Below the pieces are notes generated by a model. It did not search any database. It saw only the letters and a list, made by a program, of their open reading frames with translations, and had not been told where the DNA came from. From contig NC_063263.1 of assembly GCF_019578655.1 (NCBI RefSeq), positions 16,367,001 to 16,431,000 on the forward strand: a stretch of DNA of 64,000 nucleotides, in the 5' to 3' direction. Every line of letters begins with the position of its first letter. The stretch's first letter is position 1. Below, piece by piece: positions 1 through 64,000 of this stretch. The translations under genes and the position numbers were made by a program. This DNA comes from Ricinus communis (lineage: Eukaryota; Streptophyta; Magnoliopsida; Malpighiales; Euphorbiaceae).

Positions 1-229
1 ACACCTTTTAGGACTTCTGAATTTTGAGTTATAACCATTTCATCGCATTAACTTGCAGAATGAAAATTATAACCATTTCATCGCATTGGCTTGCACAATG
101 AAAAGTTTGAAAACTAAGTTGACGGCTTGAAAAAGTATATTATAGAGTCTATCAGTCTGCACACAGGAAAACACTCTTGTACCATAACCAGTGAAGTAAT
201 ATATAACACAAAAAAAAAAAAAAATTTAC

Positions 230-2738
230 CTCCAAGTTAGAACCTAGAGAAGTAGTTGTTGGATCAGTGGCTATTAGTGCTTCCTCGCAGAGTTTTATGG
301 CCTTATGCACATCTTTCAAGTGACCCCACTTAGGTTGTCTAAGAAGTCCTGAAGTACATTATACACATGTGAAATCTGTCAAGTCCTTTAACAGGTGAAA
401 CTTGCCAGAATTCTTAAAATATCAAACCAAGCCATTATAGATCAGCATATCTCTTTCACATTTTTTTCCTCCATAATGAAAGAACAGCATATATCTAGCA
501 TGTCCAGTACAGTTGCAGCATCAAATTGGCAGCAAATATAAACTAAGGTGCAGCTATTGAAGATGACAGGTAGAAAGATCAGAGAACGGATACCATATTC
601 ATCAAGAGGGGCATCATAATCATAACTTGTAGAGATGAAGGGTCCACCAGTAGTCCGGCCAAAGTTAGTCCCACCATGGTACTGCAGACAAGTAACCCAA
701 TATTGAATTTAATGTCATGTTCAATACTTGAATTATAGATATATCTTCATATGAAATAGAAATTTTCATACCATATAATAGTTTTGGAAAGTTCCACTTA
801 GCTGGTAAAATCTTGCTACGGCAAATGCAAGGTCTTCAACTGGTCTGTAGGGAACAGCACCACCAAAGGATTGAAACCTAGCATTTGAAATAATTAGGAA
901 AAAAAGCATTAGTTAAAAGCTAATTAGATAACAAAATGATAGGTGAAACAAGAAATAAACTAATATGTAAGGACTACTATTATCAAACATGTAACATCAG
1001 AATTATTAAATCTTTCAGTTTGAGTACTGAGTACTGACCATCCACTCCAGTTCTCTGTCCACATTTTGGGTTTGTTTTTAGAATTTGGGGTAAATTGGTC
1101 ACAGTAGAATCCATTGCAGGTATTTATCTGCAAATTTATCCAAGCAATCAAGCAGAAAATCATATTAAGCAGGGAAGTGATGCCCCAATTAGAAGAAAAG
1201 AAAAATACACATAAGATGCTGTATCAATGATTGAACAACAACTTATGTAAAGACTCTGCAGTAGAGAAATGATGGGAACAAAAAAGGAACAATTAAGAGA
1301 ACTCACAACAGGATCAGGGGCATCCGCTTGCTGGCACATGACCCAGGGCACTCCAGTGTCCAAAGATATGGCCATGCCTGCTGCCCAATTGATATAGGTT
1401 TTAGCAGCAGGTCCAAAAGCTGAATCAATGTTTCCATACTCATTTTCAATCTGTAATTGAAGAATTAAGGATAAAAAGTCTTAGTAAAAGTAAAGAACTA
1501 ATTAAAAGAATTAATTAAAAGAATTGGAAAAAGAAATAACTGTATGCTTCTAGAAACACTTACTCCTCAACGACCTAAAAGTCAAACAGTAATAATTTAG
1601 GATTCATTTCCTAATGATGGAAGAGAACCCACTAATAGAATATCCATGATTAGTATCATCAAACATAAACATGGATTATTTACTTGCAAAACTAAACCTG
1701 TGATAAAATGATGGGTCCTCCTTGAGATGCATAAAGCTTCTCCTGCTTCATCATGTCCACAATCTTAGCCGTGAATCGCTGCATTTCAGCCTGCAACAAT
1801 GAGAGAGAACCAAAATAACTGAGTAAATGAACAATTGTTGGCAGGACACACCAATTAACAAGTTACAAGAATCAAGAAAGTTAATACAGGAAACCTTGAA
1901 TGGTTCATTATCAGTTCGAAACTTGATTCCGGGTATAAAATGCAGCCAAAGAGGAAAACCACTGCTCAGCCCCCATATGAACAACAGCAAGTTATATAAC
2001 CAATTTCAATCTAACACATCAAAATCAAGAAAGAAATTTTGAAAAATGATATAAATATATTTACCCATAATTCCATTCTGCACAAACATATGGGCCGATT
2101 CGAATATGAACATAAAGTCCAGCTTCTGCTACTAACTTCACAAATTTCACTAGGTCATATCTTCCTTCAAAATTATACTGCACCAGATGAATATTTAATT
2201 ACTGTAGTAATCAAGAAACAGAGAACCTCTGTTTTTTTTACTAAACAAAAAGATATCCTCTTCTATCAATAAATTAAAAGCAAAACAAACTGAACAAAGA
2301 AGTTCTGCTAATAAAGAAAAAAAGAATACAAAAATTAAAATCCATCTTTCATTTTCTTGAGAAACAAACAGAAGAGAAGCAGTAAAGAACCTGGTTACGA
2401 ACTGGTTCATGTCCATTCCAGAATACATAAGTCTCAATAACATCAAGACCTCCATCTTTTGATTTCTGTATAAGACCTGGCCACATCTATACCAACAACA
2501 AGTACATTATGAATAGAAATACAAACAAATTAACATTTTCATTGAAACTAAAAACATAAATAACCATTACACCTACCTCAGGAGTGCTACGAGGATAATG
2601 AATGGAACCAGAGATCAAAACTCGGCGTTTGCCATCGATCAACAGAGCTCTATGATCATAAGTCACATTAGCAGCAAACGATGTCTCTGCAAGAACAACA
2701 CTAAAAAAGAACACCACCAGAATCTCTTTCCTTCCCAT
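230..2738 (-). CDS. BGAL8: Beta-galactosidase, GH35, BGAL8-like (5' ten exons; 3' end off window)
   Basis: Secreted family-35 glycosidase expected to remove terminal beta-D-galactose from cell-wall polysaccharides in the apoplast. Exons on the minus strand: 2738-2577, 2486-2391, 2177-2065, 1961-1895, 1790-1698, 1450-1307, 1127-1039, 877-772, 681-594 and 348-230. All junctions are GT/AG and the frame stays open for 359 codons. Residues 1-22 are a signal peptide (hydrophobic [10 protein letters not shown]), and the mature protein starts near [15 protein letters not shown]. The GH35 signature [14 protein letters not shown] spans exons 5/6 with the probable acid/base Glu near 181. MWTENWSGW in exon 7 carries the probable nucleophile Glu near 250. 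[13 protein letters not shown] follows in exons 8-9. Plant family members are about 840 residues, so more than half, including any C-terminal lectin-like domain, lies left of base 1. Bases 1-229 are intron. Wording is closest to Arabidopsis BGAL8 as I remember it; the orthology is inferred. Confidence 0.93.
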
Positions 2739-5117
2739 TTCTTAATTTTCTTTTTTCCTGAAACTGTGAATTCTTTTCTTCTTTTTTTTTTTTTTTCAAT
2801 CCTCTTTGTTAGTTACTTTCTTGAAACTGTATTTAATGGTTCTTTTAGACACAGTTGCTTTTGCTTCTCTATAACAAATTGCTTTTTAACTTAGCTTTGC
2901 TTTGGTATTTGGTTTTGTGAAGAGAGTTTAAGTTATCTTAAGACTGATACGACACGCCATTAATGCTCATCTTCTTCTTATTTTTATTATTGTTTAGTTC
3001 ATTTCTTGAAGCTTAACAATGAGGTATGCTAATGAGCTGTGGTGCAGAGTGTGCGTTTTGTTTTGTTTTGTATGTTAACGCAGAAGATAAAAGGCGAAAA
3101 GGAATTTGGTGTTGCTCGAACCACCAAAATGTTTGTGTTCTTGCCACTCATTTTGTGCCATTTCTCGGGATTATGATTAAACATGTGTACGACAGACAAG
3201 ACAATGGTACTATTATTTTATCGAAGCTATTAATTTTATAATTATCATATAACTTTATTATATTCTTATGTAGGAATCTTAAAATAATGTTTAATCAATA
3301 ATATGTAATTGTTGTTAAGTGGAAACTCCAAAATTAGAAACAAGTTGGTAGTATCATTGGACAGCAACTATTACAGTTTAACATCTCTAAATTAATGCTT
3401 AATAATTAATAATTTATAACATTTAGTAAATATAATAAAATCAACCACATTTAGATATTATTTAATATATTTATCATTGAATGATAAATAAAATAAAATA
3501 TTAAAAATAATTAGCGAAATCATATTTTTAAGATAATTATTTATATCGAACTGGAATATTTTCACCTATCTTATAAACTATAAAATGAATGAAATTTAAA
3601 ATCATGACAATTTACAAATAAATTACTATGCAACATATTCTCTTAATTTGAAGAGATTAATTACAGTTATTAATAAACCAAAATTCAAATTTATTTATCA
3701 ATAAAATTAACTTTTAAAATTTGTTTCATGAAAGTAAATATTATACAAATAAGTATAATTAGGCTTGGATATATAGTTCTAACGAGATTATGAAAGCAAG
3801 TGAAATCTTGGAATTTAGATCATGAAGTTTTCTTATTTCTTTTCTGAAAGTAGACAATGAATTTTAATGTGAAAAAGAAAATGTATTTTGTGATGTAAGA
3901 AAATGAGACCAAACCTCAACTTTCAAATAGAGTGTGGTGAAAGATTGTTGGTTTTGAACATGGGTACTTCTAGGACATAATTATTTCTTTCTCTTGCAAA
4001 AGAAATGAAAAAGGTTTATACTTCCTTTATATAAAAAGAATACTAAGAAGTTCAAACAATTGATTAGGAGTTAATTGCATGATGATAGAAGGAAATTTGA
4101 GTAAGAGTAATAAGGGTGTGGATGTGATTCTCAGCTTGAACTCTAATCTTAGTAGGAATCAAATCCTAAACAAGGATGTCCATAGGACAAGAAAGAAAAG
4201 AAAGAAAGGTGCAAGTTATTGTAAGTGTAGACAAGAAGCATAGTTATGGCTCATGATTGGTGCAACTTCTTTTTGTTAGTCAATGATGAACCCCATGATC
4301 AAATTGCAATAATTCTTGTTTACTTTCACTTTGTTTATGTGGATTTTCAAAAATCTCAGAATATATAAAAATATTTTTATATTTTAGTATCGAGTAATTA
4401 ATATATATTTAATTATTTAAAATTAATAAATATATAATATCTATTTATATTATTTTAGTGTATAAATAGAAAAAAATACATTTGGAATGTCCAATTTCTT
4501 TAATTTTTTTATTATTGTAATGCTAAATAGTTATTAAAAAATAAATTAATTTCAATTAATAAGTGGATTACTGTTTATTTTTGCCTAAGATCTAAATAAT
4601 TAGACAAGAATATAAGAAACATGTCCTTTTTTCTTTAAATACCAATTATTAATATTAGCAATCAGAAAAATAAACTTAACATAGAAACTTAATTGGATAA
4701 GTTTTTATATTCTATAACAAGCTTAGATTTAATCATTGGACTATCCTGAAGTAACAAAATAGACAGTTTAGGAAGTAATATGTCACTGAACGTTTTCTTC
4801 ATACATTCACATATTAATCAAAAGATAATTAAATATGACAATAATTATTTCCATTGAGGGAAATATATAAATGAAAATAACTTGATATTATAACCCAAAA
4901 AAACAATTTAAAAGAACAACTATTAATATAATTTAATACCTTAATAATTAATAACCTTTGAAAACTAATACAATTTCAGGAAATCAACTGTTATAGACAT
5001 ATAACAATTAATTCAAACTATAAGAAAAAGAATTATTAAGATCACATTAGCATATTCCTTTCCGGTTGTTTGAATTATATCTTGGAGGCGTCGGTGAGGA
5101 AGCAAGAAGAGGCCATG
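2739..5117. other. Intergenic, upstream region of the beta-galactosidase
   Basis: No gene recognised. The first 150 bases would hold the 5' leader of the minus-strand beta-galactosidase; a long T-run at 2783-2796 makes that leader purine-rich. The remainder is AT-rich with many short A/T runs. Short open frames here have no recognisable domain and no splice partners. Confidence 0.5.
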
Positions 5118-5590
5118 TGCTCACTAATTCCACAATCACCTACCTTTGGAATTTGCCCCCACCAAGGACCAGTGTGTAACAGTGACATGCATCCATCCCT
5201 AGCAAATTATTGTCCAACCTGCTCCATTTTCTACCAATTCCAATTAACAATCACAATGCATCTAGATTTAGATCTAGAAGTGACCCTCCAGCAGCAAGGA
5301 CTTAAACATTATTTATTAATAGATTTTAGGTTTAGTTCTTGCTAAATGGGATCAGAATTTTAATATATGTCATACTTAACATTTAGATGATAAAAGAAAA
5401 AAAAACTATTTTTAAATAGGTAAATTCAACGAGTTTAGCTAATATTCGACAGAAATTTAATAGTTTTTCAGCTGCCATATCTATTATTATCATTTAAAGT
5501 GTATCAGTTGAACATTGACTATTTAAATTAAAATGAAAATGGTCTAACTTTTTTCCTTTCTTTTTGCTAGTGATGTTGAATTACCCGGAA
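5118..5590. repeat. Intergenic tract sharing blocks with 37183-37460
   Basis: The 22 bases from 5118 match 37183 onward, followed by a partly conserved 'gcccccacca/gcccccacta' block. A second shared block, 'tagtgatgttgaatt', lies at about 5569 and about 37440, in the same order and orientation. The stretches between are diverged. I read this as an old duplicated intergenic segment; an open frame at 5070-5345 looks like chance. Confidence 0.55.
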
Positions 5591-5729
5591 TGAACATAAA
5601 TTGGTCATGAATTGATTTAATGAACAAAATGTACAGATGTATTGCTTGAAAGGAGGAGAAAAGGGAAGGAAAAGAAAGAAAAAAAGATCCTTAAACGAGT
5701 GTAATGATTAGTTGCAGTATCAGATTCAC

Positions 5730-5940
5730 GAGCCATTGGACAGACCCTTGAATGTAATAAACTCCAAAACCAAAAAGAAAAGAAAAAGAAAGAAGGGTAA
5801 ATGTCACACAGAAGGTTTCGTACGTAGAGATCAGTATTAGGATGGTGTCCTTATCATTTTCTTCTTAAAAAACCAAAAAAGGAGAAGAAGAAACTAATAA
5901 TTATCTGATTCAATTACATGAGATGCTGAGTTCATAAAAT
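5730..5940. repeat. Intergenic tract similar to 48745-48930
   Basis: Shared landmarks in order: a 'gaacc/gagccatttga'-like block, 'ccttggatgt/cccttgaatgt', a 'cttatcattttcttctt' versus 'cttgtcatttgcttctt' block followed by A-runs, and 'attacatgagatgctgagtt' versus 'attacataagatgctaagtt' ending at 'cataaaa'. The partner lies between RLK2 and RLK3. Confidence 0.6.
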
Positions 5941-5950
5941 TGGCATGTTC

Positions 5951-6435
5951 TTCAGTCTTGCTTTTGTCTTGGCTGTAAGCCATTTGAGTGAAGTGGTTAG
6001 GTTCATCATCCAATTTGTGGAATTTCTCCAATCCAAACACATTGGCAATGCCACCCTTCTGAATTTAAGATTTTGGGGTTTTGCATACATGTGATCCTTT
6101 GTTGTTGTTTTGCGGATTCCCTTATTCACCTTATTTTTTCTCTCCCTTCCTTCCTTTTCCTCCTCACGGGGCTAAACAAATTAAAAGATTGAAAGCAGTT
6201 TGAAAAAACAGAAATAATAAAAAATATAAAAACTATTTAAAATAGGGGTCGACACCATTGTCAATATGGGTTCTGTATATATAAGTAAAAAGGAGAAGTA
6301 AAAAAAAAAAAATCTGTAGTTTTGTAACTTAACAATTTTCAATATGTAATTTTTTAAAATAAAAATAGATATATAGTTAAAAATTATAATAAAAAGAAAT
6401 ATTTTATCATTAAAATAATAATAATTTATAAGAAT
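5951..6435. other. Intergenic, no gene seen
   Basis: AT-rich sequence with purine-rich patches. The minus-strand open frame at 5932-6129 has no recognisable domain and overlaps the end of a duplicated tract. Confidence 0.4.
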
Positions 6436-6676
6436 ACGGTCATTTTTATTTTAATTGGTTATCATTATTATATTACATGTATTTGTTAATATGAATTTAG
6501 AGTTTGACAACTTAAAACGTTGTTATTTGATTATTAAATCGATCTCATCATATCAATGATTTCTTAAACTGTAATTTAGTAATCAAATAATAAAATTATG
6601 AGTTATTAAACTCTAAACTCATATTATCAAATATTAATAATATAATAATGATGACTAATCAGAGTGAAGATAACTA
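6436..6676. repeat. MITE-like hairpin, arms of about 100 bp
   Basis: The left arm (about 6436-6539) is the imperfect reverse complement of the right arm (about 6574-6676), with a loop of about 34 bases. Matching landmarks are 'tttagagttt' on the left against 'aaactctaaa' on the right, and 'tcattattatatta' against 'taatataataatga'. Weaker complementarity continues some 40 bases outward on each side. I could not fix target-site duplications. Confidence 0.6.
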
Positions 6677-6736
6677 CTGCGAATCACTAATTTTTAATAA
6701 TGAGATAACCTTTTTTTATCATGAGTTATAAAAACC

Positions 6737-8875
6737 AGTATAATCACATGATATTATTTTATACTTATTTTCAAATAAAATTTAAAATATCAAAGCTGTC
6801 AATCAAGCCTAATTTAATTAATTAATTCTATTCGAGAGAGAATCTGAAATCTGAAATCATTGTAGTGATGATAAACATGAGGCAATGAATTTAACAATTT
6901 GATTAAGAGGCATATTGTAGTTGAGAAGTGCCCAACAATTTAGAGGATTCATTTACATCATGTTTGGGGCAGAATCTTGTTTATCATGGTCACAAAACAT
7001 GAATTCAAATTCTTGCAAAGGAGAAAGACTCATTGCATATTGCTATCCAAATCAGCTGTATTAAAAGTTATTATCTATCTACAATATTAAAATCTCTTCA
7101 AAGCCATGAAGATTCTTGTAAGTACTCAGCACTGCAATTCATCATTCTTAAAAAAATATCAAAAAAATAAAAAAAAATAAAAAGAAAGAAGTTTTGGAAG
7201 CATTGGTATGTTAATGTTATGTCCATGGAATTTAGAGGAAGTGGAAACCTTAACACTTTCGCAAGCTTCCACTATTATCTAAAGTGACTTTCAATACTAA
7301 AATCTGAACACGAGACAAATTCGACCCTAAACGCACACATCAATTGACCTTTAGTGCTACAAGTTTGGTTTTGGACAGGCGGTGCTCCCACAGACAAATG
7401 TGGTCCTAAAAGAAAAGATTTCCACTGCTCCACTTAATAATGGAAAGAAAAACAAGTCCAACAACTCTACGCCATTGTAATCAAAGATTTCCTTGTTTAA
7501 ACCATTTGATTGACCATTAATTACTTCTTTAATTTGAGATTTTGTTTGATTACTAGAAGTTTAAAACCCTTTTCAAGGAAGTTAATTTTACTTGCAAAGC
7601 TTCACATACAGATGGCTTTCTATTAATAATTGCACAGTATATGAGTTACTTATAGAGTGCTCACCTAATTTTTAAGTAATTAGTAAACTGAGAGAGGAAG
7701 AAACTGTAATGAGTAAATTACTTAATTACAGCAGTTTCAGTGCATGTCCGGTGAGGAACTTAGAATTATACCAAAAATACAACTAAAATAAATCGTACAA
7801 CTATCAGCATCACCGCTCAAAAAGAATAATTAATATAGTTAAATATAATATATATATATACAAAGCACTATTTTAAGGGTTTTAAAGTAATTATGAGGTG
7901 ATCTATGCATAGCCATTCCAGGTCCACGCATATTGAAGATAATTATTATAAAATTGATAGAACCTAAAATAGATGAAACACTAGGTAGATGATTTGGTCG
8001 TGCAGATATATGGCCTTATCCGCAACGTTGGAGTTAATAACAAAATATGTCTTTGTTCCAACCACTGTGTAAGCTTCATACAGAGAATAGGCTGGTTCAC
8101 TTGAAGAGAATTTTTTCTATGATCAGATCCAATCATGTTGTACATGAACAGACCCGTAAAAACTCAGTAATTTTAAAACATAAATTTAAAATTTTAATTA
8201 AAATATAATTGTTTTTTTTTTTAACATTTGGGACAGCATGGATGGTACCACCTGTATGACAGAGTGGTGGTGATGTAAGATTTGAAAGTTTTTGGTGATG
8301 ATTGAGATGTAATTACTGTAATATCTGAACTAGGAGGGTTTGAGATTAAAGAACTGCTTGCTGAAGGATATTTTAGGCTTAGCATCTCTTTTGTATCTTG
8401 GGCGTTTAGGATTTGTAATCCAATTAAATAGTTCGGTCCAGTATAATTATTTAAATTTCAATCCCTTTAAAATGAAAAATTGGAGCGTACTAAATAAAAA
8501 ATAGCATCGGACTTAATTGAATCAATAATAATTTGGTATGAATCAATGCTATTTTGGTTCTTATACATTTACCGTTATAATTATTATTATGTATTAAATT
8601 TTTAAAATTTCTTGATAACCATTAATTAACACCAGCATCTCTACAATGTCTTGTAAATAATCATACAAAACAAAATTTATTAATAAAGTCCATTTTTCCA
8701 ATGATATTTATTAGATCATATGAAGTTTCGTTTTTCCAATAAAGTCCATTCAGATTTTTATGTTCAAAGTCTAAGCATGTTTTGTTTTAAAGTCATTTAG
8801 CTCAATTTAAACTTGATTTGTTAATAGTTAAATTTATTATATTAAATGAGGTAAATTTAAATTAGAATCGTTAAA

Positions 8876-8909
<34 letters not shown>

Positions 8910-9009
8910 ATAATATTATACTTATTAATCATTACATATATATAACTATATATGCTATATGATATTATATATAATTTTAGATTTGAGGATAAAATTAATT
9001 TAAATTCGA
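6737..9009. other. Intergenic, no gene seen
   Basis: AT-rich, no coding region recognised. It contains an A-rich patch near 7150-7190, short (TA)n near 7848-7859 and an ATT trinucleotide run at about 8880-8908. Confidence 0.45.
8880..8908. repeat. (ATT)n microsatellite
   Basis: Uninterrupted ATT trinucleotide run of about nine to ten units. Confidence 0.85.
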
Positions 9010-9029
9010 ACTTGAGTCATTAAATAAAT

Positions 9030-9240
9030 CTATAGACGAGCTCATAAACGAGAATGTTTATGAGTCAGATCACGAACCTAATAGCGAGCTCCTTAAACCA
9101 ATTAAGCTCGAACTCCAGCTTCTAAGCAGGCTCGCGAGCTAACGAACTAAGCTCTGTTATACTTGAGTTCGGTTCAATAAAGTTATTGAGCTTTGAAATT
9201 GAGCTCAAGCTTTACTTGATTGATTCATCGAACAATTTCA
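9030..9240. repeat. GAGCTC/GCTCGA-rich dispersed-type repeat
   Basis: A GC-richer island rich in gagctc, ctcgcgagc, aagctcgaac and gagctcaagc words, several of them palindromic. Similar blocks are common in plant non-autonomous elements. No termini or target duplication were identified, so the element class is unknown. Confidence 0.35.
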
Positions 9241-10312
9241 AATGAATTTTTTATTAATTGAATTATGAATGGCTAAGAAAACCCTAATTATAAGAATGGA
9301 TTTTGAATGGCTAAAGATCTGCTTCTTGAACTTAGAGTTAAATGAGTAAATTTTTTAGATTTTAAACTTTCTTACTAATTCACTTACTAACTTATTAAAA
9401 ATGGTCATCATCCCAATCAATTATTGAATTAACAAAAAAATTCAATTTCGTCTTTAAGTTTTACACTAATGTCAAATTGCATAAAAACACATCTTTTTAA
9501 AGTTAGTAAAACTATTTAATTTTAATATAATTTAATCTTAATATAAAATAATACTCTTATTAAAATCTTAATTAAATAACATTATCATAATTATTTAAGA
9601 TTGTTAATTTTATAAAATTAAATTATTAATAATATCTAAATTTAGTTTTTTAAGAAAAATAATGATTTAATATTTTTTTATTTTTAACTTGATTCAAATC
9701 TTAATCCAATGAGCACGCTAGAATTAAAATAATAGGTCTTTGATTCAACTATATATATATATATATATACCAAAACTTATTTGAAATATTTTTATTATAA
9801 TTTTGAAATTCATTATTTATATGGTTTGTATATTGCTAATTACTTTTATAGATATAATAATTATCACAATATATTATTATTAATTATTAATATCATATGA
9901 CTAGTAATTATTAATTTATATTAGATATTAAGATCAGAATATGTACTGTCAAATAATTTTATTGATAATTAGTATAGTTGAAGAACCAAATCGAATTTTT
10001 TTTGAATTAAATACTTTAATTGATTGAAGTGAATTGGCCACTTTTAATAATAATTCAAATAAATTAGTCAAAAAATTAAAATATGAATAAATTGCTTATT
10101 AACTCTAAATTTGGAGTCACAATTAATTCTTTAGCCAATTTCATAATTCAAGGAGATGAAATTTGTAGGTGGATTGTGAATGGAAAAAGGTGCATTTTTT
10201 CCTTTAAATGTAGTTTGCTAGAATCATATCTACTTTGTGAGCAAATAAGCTATTAAAATTTTTAAATTTTTTAATCCAAGCGCTTTAATTAACAGAAAAA
10301 CTAACGGTGTTA
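9241..10312. other. Intergenic, no gene seen
   Basis: AT-rich DNA with a short (AT)n at about 9751-9770. No coding region or RNA gene recognised. Confidence 0.4.
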
Positions 10313-10313
10313 A

Positions 10314-10489
10314 GTGTTGAATTTGATCCTTTAATTCATTCTATCTCATTTCAATTATCTGGGTCTCTTTCAACCGTAGTATATTTCATTAATATTTCTA
10401 TAGACTATTGGATTTTAGCAATAACTTTTGGTATTAAATATGATCCTCTAATTCATCCTATCTCATTTCAGTTACCTCGGTCTCACTTT
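10314..10489. repeat. Two-copy tandem repeat, spacing about 117 bp
   Basis: A block of about 57-60 bases at 10314-10370 recurs at 10430-10489 with scattered substitutions. Both contain 'tctcatttca' and a following 'ggtctc'. The open frame across both copies at 10307-10519 is a by-product of the duplication, not a recognised gene. Confidence 0.6.
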
Positions 10490-10537
10490 ATCTCTTATAC
10501 TTTTCTCAATAAAATTTAGGAGCAAATATACTCGGGT

Positions 10538-10651
10538 CCATATCTTATTCGTCTTGCTGATGTATGTGGGCTTGATCTTGGCCAGGCTGCAATGACAAAG
10601 ATTGTTAAAAATGCTAGGAAGTACCCAGTTGATGATCAGTCATCAACTTGA
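10538..10651 (+). pseudogene. Fragment of MazG/dCTP-pyrophosphatase-type gene, C-terminal 37 codons
   Basis: The frame reads PYLIRLADVCGLDLGQAAMT, then KIVKNARKYPVDDQ, and stops at TGA 10649-10651. This resembles the C-terminal helix region of plant NTP pyrophosphohydrolases of the MazG superfamily (dCTP pyrophosphatase 1-like), which clear non-canonical dNTPs. Families I know have an LADVCGLDLG-like stretch followed by KIxxNAxKYP. The active-site half with its acidic metal ligands is absent, and the sequence just upstream does not fit the family. I take it as an isolated last exon or gene fragment; expression is unlikely. Confidence 0.55.
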
Positions 10652-11449
10652 TCCACCTATTACAAGTACAACTATGAATTGAATTGAATTGTTTTGCAGC
10701 CTCTTTATAGACAACAAGTTCTTTTTATTCCCTGTCTTGATGTTTTGTAATTCTAATCAAGATTTAGTTGAGTTCTGCTAGTTCACTCGCTCAACTAATA
10801 TCATAAGATAAAAAGTATATAAGTTAAATATTAAAAAAAATACAAGACTATAAATAAATAAATAAAAATTCACATGTGAATCTAAAAAGCTTAAATTTTC
10901 ATTGGATTTGGATCAATTTTTTTATCAAGTTTTATTGGTTTTTGTAATTATAATTTTTAATTGAGATATAAATTGAGCAGCAAAAGCATCACTTTTGAAA
11001 GTGAAAATTTTCAAATTTACATCATTTCTTACGAACTAAAAATTCTAAATAAAAAACATTATATATATATATATATATATTTAAAATTATTGTTAATATA
11101 GATATTCGTATCTAGCTAATACATAGAAAAATCACTAAATTGATTTTTTATTTTATTTTTAATATAGTAGCTAGGAAGTTCCAATCACTAAAAAGGCAAC
11201 GCAAAGTGGAAGGCATCTCTTATCCAAGAAGATGGACATGGTGAGGTTACTTAAAGGCAACGCAAAGTTGTATTTTTGTATCCATATGGAGGAAGAATGT
11301 TTCGAGTTCTTTCACAGTAAGTTGCTGCAAGATATTAGATATAACGACAAATAGGAACAGCCAGCTGCTCTTCTTTCTTACTGGGCCAATAATTTCAAGA
11401 TTACAAATAGAATTCCATATCAATTAATTAATATTGGTTCAACTGCTAA

Positions 11450-11758
11450 AACTTCCTAATAATTCCGGATGAAGCTCAATCTCTAGAAGAAATAGCGAGG
11501 CTTAATCACCAGGTACATGTTTTTGTTCCTATTTATATATATCTACATACATACGTATGAGGATGTTTATTCTTCTGAGTTCTTAAACAAGTTCTTAAAA
11601 ACCCTAGCTATGCTTTGAATTATATTTGAAATCCCACACCTTTTAATGGTAATACTACAGGCCAAATACTCCACATCACTTGGCTATTGTTGCCCAATAT
11701 GTAACTCGAGTTGCAACTTGATCATGACAGGATTTCATCAGTGCAAATTGGCTTCCAG
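11450..11758 (+). pseudogene. Unrecognised spliced remnant with a Cys-rich segment
   Basis: Two short open segments join in frame across consensus splice sites. 11450-11512 ends in PDEAQSLEEIARLNHQ with donor CAG|GTACAT. 11661-11758 follows acceptor TACAG and reads AKYSTSLGYCCPICNSSC and onward, ending at another plausible donor (CCAG|GTTGTG). CPIC with further Cys residues could bind zinc. I do not recognise the family. It might be two exons of a decayed gene, an unannotated small gene, or chance; no start codon or downstream exon was found. Confidence 0.25.
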
Positions 11759-14700
11759 GTTGTGAATTGTGACAAACAAGAATTCCCGCCTTTAACTATA
11801 TAGATAGTGTTCTGTCAAGTATTATTGAATCATATTATCAATAATTGAAGACGATGGAATGGTAAGGACGCAATTTACAGCTATATATATATATATATAT
11901 ATATATTATTCTTTTATTGTTGGAGAAGTGGGGCTGGCTGGTACTGTGGTGGTGGTGGTGAAAAATGAGAATGCAGTGTCTACGTATAGACGTTGATTTA
12001 ACATCTTTTCAAGGTGGTCAGGAACCGGTTCAATCGTTGTCGGATCCTCATACAGGGGAGAATCTTTCCGTGACAGAAATGTGGCTCATTCCACTTTCAA
12101 CTATAGTGAGCTCATACAAAGGGCGACGGTATAGGAGATAGGCGAGTTACTAATACTTGAGTTTGTGAGATGTCCTCGTTTACTAATTAATGATGACTTG
12201 CTCACATGGCATGGGTCAGAATTTTTGAGGCCATGCTAGATTTTGTCTACCCTATCCATACATAAACATTTTGGTGACCACTTCTTTTTCTTATTATTAT
12301 TGTATCATAATTATAAACATCTGAGGCTGTTATTCCTTAGTGATTATTGCATTGCTAATTTATCTTAGATAAACATAATATTTAAATTCTTTTTATAGGT
12401 CTTTATATTTTCCATGTCAATTAAAAATTATAATTAGATTAATTTAAATTAAAATATCAATATTTATAATTTAATTACAAAATATAAATTATATAATACC
12501 TTTTACATATAAAAGATATGGCCTCCACTATTTTCACATATATTAGTTAATGTTCCAAGCTATATTAATAAAACTGTGGACGTGCTAAATTGATTAACTT
12601 TATATGATAACATTTAAAATTTTATACATATATCAAATTTTAAAAATATCTATTATTATATTTGATGTTTACCTAGAGTATTCACACTTGAAACTACTTT
12701 TTTTTATTGCTTTTAAGATAAATGTAAAAAGATAATTATTTTTGCTACGTGGTTCACATTGAGTCTTATATAATTTCGGATATTCAGCTGCGTTAAAATT
12801 CTTGAGTGCTTTACAATCTGTAAACTCCCTATTCGGCACACTCTACATTAAATCTAAATATTTATATACTAAAAATTTTATTATTTATTTAAAATATAAA
12901 ATCATAATAAAAAGTAATATATATATATATATAAGTTATAATTAATAATATGTATAAAGAAAAGAAAATCTTGAGCAAATCACAACAATAGATTATTTGA
13001 CCGAGCAGATCAAATACTAATAAAAAAGATGTTAAGATAAAATAGGAATTATAAAATTAAAAAGATATTTTAGTGTTATGAAATGTATTAATTTAATAAT
13101 GTAAACTCTATTTATTTTGTTAGAATTTAATTTAACTGTAATTAATTTTTTATAAATTTAATTATATAAAATATTAAATTAACTTTTACTACATTAAAAA
13201 TATATAAATTTTAAATTTATAAATAAATTTTATAAATTTTAAATTATGAAAAAGTATTGTTAGCAATTTTTTTCAATTGACATGGACGGCTACCAACAAA
13301 ACACAAGAACACTTTTAACGGAGACTCCACCACCACCACCACTGTAACTATAGCAACAACAAAACCAGATAATTTATATTTTTGCAAACTGAAACCAGAA
13401 AACCTTAGCACTTAATCATCTACCCTCAAATACACTTGTTGAAATGAATAAGCTAATAAAATGAAACCCACTTGGTAATTAGAGTTCATGCAGTGGATTA
13501 AGAGAAACGAAGACAAAATTAAGGATTTCGTACATGAGTAATTTGATTGATTAGGGAAAATTAATGGCATTGAGATAATTTGTTCATGCGCTGAATCAAT
13601 CAAACAAAAGAGAGAAAGCGATTGCGATAGGACAGAATTTGAATGCAATGATGACATCTCGGGAGAGAAAGACGGAGCCAAGTGGTGTGGAAAAGGATTC
13701 GTCATTTGTCTGGAGATTAATCATGACTTTGACTTTTTTTATTTGGGGACTTGCACACAAAAAGAGAGAGTCCATTTCTTTTAAAAGTTGTTTTTGGTCA
13801 TAATTTAATAAAATTATTTTTTAAATTTTTTAATATATATTAATAATGAATAGGAATATAAAAAAATTTATAATTTGATATTAAATAATTAATGTATATT
13901 CTATTATTTAAAATTAATAAATATAATTAATTATCTATAAATATTAATTATATTTCACTAGATATAAGTCAATTAAACATATAAAATATTATTAAAGTAA
14001 CAATACATAAATAATAGAATAAGATAAATTAATAATAAAAATATGATTAATATTATTTATTTTTTAAATTGAAATTATTATTAATTAGTAAATATTATAT
14101 TTATATAAATTAATATAATAATTATAAAAATATGTCTTTATATGAAAATTATTACTATGTGTCAATATTTTGACGTTGTTAATTTCATTCATGGACAGAT
14201 CTTTAGATATTCTTAAAAGTCATTCTTTTTGTGTGAGATCTTAAATTGGGCAAATTCTTTTGCCCTCCATTCATTTATATTATTATCAGTGTGTATATTT
14301 GAACTCTAAATACAATGAAGATGGAAGTGGAAAAATCATGACCTTTAAGATTGCACTTGCAAAAAGTATTATTTTAATTTGGATTTTGAAGACTATTTTT
14401 AATAAAAACAGTTTATAATAAACTAATTTATAAAAAATTAATTTATTAAATAAAAAGATATGAAAACTTTTTTAACTTTTAACAACAACCTCAATCAGAC
14501 TCCCCCATAAAATTTATAACTCTTAGGCTTTTTAATTCTAAAGACTTTAAATCTTATTATTTTTATTACTTGAGAATTTAGCTTTTTATTTTATATATTT
14601 AAATTTTATATTAGTTTAATAGAATAAGTGATGGAACGATATTAACCACATATATTAAAAGTAATAATTTAGATTGATTTAAGAATTTAAGAATTTATAT

Positions 14701-14970
14701 ATTAAATAAAAAAATCTCAACCATTCATTTTAAACTAAAATAATCAAACCCTATAAACATAAGTTAAATTCTTTTTACCAAAATGTTATAGAAATGTAAT
14801 TCTTATTTATAAAACACCTAAAATCTAGAAATTTAATTGTAACGGGAGACTACCTTAAAAAATATATATATTTTTATTAATTTGATAAGAATTCAAATTT
14901 TTATTTTATATGATCTAAAGACAATTATCTAGTGTCCTAGAAATGGGATCGGGCCAACCAGTTCAATCGA
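11759..14970. other. Intergenic, no gene seen
   Basis: AT-rich. It contains (AT)n at about 11883-11907 and 12919-12932. The minus-strand open frame at 13412-13705 has no recognisable domain and lies in low-complexity surroundings. Confidence 0.4.
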
Positions 14971-15048
14971 GAATCAATAGTCGATGTGATTCAATTGATC
15001 TAAAACATTGAATCAATAGCCGATGTGATTCAATTGATGTAAAAAACT
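14971..15048. repeat. Tandem duplication, 2 x 39 bp
   Basis: 14971-15009 and 15010-15048 are adjacent copies beginning 'gaatcaatag' and sharing 'cgatgtgattcaattgat', with a few substitutions. Confidence 0.8.
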
Positions 15049-15922
15049 GAATTTACTATTGCATTGAATTAGACTGGCTAAACTGAAATATTATTTTTTT
15101 AGATATATTTGTAAAAAGACTTTATTAAAAATAAAACAATAAATTGAAACATCAAAAAAATTCAACGAATTTGTGTTTAAAATCGTTAGATCTTGTATCT
15201 AAAAGAAAAGTAGTTTTTAAAAAAAATTTAGTTATATAACTTATTTTGTTATAGTTTATATATTTTGTTTCTATTTTCTATTTATAGAATATGATTCTAT
15301 GATATATGTATTATTTGATTATTTAAATTTTATTATTAAGGCATTATTAAATACTATTAAAAATTGATAATCTATTATTAATCTATTATAATATTTTAAT
15401 TATTATTAAAAAATATAATAAATTTTTATTATAATAATTTAATTAACAGTCCAACCGGTCAAATTGAAAACGCCTTAACTGATTTATTTTTCAGATGATT
15501 TTAAAAAACACTGCAGTAAATCTTTATTCGACTTTTAAAATTTAGGATTCCAACTTTATTTAATTATCAAAAGATCCAACTTTACTTTACTATCAAAGGA
15601 ATAGACCTAATAGAGAATAAAAAAATAATTTTATATAGCCTAATCATTAAAAATAAGAATAAAATTTAAAAATATTAAAAGGAGAAAAATAAAAAGTAAA
15701 TCAATGAAAGACCAAAAAATTTAAATCTTCTCTTTGTTTCGAAATTAACATATAGATATAGAGATACAAGAAGATATAGAGACACAAGAAATAACCGATT
15801 TGTTTTATTTTTCTTTTCAATTATTATTCTTTTAGAATTTTGGAAGGAAGAATGTTCAACGTTGATGGGAGTTGTTGGATTATACAAGAACCATAAAGAA
15901 AAGCACAAGGCATGTGTGTAAG
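15049..15922. other. Intergenic, distal 5' region of RLK1
   Basis: AT-rich, no gene recognised. The minus-strand open frame at 15675-15908 is low complexity. Confidence 0.4.
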
Positions 15923-15944
15923 ACCAATTTGATTGCTATAAAAA
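15923..15944 (+). promoter_or_regulatory. Core promoter of RLK1 (CCAAT-like and TATA box)
   Basis: 'gaccaattt' at 15923-15931 is followed by TATAAAAA at 15937-15944, 40 bases before the ATG, implying a short 5' leader. The same spacing and words (CCAATTT, GATTGCTA, then a C-rich stretch, then AAGCTTC and the ATG) stand before RLK2 and RLK3, which supports the start chosen for all three genes. In those two copies TATAAAA reads TACAAAA. Confidence 0.6.
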
Positions 15945-15983
15945 CCCCACTTCCCTATTTCCCTGAATTAAAGCTTCACAGTC

Positions 15984-18900
15984 ATGGGGAAGAATAAGAC
16001 TTACTTAATTCTTTGCATGAAGATAATATTGTTGTATAGTTTCTTTGTAAGCATAGCCGATGGAGTAACAAACATCGCCAGTGATCAAGATGCTCTTCTT
16101 GCCCTGAAAGTTCGTATCATTCGTGACCCTAATAACCTATTGGCAGCCAACTGGTCCATTACTACCTCTGTATGCACCTGGGTAGGGGTTACTTGCGGAG
16201 CTCGCCATGGTAGAGTTACGGCTTTAGATCTTTCTGACATGGGCCTAACAGGGACAATTCCTCCTCATCTTGGGAACTTGTCATTCCTTGCATTCATCTC
16301 TTTCTACAACAACAGGTTCCATGGCTCTCTGCCCGATGAGCTCTCCAAGTTACGCCGGATAAAAGCCTTCGGCATGTCAACTAACTATTTCAGTGGTGAG
16401 ATCCCATCATGGATAGGGTCCTTCACTCAACTTCAACGATTGAGTCTGAGCTCTAACAAGTTTACAGGTACGTAGGCAAAACTAACTCTGTAGTCATTAT
16501 CCTTTTAAAGAGCTAGTTGATATTCAAAGCTAACTTTAGTTAATTCAAAACTATATGTCCCAAAGGTCTGATGTTGGTATTTCCAAATTTGAACTGAAAA
16601 TGATAAAACCCAAGACTAACATCTTATCTTAATTTATTTGCTTTAATTCCTGTACTTGTGTTATCTTTACTTTTGTTAACTTGAACTCCTTTTCTTACAG
16701 GTGTTTTTCCAACATCGATATTCAATCTCTCAGAACTCAATCTTTTATCTTTGTCTTCTAATAAACTTCAAGGCTATATTCCAGCAGCCATTGGAAATCT
16801 CTATAGCCTGAGAATACTGAATTTGAGTCATAATCATTTTTCAGGTTCCATACCCTCTAGTATCTTCAATATTTCTTCACTCCAAGTGATTAATTTCAGC
16901 CATAACGAGCTTTCAGGTTTGTTGCCAGCCATCTTAGCCAACAACACCATATCTTCACTTTGGCTACTCGATTTTGGGACCAATAATCTAACGGGTCGCC
17001 TCCCACCAAATATCTTCACCCATCTTGCTAATTTGAGAGCTTTGTATTTAAATTCCAACCTATTTAATGGTCCAATTCCTTCCACTTTGATGGCATGCCA
17101 GCAATTAAAACTTTTAGCTTTGTCATTCAATCATTTTGAAGGAAGCATACACAAGGATATTGGGAATTTGACCATGCTTCAGGAATTATATCTTGGTGGT
17201 AACAACTTCAGTGGTAAGTCACTTTTCTCTTTCTGTAAGTTGGAAATTTAAAAACGCCCAGTTACAAGTTGATTCTATGAAAAACAGGGAAAAGAACCAG
17301 ACAGATCCTTCAACTATGACTCCTAGACCACTTGTGCCTTTATTTTTCTCTTTTCCAATGGAAACATTTTGTTTTAACATCAGCTAGCCCAAAGAAGTAG
17401 AAAAAAAAAATCGGATCCATAGCTATGGCATGCATTGCAGGAATCGTGGTTCAGATACTTCTAATCATCCCAAAACTCTTTTACTTCCCTGAAGGCTGTT
17501 CCAAGCATTCTCAATCATTATTTGATTTCTCTTCGGGTATCTCTTTGTCTTTTACTTTGCTGAGTCACCATTGTTAATTTACCTTACTGATTCAAAAAAT
17601 ATTGAAGTATATATAAAGTTAGTCTTCTCCCATTGCTAAGCAACGATCATGATTTTGGAGATGCAGTTGGTTTAATATGGAATAGAGATCAAGAGTCAAG
17701 CTTGATAATTTGATTGAATCAGTTCCTTTTTCTTTTTTGTTAAAAGATTGAATTAGTTTATCTTTTGAAAATTTATATTTTGGAAGAGAAAAATAATGGT
17801 GAAAATAGTGAAAGTGATAGCGACCTAAGGAAGGAGAAGTGGGACTAAATTCACCAACTAAACTTTAATATCATAAACGCAAAAAATTAATTAGAGCCCA
17901 AGTGGTCTACCAATGATAATTAAGGCTTTTGTCTGCATCTTTTCTCTTAAAAATATAAACTTTCATAATAATTTAATAATTTAATTTTTTAAACAAAATA
18001 ATTCTATATTAATAAAAAATTTATAATTAAAAATTTATATATATATTAACAAAAATTTTATGATTAAAAATTTATAATTATATTAAACAAAATTTTTGTA
18101 ATCAAAATGTTTTTAGTTTGGTTTCTAACTATTCCTAATATTATTAATTAATTTTGAGCTGAAAATAAAAACAAGTCAAATAATTCCTGAATCAATATTT
18201 CTTTTAAGAAATAGTTGGAAATAGCTGAATCGTTAGTAATAGCTGATAATTGAGAACGAATGTTAATAAATCTTAATGATAAGATAAGATCTTACCAAAA
18301 GTTGCTATCTATAAGTTGAGTTATTGTACAAGAGTGTTATAAGCTTTAATTATTATGCATTTTTAGAGCATTTTTGATAATATTTTTTTTTATATGTTTC
18401 TCTATTAAATTATAGAATTTTAAATAATTTATTTTAATATATTTTGAAAATATATATGTATTTAATGTCTTAAACTTATTAATCGTAAGTGTACGAACTA
18501 AATAATAGTACGTGCAAGTTCGCAACAAAATTAATCTCACAAAAAATGGTAAAGCATATATTATAAAGACCAACTATTACACAAAATACTAAAAATGAAT
18601 CTAAATACTGTAAACTAATGTTTTGAGAATGATTTTAAGATTTAAGCAAAAAATTAAATAATTAGAAAATAAATATGTAACTGGAATGATTAATGTAAAG
18701 TATATGATAAAATAACATTTAGTCTAGCTTATACTTAGTAATCCCCTTATTTTTTTTAAGTCCAAATCTAATGAATAAGATGGTGATGTGCGTTTTCTCT
18801 AAGTCATTCAAGCTAATTATGCAACTTAAGTTTCTTATACCAACATAGATTAAAGTAAAGATGATGTTTCTAATACTTTTAATCTAAAGATTTTCATAAC

Positions 18901-19634
18901 AAATACTACTATTAAATTGATATAATAGTTAACTAATAATAATAAATAAAACTAATACATGTATGAAGGTAAAAAAATCATTTATTGAACTCATAATATA
19001 TAAGATTCATACATAAATAAAAAGCTAAACTAAACACTTATGAAACTCAACCTGACATATTTAATCCAATGGTAATTATAATTAATTAGAAAAAAATAAG
19101 ATATATAAAACAGAAAATTAAAACTTCTTCAAAATTTATAAGTTCTTCAAGGAATGAAGATGATTGATCCTCACTCTCCACATTTTGAAAAGTTTCTCTG
19201 ATTCTTGAAAGAATAATACTAAGACTAACTAAATGTTGTAGAAGATGATATATAGGAAATTCGTAGAGAGAAAAATAACAGATCCTCCTTTCCCTTATTT
19301 AATTCATCTTTATTTCTTGTAGAGATTTTTTTTCTTTTTAGAGTCATTCTTTCAGGATAACACTACTATAGTTATCATTTTCACTGTCCTAAACAAAATA
19401 GACAACTTAAAAGATAATTATCTTTAATTACATTATAACTAATTAATTTCCCTTCATAAGTCTTGATAAATTCGGTTAGGCCCGCAATATTGGTAGTCCA
19501 TTTATTTTTATTTCAAGCCTTGTACAGCCGTACTCCAATTAAAGCTCATTTATACATTTTTGGCTCATATTCTCTTTCTTTTGCCAATATCACATAAAAT
19601 TATACAAAAATGCTAAAGTGAAGTAAAAAGCATA

Positions 19635-19672
<38 letters not shown>

Positions 19673-20069
19673 CAATAAATTACTAAATATCTCAATTATA
19701 TATATAATTGAGAGAGAACGCGACTATTAAATTATTTAAAAAAAAAGATAAATTAAAAAAATTTAAAACCTATTTTTTTTACATATACTTCTTGTAATAA
19801 AAGAATAGTATCATTTAAGAGTTCGTTGCTTGATAATTAAACTGCTATTGATTTTTGAAAAGATGAACTGCTATCCTCTGGAATGGAAAAAATAACGTTG
19901 AGCGCATATTTTGACATTGTAGGCACTGAAATTCCGAAATCTATGGGAAATCTTTTGTACATGGAGACACTGAGTCTACCGAGCTGTGGTTTAATTGGCC
20001 CAATACCTTCGAGTATAGGAAACCTGACTCGGCTAAAGACTCTTGAACTCCGCGAAAATGGCTTAACAG
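15984..20069 (+). pseudogene. RLK1 5' part: LRR receptor kinase (subfamily XII type), exons 1-3
   Basis: First three exons of a plasma-membrane LRR receptor kinase: 15984-16467, 16701-17213 and 19923-20069. Exon 1 encodes a signal peptide (LLYSFFVSIADG), the N-terminal cap starting DQDALLALK with the Cys pair region CTWVGVTCGARHGRV, and the first LRRs (GLTGTIPPHLGNLSFL). Exon 2 encodes about seven LRRs and exon 3 exactly two (49 codons). All introns are phase 1, splitting the Gly of the xxTG/xxSG repeat end. These exons are open and would be functional alone, but the gene continues at 31343 where it is broken. Intron 1 is 233 bp, intron 2 is 2709 bp, intron 3 is 11,273 bp. The subfamily is inferred from the kinase half. 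Confidence 0.85.
17214..19922 (+). other. RLK1 intron 2 (2709 bp)
   Basis: Bounded by GTAAGT and TTGTAG. The same intron is 725 bp in RLK2 and 3461 bp in RLK3, so it has been expanded independently. AT-rich, with (AT)n at about 19641-19667. No gene or classifiable element recognised. Confidence 0.7.
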
Positions 20070-20782
20070 GTTTGGTATCATTAGTCATTAATTGTTTGTA
20101 CTGTAGGCTTGAAATAATTTAAATTGTCTATGTATAGTAGGATTAGAGTAGAGGAAACAAAGAGTATATATAGACTAACAATAAACAATGATTTAGATCT
20201 AACTATTATTGATCTAAGCAATCTACGGATATAATTTCTTATGAGTAATAAAATATTATTTTAAAAATTTTAATGCAAGACTTTAATTAAGTATTTTACT
20301 ATTTCATTTATACATTTTTAGACATATCTAACTATTATTAAGATTGACCAAAATTAAACTAATAGGTTTGCCCTCAAGTTATAATCGTCTTTTCTTTTTT
20401 ACATTATTTATATTGCTTGGTATGAGATAATCAAATACTCCAATACTTTAATTAAAGTAAAAAAAATGCATCATAAGTTTTGTCCAATGTCGTTTATATT
20501 ACTCAATGTGGGATAATAGATTTATTTGAAAAAAAATTGCGAGTTGTCTATATTCTGAAAATAATTAAAAAAAAATCTGTATTTTAACTTTTATTTTTAA
20601 ATTTATCTGGTGTTCTTTTCAGAAAAATCAAAGTATATTTTTTTAATTTTAATTTTATTTATTTAGTTTCATATACTTAACAAATAACTAACATTATATT
20701 TAAACAACATTTCTTTTTCTATTTTATAAATGTTTGTCTTCATATTTTTTTAAAAATAATCACAAATTCATTAAACGTATTC

Positions 20783-21235
20783 CAGATTTAGTTTGTATTA
20801 AAAATATACAAACATATACTTCTCTTATTCAATATATAATAAAGAAGATTTCTTTCATCTTATTGCGATTTTTGTCTCTTTTTAGATATGATATTCTACA
20901 TATCTCAAAATCATTAAATCAGCAAAATAATTTTTAGATTGTTTTTTTTTTTAATTTCATTATTGATATAATAAAATCAACCAAAGTGAAACAATATTTT
21001 ACAAAAAATAATATATTTCAGATTTAGTTTTTGTCAGAAGTATATTAAACATATGTTTTATTTTTTTTACATTGTTGCAATTTTTTCTTTACTTTTTTTT
21101 TTTTTCAGATATGATATTAAAAATATATTTCCAAATTCTTAAATTAGTAAAATAACTCCTAGATTTTTGTTTATTGATTATTGGTAGAATAAAATCGAAC
21201 AAAATACAATAATATTTTATAAAAACTAAATCTAT
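20783..21235. repeat. Tandem duplication in RLK1 intron 3, unit about 235 bp
   Basis: 20783-21018 and 21019-21235 are diverged copies. Both start 'cagatttagttt' and share 'agatatgatatt', 'aaattagtaaaata'-like and 'atattttaca/atattttata' landmarks in order. No coding content. Confidence 0.6.
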
Positions 21236-22829
21236 ATAATTATATCTGAAATTGACCTATAGCCTCTGATATTTCTTCTTTGTCAATGATGATCAATGCT
21301 AGAATCACTTCTAAAATCAATATTGTTGGCTGGTTTCTTGTATTAATTGATTTCCACAACTAGTTTTCGGTATTCAATCCAAGAATATGACATTTTATGC
21401 TTGATTTTTTATATATATATTTTTATTCTTGGTTTCCTTCAAAAAAACATAATTGTGTATAATATTATGAATAAAACCCCGTTTCTGAATACTCTGAGAT
21501 CGACAATTCTTCAGGAATTTTTATAAACTTTTTTCTGCTTTCATAGCATGATGAAAAGACTCTTTATACTTTTTTCACAAGTCCAATAAGGGACAACTAA
21601 ATACTCCAACATTTCCCCCCAAGTAAACATACCTCGTGAGCTGTGTTGAATATGGGATAACTATGTCTCATGGGCTCTGTCCAAGCTTTCATTTTAAAAG
21701 CTAATTCATGAAATGTAAACCCACTAATAGATTTAGGCTTTGATTCAACTAATATTAAAATAAATAGAATTAATACTTGATTGGTTAGAATTTATTACTT
21801 TTAAATTGCTTGTATTTATTATTATTTAGCAACATGTGATTTCTAATAGTAGGCGTGGATCTTCTTTTTAATACTGTGCAAAAATAGATAAACATGATAA
21901 AATTAAATAAATAACTAGTCATTATCCGTAAACTGTACGAGTGTTATTTAGTTACAAATAATAATAAAATAAGATTACAAATAAAATTTAATAAAATTCT
22001 CAATAGTTTATAATAATTTATTATATTTTAGAATAAAATGATAATTTAAATATTTTTAAGTGTCTTTCTTAAAAATATTTCTAATATTATAAAATTTTAT
22101 CGCAATAGTATAACAACTATTTTAAAGATATTTATTAATTAATGACAATAAGTAATCACAATGTTAGCATCACATACATATGTAGGTATATCCATAATAA
22201 TAGTAGTAAAAATAAAAGCATAAATAATAACAATATCGACCATGCCAATACAAATCTATCATTAGACATGTTAGTGAGAATGCAAAAGAGAAGGAGTAGC
22301 ATGTTATAAAATGAAATAAAGTTTAGTTTGGCCACTGACCTTGTGGTATGGATTTAATTTAGTATATCTTTTTTTTAGATTTATGAACATTTTAATTTAA
22401 ATTTTTGTATATTTAACTCAAATTGGCCTTATTTTGAACAAAAAATGAAAGAGTGAGTTAAACACTATGCCCAACTCACTAAAGTATTATTAATCAACAA
22501 ATATACAACCACAATACGACATAATGATAATTAAAAGAATATAAAATATTAATTACTTAATATTAAAATCCTTATAGTAAAAGTAAAATAGCATGCTTAG
22601 CACTATAAAGAATAAGTCTTCACTAAATCTAGGAACTGATTAACAATATATATTACATTCATTTTGTAATTATTTATTTATAGTTTCCTACTTTGTATTC
22701 TCTTTCTAATTAGCGTAGGTGTGGGCACTTCATTCTTTTTTCAAAAATAGATCAAGATTAAATAACAAAAGCGTTTTTGCTACATTATGAGCTAGAGTAT
22801 AAAAAACCCTAGGCACAAAATGAAAAACC

Positions 22830-23879
22830 ACATTAGAAAAACTTTTTGACGAGCTTTTTGAGCCCATAATTGCTCTTTATAAATACAAAGATGCCGAAGT
22901 TCAGTTTCCAAGCTTCTAATAGATAGAACATCGCTACCTCTAGATAAAGTATGGACATGATCCAAGTTCTCTTTGATAGTATTCGTTTCTTTTCTTGCAT
23001 TTATGGAGTGGTTTCAATTCGGTTCACTAAGGTAGGGCAACCTACATTTAGTTTGGAAAGAGAAATAAACATTGGAGAACCAATAAAAGATTGGTGCCAA
23101 TGTGTGTACATAAGAGATTGCACCTGAAAACTATGTTCCCAACGTTTATTAAAACGAAATTGTCTCTTTCAGCGCATAGAGTTATATTCGTTTTAACTAG
23201 TAAAGGGCAGTGATCAGACCCCAGATCTATTAGGTGATACATTCGAACATTGGAGAGGAGTAATTGCTAAGAATGAATGATTAGAGCTTGATTAAGTCTA
23301 TCTTGGATGTTATCATGCCAAGCTCTACGGTTATTCTAAGTGAAAGAGGAACCAAAAAATGGGAAATCCATTAAACATAGATCAAATACAAAGGGCACAA
23401 AAGGTCAATGATGAGATTAGTTAAAATCTTTTCCTCCTTGCCTTTCTTTTAAGGACAATATCGAATTGAAATCACTCAGAATAATAAATGATATAAGTGT
23501 AAGTTACAATAGTAAGAGTAGAGAAAATTCAATTGGCATTATCTAATATTGTTGATGAAGTTACAATAAACTAAAACAATATCTCAAACTATATTTGAAT
23601 TACAAACTTTACAATGAAAGAAAAAGTCTTGCTGATGTTGAACAAAAATACATAATTTTCTCCAAGCAAGAGCTAAGCCACTTGAGTTGCTAATAGGATA
23701 CAAAAAGAGATAGTCATTAGAACCCACAACTTGATAAAATTATGGCCATTCTAGTGTTTGGATTACTGGTTTCTATAAGGAAGAACAAATCCGAAAATTA
23801 GGTATTACAAAGCCCTTTGAGAGAGCGAATAGTCAGATTTTTTTCCCACACTCTGGCAATTCCAACTTAATAGCTCCAT
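22830..23879 (-). mobile_element. L1-type LINE remnant: ORF2 N-terminal endonuclease region
   Basis: On the minus strand from 23879 the sequence reads MELLSWNCQSVG, matching the usual start of plant L1 ORF2 (endonuclease of the APE type). Across several frames there follow an FLIET-like segment, WHDNIQDRL, and then LGSDHCPLLVK near 23200-23225, which fits the conserved SDHxPL motif of the endonuclease. Further on, GSPMF and KLNVG fit the spacer before the reverse transcriptase. Frameshifts and stops are frequent and no reverse transcriptase motif was found, so the element is 3'-truncated and dead. Confidence 0.65.
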
Positions 23880-24318
23880 CGGTCCATCTTGGACCAATAA
23901 TGGCTGGCCTTCCTTACTGTGTCAGTATAAAAGAGAAAGGGGCATTCCATAACAAAGGTAGAAAACTCAGTAGTGCCTTTTCTTAGTTCTTTCTTTATTG
24001 GAATCAAAATCCTCATTAGTCATGGTAGTAAACTGTGCATGACCCAAACAAGCTTAATCATTTCCATTTCTTAATAGGAGCCAAAGAAAAGGTTCCTAAG
24101 TCGTTGTCAGGCAAAGTAGATGATATAAGAACTTCTGAAGTAATGAATAAAATGAGGCAAAGTGTCTGTTAGTAAATCTAAATCTATTTGTAGAGGTGGA
24201 GTTGATAGATGGACCAATTTGGACTAAAAGAGTAAACTTTTGGTTGGGGCTAAGCTGGTAATAGATGGGGTAGCTCATGTTGAGTATATTGGAGTAATTT
24301 GAAGGAGCCTTGCAGATT
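23880..24318 (-). mobile_element. Probable upstream part of the same LINE (ORF1 side)
   Basis: Lies directly upstream of the ORF2 start on the minus strand and is continuous with 25169-25541 once the TRIM is removed. Only broken frames are seen and no zinc knuckle was recognised. Assignment rests on position. Confidence 0.35.
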
Positions 24319-24323
24319 GGTTG

Positions 24324-24720
24324 TGTAACAACCAGAATCATATCACATGAGATATTGTCCGCTTTGGCCTCCACTAGCCTCACGGTTTTGTCCTTTTGGC
24401 GGGTTCGAGAACTTTCCAAGAGGTCACCTATCCTGGAATTTCTCTGAACCAAGCGCGTTTAACTTTGGAGTTCCTACAACTCCATAGCCAAACAACGAAA
24501 ATGCACCTTATATGATTAGTTCTGACTCTTTACATATATGTTATCAACCATTCCCCGCTCCATTTCGATATGCAATTCGATTCATTTATGTACCCCGTAC
24601 CTTAAAGTGCTGCCATCCTAGAAGTCTGCCAGAAGCCGCTCCTTGTCCAGGTATCGTATTCTTGCCCTGGCGTCCACTTTCCGCCCTCGTCGGACCGCTT
24701 CTCTAGGCCAGGCTATCACA
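24324..24720 (-). repeat. TRIM 3' LTR
   Basis: Partner of 24782-25163. The pair shares TGTAA...CACA termini, 'gatattgtcc', 'tttaactttgga' and 'agaagccgctccttgtccag' blocks. Substitutions and small indels are many, so the insertion is old. Confidence 0.85.
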
Positions 24721-24767
24721 TGCCTGCCAGCTTCGTCCTCGAACCACACATCTACTATAGGAGTTTT

Positions 24768-24779
24768 GCTCTGATACCA
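24768..24779 (-). other. TRIM primer-binding site
   Basis: TGGTATCAGAGC on the minus strand, two bases inside the 5' LTR, complementary to the 3' end of initiator methionine tRNA. Confidence 0.85.
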
Positions 24780-24781
24780 TT

Positions 24782-25163
24782 TGTAATGACCTTGAACCAG
24801 ATCACATGATATATTGTCCGTTTTATCCCCTGTTGACCTCATGTTTTTGTCCCTTTGGCGGGAAGGTCACCCATCTTGAAATTTTTCTGAACCAAACACG
24901 TTTAACTTTGGAGATCTACAACTCCACAGCCAAACAACCAAAAGGCACCTCATATGATTAGTTACAACTCTTTATATATATGTTGTCAACCATTCCCCAC
25001 CCTGTTTTGATGTGCAATTCGATTCATTCATATACCCTCGTACCTTAGAGTGCTGTCATTCTAGAAGCTTGCCAGAAGCCGCTCCTTGTCCAGACATCGT
25101 ATCCTTTCACCGGCGTCCACTTTCCACCCTCGTCGAATCGCTTCTCTAGGCTAGGCTGTCACA
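24782..25163 (-). repeat. TRIM 5' LTR
   Basis: Lies next to the primer-binding site, which sets the element's orientation as minus. Ends in TCACA followed by the GGTTG duplication. Confidence 0.85.
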
Positions 25164-25168
25164 GGTTG

Positions 25169-25541
25169 CCCAACAATGAGCCTTTGATGTCTAGCAAGTG
25201 GTATGAACTGGACTTAGAAGAGGAGAAAGGAACTGGACTGAATGTCCTACATATAAACCCCAATTGATCTAGGGTGGCAGGTGTAGATGGTAGGAGACAT
25301 ATCAAATGGAGAGGACTGCAAATCTAGAGTGTCTATAGAGCTAACTATACCTATCTTAGAAAAGGATGCGTCAATAGAGAAAGAGTATACAACAAGTTTA
25401 CTAGCACTCGAACCTTGTAGAGTAGATGTAAAGTAAGCTGAGGACACATTCATAGTAAAGAGATTTGCATGCAAGCAAAATGAGTCAGATCCGTGAGTAT
25501 TTAGATATACTTGTCATTTTACCATCCAAGTTCTGCAATGC
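25169..25541 (-). mobile_element. LINE-flank segment beyond the TRIM
   Basis: Host sequence interrupted by the TRIM. On the minus strand it has a Ser-rich open stretch at 25474-25247 without recognised motifs. It could be LINE ORF1 or older unrelated DNA. Confidence 0.3.
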
Positions 25542-25551
25542 CAATAATAAG

Positions 25552-25696
25552 TGTTAGGATTTGAAGAAGGATTTTGGTGTATTGTATTGTATTGTGTAAA
25601 ATGCCAAAATCATGAACCCTAATACAAAAGCTATACTAAGAATGTAGAAAAGACTAAACTACCCCTACAATATACAAAGAATTACATTATTTAACA
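25552..25696 (-). repeat. Copia 3' LTR (145 bp)
   Basis: TG...CA termini, identical in length to the copy at 30125-30269. Contains a CCAAAA region and two TGTATTG-like words typical of a very short LTR. Confidence 0.93.
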
Positions 25697-25708
25697 TCCC
25701 TCCTCAAA
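25697..25708 (-). other. Copia polypurine tract
   Basis: The minus strand reads TTTGAGGAGGGA immediately before the 3' LTR, the usual site of plus-strand priming. Confidence 0.8.
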
Positions 25709-25709
25709 C

Positions 25710-26450
25710 TCACGAGGCGATGGCAACAAGCATCGAGAGTTTGTCAGACAGAAAATGAAACCGTGAAGCAGTTAAAATTTTTGTAAACAAGTCTGCAAGT
25801 TGTAAGGAAGAAGAAACAAAAGGCAATGTCAAGGTGCCATTCTGAAGGTGATGACGAGTAATATGACCGTCAATCTCGATATGTTTGGTCCGTTCGTGAA
25901 AAACCGAATTGTGAGCAATCTGAATAGCACTCTTATTATCACAATGTAAAGGAGTCGGTTGCCCCAGAAAGACACCCATATCAGCAAGCAACCATCGCAA
26001 CCAAACTATTTCACAAGTGGTGGAAGCCATAGCTCGACATTCAACCTCCATTGAGGATCGAGAAATGACGTCCTGCTTCTTACTTTTTCAAGAGATAAGG
26101 GAATCACCTAGAAAAATACAAAATCCAGTAGTTGATTTGCGGTCAGTAGGATCACCGGCCCAATCAGCATCAGAGTAAGCACATAACTCTAATGATGAAG
26201 TAGATGAAAGTAGAAGAGTTTGAAACTGAGTGCCGCGGAGGTATCTCAAAATGTGAAGAACAACAGCCCAATGAATTGTAGTAGGAGAAATAACAAACTG
26301 ACTGACTATATGAACAGCATATGCGATATCAGGACGAGTGATAGTGAGATAAACCAAACTTTCAACAACAAATCTCAGCAGTTTTATTATCAGAAAGCCG
26401 AGCACGCTAAAAAATATCAGAAATATACTTAGATTGAGAAAGAAGATACC
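25710..26450 (-). pseudogene. Copia RNase H domain
   Basis: Two open pieces (26405-26088 and 26051-25710) read LTITRPDIAYAV, SDADWAGDPTDRKSTTGF, then SSMEVECRAMASTTCEIVWL, HCDNKSAIQIA and the end motif LADLFTK. The catalytic Asp/Glu/Asp positions (SDAD, MEVE, CDNK) are present, but the chain is broken between pieces and upstream of 26405. Confidence 0.9.
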
Positions 26451-26470
26451 CTTTTAGAGAGGAGGCAACT

Positions 26471-27200
26471 TCAATACCCAAGAAGTAACGAAGGGAATCC
26501 AAGTCCTTCATAGCAAAACAACGAGTCAGTTCGGACTTTAATAGACTAAACCCGACAGCATCATCCACCTATAATAATCATATCATCAACATACAGAGAA
26601 AGCCGAATTTGACCAGCCAAAGTACATTTGACAAATAGAGCAGAGTCATGATTGCTAGGATGAAAACCAAGTGAAGTAATCACAGTAGAAAACTTTTCAA
26701 ACCAGGCACGAGGAGCCTGTTTAAGACCATAGAGAGCCTTCCTGAGTTTGCAAACTTCACCAGGCTGATGATCAAGACTAGGAGGAGGAACCATATAAAC
26801 TTCTTCGTGAAGATCGCCATGCAAAAAAGCATTTTTAACATCCATTTGAGTTATATCCCAGTGACGAACAGAAGCAACAATAATGAGTGTTCGAACTGTG
26901 GTCATTTTAGCAACGGGAGCAAAAGTCTCCTCATAATCCAGACCATATTCCTGAGAATAACCTTTAGCCACTAGACGAGCTTTATACCTTTCAATAGACC
27001 AATTAGACTTAGTTTTAATCTTATAAATCCAGCGAGAGCCAATAGAACATTTACCTGTAGGAAGGGACACTAAATCCCAAGTATGTGTTTGATGAAGAGT
27101 AGTTAGCTCCTCAGCCATAGCACGCTGCCAGAGCGGATCAAGAATGGCTTCTTTGAACGATGAAGGCTCAGAAAGACAATGAATAGAAGGTAGAAAAGAA
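26471..27200 (-). pseudogene. Copia reverse transcriptase domain
   Basis: WIYKIKTKSN, RLVAKGYSQEYGLDYEETFA, MDVKNAFLHGDL, LYGLKQAPRAW and the catalytic YVDDMII are all present, in the open frame 27769-26561 continuous with the integrase end. A frameshift follows IIIGG; the next segment continues in another frame as a CFAMKDLDSLRYFLGIEV-like stretch. Confidence 0.95.
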
Positions 27201-27299
27201 GAAAATGAACTCGAATAATAAGAATAATGAAAATCAGGTTGTTTAGTGGATTTACGATTTTGTACCGGACATCGAGGTTCGATAGTATCCGCAGTCTCA

Positions 27300-28400
27300 G
27301 GAGATGATATAGGGGAGGAGCCAGTAGAAATGTCAGGAATGCCAGCAGAGGGTAGCTCATCAATATCAATAGCAAAAGGATCAATGTGGACAAGATCAGA
27401 CATAGATATATTATGAGGACGATTAGGGATAGTAAAATAAGGAATATGTTCAAGAAAAACAACATGACGAGAAACATATAATTTATGATTGACTGGATCA
27501 AAATAACGATATCCTTTTTGACCTGCACTATAACCAAGAAAAACACATACAGTAGAGCGAGATGTTAACTTACTACGTTCAACATGAGGAAGAAGGACAA
27601 AGCATGTAGAACCAAAGACACGAAGGGAAGAGTAATCTGGAGGACAACCATACAATCTTTCATAGGGAGACAAACCAGAATTATGAGAAATAGAAATTCT
27701 GTTAATTAAGTGAACAGAAGTAAGAATTCCCTCCCCCCATAATTCACTAGGAACGCTTGCAGACAACAAGAGGGATCGAGCAATCTCAAGAATGTGCCTA
27801 TGTTTTCTTTCAGCAACTCCATTTTGTTCAGGAGTATCAGTTCAAGAAGTCTGGTAAATTGTACCATCTAAAGCAAGTAGGTTTTTAAAACCATTTTCTC
27901 CTCCCAAGTCACATCTAAAACACTTAATGACAGTTGAATGTTGGATTTTCACAAGAGATCAAAATTCATTATAAATGCCAAAAAAGTCTGAACGACGTTT
28001 CATAAGTGCAATCATCAATAAAAGATACATAGTAATGAGAACCCCCTTTTGTAGAGACAGAAGAGGGTTCCCATACATCAGAATGAATGAGTTCAAAAAG
28101 AGTAACAGAAATAGTAGTACTTCTAGAAAAAGGCAATGCAGTAAACTTTGCTAGTTTACAACCACTACAATCAGAAATATCATGAGTTTTCAAATTTTCT
28201 AAAGCTCCTGTAGATACTAAAAATTGCAAACGAGACACAGAGACATGGCCAAGGCGAGAATGCCACAAATAAAACACAGACGAGGACGGACTTAACCGAA
28301 AGGATGACAAATTAACACCAGAAGCAGATGCTGCAGTATGAGGAGTTGTGAGCTGATCCAATACATAAAGTCCTCCTTCTCCATGGCCGATCCCAATCAC
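27300..28400 (-). pseudogene. Copia integrase (with pre-integrase zinc-binding segment)
   Basis: The open frame 28400-27969 holds LWHSRLGHVSVSRL, the CxxC-type CSGCKLAKF and DVWEPSSVSTKGGSHYYVSF, the start of the catalytic core (FIDDCT). The core is interrupted around 27970-27780. The open frame from 27769 carries the C-terminal part: WGEGILTSVHLINRI, LYGCPPDYSSLRVFG and VFLGYSAGQKGYRYFD. Confidence 0.9.
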
Positions 28401-28562
28401 CTTCTAAGAATGTGGATCCTGAATTGAACAAGTAGAGGAAGAAAAAGAGACTGAGCATCCAGTATCACAAATCTAACCAACAGAAGCAAGATTCAAAGCA
28501 AGACTAGGAATGTGATAAACATTGGATAAAGATAGAGAAGGCGTAATAACTGAACCAACACC

Positions 28563-28799
28563 TTATAATGGCATAGGTGTACCACTAGCATTCATAACAG
28601 GGACTAAAACTTTAGGGGTTAGATAAGTGAATAATGATAAATTAGGTGGCATATGGTTTGAAGCACCAGAATCTAAAATCCAGGAGGAAGGGGATATACC
28701 TGAAGAACTAGATGACAAACCTATTTGAGAGGAAGCAGACATGGCATGAGGCTGAGAAGCAAGGAACTGCTGAAACTGTTCGATCAGTGATGAGTCCAA
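28563..28799 (-). pseudogene. Copia aspartic protease region
   Basis: WILDSGASNHM (near 28680-28650) is the DSGA active-site motif of Copia protease, preceded by a Ser-rich linker and a Gln-rich stretch (LIEQFQQFLASQ). Part of the gag-pol frame. Confidence 0.85.
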
Positions 28800-28879
28800 G
28801 GAGGAGGTTGATAGAGCATTGTGAGGACGAGGTAGAAGGGGTGGTCCATTGTGAAGAGGCGGTGGTCGATAAGACCACT

Positions 28880-29646
28880 GTTGAGACTGCTACTGTTTTC
28901 CTCTGCCCAATTTCGGACATTGAGATTTCCAATGACCTTTTTGCTTGCAGAACTCGCATTCATCCCGAGCAACAGATCCAGATGGTCTGAAATGAGATTT
29001 AGAGTTTCGAGGAGGCATGGAAAAAACGGATGGAGTAGAAGCTGAAGAGATCTATTTTACAACCGGGTGCTTCAGATTCAGACGAATTTCTTTGGCCAAA
29101 AGCTCACTAACAACAGAGTCAATGGAAGGCAGTGGATGACGATGCAGAATAGACCCGCGAAGTCCCTCAAACTCATCACGAAGGGCCATTAAAAATTGTA
29201 CTAACCTCTGCTCCTTTTTTCGTGCAACATAAGCCCCAAAGGTTCGCAATTCAGCAGATTCTGTGAGAGCCAATTGACCCCACAAAACTGTCATAGATTC
29301 ATAAATTTCCCGAATGCTCATATTTCTCTGCTGAAGGACACGAATGTCAGACTCCAATTGGTATTGTTTTACAAAATTAGACTGGGTGTACAGTCTGGCC
29401 AGATGATCCCAAACCTCCTTAGCTGTCTCAAATCTTGCTAGCTAAATGCCTATGGAATGTTTGACAGAATTATTGATCCAGGTTATAATTTTTGAATTAT
29501 CGACCTCCCATTTATCCAGTAGTGCCACATGGTCCCCGCTTACCTTTTAGAAAAATTTTCATCGCATAACTCCAATAGGCATAGTTTTTACCATCTAATT
29601 GAACACTGATTGCTTGGAGCGAATCATCCCTAATTTCAGCTATCAT
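28880..29646 (-). pseudogene. Copia gag with zinc knuckle
   Basis: Starts at 29646 with MIAEIRDDSLQAIS and LDGKNYAYWSYAMK, the usual Copia gag start. After one frameshift and one stop near 29445, it continues as 29357-29052 (MSIREIYESMTVLW, LMALRDEFEGLRGSIL). The nucleocapsid knuckle CEFCKQKGHWKSQC (CX2CX4HX4C) lies near 28960-28915. Confidence 0.9.
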
Positions 29647-29859
29647 GCCCACAGATTAACAGTGAAAAAAAAATGTTTAGCAGATAGTCTCACAAGCCAA
29701 AGAGATTAACACAAGGAGAAAATACCCACTCCTTTTATACAGAAAATCAACAACAATCAACAAAACAACACACTAAAACACCAACAAACGAAAGCGAAAC
29801 CAATTTCCAAAACCAATTTTAGTCCAAATACCTTCTTTTAGCTCATATGAAATAACACC

Positions 29860-30112
29860 GTTTCACAGCAGCCAAACAACAAACTCACGCAGCAAGAAGA
29901 CGAAGACGCACACAGACCCAAGAAGGACCCAACAAGAAGAAGACGCAGCAAGAAGACACAGATCCAGCAATAACAGCAGCAAGAAGAAGACGCAGACCCA
30001 GCAGGCAGTCAACGCACACAAAACCAGCAGACTTAAGAACATAAGCAGCCCAAACAAACAGCAGCAAGAAAAAGACGGCAAAAAGGAACAATTTATTTTC
30101 CAAGAGCCAGAG
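29860..30112 (-). other. Copia 5' leader with CAG/AAG-rich imperfect repeats
   Basis: Between the primer-binding site and gag. On the plus strand it repeats words such as agcaagaaga, gaagacgcag and acagaccca several times. The open frames here (29863-30103, minus) are Leu/Cys-rich artefacts of that repetition. Confidence 0.55.
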
Positions 30113-30124
30113 GCTCTGATACCA
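30113..30124 (-). other. Copia primer-binding site
   Basis: The minus strand reads TGGTATCAGAGC immediately after the 5' LTR, complementary to initiator tRNA-Met. Confidence 0.93.
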
Positions 30125-30269
30125 TATTAAGATTTGAAGAAGGATTTTGGTGTATTGTATTGTATTGTGTAAAATGCCAAAACCATGAACCCTAATATAA
30201 AAGCTATACTAAGAATGTAGAAAAGACTAAACTACCCCTACAATATACAAAAAATTATATTATTTAACA
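30125..30269 (-). repeat. Copia 5' LTR (145 bp)
   Basis: Six transitions separate it from the 3' LTR. One alters the inner terminal CA to TA, so this LTR end would no longer be a good integrase substrate. Confidence 0.93.
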
Positions 30270-30580
30270 ATAAGAACTTCTCTTCCAAATATTATTAGGA
30301 TATCATGGTCTTCTTTGCTCTAACAACTTATAGTCATAAATATTTATGCTCTAACACAAATTAAATGAATCCAAAACGATTTTGTCTCTTAGTATCTTCA
30401 GTTTGACATTAGTTATGATCTTATGAAATATGATGAGATCCTTCCCTTTATAAAAATCCCAGTCCAGCCTACTCTTTATGGATACTCTAGGATAATACTA
30501 TTATAAAAAAGAACTCATTAGAGCAAAGAAGGCTATGATATTGTAATAATATTTGAAAGAGAAGTTCTTATTATTGCAAT

Positions 30581-31342
30581 TCGCATATCTACAGGCTGAA
30601 CTCTGACTTGAAGGCTAACTTCTGATTAACTTTTGGAACCAAAACAATATTTAAATTTATGCAATTGATCATATTAATAAAATAACCAGCAAGATAATTA
30701 AACAATCACTAAAATTCTTTCAGTAAATTAGTAAATTTGTATTTTACTATTCTTTTTACATTTTTATATATATTATAATTATAGATTATTGATATAATAT
30801 TAAAATTGATAGGCCAATATTAAGCATTGAATTAAACTTAAAATCATATACATAATAATCTCTATAATATCTTGAAAATTAAGTTAGGCCAAAATTCATC
30901 ATTTCAAGAAAATATTTAATAAAACTGAAAGTCATTTAAAGTTATTTAAAACACGGAAATTTGGAAATTAATTAATGAGTAACTTAATAATTGAGTGATT
31001 CAAAATTAAGATGAAAAATTATATGAAATTTTAATACTTAAAAATCAATACCTTAATAGTATTAAACATATGGTAAAAATGTAGGGTATTAAATAGGAAA
31101 AGTATTGTTTTTATATTTAAAATTTATTGTATTAATAACATTACAATATAATTAATATTAATTTATGTAAATATAGTTAATATATTAATTTATAAAATAA
31201 ACAAATTAATCTCATCTTATACAAAATATTATCAACCATCTATTGAATTATGATTATGTAAATTCAATTTAGTGCTAGTAACCTTATAAACATTTTTTAT
31301 TTATAAATTATAGCGTTAAATGACAGCTATGAATTATGACAG
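30581..31342 (+). other. Rest of RLK1 intron 3
   Basis: AT-rich. The last 40 bases ('gcgttaaatgacag', then 'gaattatgacag') match the ends of the same intron in RLK2 ('gcgtcaaatgacag', 'aactatgacag'), fixing the acceptor at 31342. Confidence 0.7.
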
Positions 31343-33739
31343 GTACCATTCCAGATGAGATCGGTGACCTTGCTCACCTAGAAGAAATTATTCTTAACGT
31401 TAACGGTCTTTCTGGACTCGTTCCTTCTGGAATCTATAATGCTTCAAAGATGACCGCGATAGGATTAGCTCTTAATCAACTATCAGGCTATCTTCCTTCG
31501 AGCTCAAATCTTCCAAATCTTGAATTCTTTATCATTGAAGATAATAACTTCACCGGTCCGATTCCTGTTTCTCTCTTTAATGCTTCCAAACTTGGTAACA
31601 TAGACTTGGGCTGGAATTCATTCTACGGCCCTATTCCTGACGAGCTTGGTAATTTAAAAAGTCTAGAGGTTTTCACTTTCTGGGTAAATCACCTGACCGT
31701 CAAATCTTCGTCTTCAGGATTGAGCTTGTTCTCTTCTTTGACAAAGTGCAAACATTTGAGACGATTTGATCTGAGTAACAATCCATTAAATGGCAATCTT
31801 CCAATTTCTGTTGGAAATCTATCTTCCTCTCTCGAAGTGGTCGAGATTTTTGATTGTGGAATTACAGGCGCCATTCCTAAAGAAATTGGCAACTTAAGCA
31901 GCTTAAGTTGGTTAGATTTAGGTGCAAATGACTTGAGGGGAACCATTCCTACCACAATAAGAAAATTAGGGAAGCTCCAAGAATTAAAACTTCACTATAA
32001 TAGATTAGAAGGGTCTTTTCCCTACGAATTATGTGATTTGCAGAGTTTGGCTTATTTATATTTAGAGGTAAATGCGCTTTCTGGACAAATCCCATCATGC
32101 CTAGGCAATGCGAATTCTCTAAGGACTCTCTCCATGGGAATGAATAAATTTAGTTCCACAATACCTTCAACTTTGTGGAGACTTGCAGATATCCTGGAAC
32201 TAAACTTATCATCCAATTCTTTAAGTGGCTCTCTCGCAGTAGATATTGGCAATTTGAAAGCTGTGACACTAATTGATTTATCAGGAAATCAATTATCAGG
32301 TCACATCCCATCTAGCATAGGAGGCCTTAAGACTCTATTAAACCTTTCTTTAGCTGTTAATATTGGAAGGCTCTATCCCTCAATCATTTGGTGATGCAAT
32401 AAGCTTGCAGTTATTGGATTTGTCAAACAATAATCTTTCTGGAGAAATTCCTAAGTCCTTGGAGGAACTCCGGTATCTCACATATTTCAATGTGTCTTTC
32501 AATGAATTACAAGGAGAGATACCAAATGGAAGAGCTTTTATAAATTTATCAGCTAAATCATTTATGGGGAACAAAGGACTATGTGGTGCCGCTAAACTTC
32601 AAGTTCAGCCCTGTGAAACTAGCACTCATCAAGGATCAAAGGCAGCTAGTAAACTTGCATTGAGGTATGGTTTGATGGCGACAGGATTAACAATTTTGGC
32701 AGTGGCGGCTGTTGCTATTATCTTCATCAGGTCTCGCAAAAGGAACATGCGGATAACTGAAGGATTGTTACCTTTGGCAACATTGAAAAGAATTTCATAT
32801 CGAGAGCTTGAGCAGGCAACAGATAAATTTAACGAGATGAACTTGCTTGGTAGAGGGAGTTTTGGGTCAGTATACAAAGGAACTTTTCAGATGGGTCGAG
32901 TGTTGCAGTAAAAGTTTTCAATTTGCAGGTAGAAGGAGCATTCAAGAGTTTTGATGTCGAGTGTGAAGTATTGCGCATGATTCGGCATCGAAATCTTGTC
33001 AAAATAATAACAAGTTGCAGTGATATCAACATTGATTTTAAAGCCTTAGTTCTTGAGTTCATGCCTAATTATAGCCTTGAAAATGGTTGTGTTCTCCGAA
33101 ACATTTCTTGGAACTCCTAGAGAGGTTGAACATAATGCTTGATGTTGCATCAGCAGTAGAGTACCTTCATCATGGTTATGCAATGCCAATAGTTCACTGT
33201 GATTTAAAGCCCAGCAATATCCTACTAGACGAGAACATGGTTGCTCATGTAACTGACTTTGGCATTGCAAAACTCCTTGGTGATGAGCATTCTTTCATAC
33301 AGACCATCACATTAGCTACTGTTGGCTACATGGCACCAGGTGATGTATCTAGTTTCTATGTAAAGTATAATGCCATACTAGCTAGGCTTTTCTTTTTCCT
33401 TAGTATTGTAATAAATAAACGAAATTAATGTATTTGTAGAGTATGGATCAGAAGGAGTTGTTTCAACTGGAGGTGACATATATAGTTTTGGTATTTTGTT
33501 AATGGAAACCTTCACAAGAAAAAAGCCTACAGATGATATGTTTAATGAGGAAATAAGCATGAAGCAATGGGTTCAAGAGTCAGTACCTGGTGGCGTAACT
33601 CAAATTACAGACCCCGATTTGCTAAGGATTGAGGAACAACATTTTTCTGCTAAGAAGGATTGCATATTATCTGTCATGCAAGTGGCCCTTCAGTGGTCTG
33701 CAGGTAATATTGCAGTGTTTGGATTTGCAGCAACATAGA
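31343..33739 (+). pseudogene. RLK1 3' part: LRRs, transmembrane and non-RD kinase, frameshifted and C-terminally deleted
   Basis: Exon 4 is 31343-33339; exon 5 starts at 33440 after a 100-bp intron. It encodes the remaining LRRs, a transmembrane helix (LMATGLTILAVAAVAIIFI), RSRKR stop-transfer, and a kinase with [11 protein letters not shown] and [12 protein letters not shown] (Cys instead of Arg, non-RD). Compared with RLK2 there are a 2-nt deletion near 32356-32362, a 1-nt loss in a T-run at 32884-32887, a 1-nt loss in an A-run at 33080-33083, and a 109-bp deletion at 33703/33704. The deletion removes the last 30 or so residues (LPEERPNIRDVL region) and the stop. A Cys-to-Trp change (QWSAG) lies next to it. 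A full-length product is not possible. The two homopolymer losses alone might be sequencing error. Confidence 0.9.
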
Positions 33740-33985
33740 TGGAAGTGTCTCCTCAGACAAAGCCAATCTCAATAACTGGAATGTCCAGTGTTGATCAACA
33801 TTATTTAGATGAGTGTTTCAGGATTCACAGATAATTCAATATTGTTCGTGTGAAATAATTATGACAGTTCTTCCTAAATACAATTAAATTCATCTTCATT
33901 TCAAATGTGTACATGTCCAATCACATAATGCTGCATAAACATCAGGTTGACCAGACCTCATTTATGATTTTAATTTATGCAGCGG
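33704..33985 (+). repeat. 3' flank shared with RLK2 (47810-48090)
   Basis: From 'gtaatattgcag' to 'tttatgcag' the two flanks differ by about one substitution and one A by eye. Beyond that point RLK1 stops matching RLK2 and instead resembles the RLK3 flank (about 59455-59550: 'gtgaaaaatgc/ctgaaaaatgc', 'gtaagtggt/ataagtggt', 'ataggcat'). Confidence 0.8.
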
Positions 33986-35642
33986 TTGTACTTGTGAAAA
34001 ATGCATATCAGGTCGCTCATAGTGTAAGTGGTTGCGGCAAGAATAGTGCCAGTATGGTCGTAATAGGCATAATTGAAATGCATTTCTTGCTCTTGCATTC
34101 TCCTAATGTAGAGAATGCAAGAACTAAGAATATCCATTAGCATGCACAACTGGCCTATGTTTACTGTGAAATCATGCTCTTTCAGGATTTTTCAAAGGTT
34201 TATCACCCAATTTATTAATTTGATATATTGGCCATCCTTTCCTCTTTCTTGTAATATTCTCATAAGATATGATTAACAACAAAAACTAATTTTACACCGA
34301 GATTTTACAGATTTTAAACATAGCAGTCCGGATATGTACTTTTCTCTTTCTCCAATATCTTGTCGTTGATAACTCACCGTGAATGTGAAGTCGAAACTAT
34401 TAATGGAAGAACAGTTACAAAACGAAGAAAGACAAAAAGTACTGTCGCTGTAGAAGCCCCGCAGACCATACACATGCATTCCTGCATGAACTAATTTGCT
34501 CTGTAGTAGTGAAGGACACATGTTTTACAGCTCCCAATTCTGAACATGTTACATCAGGACCCAAGGAAACATAAGAAGACATCATGTTCATTCTCATAAA
34601 TCTTTTACTTTCCTATCTATTATTTGTTCTTATAAGAATTAAAAATTGATTTAGATGTAGTTCAAAGTTCAAATATGTCTTCTTTTACTATTCATGATAC
34701 AGGAAAATGTCTGTGTAGTTATACTATTTGCCCATATTAATTTTATTACTAGGAGAGGTTATAACTTAAATTAGATGTAGTTATAAAAATTTGTAATTTA
34801 ATTTAATTATTCTAATTGTAAGTGGTATATAAGTAAAATATGCACTATATTAATGTATTTAATTAATAGAACATATCAAAACTGAGTACATATAGGGAAA
34901 TATAAATATAATTTCATAAAATTATTACATTGAGAAAAAATAGACGTAATTTTGACTATGAAATTGTCCATACTAACAAATCCTTATGTACCAGCAAATT
35001 CAAAAAATGTGTTAACAAATAATGAAATCTAAATTTTTTTTGACATTTATGTTTAAATGAATTAGGATATCAACATTGTGATGCCTAAAGCATTTTTAAA
35101 AGACTCTTTATATAAATTAAAATTTTTATTATAAAAAGTCATTTAATAAAATAGGACCCTAATACTTTTTATTTTTTAAATATAAAATAAAAAGTAAATT
35201 TATCTCTCTACATTTGGAAAGCCAACTCTTTATCCTTATTTTAATTAATATATTATAAATAATTTTCTCTATAAAAAAATTAAAATATTAATACTTGTTG
35301 GATAAAATAAAATAAAAATAAAAATATAAAGAAACCAATTGACTAAAATAAAATTTTCTACTTTTTATATTTAAATATAAATAAAATACTCTTTAAAATA
35401 AAGAACACCGTTAAGATGCTCTCATACTCTATCTTCTTTATAAAGTTAGAGGTTATATAAATAATTTTACTAAATATGATATATTTAATATATTACATAG
35501 AGAAAATTTGTAAGCTTTTTCAATTATTTTATTATTCTTTTTGTATTTCAGTAACTTTTCAGTTTAATTTTTTTTTAATATGGTCTCTTTGATTATAACA
35601 TATATTAATTTAGTTAAACATAACTACAATAATAATTATATG

Positions 35643-35678
<36 letters not shown>

Positions 35679-36904
35679 AAATTATGAGATATAAAACTTT
35701 TTTAACACATACAACTATATTTTGATACATAGAGTTCTTGTTTTGATATTAGTATATATTTTTGACACATCATATTCAAGTTTATATATAATTTTATCAT
35801 TTTTCTATTAATTTATTAATTAATAAATTGTATCCTTAATTAAACAGTGACTCTAATACTAAAAAATAGTATTTTAATAATATCTTCAATATTATATTAA
35901 CTAATAAATTAGCTTTCTAATTACTATTAATTCTAATTCTAAGAAATAATATTTTAATATTTTTACTAATTAGTAAGGTGGTTTTCTAATTATACAATAT
36001 TTCTAATTCTAAAAATATAATCGTTAATTATATTCATAGTATTAATTTATATATACATATTTTTAAAATAATTTTTATATTATATTATACTAATAAATTA
36101 TTTTGAAACTAATAAAATTCTAAAATATCTAAAAAAATTTAAAAAAGACATCTAAAAATATTTATTTTATTATTAATTTTTAAAATATTATAACTAACTA
36201 TAAAAATTAATTATTTTATTAAATTTTATCTATAAAATTAAATTATTTTATTATTTATAATTAAAATAATTATAACAACCATATAAAATGCAAGTAAACG
36301 ATTGCTTATTGTAATTTTATAAATATTGAAACATGCTTTTTTAACTATTCGAATAAGAAATTATTGGTAAATCATTCAAAATGCTTTAAATATAGAAATG
36401 GATTGAACAATTATTATCAAAAGAATTATAAATAAAATAAAGAATTATATATATATAAAATTAAGTCACTGGTCTACCCAAAGTCCATCTAATTCATTTG
36501 CCACGGTACAGGGGCTGTGCCGGTAGGATGCCAACCGCTAGCGTAGTTATCCATTTAAAGTTATTTGAATTTGAATTTTATTAAAATATATATATTTAAA
36601 AATCTATTTTTAACTCATTTGAAAAATTACTTTTATTATCCGAACCTGTCTCGAATCTAAATAGAAATATCTTATACTATCCAAACTTGATAAAAACTCG
36701 TTTAATATATATAATTATTAAATAAATTTTATAAATATTTAAATAAATAGTAGGTATCCTATTCATTAAACACTTATTTATATAAATATTCAGATAATTA
36801 AATTAATATTTATTTAGCAATAATTAATAAAAATAAAATATTATAAAATTTAAACTATAAAGTTTTAAATAAAATTTATAATTTTATTTTTTATTATTTT
36901 ATTT

Positions 36905-36959
<55 letters not shown>

Positions 36960-37182
36960 TAAACGGTTATCAAATACTGAAATTAAATACTTTATATTTA
37001 TATCGTTTAAATAACCAGATTCAGATAACGAATACTTAAAAATTTAAATTTGAGCCCGATCCAGACACAGTACGGATATTAAAATTATTTCTATTCATCT
37101 TATTAGAGCTTGGTCGGATTAAATATCCAAACACATCCATTTTATTAGAGTTGACTCGGATTAGATAACCAAAAATATCGGT
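33986..37182. other. Intergenic RLK1-RLK2, left part
   Basis: No gene seen. After the RLK3-like flank (to about 34080) it is AT-rich. It includes (CA)n(TA)n at 35642-35679, a GC-richer unique patch at 36472-36545 of unknown nature and a long (AT)n at about 36908-36956. Confidence 0.45.
36908..36956. repeat. (AT)n microsatellite, about 24 units
   Basis: Longest pure AT dinucleotide run in the window. Similar shorter runs lie at 37741-37769, 41532-41566, 44936-44956 and 49831-49854. Confidence 0.85.
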
Positions 37183-37460
37183 GCTCACTAATTCCACAAT
37201 CATCTAACCCTTCGGCCTCTGCCCCCACTAGGGACAGTGCAGCTCTCCCTATTATATTTCTGCTCTCTTCCGTTATTAAATTCTCAACTGCTATCTTACC
37301 CAATCAAAATTGCAAAATTGAGCAAAATTTTAGTTTTGATTATTTTTCTCCCATTTATAATTTTAAAAAATATTTATTAATTGAGTAATGCTTATTTATA
37401 TTTAAATAAATTAAATTCTTTTTTCCTTTTCTTTATGTTAGTGATGTTGAATTTTCAGTG
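37183..37460. repeat. Intergenic tract matching 5118-5590
   Basis: Begins 'gtgctcactaattccacaat' like 5118 and ends near the shared 'tagtgatgttgaatt' block. It lies about 4 kb upstream of RLK2, compared with about 10 kb upstream of RLK1 for its partner. Confidence 0.55.
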
Positions 37461-37737
37461 GAAATTCTATAGTTTTGGGATCACTAAGACACCCATAAAA
37501 CGAAAGAAGTACTGTAAACTTAACTAAATCTTTATATTTTATGATAAAGATAAATATTTTATTTGATCTAAAAATTGAAATTTTAGCTTTTATTTAAAAA
37601 GATCATATATAAAATTTAATAAAATAATAATACATATCATAAAAATTTTATTTTAATAAAATGACATAAATAACAATATTATATCAAAATATTTTTCTAA
37701 TTTCTATAATTTAAGTTTACATGAATTAGTTCTGAAC

Positions 37738-37771
<34 letters not shown>

Positions 37772-40700
37772 TTATAAATATTGAATGGATTAGGACATTA
37801 AACTTGCCAAGTGATATATTAAGAATATATATATATGGTAAAGATGTTAAGAATAAAAAATATAGACAATTAATAAAGGTAAAACTCTAACTAAGTGAGT
37901 AGCTAATTCGTATTGATTGTATCAAAACTTAATTCTATTAGCGAGGTTCTGTATTTTTAACTCTCACCTTAATGAATTAATTATTTTAAATTTTTAATAT
38001 GGTATCCTGTTCATTTTTCAGTAGATGTGGTTATTCCAAGTGAGTAAAAAATATAAATAATTTATTAACGAAGTGGTTAATTCTAATAATTTTTATATCG
38101 TTACCGATAACGAAGAAAATGGAAAAAGATTTGAAGACTGATTAAAGGATATATACAAATTAAAAGAATTGTTACAGAATTTTCTGTTATGCATTAGGGA
38201 TGTTTAATATATAAAAATAGTGATGATGTGCAACTTTTATATTTATTATACTTTTAAATTAAAATAATAATATGTATAAATGTAATTAAAATATTCACTA
38301 ATAAATTATTTTTATAATTAAATAATAATTATAGTCTTACAAAAGATTATATTTATTTTATTTGTAATTATATATTGACTAACAATATTGATAACAGGAA
38401 AGAACCGTAAGATATTAAAAATTTTAAATATAGATACAATCATAAAATATTGGTAATTATGCGATTTATTAAATTTTTATTATATGTATTTATAATTAAT
38501 CAAATTTTATACCTATATAAAATTTTAAAATAAAATAATAATTATAATCCTAAGAAGACCATATTAATAATATCTATAATTAATATATTAACTATTAATA
38601 TTGAAAGAAAAAAAGATAAACTTCTAAATCCTAAAAATTATATTAGAAAAAATCATAAAATATTGAATATGATCATGATATTGTTAGTTATTTCATTTAT
38701 TAAATTTGTATTGTATATAATATAATTTAATATTAGTCAAATTTGATACATGTAAAGTTTTTTGATTAATGAAGTGCGGTTATGATTTTTTAAATTAAGA
38801 AAATTTATGACCAAAATAATGTTTGAATAAACGACTATTTTCTAAATTAAAATCATTATTTAATGAAAAAAATAACTTATAAAAAAAATATCCTGATAAA
38901 AAATAAATATAGAAATTGCACATCATAACTAAGCCTATGGATAGAAATTGACATAGGTATCATTGTATGCAATTAATTTTTATCTTTTTCACTTTCAAAT
39001 TGTAATTTCTAGGAAAAGTTTACAGTGAAAGTGATCATTAATTAACAAAAAGTTAAAATTTAAATTCATATGAGTAAAAGGACTTGAATTTGAGATCTAC
39101 TCAAGTTGATATATGTCAAATCTCAGTGTGCATACAAGAAATGTAAGTTAAGTATTAAAGATGGGATATTTTAGGTGATATTTTGTATATTTTATGGGAG
39201 GAAAATTCATGTATCATGTTGTTATAAGAAACTGACAGTTTTTAAAATAATTTACTTCACCCTTGACTTATATCAATTGGACAAAGGTCAAATACAATTA
39301 ATTTAAATTTTTTAGTAAATAATTTTTAAATTTATATTTAAAAATCAAATACATTTTCTTTCAGTAAATTACTCTTTGAATTTATATGTAAGAATTAAAT
39401 ACATTTAATTTAAAAATAATATTTATTTCATTAATTTACTGATACAATATCTAATAATGTACTAATAAAGCATGTTTGACAAAATTTAAAATTTAGATTT
39501 AATGTAATAAATATTACTTTTAATCTTTATATTTCAATTAAAATTTAAAATATTTAGTTTAGAAAAAGTATATTAGATATATTTAATTTATAAATACAAA
39601 TTCGGAAAGTTATTTCCTGAAAAAATTTAATTTGAATATATTTAATCCTAAATTCACCGTACCAATCACACTTAAATCGGAATTTTGAACGTGGGGATGG
39701 CTAGGCGAACCACTTGTACAAATGCAATTCAAAGTTGTAAATTATTTGAGTCATTTTATGGTTGATGACAGCTAATAACTAAATTGTTATTGTTAGTGTC
39801 ATTTCAGTAGACTTAAATCAAATCTCATTTATTAAGATGAGGTATTTGTGTAGATAACTTTAGTGGTTATATCAGCTGTCAACTATATAATAAGAAATTT
39901 TTATTTTTTATATTTATAATAAAAATAAAAATTCATCTACTGTAAAGAAAAAATATTTGAATTTGAGATGTTTATTCTTTAAAAATAGAGACTCTTGTCA
40001 TTTGAATATTAATTTATACTATATTTAGTTAAAATTTACTAAAAATTTTATTTTATTTATAAATAATTTTTCATATTTGGTGTATTTAATAATAATAATG
40101 GAACTTTCTTTAATGAAATAAATTTGTTGAAATAAAATATATTAAATAAAATTCATATAGAAAATATACGAGAAATAATAAAATAAAATGTTAAATCTAA
40201 AAATGATATTTTGATATTATTATATATATTAATTTAATAATTTAAAATTTTTCTAAAAATTCTATTTATTTTGTTAAAATTTAGTTTAACTATAACCACT
40301 ATAATTCTTTTTTGAAAGAACCAATTTTTTGAATTAATTATATTGAATTTTAAAAAAAGTTTTATTTCAATTAAATAAATAAACTTTAATTTCTATAAAT
40401 GAATTTTATAAAACTTTTTAAAATTAGTCCAATCATACAAAAAATAAATAAATTTATACCACATCTCACTCACATTTGAGATTGGAAATTTAAAGATACA
40501 AGCCCCTTATCTAGATATGACACTTTCTCTTTATTGCATTCTTTTTATCTTTTTTTTTTTTTTTTAATTATTGAGACAATGTGGTATAATTTAAATTTAT
40601 TATAAATATAATTGAAAAAAATAACTTGAATGGTATTGTTATAAAATTATTCAAAATTTAGAATAATTTTATTCTATTTTATCTTTTCCTAGTTTTAATA

Positions 40701-41529
40701 CTAAATTTTTCTATTTTAACTCTTTCTTTTATCATGAATAACTCATACATATTTTTCTCATGACACTTGTTTATAAAAAAAATTTAGGATGGATTAAATA
40801 TAATATATCTAGCCTTTTGCTTTTTAATAAGAATAAATTTAATTTAATTTTATTTGAATAAAATTATATTGTCCAGTCTATTTCATTTAACTACAATTAT
40901 GTAGAAGCTTTTGGAAAAAATAAAATAAAATATTACAAACTCATATATAATATAATAATAATGATTGTATTGTCAATAATATTAAATATCAATTACTAAA
41001 ATTATATTCTAAATAAATGACAGTAACAACAAGTTGAATTCAAGTTCAGTCTTGGTGGTTGGTGGTGGGTCAATGGTACTTCACGCGACACGTTAGTAAA
41101 TGGATAATTAAAGTTAGCTATTTCTGATCATCCCAATTTTAGAAATTTAATCAACTTTTATAACAGTATAAATGATAGAGCTATACTAAATGCATGCAAA
41201 TTAGAAAAATAAAATTTTTAATAAAAAATAAAGACAAATCTAAAATTAGATTGAAAATTATATTTAATCAAAATTTAGAGCATGGAGGAAGAATGAGAAA
41301 TTTGAGTGAAAATAAAAAAATAATGTAAAAAACAGAAAAAAATGTAATACCTAAGAAACATAATAAGTTTAGAAGTATTAAAATAAAATTATCACAGGAG
41401 TTCAATAAAATAACAACAATGCTACTATAATTATTTTTTTTATTATATTTATAATATTTTTAAATCACTTCAACACTTTCTCATTTTAAATAGGTAGACA
41501 TTTATTTTCCTAGTTAATGATGTGGGGTC

Positions 41530-41531
<2 letters not shown>
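37461..41531. other. Intergenic RLK1-RLK2, right part
   Basis: Very AT-rich, low complexity, no open frame of note and no recognisable element. (AT)n at 37741-37769. Confidence 0.45.
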
Positions 41532-41567
<36 letters not shown>

Positions 41568-41589
41568 CCAATTTAATTGCTACAAAAAT
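41532..41589 (+). promoter_or_regulatory. RLK2 promoter: (TA)n run abutting CCAATTT and a TATA-like TACAAAA
   Basis: A (TA)n run ends at 41566 directly against 'accaattt'. TACAAAAAT at 41581-41589 stands where RLK1 has TATAAAAA. ATG follows at 41629. The run brings TATA-like sequence close to the start and may vary in length between plants. Confidence 0.5.
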
Positions 41590-41628
41590 CCCACCTGCCA
41601 TTTCTATAAACTAAAGCTTCTTACAGTC

Positions 41629-44600
41629 ATGGAGAAGAAAAGAACTTGCTCAATCCTATGCATAATGATGTTATTGTATAGTTTCTTTGCAAGCTTAGTC
41701 GAAGGTGTAACAAACCTGGCCACTGATCAAGATGGTCTTCTTGCCCTCAAACTTCGTCTTATTCGTGACCCAAATAATCTATTGGCAACCAACTGGTCGA
41801 CTACTACCTCCGTATGCACTTGGGTAGGTGTTACTTGTGGAGCTCGTCATGGTAGAGTTGCGGCTTTAGATCTTTCCGACATGGGCCTAACAGGGACAGT
41901 TCCTCCTCATCTAGGAAACCTGTCGTTCCTGGTATTTATCAGTTTCTATAACAACAGTTTTCACGGATCTCTGCCCAATGAGCTCTCCAAGTTACGCCGG
42001 ATGAAAACTTTCTGGTTGACAAAAAACTACTTCAGTGGGGAGATCCCATCATGGTTAGGGTCTTTCGCTCGACTTCAACAACTGAGTCTAGGCTTTAACA
42101 AGTTTACAGGTAAATAGGTGTCTTAATATGTTTGCATTTATTTGTTCAAATATGTTAGATGATATTCGAGGCTAACTTTATGTAGAAAAGAAAAACACTT
42201 AATGATTTGAGAATACTGAACCAAAAATGACAAAACCCAAGAGCACTTATCGTAATTTATTTGCTTTAATTGCTTTACTTATATTAACATTATTTCTGTT
42301 AAATATGAACTCTATTTTGCACAGGTGTTATCCCGGTGTCGTTTTTCAATCTCTCAAAGCTCAATTTTTTTGATTTATCTTCCAATAAGCTACAAGGTTA
42401 TATTCCAAAAGCAATTGGAAATCTTAATAGCCTGAGAATATTGTCTCTGGAGAAGAATAATTTTTCGGGTTCTATACCTTCTGGTATTTTCAATATTTCT
42501 TCACTTCAGGTAATTGATTTAAGTGATAACAGGCTTTCAGGTTCCATGCCAGCCATCTTGGATAACAACACCATGCCTTCACTTCTGCAACTTGATTTTG
42601 GATTTAATAATCTCACAGGCCATCTCCCAGCAAATATGTTTACACATCTTCCCAATTTGGAAGCGTTGTACTTGAGTTGGAACCTATTTCATGGTCCAAT
42701 TCCTTCCACTTTGATCAGATGCAAGCAATTAAAACATTTAATTTTGCCTTACAATCATTTTGAAGGAAGCATAGACAAGGATATTGGGAATTTGACCATG
42801 CTTCAGGAATTAAATCTTGATCTAAATAATTTTAAAGGTAAGTATCATTCTTTTTTTCTTATAAGTTGAAAATTTAAAAGGGATGAGTAGAATTAAACCC
42901 TATTATTATAAGAAAAAGAAATAAATAAAATCGTTCCTTCATAGGTTTATTTGATAGCTTAAATCTTTTTTTGACAGGAGCAACTTACATAATAATAAAA
43001 TCTCTATAATTGAAAATTTTAGCATATTAATAAGGCAAAATCCATTATTAGACTCCTAACATTTTTCAGTTTTATTTTATTGAACTCTTAAATTTTTATT
43101 TATTTTATTGAGTCCTTATAATGTTATTTTTTTTTTAATTTTATTAAAAGACTTCTTATACATATTCGTCAAATGATATTCTATTTATTTCATAAGATTT
43201 TTATTTGTTCCATTAAGTCCTTTTATTTTTTATTTTTGCTTTGATTAAGAATTATTAGGTGCTCAATAAAAATATAAAAAAAATTACAAAGCTTAAAAAT
43301 GCATTGTGTCTATTATTAATTAGTTTTATGTTGAAAATGAAAAATTAAATATTTTTTAATCAACTATTTTTTTTTGTGAATAGTTGAATATTGATGAATT
43401 TTAATGATAATATGAAGAATTTTATTAGAGATGCTGCTGTCTATAAGTTAAATTGTCGGATAATAAGCTTCAATAATTATGGCTTCTTATTCTTCTCATA
43501 ATTAATTTGATATCTTGTTTATTGAAAAATAACTTTTGACACATATATTTTTGACATTATAGGCACTGAAATTCCAACATCTATTGGAAATCTTTTCTAC
43601 ATGGAGAGACTAACTCTACACCGTAATGGTTTAATTGGTCCCATACCTTCGAGTTTGGGAAACCTGACTCAGCTAAAGAGACTTATACTCAGTGAAAATG
43701 GCTTAACAGGTTTGTTATCATACATACTTACATATATAATTGTTTGCCATGTAAATTTTTTATTTTTGTTCAATATCTTGCAAAAATAAATAATAATTGC
43801 AAAAGTAAATAAATATATGAAATAAAACAATGTTGATCGCTGGTCAGACTTGGTTTCGTATGTACATTAATGATAGACCAATCACACTTCCTCTTTTTTA
43901 ATATTATCTTTCGTTCGATTTCAAAAAAAAAAAAAAAACAAAGAAAACATTATCTTTAGTTCAAATTTTATTTATATATTAATCTTTAATAGGTTATTTT
44001 TAAATGAATTTTTTTTAATATGACATGTTATTTGAATAATGATTTGAAATAAAAAGATAAATGAGAGAAAATATATATTTAAATTAATGGTAGTTTTATT
44101 AATATTATAAATGTAGAATTTATTTAAAAATTCTTTATAAAGGAAAGAACCTCATTTTAAAAAATTTAGTTTAATTATATTTAGTTTCAAAAATTTAATG
44201 CTCTAGAATTTCATAAAATATTTTATTTACATCAAACACATAAAATATAATTTTATAAAGCTTATAAAAAAAATCTATTTATATCAAAATACAATATAAA
44301 ACATTAACTAATTAAACTTTATTAATTGCGTGATCACTAGACAAGTATTGTTCTCTCTATCTCCGCTTTTTACTCGCTGAAAGGAAAGAAATTTGATGGT
44401 TTAAAAAGTTATGGTATGAATTGAAATTTTTTTTAATGTCAAACATCTGACATAAAATGATAATTTAATAAATATTAATATATAAAAATAAGAAATAGTT
44501 AGTAGATAGTTGGTGGGTATTTCTTTATCTTTTTATTTTTATTTTTATTTTGGCTAGCTAGGATTTGAATAGGTTTAACTGAATTGTTATTATATAAAAT

Positions 44601-47600
44601 TCAAAAATAATAATTATTTTCTTTGGCATACAGGCAATCCATAATTTAAGAAAAGGAGGTTATAGGTGTACCAAGTTATTAGATTTTTTTTCCTTTTGAA
44701 AAATGGCAAATTATTAGATTTGATTATAGTGACTAGTAATTTGGTGGGTCGGGTAAAATTAAATCCATTTTGATAATTAAGAGTCAAAAATTCCCTTATA
44801 AGAAACTGACTCAGCAAAAAGAAAAGTAGCAAAATTGATTGAATCCAATATTTAAATTTGGCTTGATTTCTTAAATTTCTAATTTGACATTAGTTCTAAC
44901 GTCAAATTATTATATTGTTTTAGGAAAAACAATATATATATATATATATATATATAGCATTCACATTCCATAATTTACGGTAACTTTTAATTACTTATGT
45001 ATTTACTCAAAAAAATTTATAAAATTTAAATTAAATTTACATAAAATATATTAATATGTAACTTTTAGATAAACTTAAGTATTATAATGTTTTTATAAAT
45101 TATCTTTAAAATAAAATTTTTTATTTAAATTAATCTAAATTTTATTATCTTTCATCCAATAAACATATTATTATAAATTAGATACCCTAAAATTCACATG
45201 ATTTAATGATGACTCGTTTTCCTTTCTCTATTTCTTTTTCTATTTTCTTCTATAAATTTCATTTTTATTTTTACGCTGATTTTATTTTTATAAAGTATAG
45301 CGTCAAATGACAGAGCTGAACTATGACAGGTACAATTCCAAATGAGATTGGTAACCTTGCTAACTTAGAAGTTATAGATCTTGGAGCTAACAATCTTACT
45401 GGACTCGTTCCCTCTGGTATCTATAATGCTTCAAAGATGATGGTGATAATATTGGCTATTAATCAACTTTCGGGCCGTCTTCCTTCGAGCTTAGGTCTCC
45501 ATCTTCCGAATCTTGAAGACCTTCTTGTTGTAGATAATAACTTCACCGGTCCGATTCCTGTTTCTCTCTTTAATGCTTCCGAACTTAGAATTATCGACAT
45601 GGGTTTGAATTCATTCTTTGGCCCTATTCCTGATGAGCTTGGTAATTTAAGAGGCCTAGAGGTTTTCAGTTTCTGGGTAAATCACCTGACCATCAAATCT
45701 TCGTCTTCAGGATTGACCTTGTTCTCTTCTTTGACAAAGTGCAAACATTTGAGACGTTTTGATCTGAGTAACAATCCATTAAATGGCAATCTTCCAATTT
45801 CTGTTGGAAATCTATCTTCCTCTCTCGAAGTGGTCGAGATTTTTGATTGTGGAATTACAGGCACCATTCCTAAAGAAATTGGCAACTTAAGCAGCTTAAG
45901 TTGGTTAGATTTAGGTGCAAATGACTTGAGGGGAACCATTCCTACCACAATAAGAACATTAGGGAAGCTCCAAGAATTAAAACTTCACTATAATAGATTA
46001 GAAGGGTCTTTCCACTACGAGTTATGTGAGTTGCAGAGTTTGGCTTATTTATATTTGGAGGTGAATGCGCTTTCTGGACAAATCCCATCATGCCTAGGCA
46101 ATGTGAATTCTCTAAGGACTCTCTCCATGGGAATGAATAAATTTAATTCCACAATACCTTCAACTTTGTGGAGGCTTGCAGATATCCTGGAACTAAACTT
46201 ATCATCCAATTCTTTAAGTGGCTCTCTCGCAGTAGATATTGGCAATTTGAAAGCTGTGACACTAATTGATTTATCAGGAAATCAATTATCAGGTCACATC
46301 CCATCTAGCATAGGAGGCCTTAAGACTCTATTAAACCTTTCTTTAGCTGATAATAGATTGGAAGGCTCTATCCCTCAATCATTTGGTGATGCAATAAGCT
46401 TGCAGTTATTGGATTTGTCAAACAATAGTCTTTCTGGAGAAATTCCTAAGTCCTTGGAGGAACTCCGGTATCTCACATATTTCAATGTGTCTTTCAATGA
46501 ATTACAAGGAGAGATACCAAATGGAAGAGCTTTTATAAATTTATCAGCTAAATCATTTATGGGGAACAAAGGACTATGTGGTGCCGCTAAACTTCAAGTT
46601 CAGCCCTGTGAAACTAGCACTCATCAAGGATCAAAGGCAGCTAGTAAACTTGCATTGAGGTATGGTTTGATGGCGACAGGATTAACAATTTTGGCAGTGG
46701 CGGCTGTTGCTATTATCTTCATCAGGTCTCGCAAAAGGAACATGCGGATAACTGAAGGATTGTTACCTTTGGCAACATTGAAAAGAATTTCATATCGAGA
46801 GCTTGAACAGGCAACAGATAAATTTAACGAGATGAACTTGCTTGGTAGAGGGAGTTTTGGGTCAGTATACAAAGGAACTTTTTCAGATGGGTCGAGTGTT
46901 GCAGTAAAAGTTTTCAATTTGCAGGTAGAAGGAGCATTCAAGAGTTTTGATGTCGAGTGTGAAGTATTGCGCATGATTCGGCATCGAAATCTTGTCAAAA
47001 TAATAACAAGTTGCAGTGATATCAACATTGATTTTAAAGCCTTAGTTCTTGAGTTCATGCCTAATTATAGCCTTGAAAAATGGTTGTGTTCTCCGAAACA
47101 TTTCTTGGAACTCCTAGAGAGGTTGAACATAATGCTTGATGTTGCATCAGCAGTAGAGTACCTTCATCATGGTTATGCAATGCCAATAGTTCACTGTGAT
47201 TTAAAGCCCAGCAATATCCTACTAGACGAGAACATGGTTGCTCATGTAACTGACTTTGGCATTGCAAAACTCCTTGGTGATGAGCATTCTTTCATACAGA
47301 CCATCACATTAGCTACTGTTGGCTACATGGCACCAGGTGATGTATCTAGTTTCTATGTAAAGTATAATGCCATACTAGCTAGGCTTTTCTTTTTCCTTAG
47401 TATTGTAATAAATAAACGAAATTAATGTATTTGTAGAGTATGGATCAGAAGGAGTTGTTTCAACTGGAGGTGACATATATAGTTTTGGTATTTTGTTAAT
47501 GGAAACCTTCACAAGAAAAAAGCCTACAGATGATATGTTTAATGAGGAAATAAGCATGAAGCAATGGGTTCAAGAGTCAGTACCTGGTGGCGTAACTCAA

Positions 47601-47786
47601 ATTACAGACCCCGATTTGCTAAGGATTGAGGAACAACATTTTTCTGCTAAGAAGGATTGCATATTATCTGTCATGCAAGTGGCCCTTCAGTGTTCTGCAG
47701 ATTTACCTGAGGAAAGGCCAAATATAAGGGATGTTCTCAACACTCTCAATCACACTAAAGTGAAGTTTCTCAAGGATATTAATTAA
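41629..47786 (+). CDS. RLK2: intact LRR receptor-like kinase, subfamily XII (FLS2/EFR/Xa21 type)
   Basis: Exons 41629-42109, 42325-42837, 43563-43709, 45330-47336 and 47437-47786 give 1166 codons with stop, continuous in frame. Signal peptide at residues 1-26; N-terminal cap DQDGLLALK with CTWVGVTCGARHGRV; a long LRR array rich in GxIPxxIGNLxxL; second Cys pair (GLCGAAKLQVQPC) before the transmembrane helix at about 822-846. Kinase at about 880-1155 with [11 protein letters not shown], Lys near 906 in [18 protein letters not shown] near 1002 and DFG near 1022. Cys replaces Arg before the catalytic Asp (non-RD), as in pattern-recognition receptors that sense microbial ligands at the plasma membrane with co-receptor kinases. 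Intron 4 splits MAP/EYGSEG, a position usual in this subfamily. The ligand is unknown. The tandem position suggests a defence role. Confidence 0.93.
42838..43562 (+). other. RLK2 intron 2
   Basis: 725 bp with GT/AG ends. 43030-43250 contains phrases such as 'gactcctaac' and 'ttgagtcctt' of the kind seen in plant dispersed repeats; no termini defined. Confidence 0.6.
43710..45329 (+). other. RLK2 intron 3
   Basis: 1620 bp, AT-rich with (AT)n at 44936-44956. This is the intron that carries the TE nest in RLK1. No element was recognised here, so the nest formed after the copies separated or was not included in the copying. Confidence 0.7.
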
Positions 47787-48744
47787 ATCTGAAATAAGAC
47801 CGAAGTAAGGTAATATTGCAGTGTTTGGATTTGCAGCAACATAGATGGAAGTGTCTCCTCGGACAAAGCCAATCTCAATAACTGGAATGTCCAGTGTTGA
47901 TCAACATTATTTAGATGAGTGTTTCAGGATTCACAGATAATTCAATATTGTTCGTGTGAAAATAATTATGACAGTTCTTCCTAAATACAATTAAATTCAT
48001 CTTCATTTCAAATGTGTACATGTCCAATCACATAATGCTGCATAAACATCAGGTTGACCAGACCTCATTTATGATTTTAATTTATGCAGTGGGTGGTTGC
48101 ACAGGGAAATGAAAGATGGTCAGTTGTGAAAGTTGCATGAGAGGCAGAGGCAAGAACAGTGCGCATATCATCATAATTGGCATCATAGGGATCTGAAGTA
48201 AGAATAGCCATTTTTATTGTGGGATTGTATATGTTGTTGCAGACTCGTTCACAGGTTTATCACCCAATTTCTTGATTTGATACACTGGTTCTTCTCTTCT
48301 GTGCAAGATTCTTATAAAACATGATTTAGAAGTAGGAGTGACTAATTCTGGATGAGGATATTAGAGATTTCAGATAGCAATTTCTATAACACAACTTTTG
48401 CCCAAATGAAGGCCCAGGACTGCAACTGTAAAACTTGCAACTCCCAAAAGTGGCCTCCGCCAAGAAAAAAGAAAAATTGCAAAAGGGAATTGTCAAAAAA
48501 ATAACAAAACTGCAGAGGGCTAAAGATACCTTTTTCCTTTAATTTTTTTTCTGTTTCAAATAAAAGAAAATAAAGAAAATATTGAATCAATTAACATTGT
48601 TCATCAAATGGTATCCTAATAATGGCATCCTATCGATGAAAAAGAATAAATTAGTGAATAGCATCTTAGTAATTGAACCTCTAATTTCTTGCAATTTTGA
48701 GATTGGAAGTCATTAAACTGCTAATTCAATGATTTCAGATAATA
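47787..48744. other. RLK2 3' flank
   Basis: 47810-48090 is shared with RLK1. 48432-48475 ('aaaacttgcaactcccaa', 'tggcctccgccaa') is shared with 60161-60196 beyond RLK3, so the duplicated unit extended past each gene. No gene. Confidence 0.55.
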
Positions 48745-48930
48745 AAGTAATGAACCATTTGAAAGATCCTTGGATGTCAAAATTAAATTCGAAAAAATAT
48801 TTATAAAAAGAGGGAATACATAGTACATTGGTGCTAGGATTTGGATTTTACATGGCGCCCTTGTCATTTGCTTCTTAAAAAATTAAGTAATTATTAGCTT
48901 CCATTACATAAGATGCTAAGTTCATAAAAA
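48745..48930. repeat. Intergenic tract matching 5730-5940
   Basis: Ends 'attacataagatgctaagtt' and 'cataaaa', against 'attacatgagatgctgagtt' near 5915-5940. It sits 1.6 kb upstream of RLK3. Confidence 0.6.
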
Positions 48931-49518
48931 ATAAATAATAAAAGGATATCATTTTTGGATTAGAATGTATGTAGTAAGTATTTAATGGAATTAGATTATA
49001 TATATATATATATTTTTTTTTTGAGTTTTAATCATTCAATCAGTTTAATATTTTAATTAAAAATATTTAAATATTAAAAATAAATAAAATTTAAATATAT
49101 ATTAAGTTAAATTAAAAATTAAAATATTCGACTGACTAATTAATATAAATTGAGAGATATAAACATGTTTTTGACCATCAAATCAATATACTTCATCATT
49201 ATTACAATCTCTATGTAAAAGTCAAATTTGGTAATGCATTTGGAACTAAAGTTATCTGACTCGATAGCATATTTCTTAAACTCCACAATCTGCATTTGCT
49301 TGTTTGGAGCTCAGGTTTTCTTTCTTCATTTCTTGATTAATTCTTTGTAGTTTTCTTTTTAAAAAAAAAATAGGAAAAGAAAAACTCCTAGCTTTCTACT
49401 TTGTGCAAGTTCAAAAGCTAGATAAATGATTGAGAAAACTGAATTATTCTGATTATATAATGGTAGGGAATTTTAGCCATATTGTTGAAGACAGTAAACA
49501 TAAAGAACAAGAAGGGGA
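48931..49518. other. Intergenic RLK2-RLK3
   Basis: AT-rich, with (AT)n at about 48997-49012. No gene. Confidence 0.4.
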
Positions 49519-49652
49519 GCCACTGCACAGGCAGAAAAACCTATACAGGACTATTCATCACAAGCTACTAGAAAATGGAGTATCAGACACTGCACATGCA
49601 GAAAAGCCTGTGCAAGATTACTTATTACAGGCTGCCAGGAAATGGAGCAACC
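49519..49652. repeat. Tandem duplication, 2 x about 67 bp, in a possible LTR-like remnant
   Basis: Two adjacent copies (about 49519-49585 and 49586-49652) share 'cactgcaca', 'gcagaaaa', 'gcctgtgcaagatta/acctatacaggacta', 'caagct/caggct' and 'aaatggag'. They explain the open frames at 49430-49690 and 49575-49790. The following stretch to about 49830 ('gtatatatactc', then 'aataaaatcaat') looks like the end of an LTR, but no second copy or coding region was found. Confidence 0.45.
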
Positions 49653-50515
49653 ACCCTATACCAGGGAAAGATCACTTCAACCTTTCTTAGAAATAAAAAG
49701 GGACGTTGGACATCGTTTATAAAGCAATCAATGTATAAAATAGGCAACCGTTGCAGCTTATGTATATATACTCAAATTAACATATTGTAATCTCAAAATT
49801 CTAGAAAAAATAATAAAATCAATTTCTTTATATATATATATATATATATATATAGGTAACATCATTATGAGGTGTGGCCACTGTCACTTTCGACCCTTTC
49901 ATTAAACTTCTATTAATTACAACTGTTAAGGAAGAGAGCTTAGCTTCAACTTTAATACCCGTTTCGATACACTTTTATCGTTAACCGTTAGCCCCAACTT
50001 GGTCGAGTTTGTGTTATGTTAGCAACTGGAAAGAGATACATGGCACTTGGCAAAAGAAGGCGTTGATTATGGTGCCTAGATGTTTGATACGCAGCGTATA
50101 TTATATAATAAAGTCAAACATAAAATGGAGAATATAAACTCCAACTTAAATGGATTATATATATAATTAAAATAATTGTTTGCTATTAAGAACCTATAGA
50201 TGAGACGATAATGGTCTCTTCTAGTTTAATTAAAATCTCGAGTTTTAATTTTAGATATGCAACTGTATTAAAAACTCTTGATGAAATATGTAAAAATTCT
50301 ATGGGACACATTCTAAATTAATTTTAAATATATATATTTAGGCTGCCGGCTTAAGAACTAATACTGCATAATTAAAGAATTTATGGTTAGGTAGTTTGTA
50401 CCAATCAAGAAAATTCATGACGTGGAGTGACTTAATCAAATATGATTTTGTATCTCTTAGTTGTTTTTGACTTTCACGAATCTAAGAATTTGTATCTTTG
50501 ATGTATCTATATACA
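49653..50515. other. Intergenic, distal promoter of RLK3
   Basis: (AT)n at 49831-49854, otherwise unremarkable. The open frame starting at 50461 runs into RLK3 exon 1 but begins upstream of the conserved promoter words, so its first 39 codons are not taken as coding. Confidence 0.45.
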
Positions 50516-50538
50516 GCCAATTTGATTGCTACAAAAAT
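50516..50538 (+). promoter_or_regulatory. RLK3 core promoter, conserved with RLK1/RLK2
   Basis: 'gccaatttgattgcta' then TACAAAAAT at 50530-50538, followed by 'tcccactgcca' and 'aagcttcat' and the ATG at 50578. Order and spacing match RLK1. Confidence 0.5.
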
Positions 50539-51866
50539 CCCACTGCCATTTTCTCTGAATCAAAGCTTCATACCGTCATGGGGAAGACCAAGGCTCAGTA
50601 CTATTTAACTCTTTCCATGATGATGTTATTCTACAGTTTCTTCACAAGCCTAGTCGATGGGGTAACAAACATCAGCACTGATCAAGATGCTCTTCTTGCC
50701 CTCAAAGTTCGTATCGTTGGTGATCCTAATAGCCTATTGACAACAAATTGGTCTACTGCTACCTCTGTATGTACCTGGATAGGCGTGACTTGTGGAGCTC
50801 GCCATAACAGAGTTACAGCTTTAAATCTTTCTCACATGGGCCTCGCAGGGACAATTCCTCCTCATCTAGGAAACCTGTCATTCCTAGTATTCATCAATTT
50901 CAACAATAACAGTTTTCATGGGTCTCTGCCAATGAGCTTTCCAAATTACGCAGGATGAAAACCTTCACGTTCTCAACCAACTCCTTCAGCAGTGAGATCC
51001 CATCATGGATAGGGGCTTTCACTCATCTTCAACTATTGAATCTAAGTTCTAACAACTTTACAGGTATTCGGGTGCCTAAATATGTTTGCAGTTTTATACA
51101 TAGGTGAGCACAAAACTTCATGCGGACTAACATCTCCATCTACGTTACCATGCTATATTGCTACATTCAAAAATTACTTTCTTGCTGAGAATTGAATTGA
51201 ACCAAAAGTGATAACCAAGACAGTCTTATCTTAATTTATTTGCCTTACTTAAAACATCATTACTTTTGCTAATTGTGGACTCTATTTCTTACAGGTGTTA
51301 TCCCCACATCGTTATTCAACCTTTCAAAACTCAGTATTTTTTATTTGTCTTCTAATAATCTACAAGGTTATATTCCAGAAGCAATCGGAAATCTCTATAG
51401 CCTGAGACTTTTGTCTTTGGAGAAAAATGAATTTTCAGATTCCATACCCTCTAGTATTTTCAATATTTCTTCACTTGAGCAAATTGATTTTAGCAATAAC
51501 AGGTTTTCAGGTGCCATGCCAGCCATCTTAGTTAACAACACCATGTCTTCACTTCTGATGCTTGATTTTGGGACCAATAACCTAATAGGTCTCCTCCCGC
51601 CAAATATGTTTACCCAATTTTCTAATTTGGAAAAGTTGTATTTACATTCCAACCTATTTTATGGTCCAATTCCTTCCACTTTGATCGGATGCAAGCGATT
51701 AAAGATTCTATCTTTGTCTAACAATCATTTTGAAGGAAGAATACACAAGGATATTGGGAATTTGACCATGCTTCAAGTCTTACATCTTGCTAGCAACAAC
51801 TTCAGCGGTAGGTTTCGCTTTTGCTCTTATTCTTTTACATGTTGAAAATATATAGGCAAGAATATA

Positions 51867-52287
51867 GAAGTTGTCGGGATAATAATATGAATGGTTACTT
51901 AATTTTTTACTTAGTTTCATTTTGATTACAAAATTCTTATTTGTTTCATTTCAATCATTCAATTTAATTTTAGTTGCAATTTAGTCACATTGCCAATAAA
52001 CAATTAACATGTCACATTTTTCTTTTTTAATTATTCTTTTCTTATTGATTCATTTTGCCACGTGTCAATCTTTTATTTGCAAAGTAATTAAATTGAAATA
52101 GAATTAAAATTGAATCTCATTGTCCATGCAAATGGTCCCTCCTAAGGAAGAGAACTCTTCTGTTCCGGGCGCAGCGGCCGAGCCCTTTGCTAACTAAAAG
52201 GAAACAAATTAAAGTTTTGTGACTAAAATAAAACTAAGTGCAAAGTTTAGTAACCATTTATATTTATATCATTATCCTGAAGTTGCC
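51867..52287. mobile_element. Mutator-type MITE, 403 bp, in RLK3 intron 2
   Basis: The element spans 51876-52278. Terminal inverted repeats of about 57 bp start GGGATAAT on the left and AGGATAAT on the right (reverse complement), and share 'ggttact' and 'acttagttt'. They are flanked by 9-bp direct repeats GAAGTTGTC (51867-51875) and GAAGTTGCC (52279-52287) with one mismatch. A 9-bp duplication is the Mutator hallmark. The centre holds an unusual GC-rich patch ('gggcgcagcggccgagccc', about 52168-52186). No transposase. Confidence 0.75.
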
Positions 52288-52806
52288 TCATCTTTCTAGC
52301 TAAACATTTTTCCATTGAACAAATCTTACAATTTTATGCTGAAAAATGAAAAATTATTTATTTCCTGAATTCTTTAATTATTAGTGATAGCTAAGGGCAA
52401 TCATGGTTTGGAAGAATTCAAAGATTTGAAAATTTTTCAAACCATACCGTAACATTAAAAATTTTCATCATATGAACCGTTTCATTTTTTCAGAATAATT
52501 CGGTTCGAAGATTTGGATTTAACATAATAGTTCAATACAGAATAATACAAAATAGAGATTCAAAGAATTTTTTTTCATAAAATATCATATTATATGAGCT
52601 TAAACCATTTCAAATAAGCTTAAAAGTATATCAAAAGATTAAATCAAATATAGAAAAAATAGAAGTTAGTAAAATTACATATTACATACTTCTTTTGAGT
52701 ACTACGTAGCAAAATAATATATTACTTGATTACTTTTAATAGAAATGAATATTAAAAAAACTAGAATTTATACTTAGAGTTTGTAATTTTAGATTTGTCA
52801 TGTTTG

Positions 52807-54060
52807 GGCCAATGAATTTATAATTTTATTAGACTATAATTGCTTAATTTATTAGGTCTTTTTACATCTAAATTATAAGTTTGGACTTAATTAGTTAGAC
52901 TTAGACTTATATATATATATATACATATGTATATATACACATATGTATATATAAAAAAGTATGTAAAAAAAAATTAGATTATGTTTCCTCTTCTTTTTTA
53001 TTTGATTTGTTCATAATTTGTCTCCCCTCGATCAAAAAGAAGTATATATACATATACATATGTATATATACACATATGTATATATATATATATACATATG
53101 TGTATATACACATATGTATATATATATATATATATACATATGTGTATATGTATATATATATATATACATATGTGTATATATATATACATATATGTATATA
53201 TACATATGTGTATATACACATATGTATATATATTACATATGTATATATATACATATATTGCCAATGAATTTATAATTTTATTAGACTATAATTGCTTAAT
53301 TTATTAGGTCTTTTTACATCTAAATTATAAGTTTGGACTTAATTAGTTAGACTTAGACTTTTATGTATATATATACACATATATATATGTATATATATAT
53401 ATATATATATACATACATATATATATATTGAAACCAGCTTTAGTTCATCTCGGTAGAGTACAAGATAGTTCGATACAGTTTTTTGTATGAATAATTAATG
53501 AAATCAAGAACCATACCAAAAAATAATTCAAGTACAATTCTTTTTAGAGAAAATCAAATGGTCAACAAATATTAATTTTCGGTTCTAAATACTCTTAGTT
53601 TAGTTTTTTTAGGTCTTTTTACATCTAAATTATAAGTTTGGACTTAATTAGTTAGACTTAGACTTATATATATATATATATATGTGTATATATATATACA
53701 TATGTGTATATATATATACATATATTGCCAATGAATTTATAATTTTATTAGACTATAATTGCTTAATTTATTAGGTCTTTTTACATCTAAATTATAAGTT
53801 TGGACTTAATTAGTCAGACTTAGACTTTTATGTATATATATACACATATATATGTATATATATACACATATATATATTGAAACCAGCTCTAGTTCATCTC
53901 GGTAGAGTACAAGATAGTTCGATACAGTTTTTTGTATGAATAATTAATGAAATCAAGAACCATACCAAAAAATAATTCAAGTACAATTCTTTTTAGAGAA
54001 AATCAAATGGTCAACAAATATTAATTTTCGGTTCTAAATACTCTTAGTTTAGTTTTTTTT
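52807..54060. repeat. Duplicated block with ATATGTGTATAC-type microsatellites in RLK3 intron 2
   Basis: Unit A (about 100 bp, starting 'gccaatgaatttataatttt') lies at about 52809, 53261 and 53726, with its end alone at 53611-53665. Unit B (about 185 bp, starting 'attgaaaccagct') lies at about 53427 and 53877. The units are separated by alternating purine-pyrimidine runs of tatata, acatatgtgtat and tacacatatg words (52909-52955, 53042-53258, 53361-53426, 53666-53725, 53828-53876). Open frames here of repeated Tyr/Ile/Cys/Val are artefacts on both strands. Confidence 0.85.
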
Positions 54061-55268
54061 AGTGCAGTCTGGGATCTCTAAATTCCATATTTAGCCTTAA
54101 AGATAGTTGATAATTTTTCTTTATTCGTAGGAGACTTGATGAGCTATGGACTCGACAATAGAAAGTAGACATTCTTTTATATTCATTATAAAAGTGAAAA
54201 CTTACTTATTATGGAATAAAGAACTTAAACCTAAAATTTCTCACTCTTAAAAACAAACACACTTACCACTTAAGCTAGCTAGATCCCACATAATGTATTA
54301 GCTGATAATTAATAACGAAGATAAAAGTTTCTCAACATTTTTTAATAGTTAAATTATTGGATATAATTATTATAAGCCTTAAAAATTATGGTTCTCAATA
54401 ATCCGTGAAGCTAAGTTATGTCAAACTGAATTAATTGTAAACAGATTTAATACAATAAATAAAAAGTTTAATTATCAAAGAAATCACATATTTTATATAC
54501 TTATTTTCATATTTTGCATCTAGTTTTTATTTTTTTAATATTAATAATGTATTTTAGTATTCCTTTTGCTTTTAACCTTCGGCAAAGTTATCATCCAAGA
54601 TTTATTAACGTGGCTATAATCTCAATGATAATTAGTTAACACTAGAGTTGCTAACTCATCAGTAGACATTTTAGAAAAAAGAAATTTACTATTCATATTT
54701 GAAATTCTTGAAATACTTACTGTCATTGTAACAAATAAAAAAAAAAGAGAAAAAAAATACGAATAAGAACTAGATAATTAATTTTGATGGATAAAATATT
54801 AAAAAAATATATGATATCGAATATTCTATTTATTTATTTAAATAACATCAATTTTATGAAATGAATCAATGCTTTCAATACTGGTTCAACCCTTTTTCTT
54901 ACTATTAATATTGTCAAATTATAGTCACGGTAATAAATTTCGGTTAATTACTTTGTCAGAAGTTAAATTAAAACTAATATCAAAATATGTTATTAGAATT
55001 TTTTTAAAAAATTTAAAAGTTACATGACAAATTTAAAAATAATTTAAAATACAAAATTTATTGGTGATTAAGCCTAAATAAAATAGTAAAAGTTTATTTA
55101 GGCTAAGAAGCTTCTTAAAGTCGATCCTAAATATATTTAAGTCAATGAAGAGCTGACAAATTGGTTGGGTTTGATTCACATTCCTATTCCTTATCCATCT
55201 CATAATTAAACTGCTATTCTTGTGATTGAAAAAAATAATAATTTTTAGCGTATACTTTGACATTATAG
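54061..55268 (+). other. Rest of RLK3 intron 2
   Basis: AT-rich. The last bases ('tttgacattatag') match the acceptors in RLK1 and RLK2. Confidence 0.6.
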
Positions 55269-58073
55269 GTGCTGAGATTCCAACATCCATAGGGAACATT
55301 TTCCACATGGAGTTATTGGGACTGGCAAAAAGTGGTTTAGTTGGTCCTATACCTTCGGCCATAGGAAACTTGACCCACCTAAAAGTTCTTGATCTGTTGG
55401 ATAATGGCTTGACAGGTTTGATATCTTAAATCTGCAACTCTTTCCCGCATGAAATTTGTGCTTGAGCGTATGCATAGATTTTCTTTTTCTAATGTTATGA
55501 AAAATAAATAAAGAAACATAAATAAAACAATGGAATATGTTCAATTAAAAAATTGTTTTTTAATAATAAAATTTCTTTTATTAATTGTCTATTAATAAAG
55601 AAAAAAAATATTATTATTAAGTTGAAACTCTCTCAATAATCAATCTTTAGTTTGGGGGGTTGACACTTAGTACCGAAAATAAAAATGTCAAAATGGATTG
55701 ATTCGTTTAACAAATAAAAATAGTGTATTAGGCTTAAACCTTGGCGGGTAGAAACGGATTGATCCATTTATGACATGACTTAAAGCGTGTCATATATTGA
55801 GTTGACCTACAAACTTATTACAATATTTTAGTTACTATTTAAATAAATGTGTTATCCTATTGTGTTATATATATTACCATAATTAATTTACTTACTATTT
55901 AAGTAAATATGTTATAAGTGTCGTGTCGTGTTGTCCAATTAAGTAAACGTGTCACACGTGTTATATACTTGTAATCCGTTTAAATTTTATATTGGGCAAG
56001 GGTTGAGATATGCTGACACTATTAACAAATGGTGACTGATATTATGACAGGTGTAATTCCTGATGAGATCGGTAATCTTGCTAACCTAGAATTAATAAAT
56101 CTTGGAGTTAACCGTCTTGCTGGAGTCGTTCCCTCTGGAATTTATAATGCTTCAAAAATGATGGTAATCTCCTTATCTTCTAATCAGCTATCAGGCCATC
56201 TTCCATCGAGCTTAGGTCTCCTCCTTCCGAATCTTAGACGGCTTTTTCTTGGAGGAAATAACTTTACTGGTCCCATTCCTATTTCTCTCTCTAATGCTTC
56301 GGAGCTCACACTAATAGCCTTGCCATCGAATTCATTCTTTGGCCATATTCCTGACGAGCTTGGTAATTTAAGAAGCCTACAATATCTCTACTTGTGGGGA
56401 AATCATCTGACCATCAAATCTTTATCTTCAGGATTGAGCTTATTCAATTCTTTAACAAAGTGCAAAGATTTGAGAATTTTATATCTGCACGACAATCCAT
56501 TGAATGGCACTCTTCCAATTTCTGTTGGTAATTTATCTTCCTCTCTCGAAGTGTTATCGGCTTATCGCTGTGGAATTACAGGCACCATTCCTATAGAAAT
56601 CGGCAACTTAAGCAACTTAACATTGCTAAGTTTATATGAAAATGACTTGAGAGGAACAATTCCTGCCACAATTGGAAAATTAAGGAAGCTCCAAGCTCTA
56701 TTACTTGACCATAATAAATTAGAAGGGGTTTTCCCCCCTGAGTTATGTGATTTACAGAGTTTGGCTATTTTATCTTTAGGGGTAAATACGCTTTCTGGAT
56801 CAATTCCTTCATGCCTAGGCAATGTCGATTCTCTAAGGAATCTTTCCATGCAAATGAACAAATTTAATTCCACAATACCTTCAACTTTGTGGAGGCTTGA
56901 AAATATCCTGATCGTAAACTTATCATTCAATTCTTTAAGTGGGGCTCTCGCAGTAGATATTGGCAATTTGAAAGTTGCGACAATTATTGATTTATCAGGG
57001 AATCAATTATCAGGTCAGATCCCACCTAGCCTTGGAAGCCTTAAGGATCTATCGTCCCTTTCTTTAGCTGACAATAGATTCGAAGGCTCTATCCCTCAAT
57101 CATTTGGCGATGCCATAAGCCTGCAGTTCTTGGATTTATCTAACAATACTCTTTCTGGAGAAATTCCTAAGTACTTGGAGATACTCCGGTATCTCACATA
57201 TTTCAATGTGTCTTTCAATGAATTACAAGGAGAGATACCAAATGGAGGAGGTTTTACAAATTTATCAGCTCAGTCATTTATGGGGAACAAAGGATTCTGT
57301 GGTGCAGCTAAATTTCAAGTTCAGCCCTGTAAAACTAGAACTGATCAAGGATCAAAGGCAGGTAGTAAACTTGCATTGAGGTATGGTTTGATGGCGACAG
57401 GATTAACAATTTTGGCAGTGGCAGCTGTTGTCATTATCTTTATCAGGTCTCGCAAAAGGAACAGGCGGACAACTGAAGGATTGTTACCTTTAGCAACATT
57501 GGAAAGAATTTCATATCGAGAGCTTGAACAGGCAACAGATAAATTTAACGAGATAAACTTGCTTGGTAAAGGAAGTTTTGGGTCAGTATACAAAGGGATT
57601 TTTTCAGATGGGAGGAGTGTTGCAGTAAAAGTCTTCAATTTACAGGCAGAGGGAGCATTCAAGAGTTTCGATGTAGAGTCTGAAGTATTGCGCATGATTC
57701 GGCATCGAAATCTCGTCAAGATAATAACAAGTTGCAGTAGCGTTAACATCGAATTTAAAGCCTTAGTTCTTGAGTTCATGCCTAATCATAGCCTTGAAAA
57801 ATGGCTGTATTCTCCAAACCATTTCTTAGAATTCCTACAGAGGTTGAACATAATGCTTGATGTTGCATCAGCAGTAGAATACCTTCATCATGGTTATACA
57901 ACACCAATAGTTCACTGTGATTTAAAGCCCAACAATATCCTATTAGATGAAAATATGGCTGCTCATGTAACTGATTTTGGCATTGCAAAACTCCTTGGTG
58001 ATGAGCGCTCTTTCATACGGACCATCACACTAGCTACTGTTGGCTACATGGCACCAGGTAATGTTTCTAGTTT

Positions 58074-58788
58074 ATTCCTTGAACTTTATCTTTATCTTCT
58101 TTTATTTTACTATTAAGTTGGCCTGTGAGGGAATAAAATATAACTTTAAGAAAACTTTCAAGTATTAGAGAGAGTATTCCAATATATCAAGAAGAGTATT
58201 CAAGAGTGCTATAGATGAGCGTGTAAAATATATAATATTAATCTATTAATATGAGTGTTGCACCTGTATTAAGAATATCTTTTTAACTCGTGCATATATT
58301 TTTTATTAAATTAAATAAAGTAATTTTTTTACAAAATTCAATATATTAACTGAAATAAGTTTAGGGTTAAATTAGACTAGAATAAGAATGAGTTTTTCCG
58401 TAAAAATAAAAGGAATCAAAATAAGGAAATATGAAAATTTTAGGGCTAGTTCTAGCTATTTCAAAAATTATCTTAAAATTTATAGGTAATTGTTTTATTT
58501 GAGAAATAGTCAAATAAATAAGTTGTGTCAGAATTAATGAGACCTATCCTAAATGTAAAGAGTATTTGCGGTCGAAGATAATAGGTCAAGTCTTTGTATT
58601 TTTGCATTAAATAAATTATCATCTATACGATGAGTCCGAAAGAATGACTGTCCCATATAATAATCTACGACCCATATCGAGTTTCTAATGAATCAAAGAA
58701 ATAAATTATACCATATAATGACTTAAACATTATGAAAGATTTAATACTGTCATGGATTCAAACAAAAATTCAAAGTCTTACATGCCAA
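58074..58788. repeat. Insertion of about 710 bp in RLK3 intron 4
   Basis: Intron 4 is 100 bp in RLK1 and RLK2. In RLK3 the same sequence is split after 'tctagttt' and resumes at 'tttctatgtaaa'. No terminal repeats, coding motif or clear duplication are visible in the inserted DNA, so its class is unknown. Confidence 0.6.
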
Positions 58789-59217
58789 TTTCTATGTAAA
58801 ATATAATATAATGCTAGGCTTTTTTTATTCATCACTATTTTAATAACTAAACGAGATTCAAATGTAGAATATGGATCAGAAGGAGTTGTTTCAACCGGAG
58901 GCGATGTGTATAGCTTTGGGATTTTGATGATAGAGACCTTCACTAGCAGAAAGCCCACAGATGATATGTTTAATGAGGAAATGAACATGAAGCAATGGGT
59001 TCAAGAGTCATTAGCTGGTGGAGTAACTCAAATTGCAGACCCCAATTTGCTAAGAATTGAGGATGAACATCTTTCTGCTAAAAAGGATTGCATAATATCT
59101 ATGATGCAACTAGCCCTTCAGTGCTCTGCAGATTTACCTGAGGAAAGGCCAAATATTAGAGATGTTCTCAGCACTCTCAATCACATCAAAGTGAAATTTC
59201 TAAAGGGTATTAATTAA

Positions 59218-60328
59218 GCTAAAGTAAGACCAAAGTGGTGTAGTAGCCATGTTTGGATTTTCAACAGCATAAATGGAAGTGTCTCAACAAGACAAAGCCA
59301 GTCTCAATAACTGGAATTTTAGTGTTGATTACCATTATTTAGATGAGTATTTCAGGATTGTCAGGTAATGAAATTTTATGTATTGAAACAATTATGATAT
59401 TTATTCCCTAATACAATCAAATTCAGGTTGACCAGATCTCACTTATGATTTTAATTTAAATGGTGGATGTGGTTCTGAAAAATGCTATCAGGTACTCATA
59501 ATATAAGTGGTGGTGGTAAGACTACTGCGAGTATGATCATAATAGGCATCGTATGGAAATTAACTTTTTTTGTTAATGCAGAAAAGGCAAGAACTAAGAA
59601 ATTAGAAGTAAATAGCTCTGTCGGTGTCCAAGTTTGTCATTTTCTTTAATTGGTATTAATACCTATAATCGTTTTGTTTTAGTACCTAAACTTCAGATTA
59701 ACTAATTTACTTATGTGCCAATGTGCATGCCGGAGAAGATAATATCTTCCGTATCAGATGCTACGATAGGCTAACTGTTACCAATTCTCTCTTCTGCCAT
59801 CTTTGTTGTTCCTCGTTGATTTGTAATACATCTTCAAGAATTAGTGAGAAATAATGAAGACGGTGATAAAGAGGAGAGAAAGTAAAATTAAAAGTGATTT
59901 TCTTTAAATAGTATCCAAAATTTTTAATTTTTTTTCAAATTGTTATATGACACTGAACTATCAATTATGATTTTAATTTAATTTCTAAGATCTAAAACTT
60001 AAAAAGCTTATATATATTAACGAACTAAAATCACCAGAACATTAAAATTGAAACTTCTATTCACTTAAGCTAAGATAAAAGAGTAGAAAAGGAAACTTAA
60101 GTGATAAAACATCTTTGTCTAAGTTATATAGATAAAAAATGCTCTGGCATTCTTAAATGTAAAAACTTGCAGCTCCCAATAATGGCCTCCGCCAATAGAA
60201 GAAATAAAAAAAGAAGACGTAAATGCACAGAAAAAGCAAACAAGAAAACACCCACAAAAACCAGAATTCGGATTTGGATTATTACACTGTAAGGACATTT
60301 AATACGCAATAATCTTTAGAACATCTCA
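59218..60328. other. RLK3 3' flank and intergenic
   Basis: 59230-59550 parallels the RLK1 and RLK2 3' flanks ('tggaagtgtctc', 'caataactggaat', 'atttagatgag'). 60161-60196 parallels the RLK2 flank. The open frame at 60101-60292 is not a recognised gene. Confidence 0.5.
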
Positions 60329-61180
60329 TTACAGTATCCATCCATCTATGGCACCATAATATCTTCTCCTGCAATTCCTGCTAATGCATAGAGGAAGAAG
60401 GACACTCCAAAATCCTAAAGCATAAGAAACAAAGACAAAGGCATAAAAGAAAATAGGTTCATCAATGACTTGATTGTCCTCCTCCTCCTCCTCCTCCTTT
60501 AAATTGTTTTCTTCTTCATTTTCTGAGCATTCTTTCTTCAACGGTTCTCCACAAAGATTTGGATTGCCAATGTAGCTACTCCTAGATAACGTAGAAAACT
60601 GCTCATCAAATGGTATCCTGCCTAAAAGATCATTGTATGCTACGGTAATAGTTGAAAGAGAACTCATCCGGCTAAATTCCTGAGGAATTTGCCCTGTTTG
60701 TGTGAAAGATCCAGGCTTTCAAGTTCTCAAGATTTATGAAGGATGTTGGAAAATGGCCTATTAAAAGATTACTGGAAAAGTTTAAAGAACGAAGTTCTTT
60801 CAATTCACCGAGTTGGTCTAGAATTGTGCCTGTCAATTTCGTTAGCTAAAAGATCAACAGTCATTAAAGTAAGTCGAATTCCTTGCTAAGAATATGAATT
60901 CCCTGGTAAGAATATGAATTCCCTTTGGTGGTAAAATCAATTGGTACCCAATTAAAACCTGATTGCGACTTCTGTGTCCAAAATAAGTTGTTTTTCAAAC
61001 AAGAAGGGATGGACCTTGAGAGTTCATTATGGGAGAGATCCAAGAACTGCAACCTTTTCATTTGACATAGTTGACTTGGAATGTGTCCACTGAAATGGTT
61101 TACTCTTAAAAGGAGTGCACCTAAATCAGGAAAAATTGGCATTTGATCTGAAATTGGCAGTTGACTTGGGCTACCTACTT
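60329..61180 (-). pseudogene. LRR receptor-like protein (RLP) pseudogene, C-terminal part
   Basis: Reads from about 61180 down: QLPISDQMPIFPDLGALLL, GHIPSQLCQMKRLQFLDLSH, then after stops and frame changes (near 60850, 60710 and 60665) LTGTILDQLGELKELRSL and MSSLSTITVAYNDLLGRIP, the capping NPNLCGEPLKKEC, an acidic run (EEEEEED), a transmembrane segment (FYAFVFVSYALGFWSVLLP) and a short basic tail ending at 60329. That tail order without a kinase defines RLPs, which partner SOBIR1-type kinases in defence or development. The N-terminal half is missing and the frame is broken, so no product is expected. Confidence 0.8.
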
Positions 61181-61274
61181 GTTTGTTGTAGCACTAACCA
61201 ACTGATCATAAAGTGGTTGCCTTATTGCTGCTTTCAGATTTAGGATATGATAATCACATTTTTAACACATGCTC

Positions 61275-63138
61275 TGCAAATAATACTCTGCAGCCCTGCA
61301 CAAACTCGAGCACCTTCAGAAGTTGGATCTCCACGACAATAGGATTGCCAACGGTTCCAGTCTCTACTGGATAAATATGCCTAGTCTTTTCTACTTAGAC
61401 TTGTCAAGAAATAATCTACAAGGTGACATTCCAAAATGCATATGTGAAAGTCAATCCTTCACTGAGCTGAGGCTTTCTGGCAACAAACTGGAAGGATATT
61501 TCAATTCATGCTTAAGTAATATGACTTCTCTCAAACATCTATTTCTGTCTGATAATCTTTTCAATGGAACATTTCCTTCCTTGCTATTTCACAACCTGAC
61601 AAATATTGAGTATTTTGTAATCTCACATAATCACTTCAAAGATGTTATTCCATTTTTCACTTTTGCTATTTTATCGAAACTCAGTTACCTTGACATCTCG
61701 TTCCATCCTAATCTAGAAATTGAAACTGAATCACCAACACGGTCTCCATCTTTTAGCCTAAAGAAACTTAAACTAGGTGGCTGTAACCTAAACAAAAGAA
61801 GTGGCAGAAATATTCCAAACTTCTTATCCACACAGTTCCATTTGGAGTCTTAGATTTGCCATATAATTCGCTCGTTGGGATCTTCCCTTCTTGGCTCCTC
61901 TACAATCTGACTTCAGAATTGTGGATAAGAACCAACAATTTGAGTGGTCCATTTCCAAGAAGCAAAGGAAATACTAGCTCACAGCTAGTTACGCTAGACA
62001 TCTCTGACAATGTTCTATATGGGCAACTTCCTGCAGACATCAATCTTCTTTTCCCTGAATTATGCCGTCTAAATGCCTCCAAAAATATGTCACCAGCACG
62101 TCCCACAGTCTTTGGCTGAAATTAGGCAACTTCAATATCTCGACTTATCAAGCAATTATCTTGCAAGGAGGGATACCACATGGCATATTCACTAATACGA
62201 CACATCTTCAACTTCTGAAGTAATCCAGAAATAACTTGGATGGTGAAGTACTTGTGAAGAATTTCAGTTTGCCTAACCTAAGATGGCTTTATCTCGACAG
62301 AAATGACTTTGCAGGACCAATTCCGGACAGTCTGTCAAAATGTTTGTATCTGCAAGTTCTTAGCATTCAACAAAATGAATTTTCAGGTGATATTTCAACA
62401 AGCTTTCCTGTCCTTCCTGAATTAAGGGTGTTGAGTCTGAAAGGAAACCAATTTAAAGGGGAGTATCCCATTGCAGGTGTGTCAATGGAAACACTTGCAT
62501 GTTTTAGATCTCTCAGAAAATAATTTCTCAGGTGAAATTCCCACATGCCTCAACAATATTACTTCAATGACGGAAGGATATCCTATTTCTAGTCAAGATT
62601 TCGAATTACACAGTTGGGTTTCCATTGATCTCATCAGCAAGCAACGGTTAGTTGAGTATTCGCAAGTGCTCCCCTTCTTGTTTGCAGTAGGTCTTCCGTT
62701 GAACAAATTGACAGGAACAATTCCCATTCAAATGATGCAGCTGAGAGCGATTCAAATCTTGAACATGTCTAGTAACCTCCACGCTGGTCAAAGTCGGTCA
62801 TCTCTTGCTAACTCAAGTGTATTGGAGAGCTTAGATCTTTCCTGAAACAGGTTCTCCGGCACGTTGCCCACCTATCTCAGTTACTTAACCTTCCTTACGT
62901 TGTTCAATGTTTCTTTCAACAATCTCTCTGGCCCAATACGACGTAGGACTCAACTTGACAGCTTTTCAAATGACAGCTACTTAGGCAATCTCAACCTTTG
63001 TGGGTATACATTACAGAAGAATGCGATCAGCAAGTAGAGAAATCCGGATATGAAAGAGACAAAAAAACTTTGACAGGAATCATGGGAATGCCAATTCTGA
63101 TATTCTACTGCTGCATATTCTTCTCCATTGCATATTGA
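61275..63138 (+). pseudogene. LRR receptor-like protein (RLP) pseudogene, second copy
   Basis: Reads HKLEHLQKLDLHDNRIANGS and WINMPSLFYLDLSRNNLQGD in the open frame to 61853. It continues through shifts as 61856-62119, then 62236-62523 (LPNLRWLYLDRNDFAGPIP), 62471-62845 (LHVLDLSENNFSGEIPTCL) and, past a stop at 62843, the motifs RFSGTLPTYLSYLT, NVSFNNLSGPI, YLGNLNLCGY and a hydrophobic end (MGMPILIFYCCIFFSIAY, stop 63136-63138). At least five breaks. The 5' end is lost near the point where the oppositely oriented copy begins. Long insertions typical of RLP LRRs are present. Confidence 0.82.
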
Positions 63139-64000
63139 TTACTGTATATTTTGTCGTAAGAACAATATTCCGTCTGTATAACGTTCCATTTGCTGAAATA
63201 TTTTATCCATTTAACAGTCAATTAGATCAGCTTCTTGCTGTTATACTAAACATGTCTTACTGATTTACAGATACATCTTTTGGTGTGGTTAGAACTTAAA
63301 ACTTTAACACTTGATAAGATTGTCTGATTGAGCTGCCACTATAATTTAGATGAACTACAAATCACTATCTAATAACCATAAATTATAAATTAGTAGGCAA
63401 AAAAAGAAAAAAACTCTGCGTTCAATAATTAATAGCTAAAAATACAAAAAATAGCATCAATATGCTTAGCTTGATAGTGAATTTTTATATTTAATTTGAA
63501 TAAAATCAGAAAATTAAATCCTCTTTTCCTCATTTATAAATCAAATAGCAATTAAATTGGTAATATAGTACGAATAACAATTATGTCGTAAGGCAATGGG
63601 TCAATGGTTAAAGACAGAAGCTTCATCTGAAAACCATAGAAATGATAATACTAAAAGACAGAAGCTTCATCTAGGAAGCACCAAAATGGTAATACTACCT
63701 TTGTGAATAAAACTTATTATTAGGAAATATTTAAACCTCACCCATTTTTTATTTTAACAAAAAAAGTTACTCAGCAAATGAAATAGTTAAGATAATAGTC
63801 ACCTAAAAATATTACCATTTAGTAGACAAAGTAACTATCAAAAGATTTTGATTTTATATTAGCTTTGTAAAATAATTGATTGCTTAATTAAAATTAAAAT
63901 AAATTTTTTAGAGTGAAATTAAAATTAATTTTCTTTGAAAATAATTAATAAAAGTCTAATTTTACTATCTTATGCATAATTAATCTAACAACTCTATTAA
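63139..64000. other. Intergenic to right edge, with a small tandem duplication
   Basis: No gene. About 63609-63651 and 63653-63699 are diverged copies starting 'aaagacagaagcttcatct' and ending 'gataatact/ggtaatact'. The rest is AT-rich. Confidence 0.5.

Follow-up and report, generated by a model that had tools for sequence, protein, structure and literature searches.

How have two neighbouring receptor kinase genes come to be almost identical in one half and clearly diverged in the other? The question is raised by a 64 000 bp stretch of castor bean (Ricinus communis) DNA (contig C8, positions 16367001-16431000), here called the window, which carries three tandem leucine-rich repeat (LRR) receptor kinase genes, RLK1, RLK2 and RLK3, on its + strand. 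The original prediction held that the 3′ half of RLK1 had been overwritten by RLK2 through ectopic gene conversion. Ectopic (interlocus) conversion between RLK1 and RLK2, in one direction or the other, very probably explains the near-identity, and the two-step version is probable; as to the RLK2-to-RLK1 direction the outgroup bases are mixed. The genes and the regions compared are:

15984-20081 (+): RLK1 exons 1-3 (E1 15984-16472; E2 within 16685-17251; E3 within 19888-20081)
31333 onward (+): RLK1 exons 4-5, separated from exon 3 by a Copia-type retrotransposon
41629-47783 (+): RLK2
50578-59214 (+): RLK3
45656-48089 (+): RLK2 equivalent of the near-identical tract, with uninterrupted exons
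56377-59434 (+): RLK3 equivalent of the tract, which serves as rate control

RLK1 and RLK2 lie ~14 kb apart. LRRNT_2, LRR and Ser/Thr kinase domains, with a membrane span seen by eye in the translation, mark the genes as LRR receptor-like kinases of the EFR/FLS2/Xa21 type, and the best named relatives bear names of the At3g47570/EFR/FLS2/Xa21 type. By the names of their best matches the genes would belong to subfamily XII. Exons 1-3 of RLK1 encode N-terminal LRRs (LRRNT_2 and LRR domains were found in E1) and are diverged from both other copies. Identity in the exon 1-2 block is 79% for RLK1-RLK2 (1045/1318), 77% for RLK1-RLK3 and 78% for RLK2-RLK3, in keeping with the clear divergence of exons 1-3 that had been predicted for the first pair. 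The coding pieces of RLK2 are 100% identical to a Ricinus communis protein, P0001.

The Copia-type element between RLK1 exons 3 and 4 (25554-30269, - strand) is broken into several frames, among them a gag-like one (29441-29052) and a reverse transcriptase (27841-26561). At its ends are direct repeats (25554-25696 and 30127-30269) that are 96.5% alike over 143 bp and are probably LTR remnants.

The assembly that we searched comprises 315.5 Mb in 140 contigs. No third donor was seen in it, because among the matches listed the close copies number three (RLK3 at 92%) and the next best stands at 72%. Among the best candidates scored, the start of exon 4 with the left flank gave three matches in the assembly, all within this array, and the right flank gave five, four within this array and one (77 bp) on contig C2.

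Where the near-identity begins and ends was determined by maximum-likelihood change-point analysis. The lowest BIC (672.0) was obtained with four segments and breakpoints at 31663, 32182 and 33983; models with three, five and six segments gave 680.0, 679.6 and 683.3. RLK1-RLK2 identity thus moves in steps of 83%, 97%, 99.7% and 55-72%, the fourth segment (33983-34060) having 39 differences in 78 positions. The first three segments, and the intron within the third, are:

31333-31662 (+): RLK1 exon 4 before the tract, RLK2 differing at 57 of 330 bp, dS 0.297
31663-32181 (+): putative older converted segment, LRR coding, RLK2 differing at 15 of 519 bp, dS 0.053
32182-33982 (+): putative younger converted segment, 5 substitutions against RLK2 in 1801 aligned bp
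33353-33450 (+): aligned part of intron 4, matching RLK2 at 98/98 positions and RLK3 at 74/90

The younger segment contains the C-terminal LRRs, membrane span, kinase, intron 4, exon 5 and ~280 bp of 3′ flank. By these limits the right end predicted near 33985 holds (33982/33983), and the left end, predicted near 31540, is moved by the best-BIC model to 31663. We rejected a separate short tract at 31539-31587 (49 identical bp), which appears only in the six- and seven-segment models, where BIC is worse (683.3 with six, against 672.0).

Chance does not produce such a tract. The longest run in which RLK1 equals RLK2 spans 96 consecutive polymorphic sites, far beyond the maximum of 43 in 10,000 permutations, so that the expectation of significant breakpoints is upheld; likewise the scored segment 31666-33981 reaches 229.2 against a null maximum of 79.8 in 3,000. 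The older and younger segments also differ from one another (p = 7e-7 per site; p = 1.2e-4 at sites variable among the three copies). Inside the whole tract the two genes are separated by 20 substitutions and by deletions of 2 and 109 bp. Several counts that had been made by eye agree with the alignment. Between 32375-33339 and 46374-47336, where about two substitutions and two single-base deletions had been counted, we find substitutions at 32433 and 32812 and deletions at 32883 and 33079. Intron 4 is indeed identical over the 98 positions aligned. The 3′ flank, expected to show one or two changes in about 280 bp, has a substitution at 33755 and a 1-bp deletion at 33852 within 33703-33982. 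The interval 31690-32360, said to hold roughly 15-20 differences, has 15 substitutions, with the 2-bp deletion adjoining at 32361/32362.

Could purifying selection, or a mutation rate that is locally low, simply have kept the 3′ halves alike? As that explanation would have it, conservation is higher in the kinase part in every pairwise comparison (91% for RLK2-RLK3), but synonymous sites, the intron and the 3′ flank are near-identical between RLK1 and RLK2 and neither copy is so against RLK3. Along the gene RLK1-RLK2 dS goes from 0.297 to 0.053 to 0-0.007, far under RLK2-RLK3 within the tract (RLK2-RLK3 dS is 0.15-0.44 across those segments), and the 3′ flank is 279/280 identical. These results agree with the original argument that identity of intron and flank excludes protein selection as the cause. 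RLK2-RLK3 divergence, our local rate control, is flat over the left breakpoint (66/336 against 94/519, p = 0.59), while that of RLK1-RLK2 drops (57/330 against 15/519, p = 4e-13); local rate or constraint therefore cannot account for the drop, and we give this explanation next to no credence.

A separate observation concerns RLK2 and RLK3 at 46175-47340, in the C-terminal LRR and kinase part, where their synonymous difference is 42/262 compared with 69/253 in the remaining tested portions of exons 4-5 (p = 0.003). There may have been an older exchange there too.

The right end requires more care than the left, and two flanking stretches matter:

33983-34070 (+): local RLK3-like stretch, RLK1-RLK3 70/86 and RLK1-RLK2 48/88
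34191-34274 (+): RLK2 homology (48248-48326) reappears

It had been proposed that RLK1 abruptly matches an RLK3-type flank to the right of 33985. This is so in 33983-34070 and fails further right, where RLK1 aligns with RLK2. Within 33983-34070, RLK2 (from 48090) departs from both RLK1 (48/88) and RLK3 (48/86), and the RLK1-RLK3 level is about the same before the tract end (184/225) as after it (70/86). RLK2 is therefore the deviating copy in this stretch. By 34071-34140 the likeness to RLK3 is gone (RLK1-RLK3 35/61; RLK1-RLK2 21/29). At 34191-34274 RLK1 and RLK2 match at 66/77 ungapped positions, with a score of 75 against a shuffle maximum of 35 in 100 (77% in another search), and RLK1-RLK3 scores 23 against a shuffle maximum of 33. 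A lasting RLK3-type right flank of RLK1 was thus ruled out. Both flanks of the tract stand at ordinary paralog divergence, the right one with many indels.

Tandem arrays undergo unequal crossing-over and partial duplication, and a gene whose 3′ half is identical to its neighbour's resembles a crossover chimera. A single crossover would leave one breakpoint and carry the RLK2 flank onward; here both sides return to paralog divergence. Paralog-level homology past the right end means that the tract has two ends, and the many indels amid the renewed RLK2 homology (66/77) also speak against crossover. We judge both unequal crossing-over and partial duplication of recent date very unlikely, and interlocus conversion is the reading that we carry forward.

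To the right of this flank, a 77 bp stretch (34370-34446) matches C2:5912693-5912769 at 96% and is probably a dispersed repeat.

DNA trees, rooted with three castor paralogs and bootstrapped, place RLK1 and RLK2 as sisters in three parts of the tract (100, 82 and 94%), and only the branch lengths collapse. They are sisters also in exon 4 to the left of the tract (82%). Protein trees, with an outgroup of six proteins (five from other species and one castor paralog), join RLK1 and RLK2 in exon 1 (82%), in the left part of exon 4 (94%) and, with P0002 (described below) standing for RLK1, in the tract (100%); they weakly pair RLK2 with RLK3 in exon 2 (66%) and in exons 1 and 2 together (64%). RLK1 and RLK3 group in no segment of either the protein or the DNA trees. 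The switch from an RLK3-like to an RLK2 topology that had been foreseen is thus contradicted by the sisterhood beside the tract. Conversion need not bring such a switch if donor and recipient are each other's closest relatives beforehand; the claim of conversion therefore leans on branch lengths and distances.

Several deletions disrupt RLK1 in this assembly, the two larger being:

32361-32362 (+): point at which RLK1 lacks 2 bp that RLK2 and RLK3 have, giving a frameshift
33701-33702 (+): point at which RLK1 lacks 109 bp (RLK2 47699-47807), with AG at both ends of the deletion

The 109-bp deletion, which the original prediction overlooked, takes away the end of the kinase exon and the stop codon. 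Three 1-bp deletions are private to RLK1, two in coding sequence (32883 and 33079) and one in the 3′ flank (33852), each within a run of 4-5 A or T. Homopolymer 1-bp deletions are an error type expected of Nanopore consensus, and these could be long-read consensus errors.

This makes it necessary to ask whether RLK2 reads were collapsed into RLK1 during assembly, as the three private deletions might suggest. A second castor sequence bears on the matter. P0002 (XP_015581530.1) is a predicted castor protein of 785 aa from a gene model that starts at exon 4, which we take to derive from the cultivar reference assembly. Up to 32359, it departs from the RLK1 of the window in 3 of 341 residues. Its differences from P0001 (RLK2) number 30 in residues 1-109, 6 in residues 110-282 and 3 in residues 283-785; the last of them is at residue 367 and the final 418 residues (368-785) are identical. 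Of the ten non-synonymous RLK1-RLK2 sites in 31663-32360, P0002 carries the RLK1 residue at seven and the RLK2 residue at three (31676, 31870 and 32111). Judged from its sequence, P0002 appears to keep the RLK1 mosaic unbroken, so that the mosaic would be common to at least two castor sequences. This points to a conversion older than the damage to RLK1, and it makes an assembly collapse unlikely, as RLK1 residues recur in a different sequence with the same mosaic. The 20 substitutions and the 2-bp and 109-bp deletions that divide the copies inside the tract likewise argue against a collapse, which we regard as most improbable.

The assembly of the wild castor accession WT05 is given, in the accessible part of PMC9510866, as 316.11 Mb in 146 sequences from Nanopore reads.

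Conversion could have run opposite to the predicted direction, with RLK1, then intact, giving the tract to RLK2. Such a transfer would still be the same conversion, only reversed. The tract itself holds no sign of direction, and RLK1 is a possible donor since the other castor RLK1 model, P0002, is unbroken. All three outgroups agree with RLK1, and not with RLK2, at 32433; at 32812 two of the three do, against both RLK2 and RLK3, a pattern that a clean copy does not explain. The outgroup base is also that of RLK1 at 32021 and 32037, and that of RLK2 at 31870 and 32111; RLK2 sides with two of three outgroups at 31699, 32019 and 32028. Left of the tract the RLK1 branch is the longer (0.142 against 0.076), and in the younger part the two copies share a short stem (0.027 and 0.028), a slightly better fit to RLK2 as the source; in the older part their stem is long (0.137), which weakens that lean. 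We consider RLK1 as donor a reasonable possibility, short of an even chance.

Ages can be given only as orders of magnitude. With a substitution rate of 7e-9 per site and year, a hand calculation puts 5/1801 at ~0.2 and 15/519 at ~2 million years, figures good to orders of magnitude only. The same calculation gives, again as an order of magnitude, ~14 million years for the left part of exon 4.

We propose the following course of events. RLK1 and RLK2 would first have diverged by ~20%. A homologous stretch, from inside exon 4 to ~280 bp beyond the gene, would then have been copied between them, presumably by break repair with the paralog as template. There were probably two overlapping episodes ending near 33982, an older one that would start at ~31663 and a younger at ~32182. 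Their shared right end lies where the RLK2 flank departs from the flanks of RLK1 and RLK3. RLK1 would have been damaged afterwards, in the haplotype of this assembly. We infer two events instead of one patchy event, but a single event with patchy repair could mimic two. It is rather unlikely that the 3′ half of these genes is a recurrent conversion hotspot, with nested events sharing a right end at the rearranged RLK2 flank. If it were, castor populations might segregate mosaics that share one kinase module and differ in their LRR ectodomains, and unbroken (P0002) and disrupted (this assembly) alleles would coexist.

It had also been suggested that the exchange moved kinase sequence under a distinct LRR sensor. 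The kinase does lie in the tract, but the C-terminal LRRs were homogenised too and RLK1 is disrupted here, so the functional idea is weak.

Conversion is a known process, ordinary in such gene clusters, and nothing is overturned by this case. In the accessible text of PMC3136440, two genes of the OAK/At5g59670 RLK tandem cluster of Arabidopsis thaliana have an identical 2.7-kb fragment in common in one accession, which its authors read as recent gene conversion extending into the first 60 bp of kinase sequence. The likeness to castor is a near-identical piece common to two RLK genes of one cluster. The two cases differ in that the extracellular part is homogenised at OAK and the kinase, C-terminal LRRs and 3′ flank in castor, and the OAK receptors are malectin-like while the castor genes are LRR-XII-type with one copy disrupted. 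For multigene families of plants, homogenisation between paralogs is likewise described (PMC2277409, on rice; PMC3924838, a review). As far as their accessible parts go, these are genome-wide or review treatments, and the castor case is one locus with mapped ends. Receptors of the At3g47570/EFR/FLS2/Xa21 type have LRRNT_2, LRR and kinase domains as the castor genes do; in castor the LRR region is split over several exons and RLK1 is broken here. Among the matches listed for castor bean and gene conversion, no title concerned castor receptor kinases, which is no proof of absence.

The locus shows conversion, apparently in two steps and with clear limits, in a plant receptor kinase array. Distances taken from the kinase halves would misdate the RLK1-RLK2 split, dS being ~0 in the younger tract against 0.297 beside it. 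Short reads would presumably hardly separate the two kinase halves.

The window has further features around the array. Intron 4 of RLK3 contains ~715 bp (58074-58788) that are not in RLK1 or RLK2, with no clear terminal inverted repeats seen at this extra stretch. Between RLK3 exons, a direct repeat of ~400 bp (53204-53610 and 53666-54059) is 93% alike. Pieces like LRR receptor-like proteins, apparently decayed, lie on both strands at 60329-62845; the + strand pieces have LRRs, and the - strand piece has by eye an apparent C-terminal membrane span, with no Pfam match. Finally, two copies of a 300-bp direct repeat, 86% alike, lie near each other at 24421-24720 and 24864-25163.
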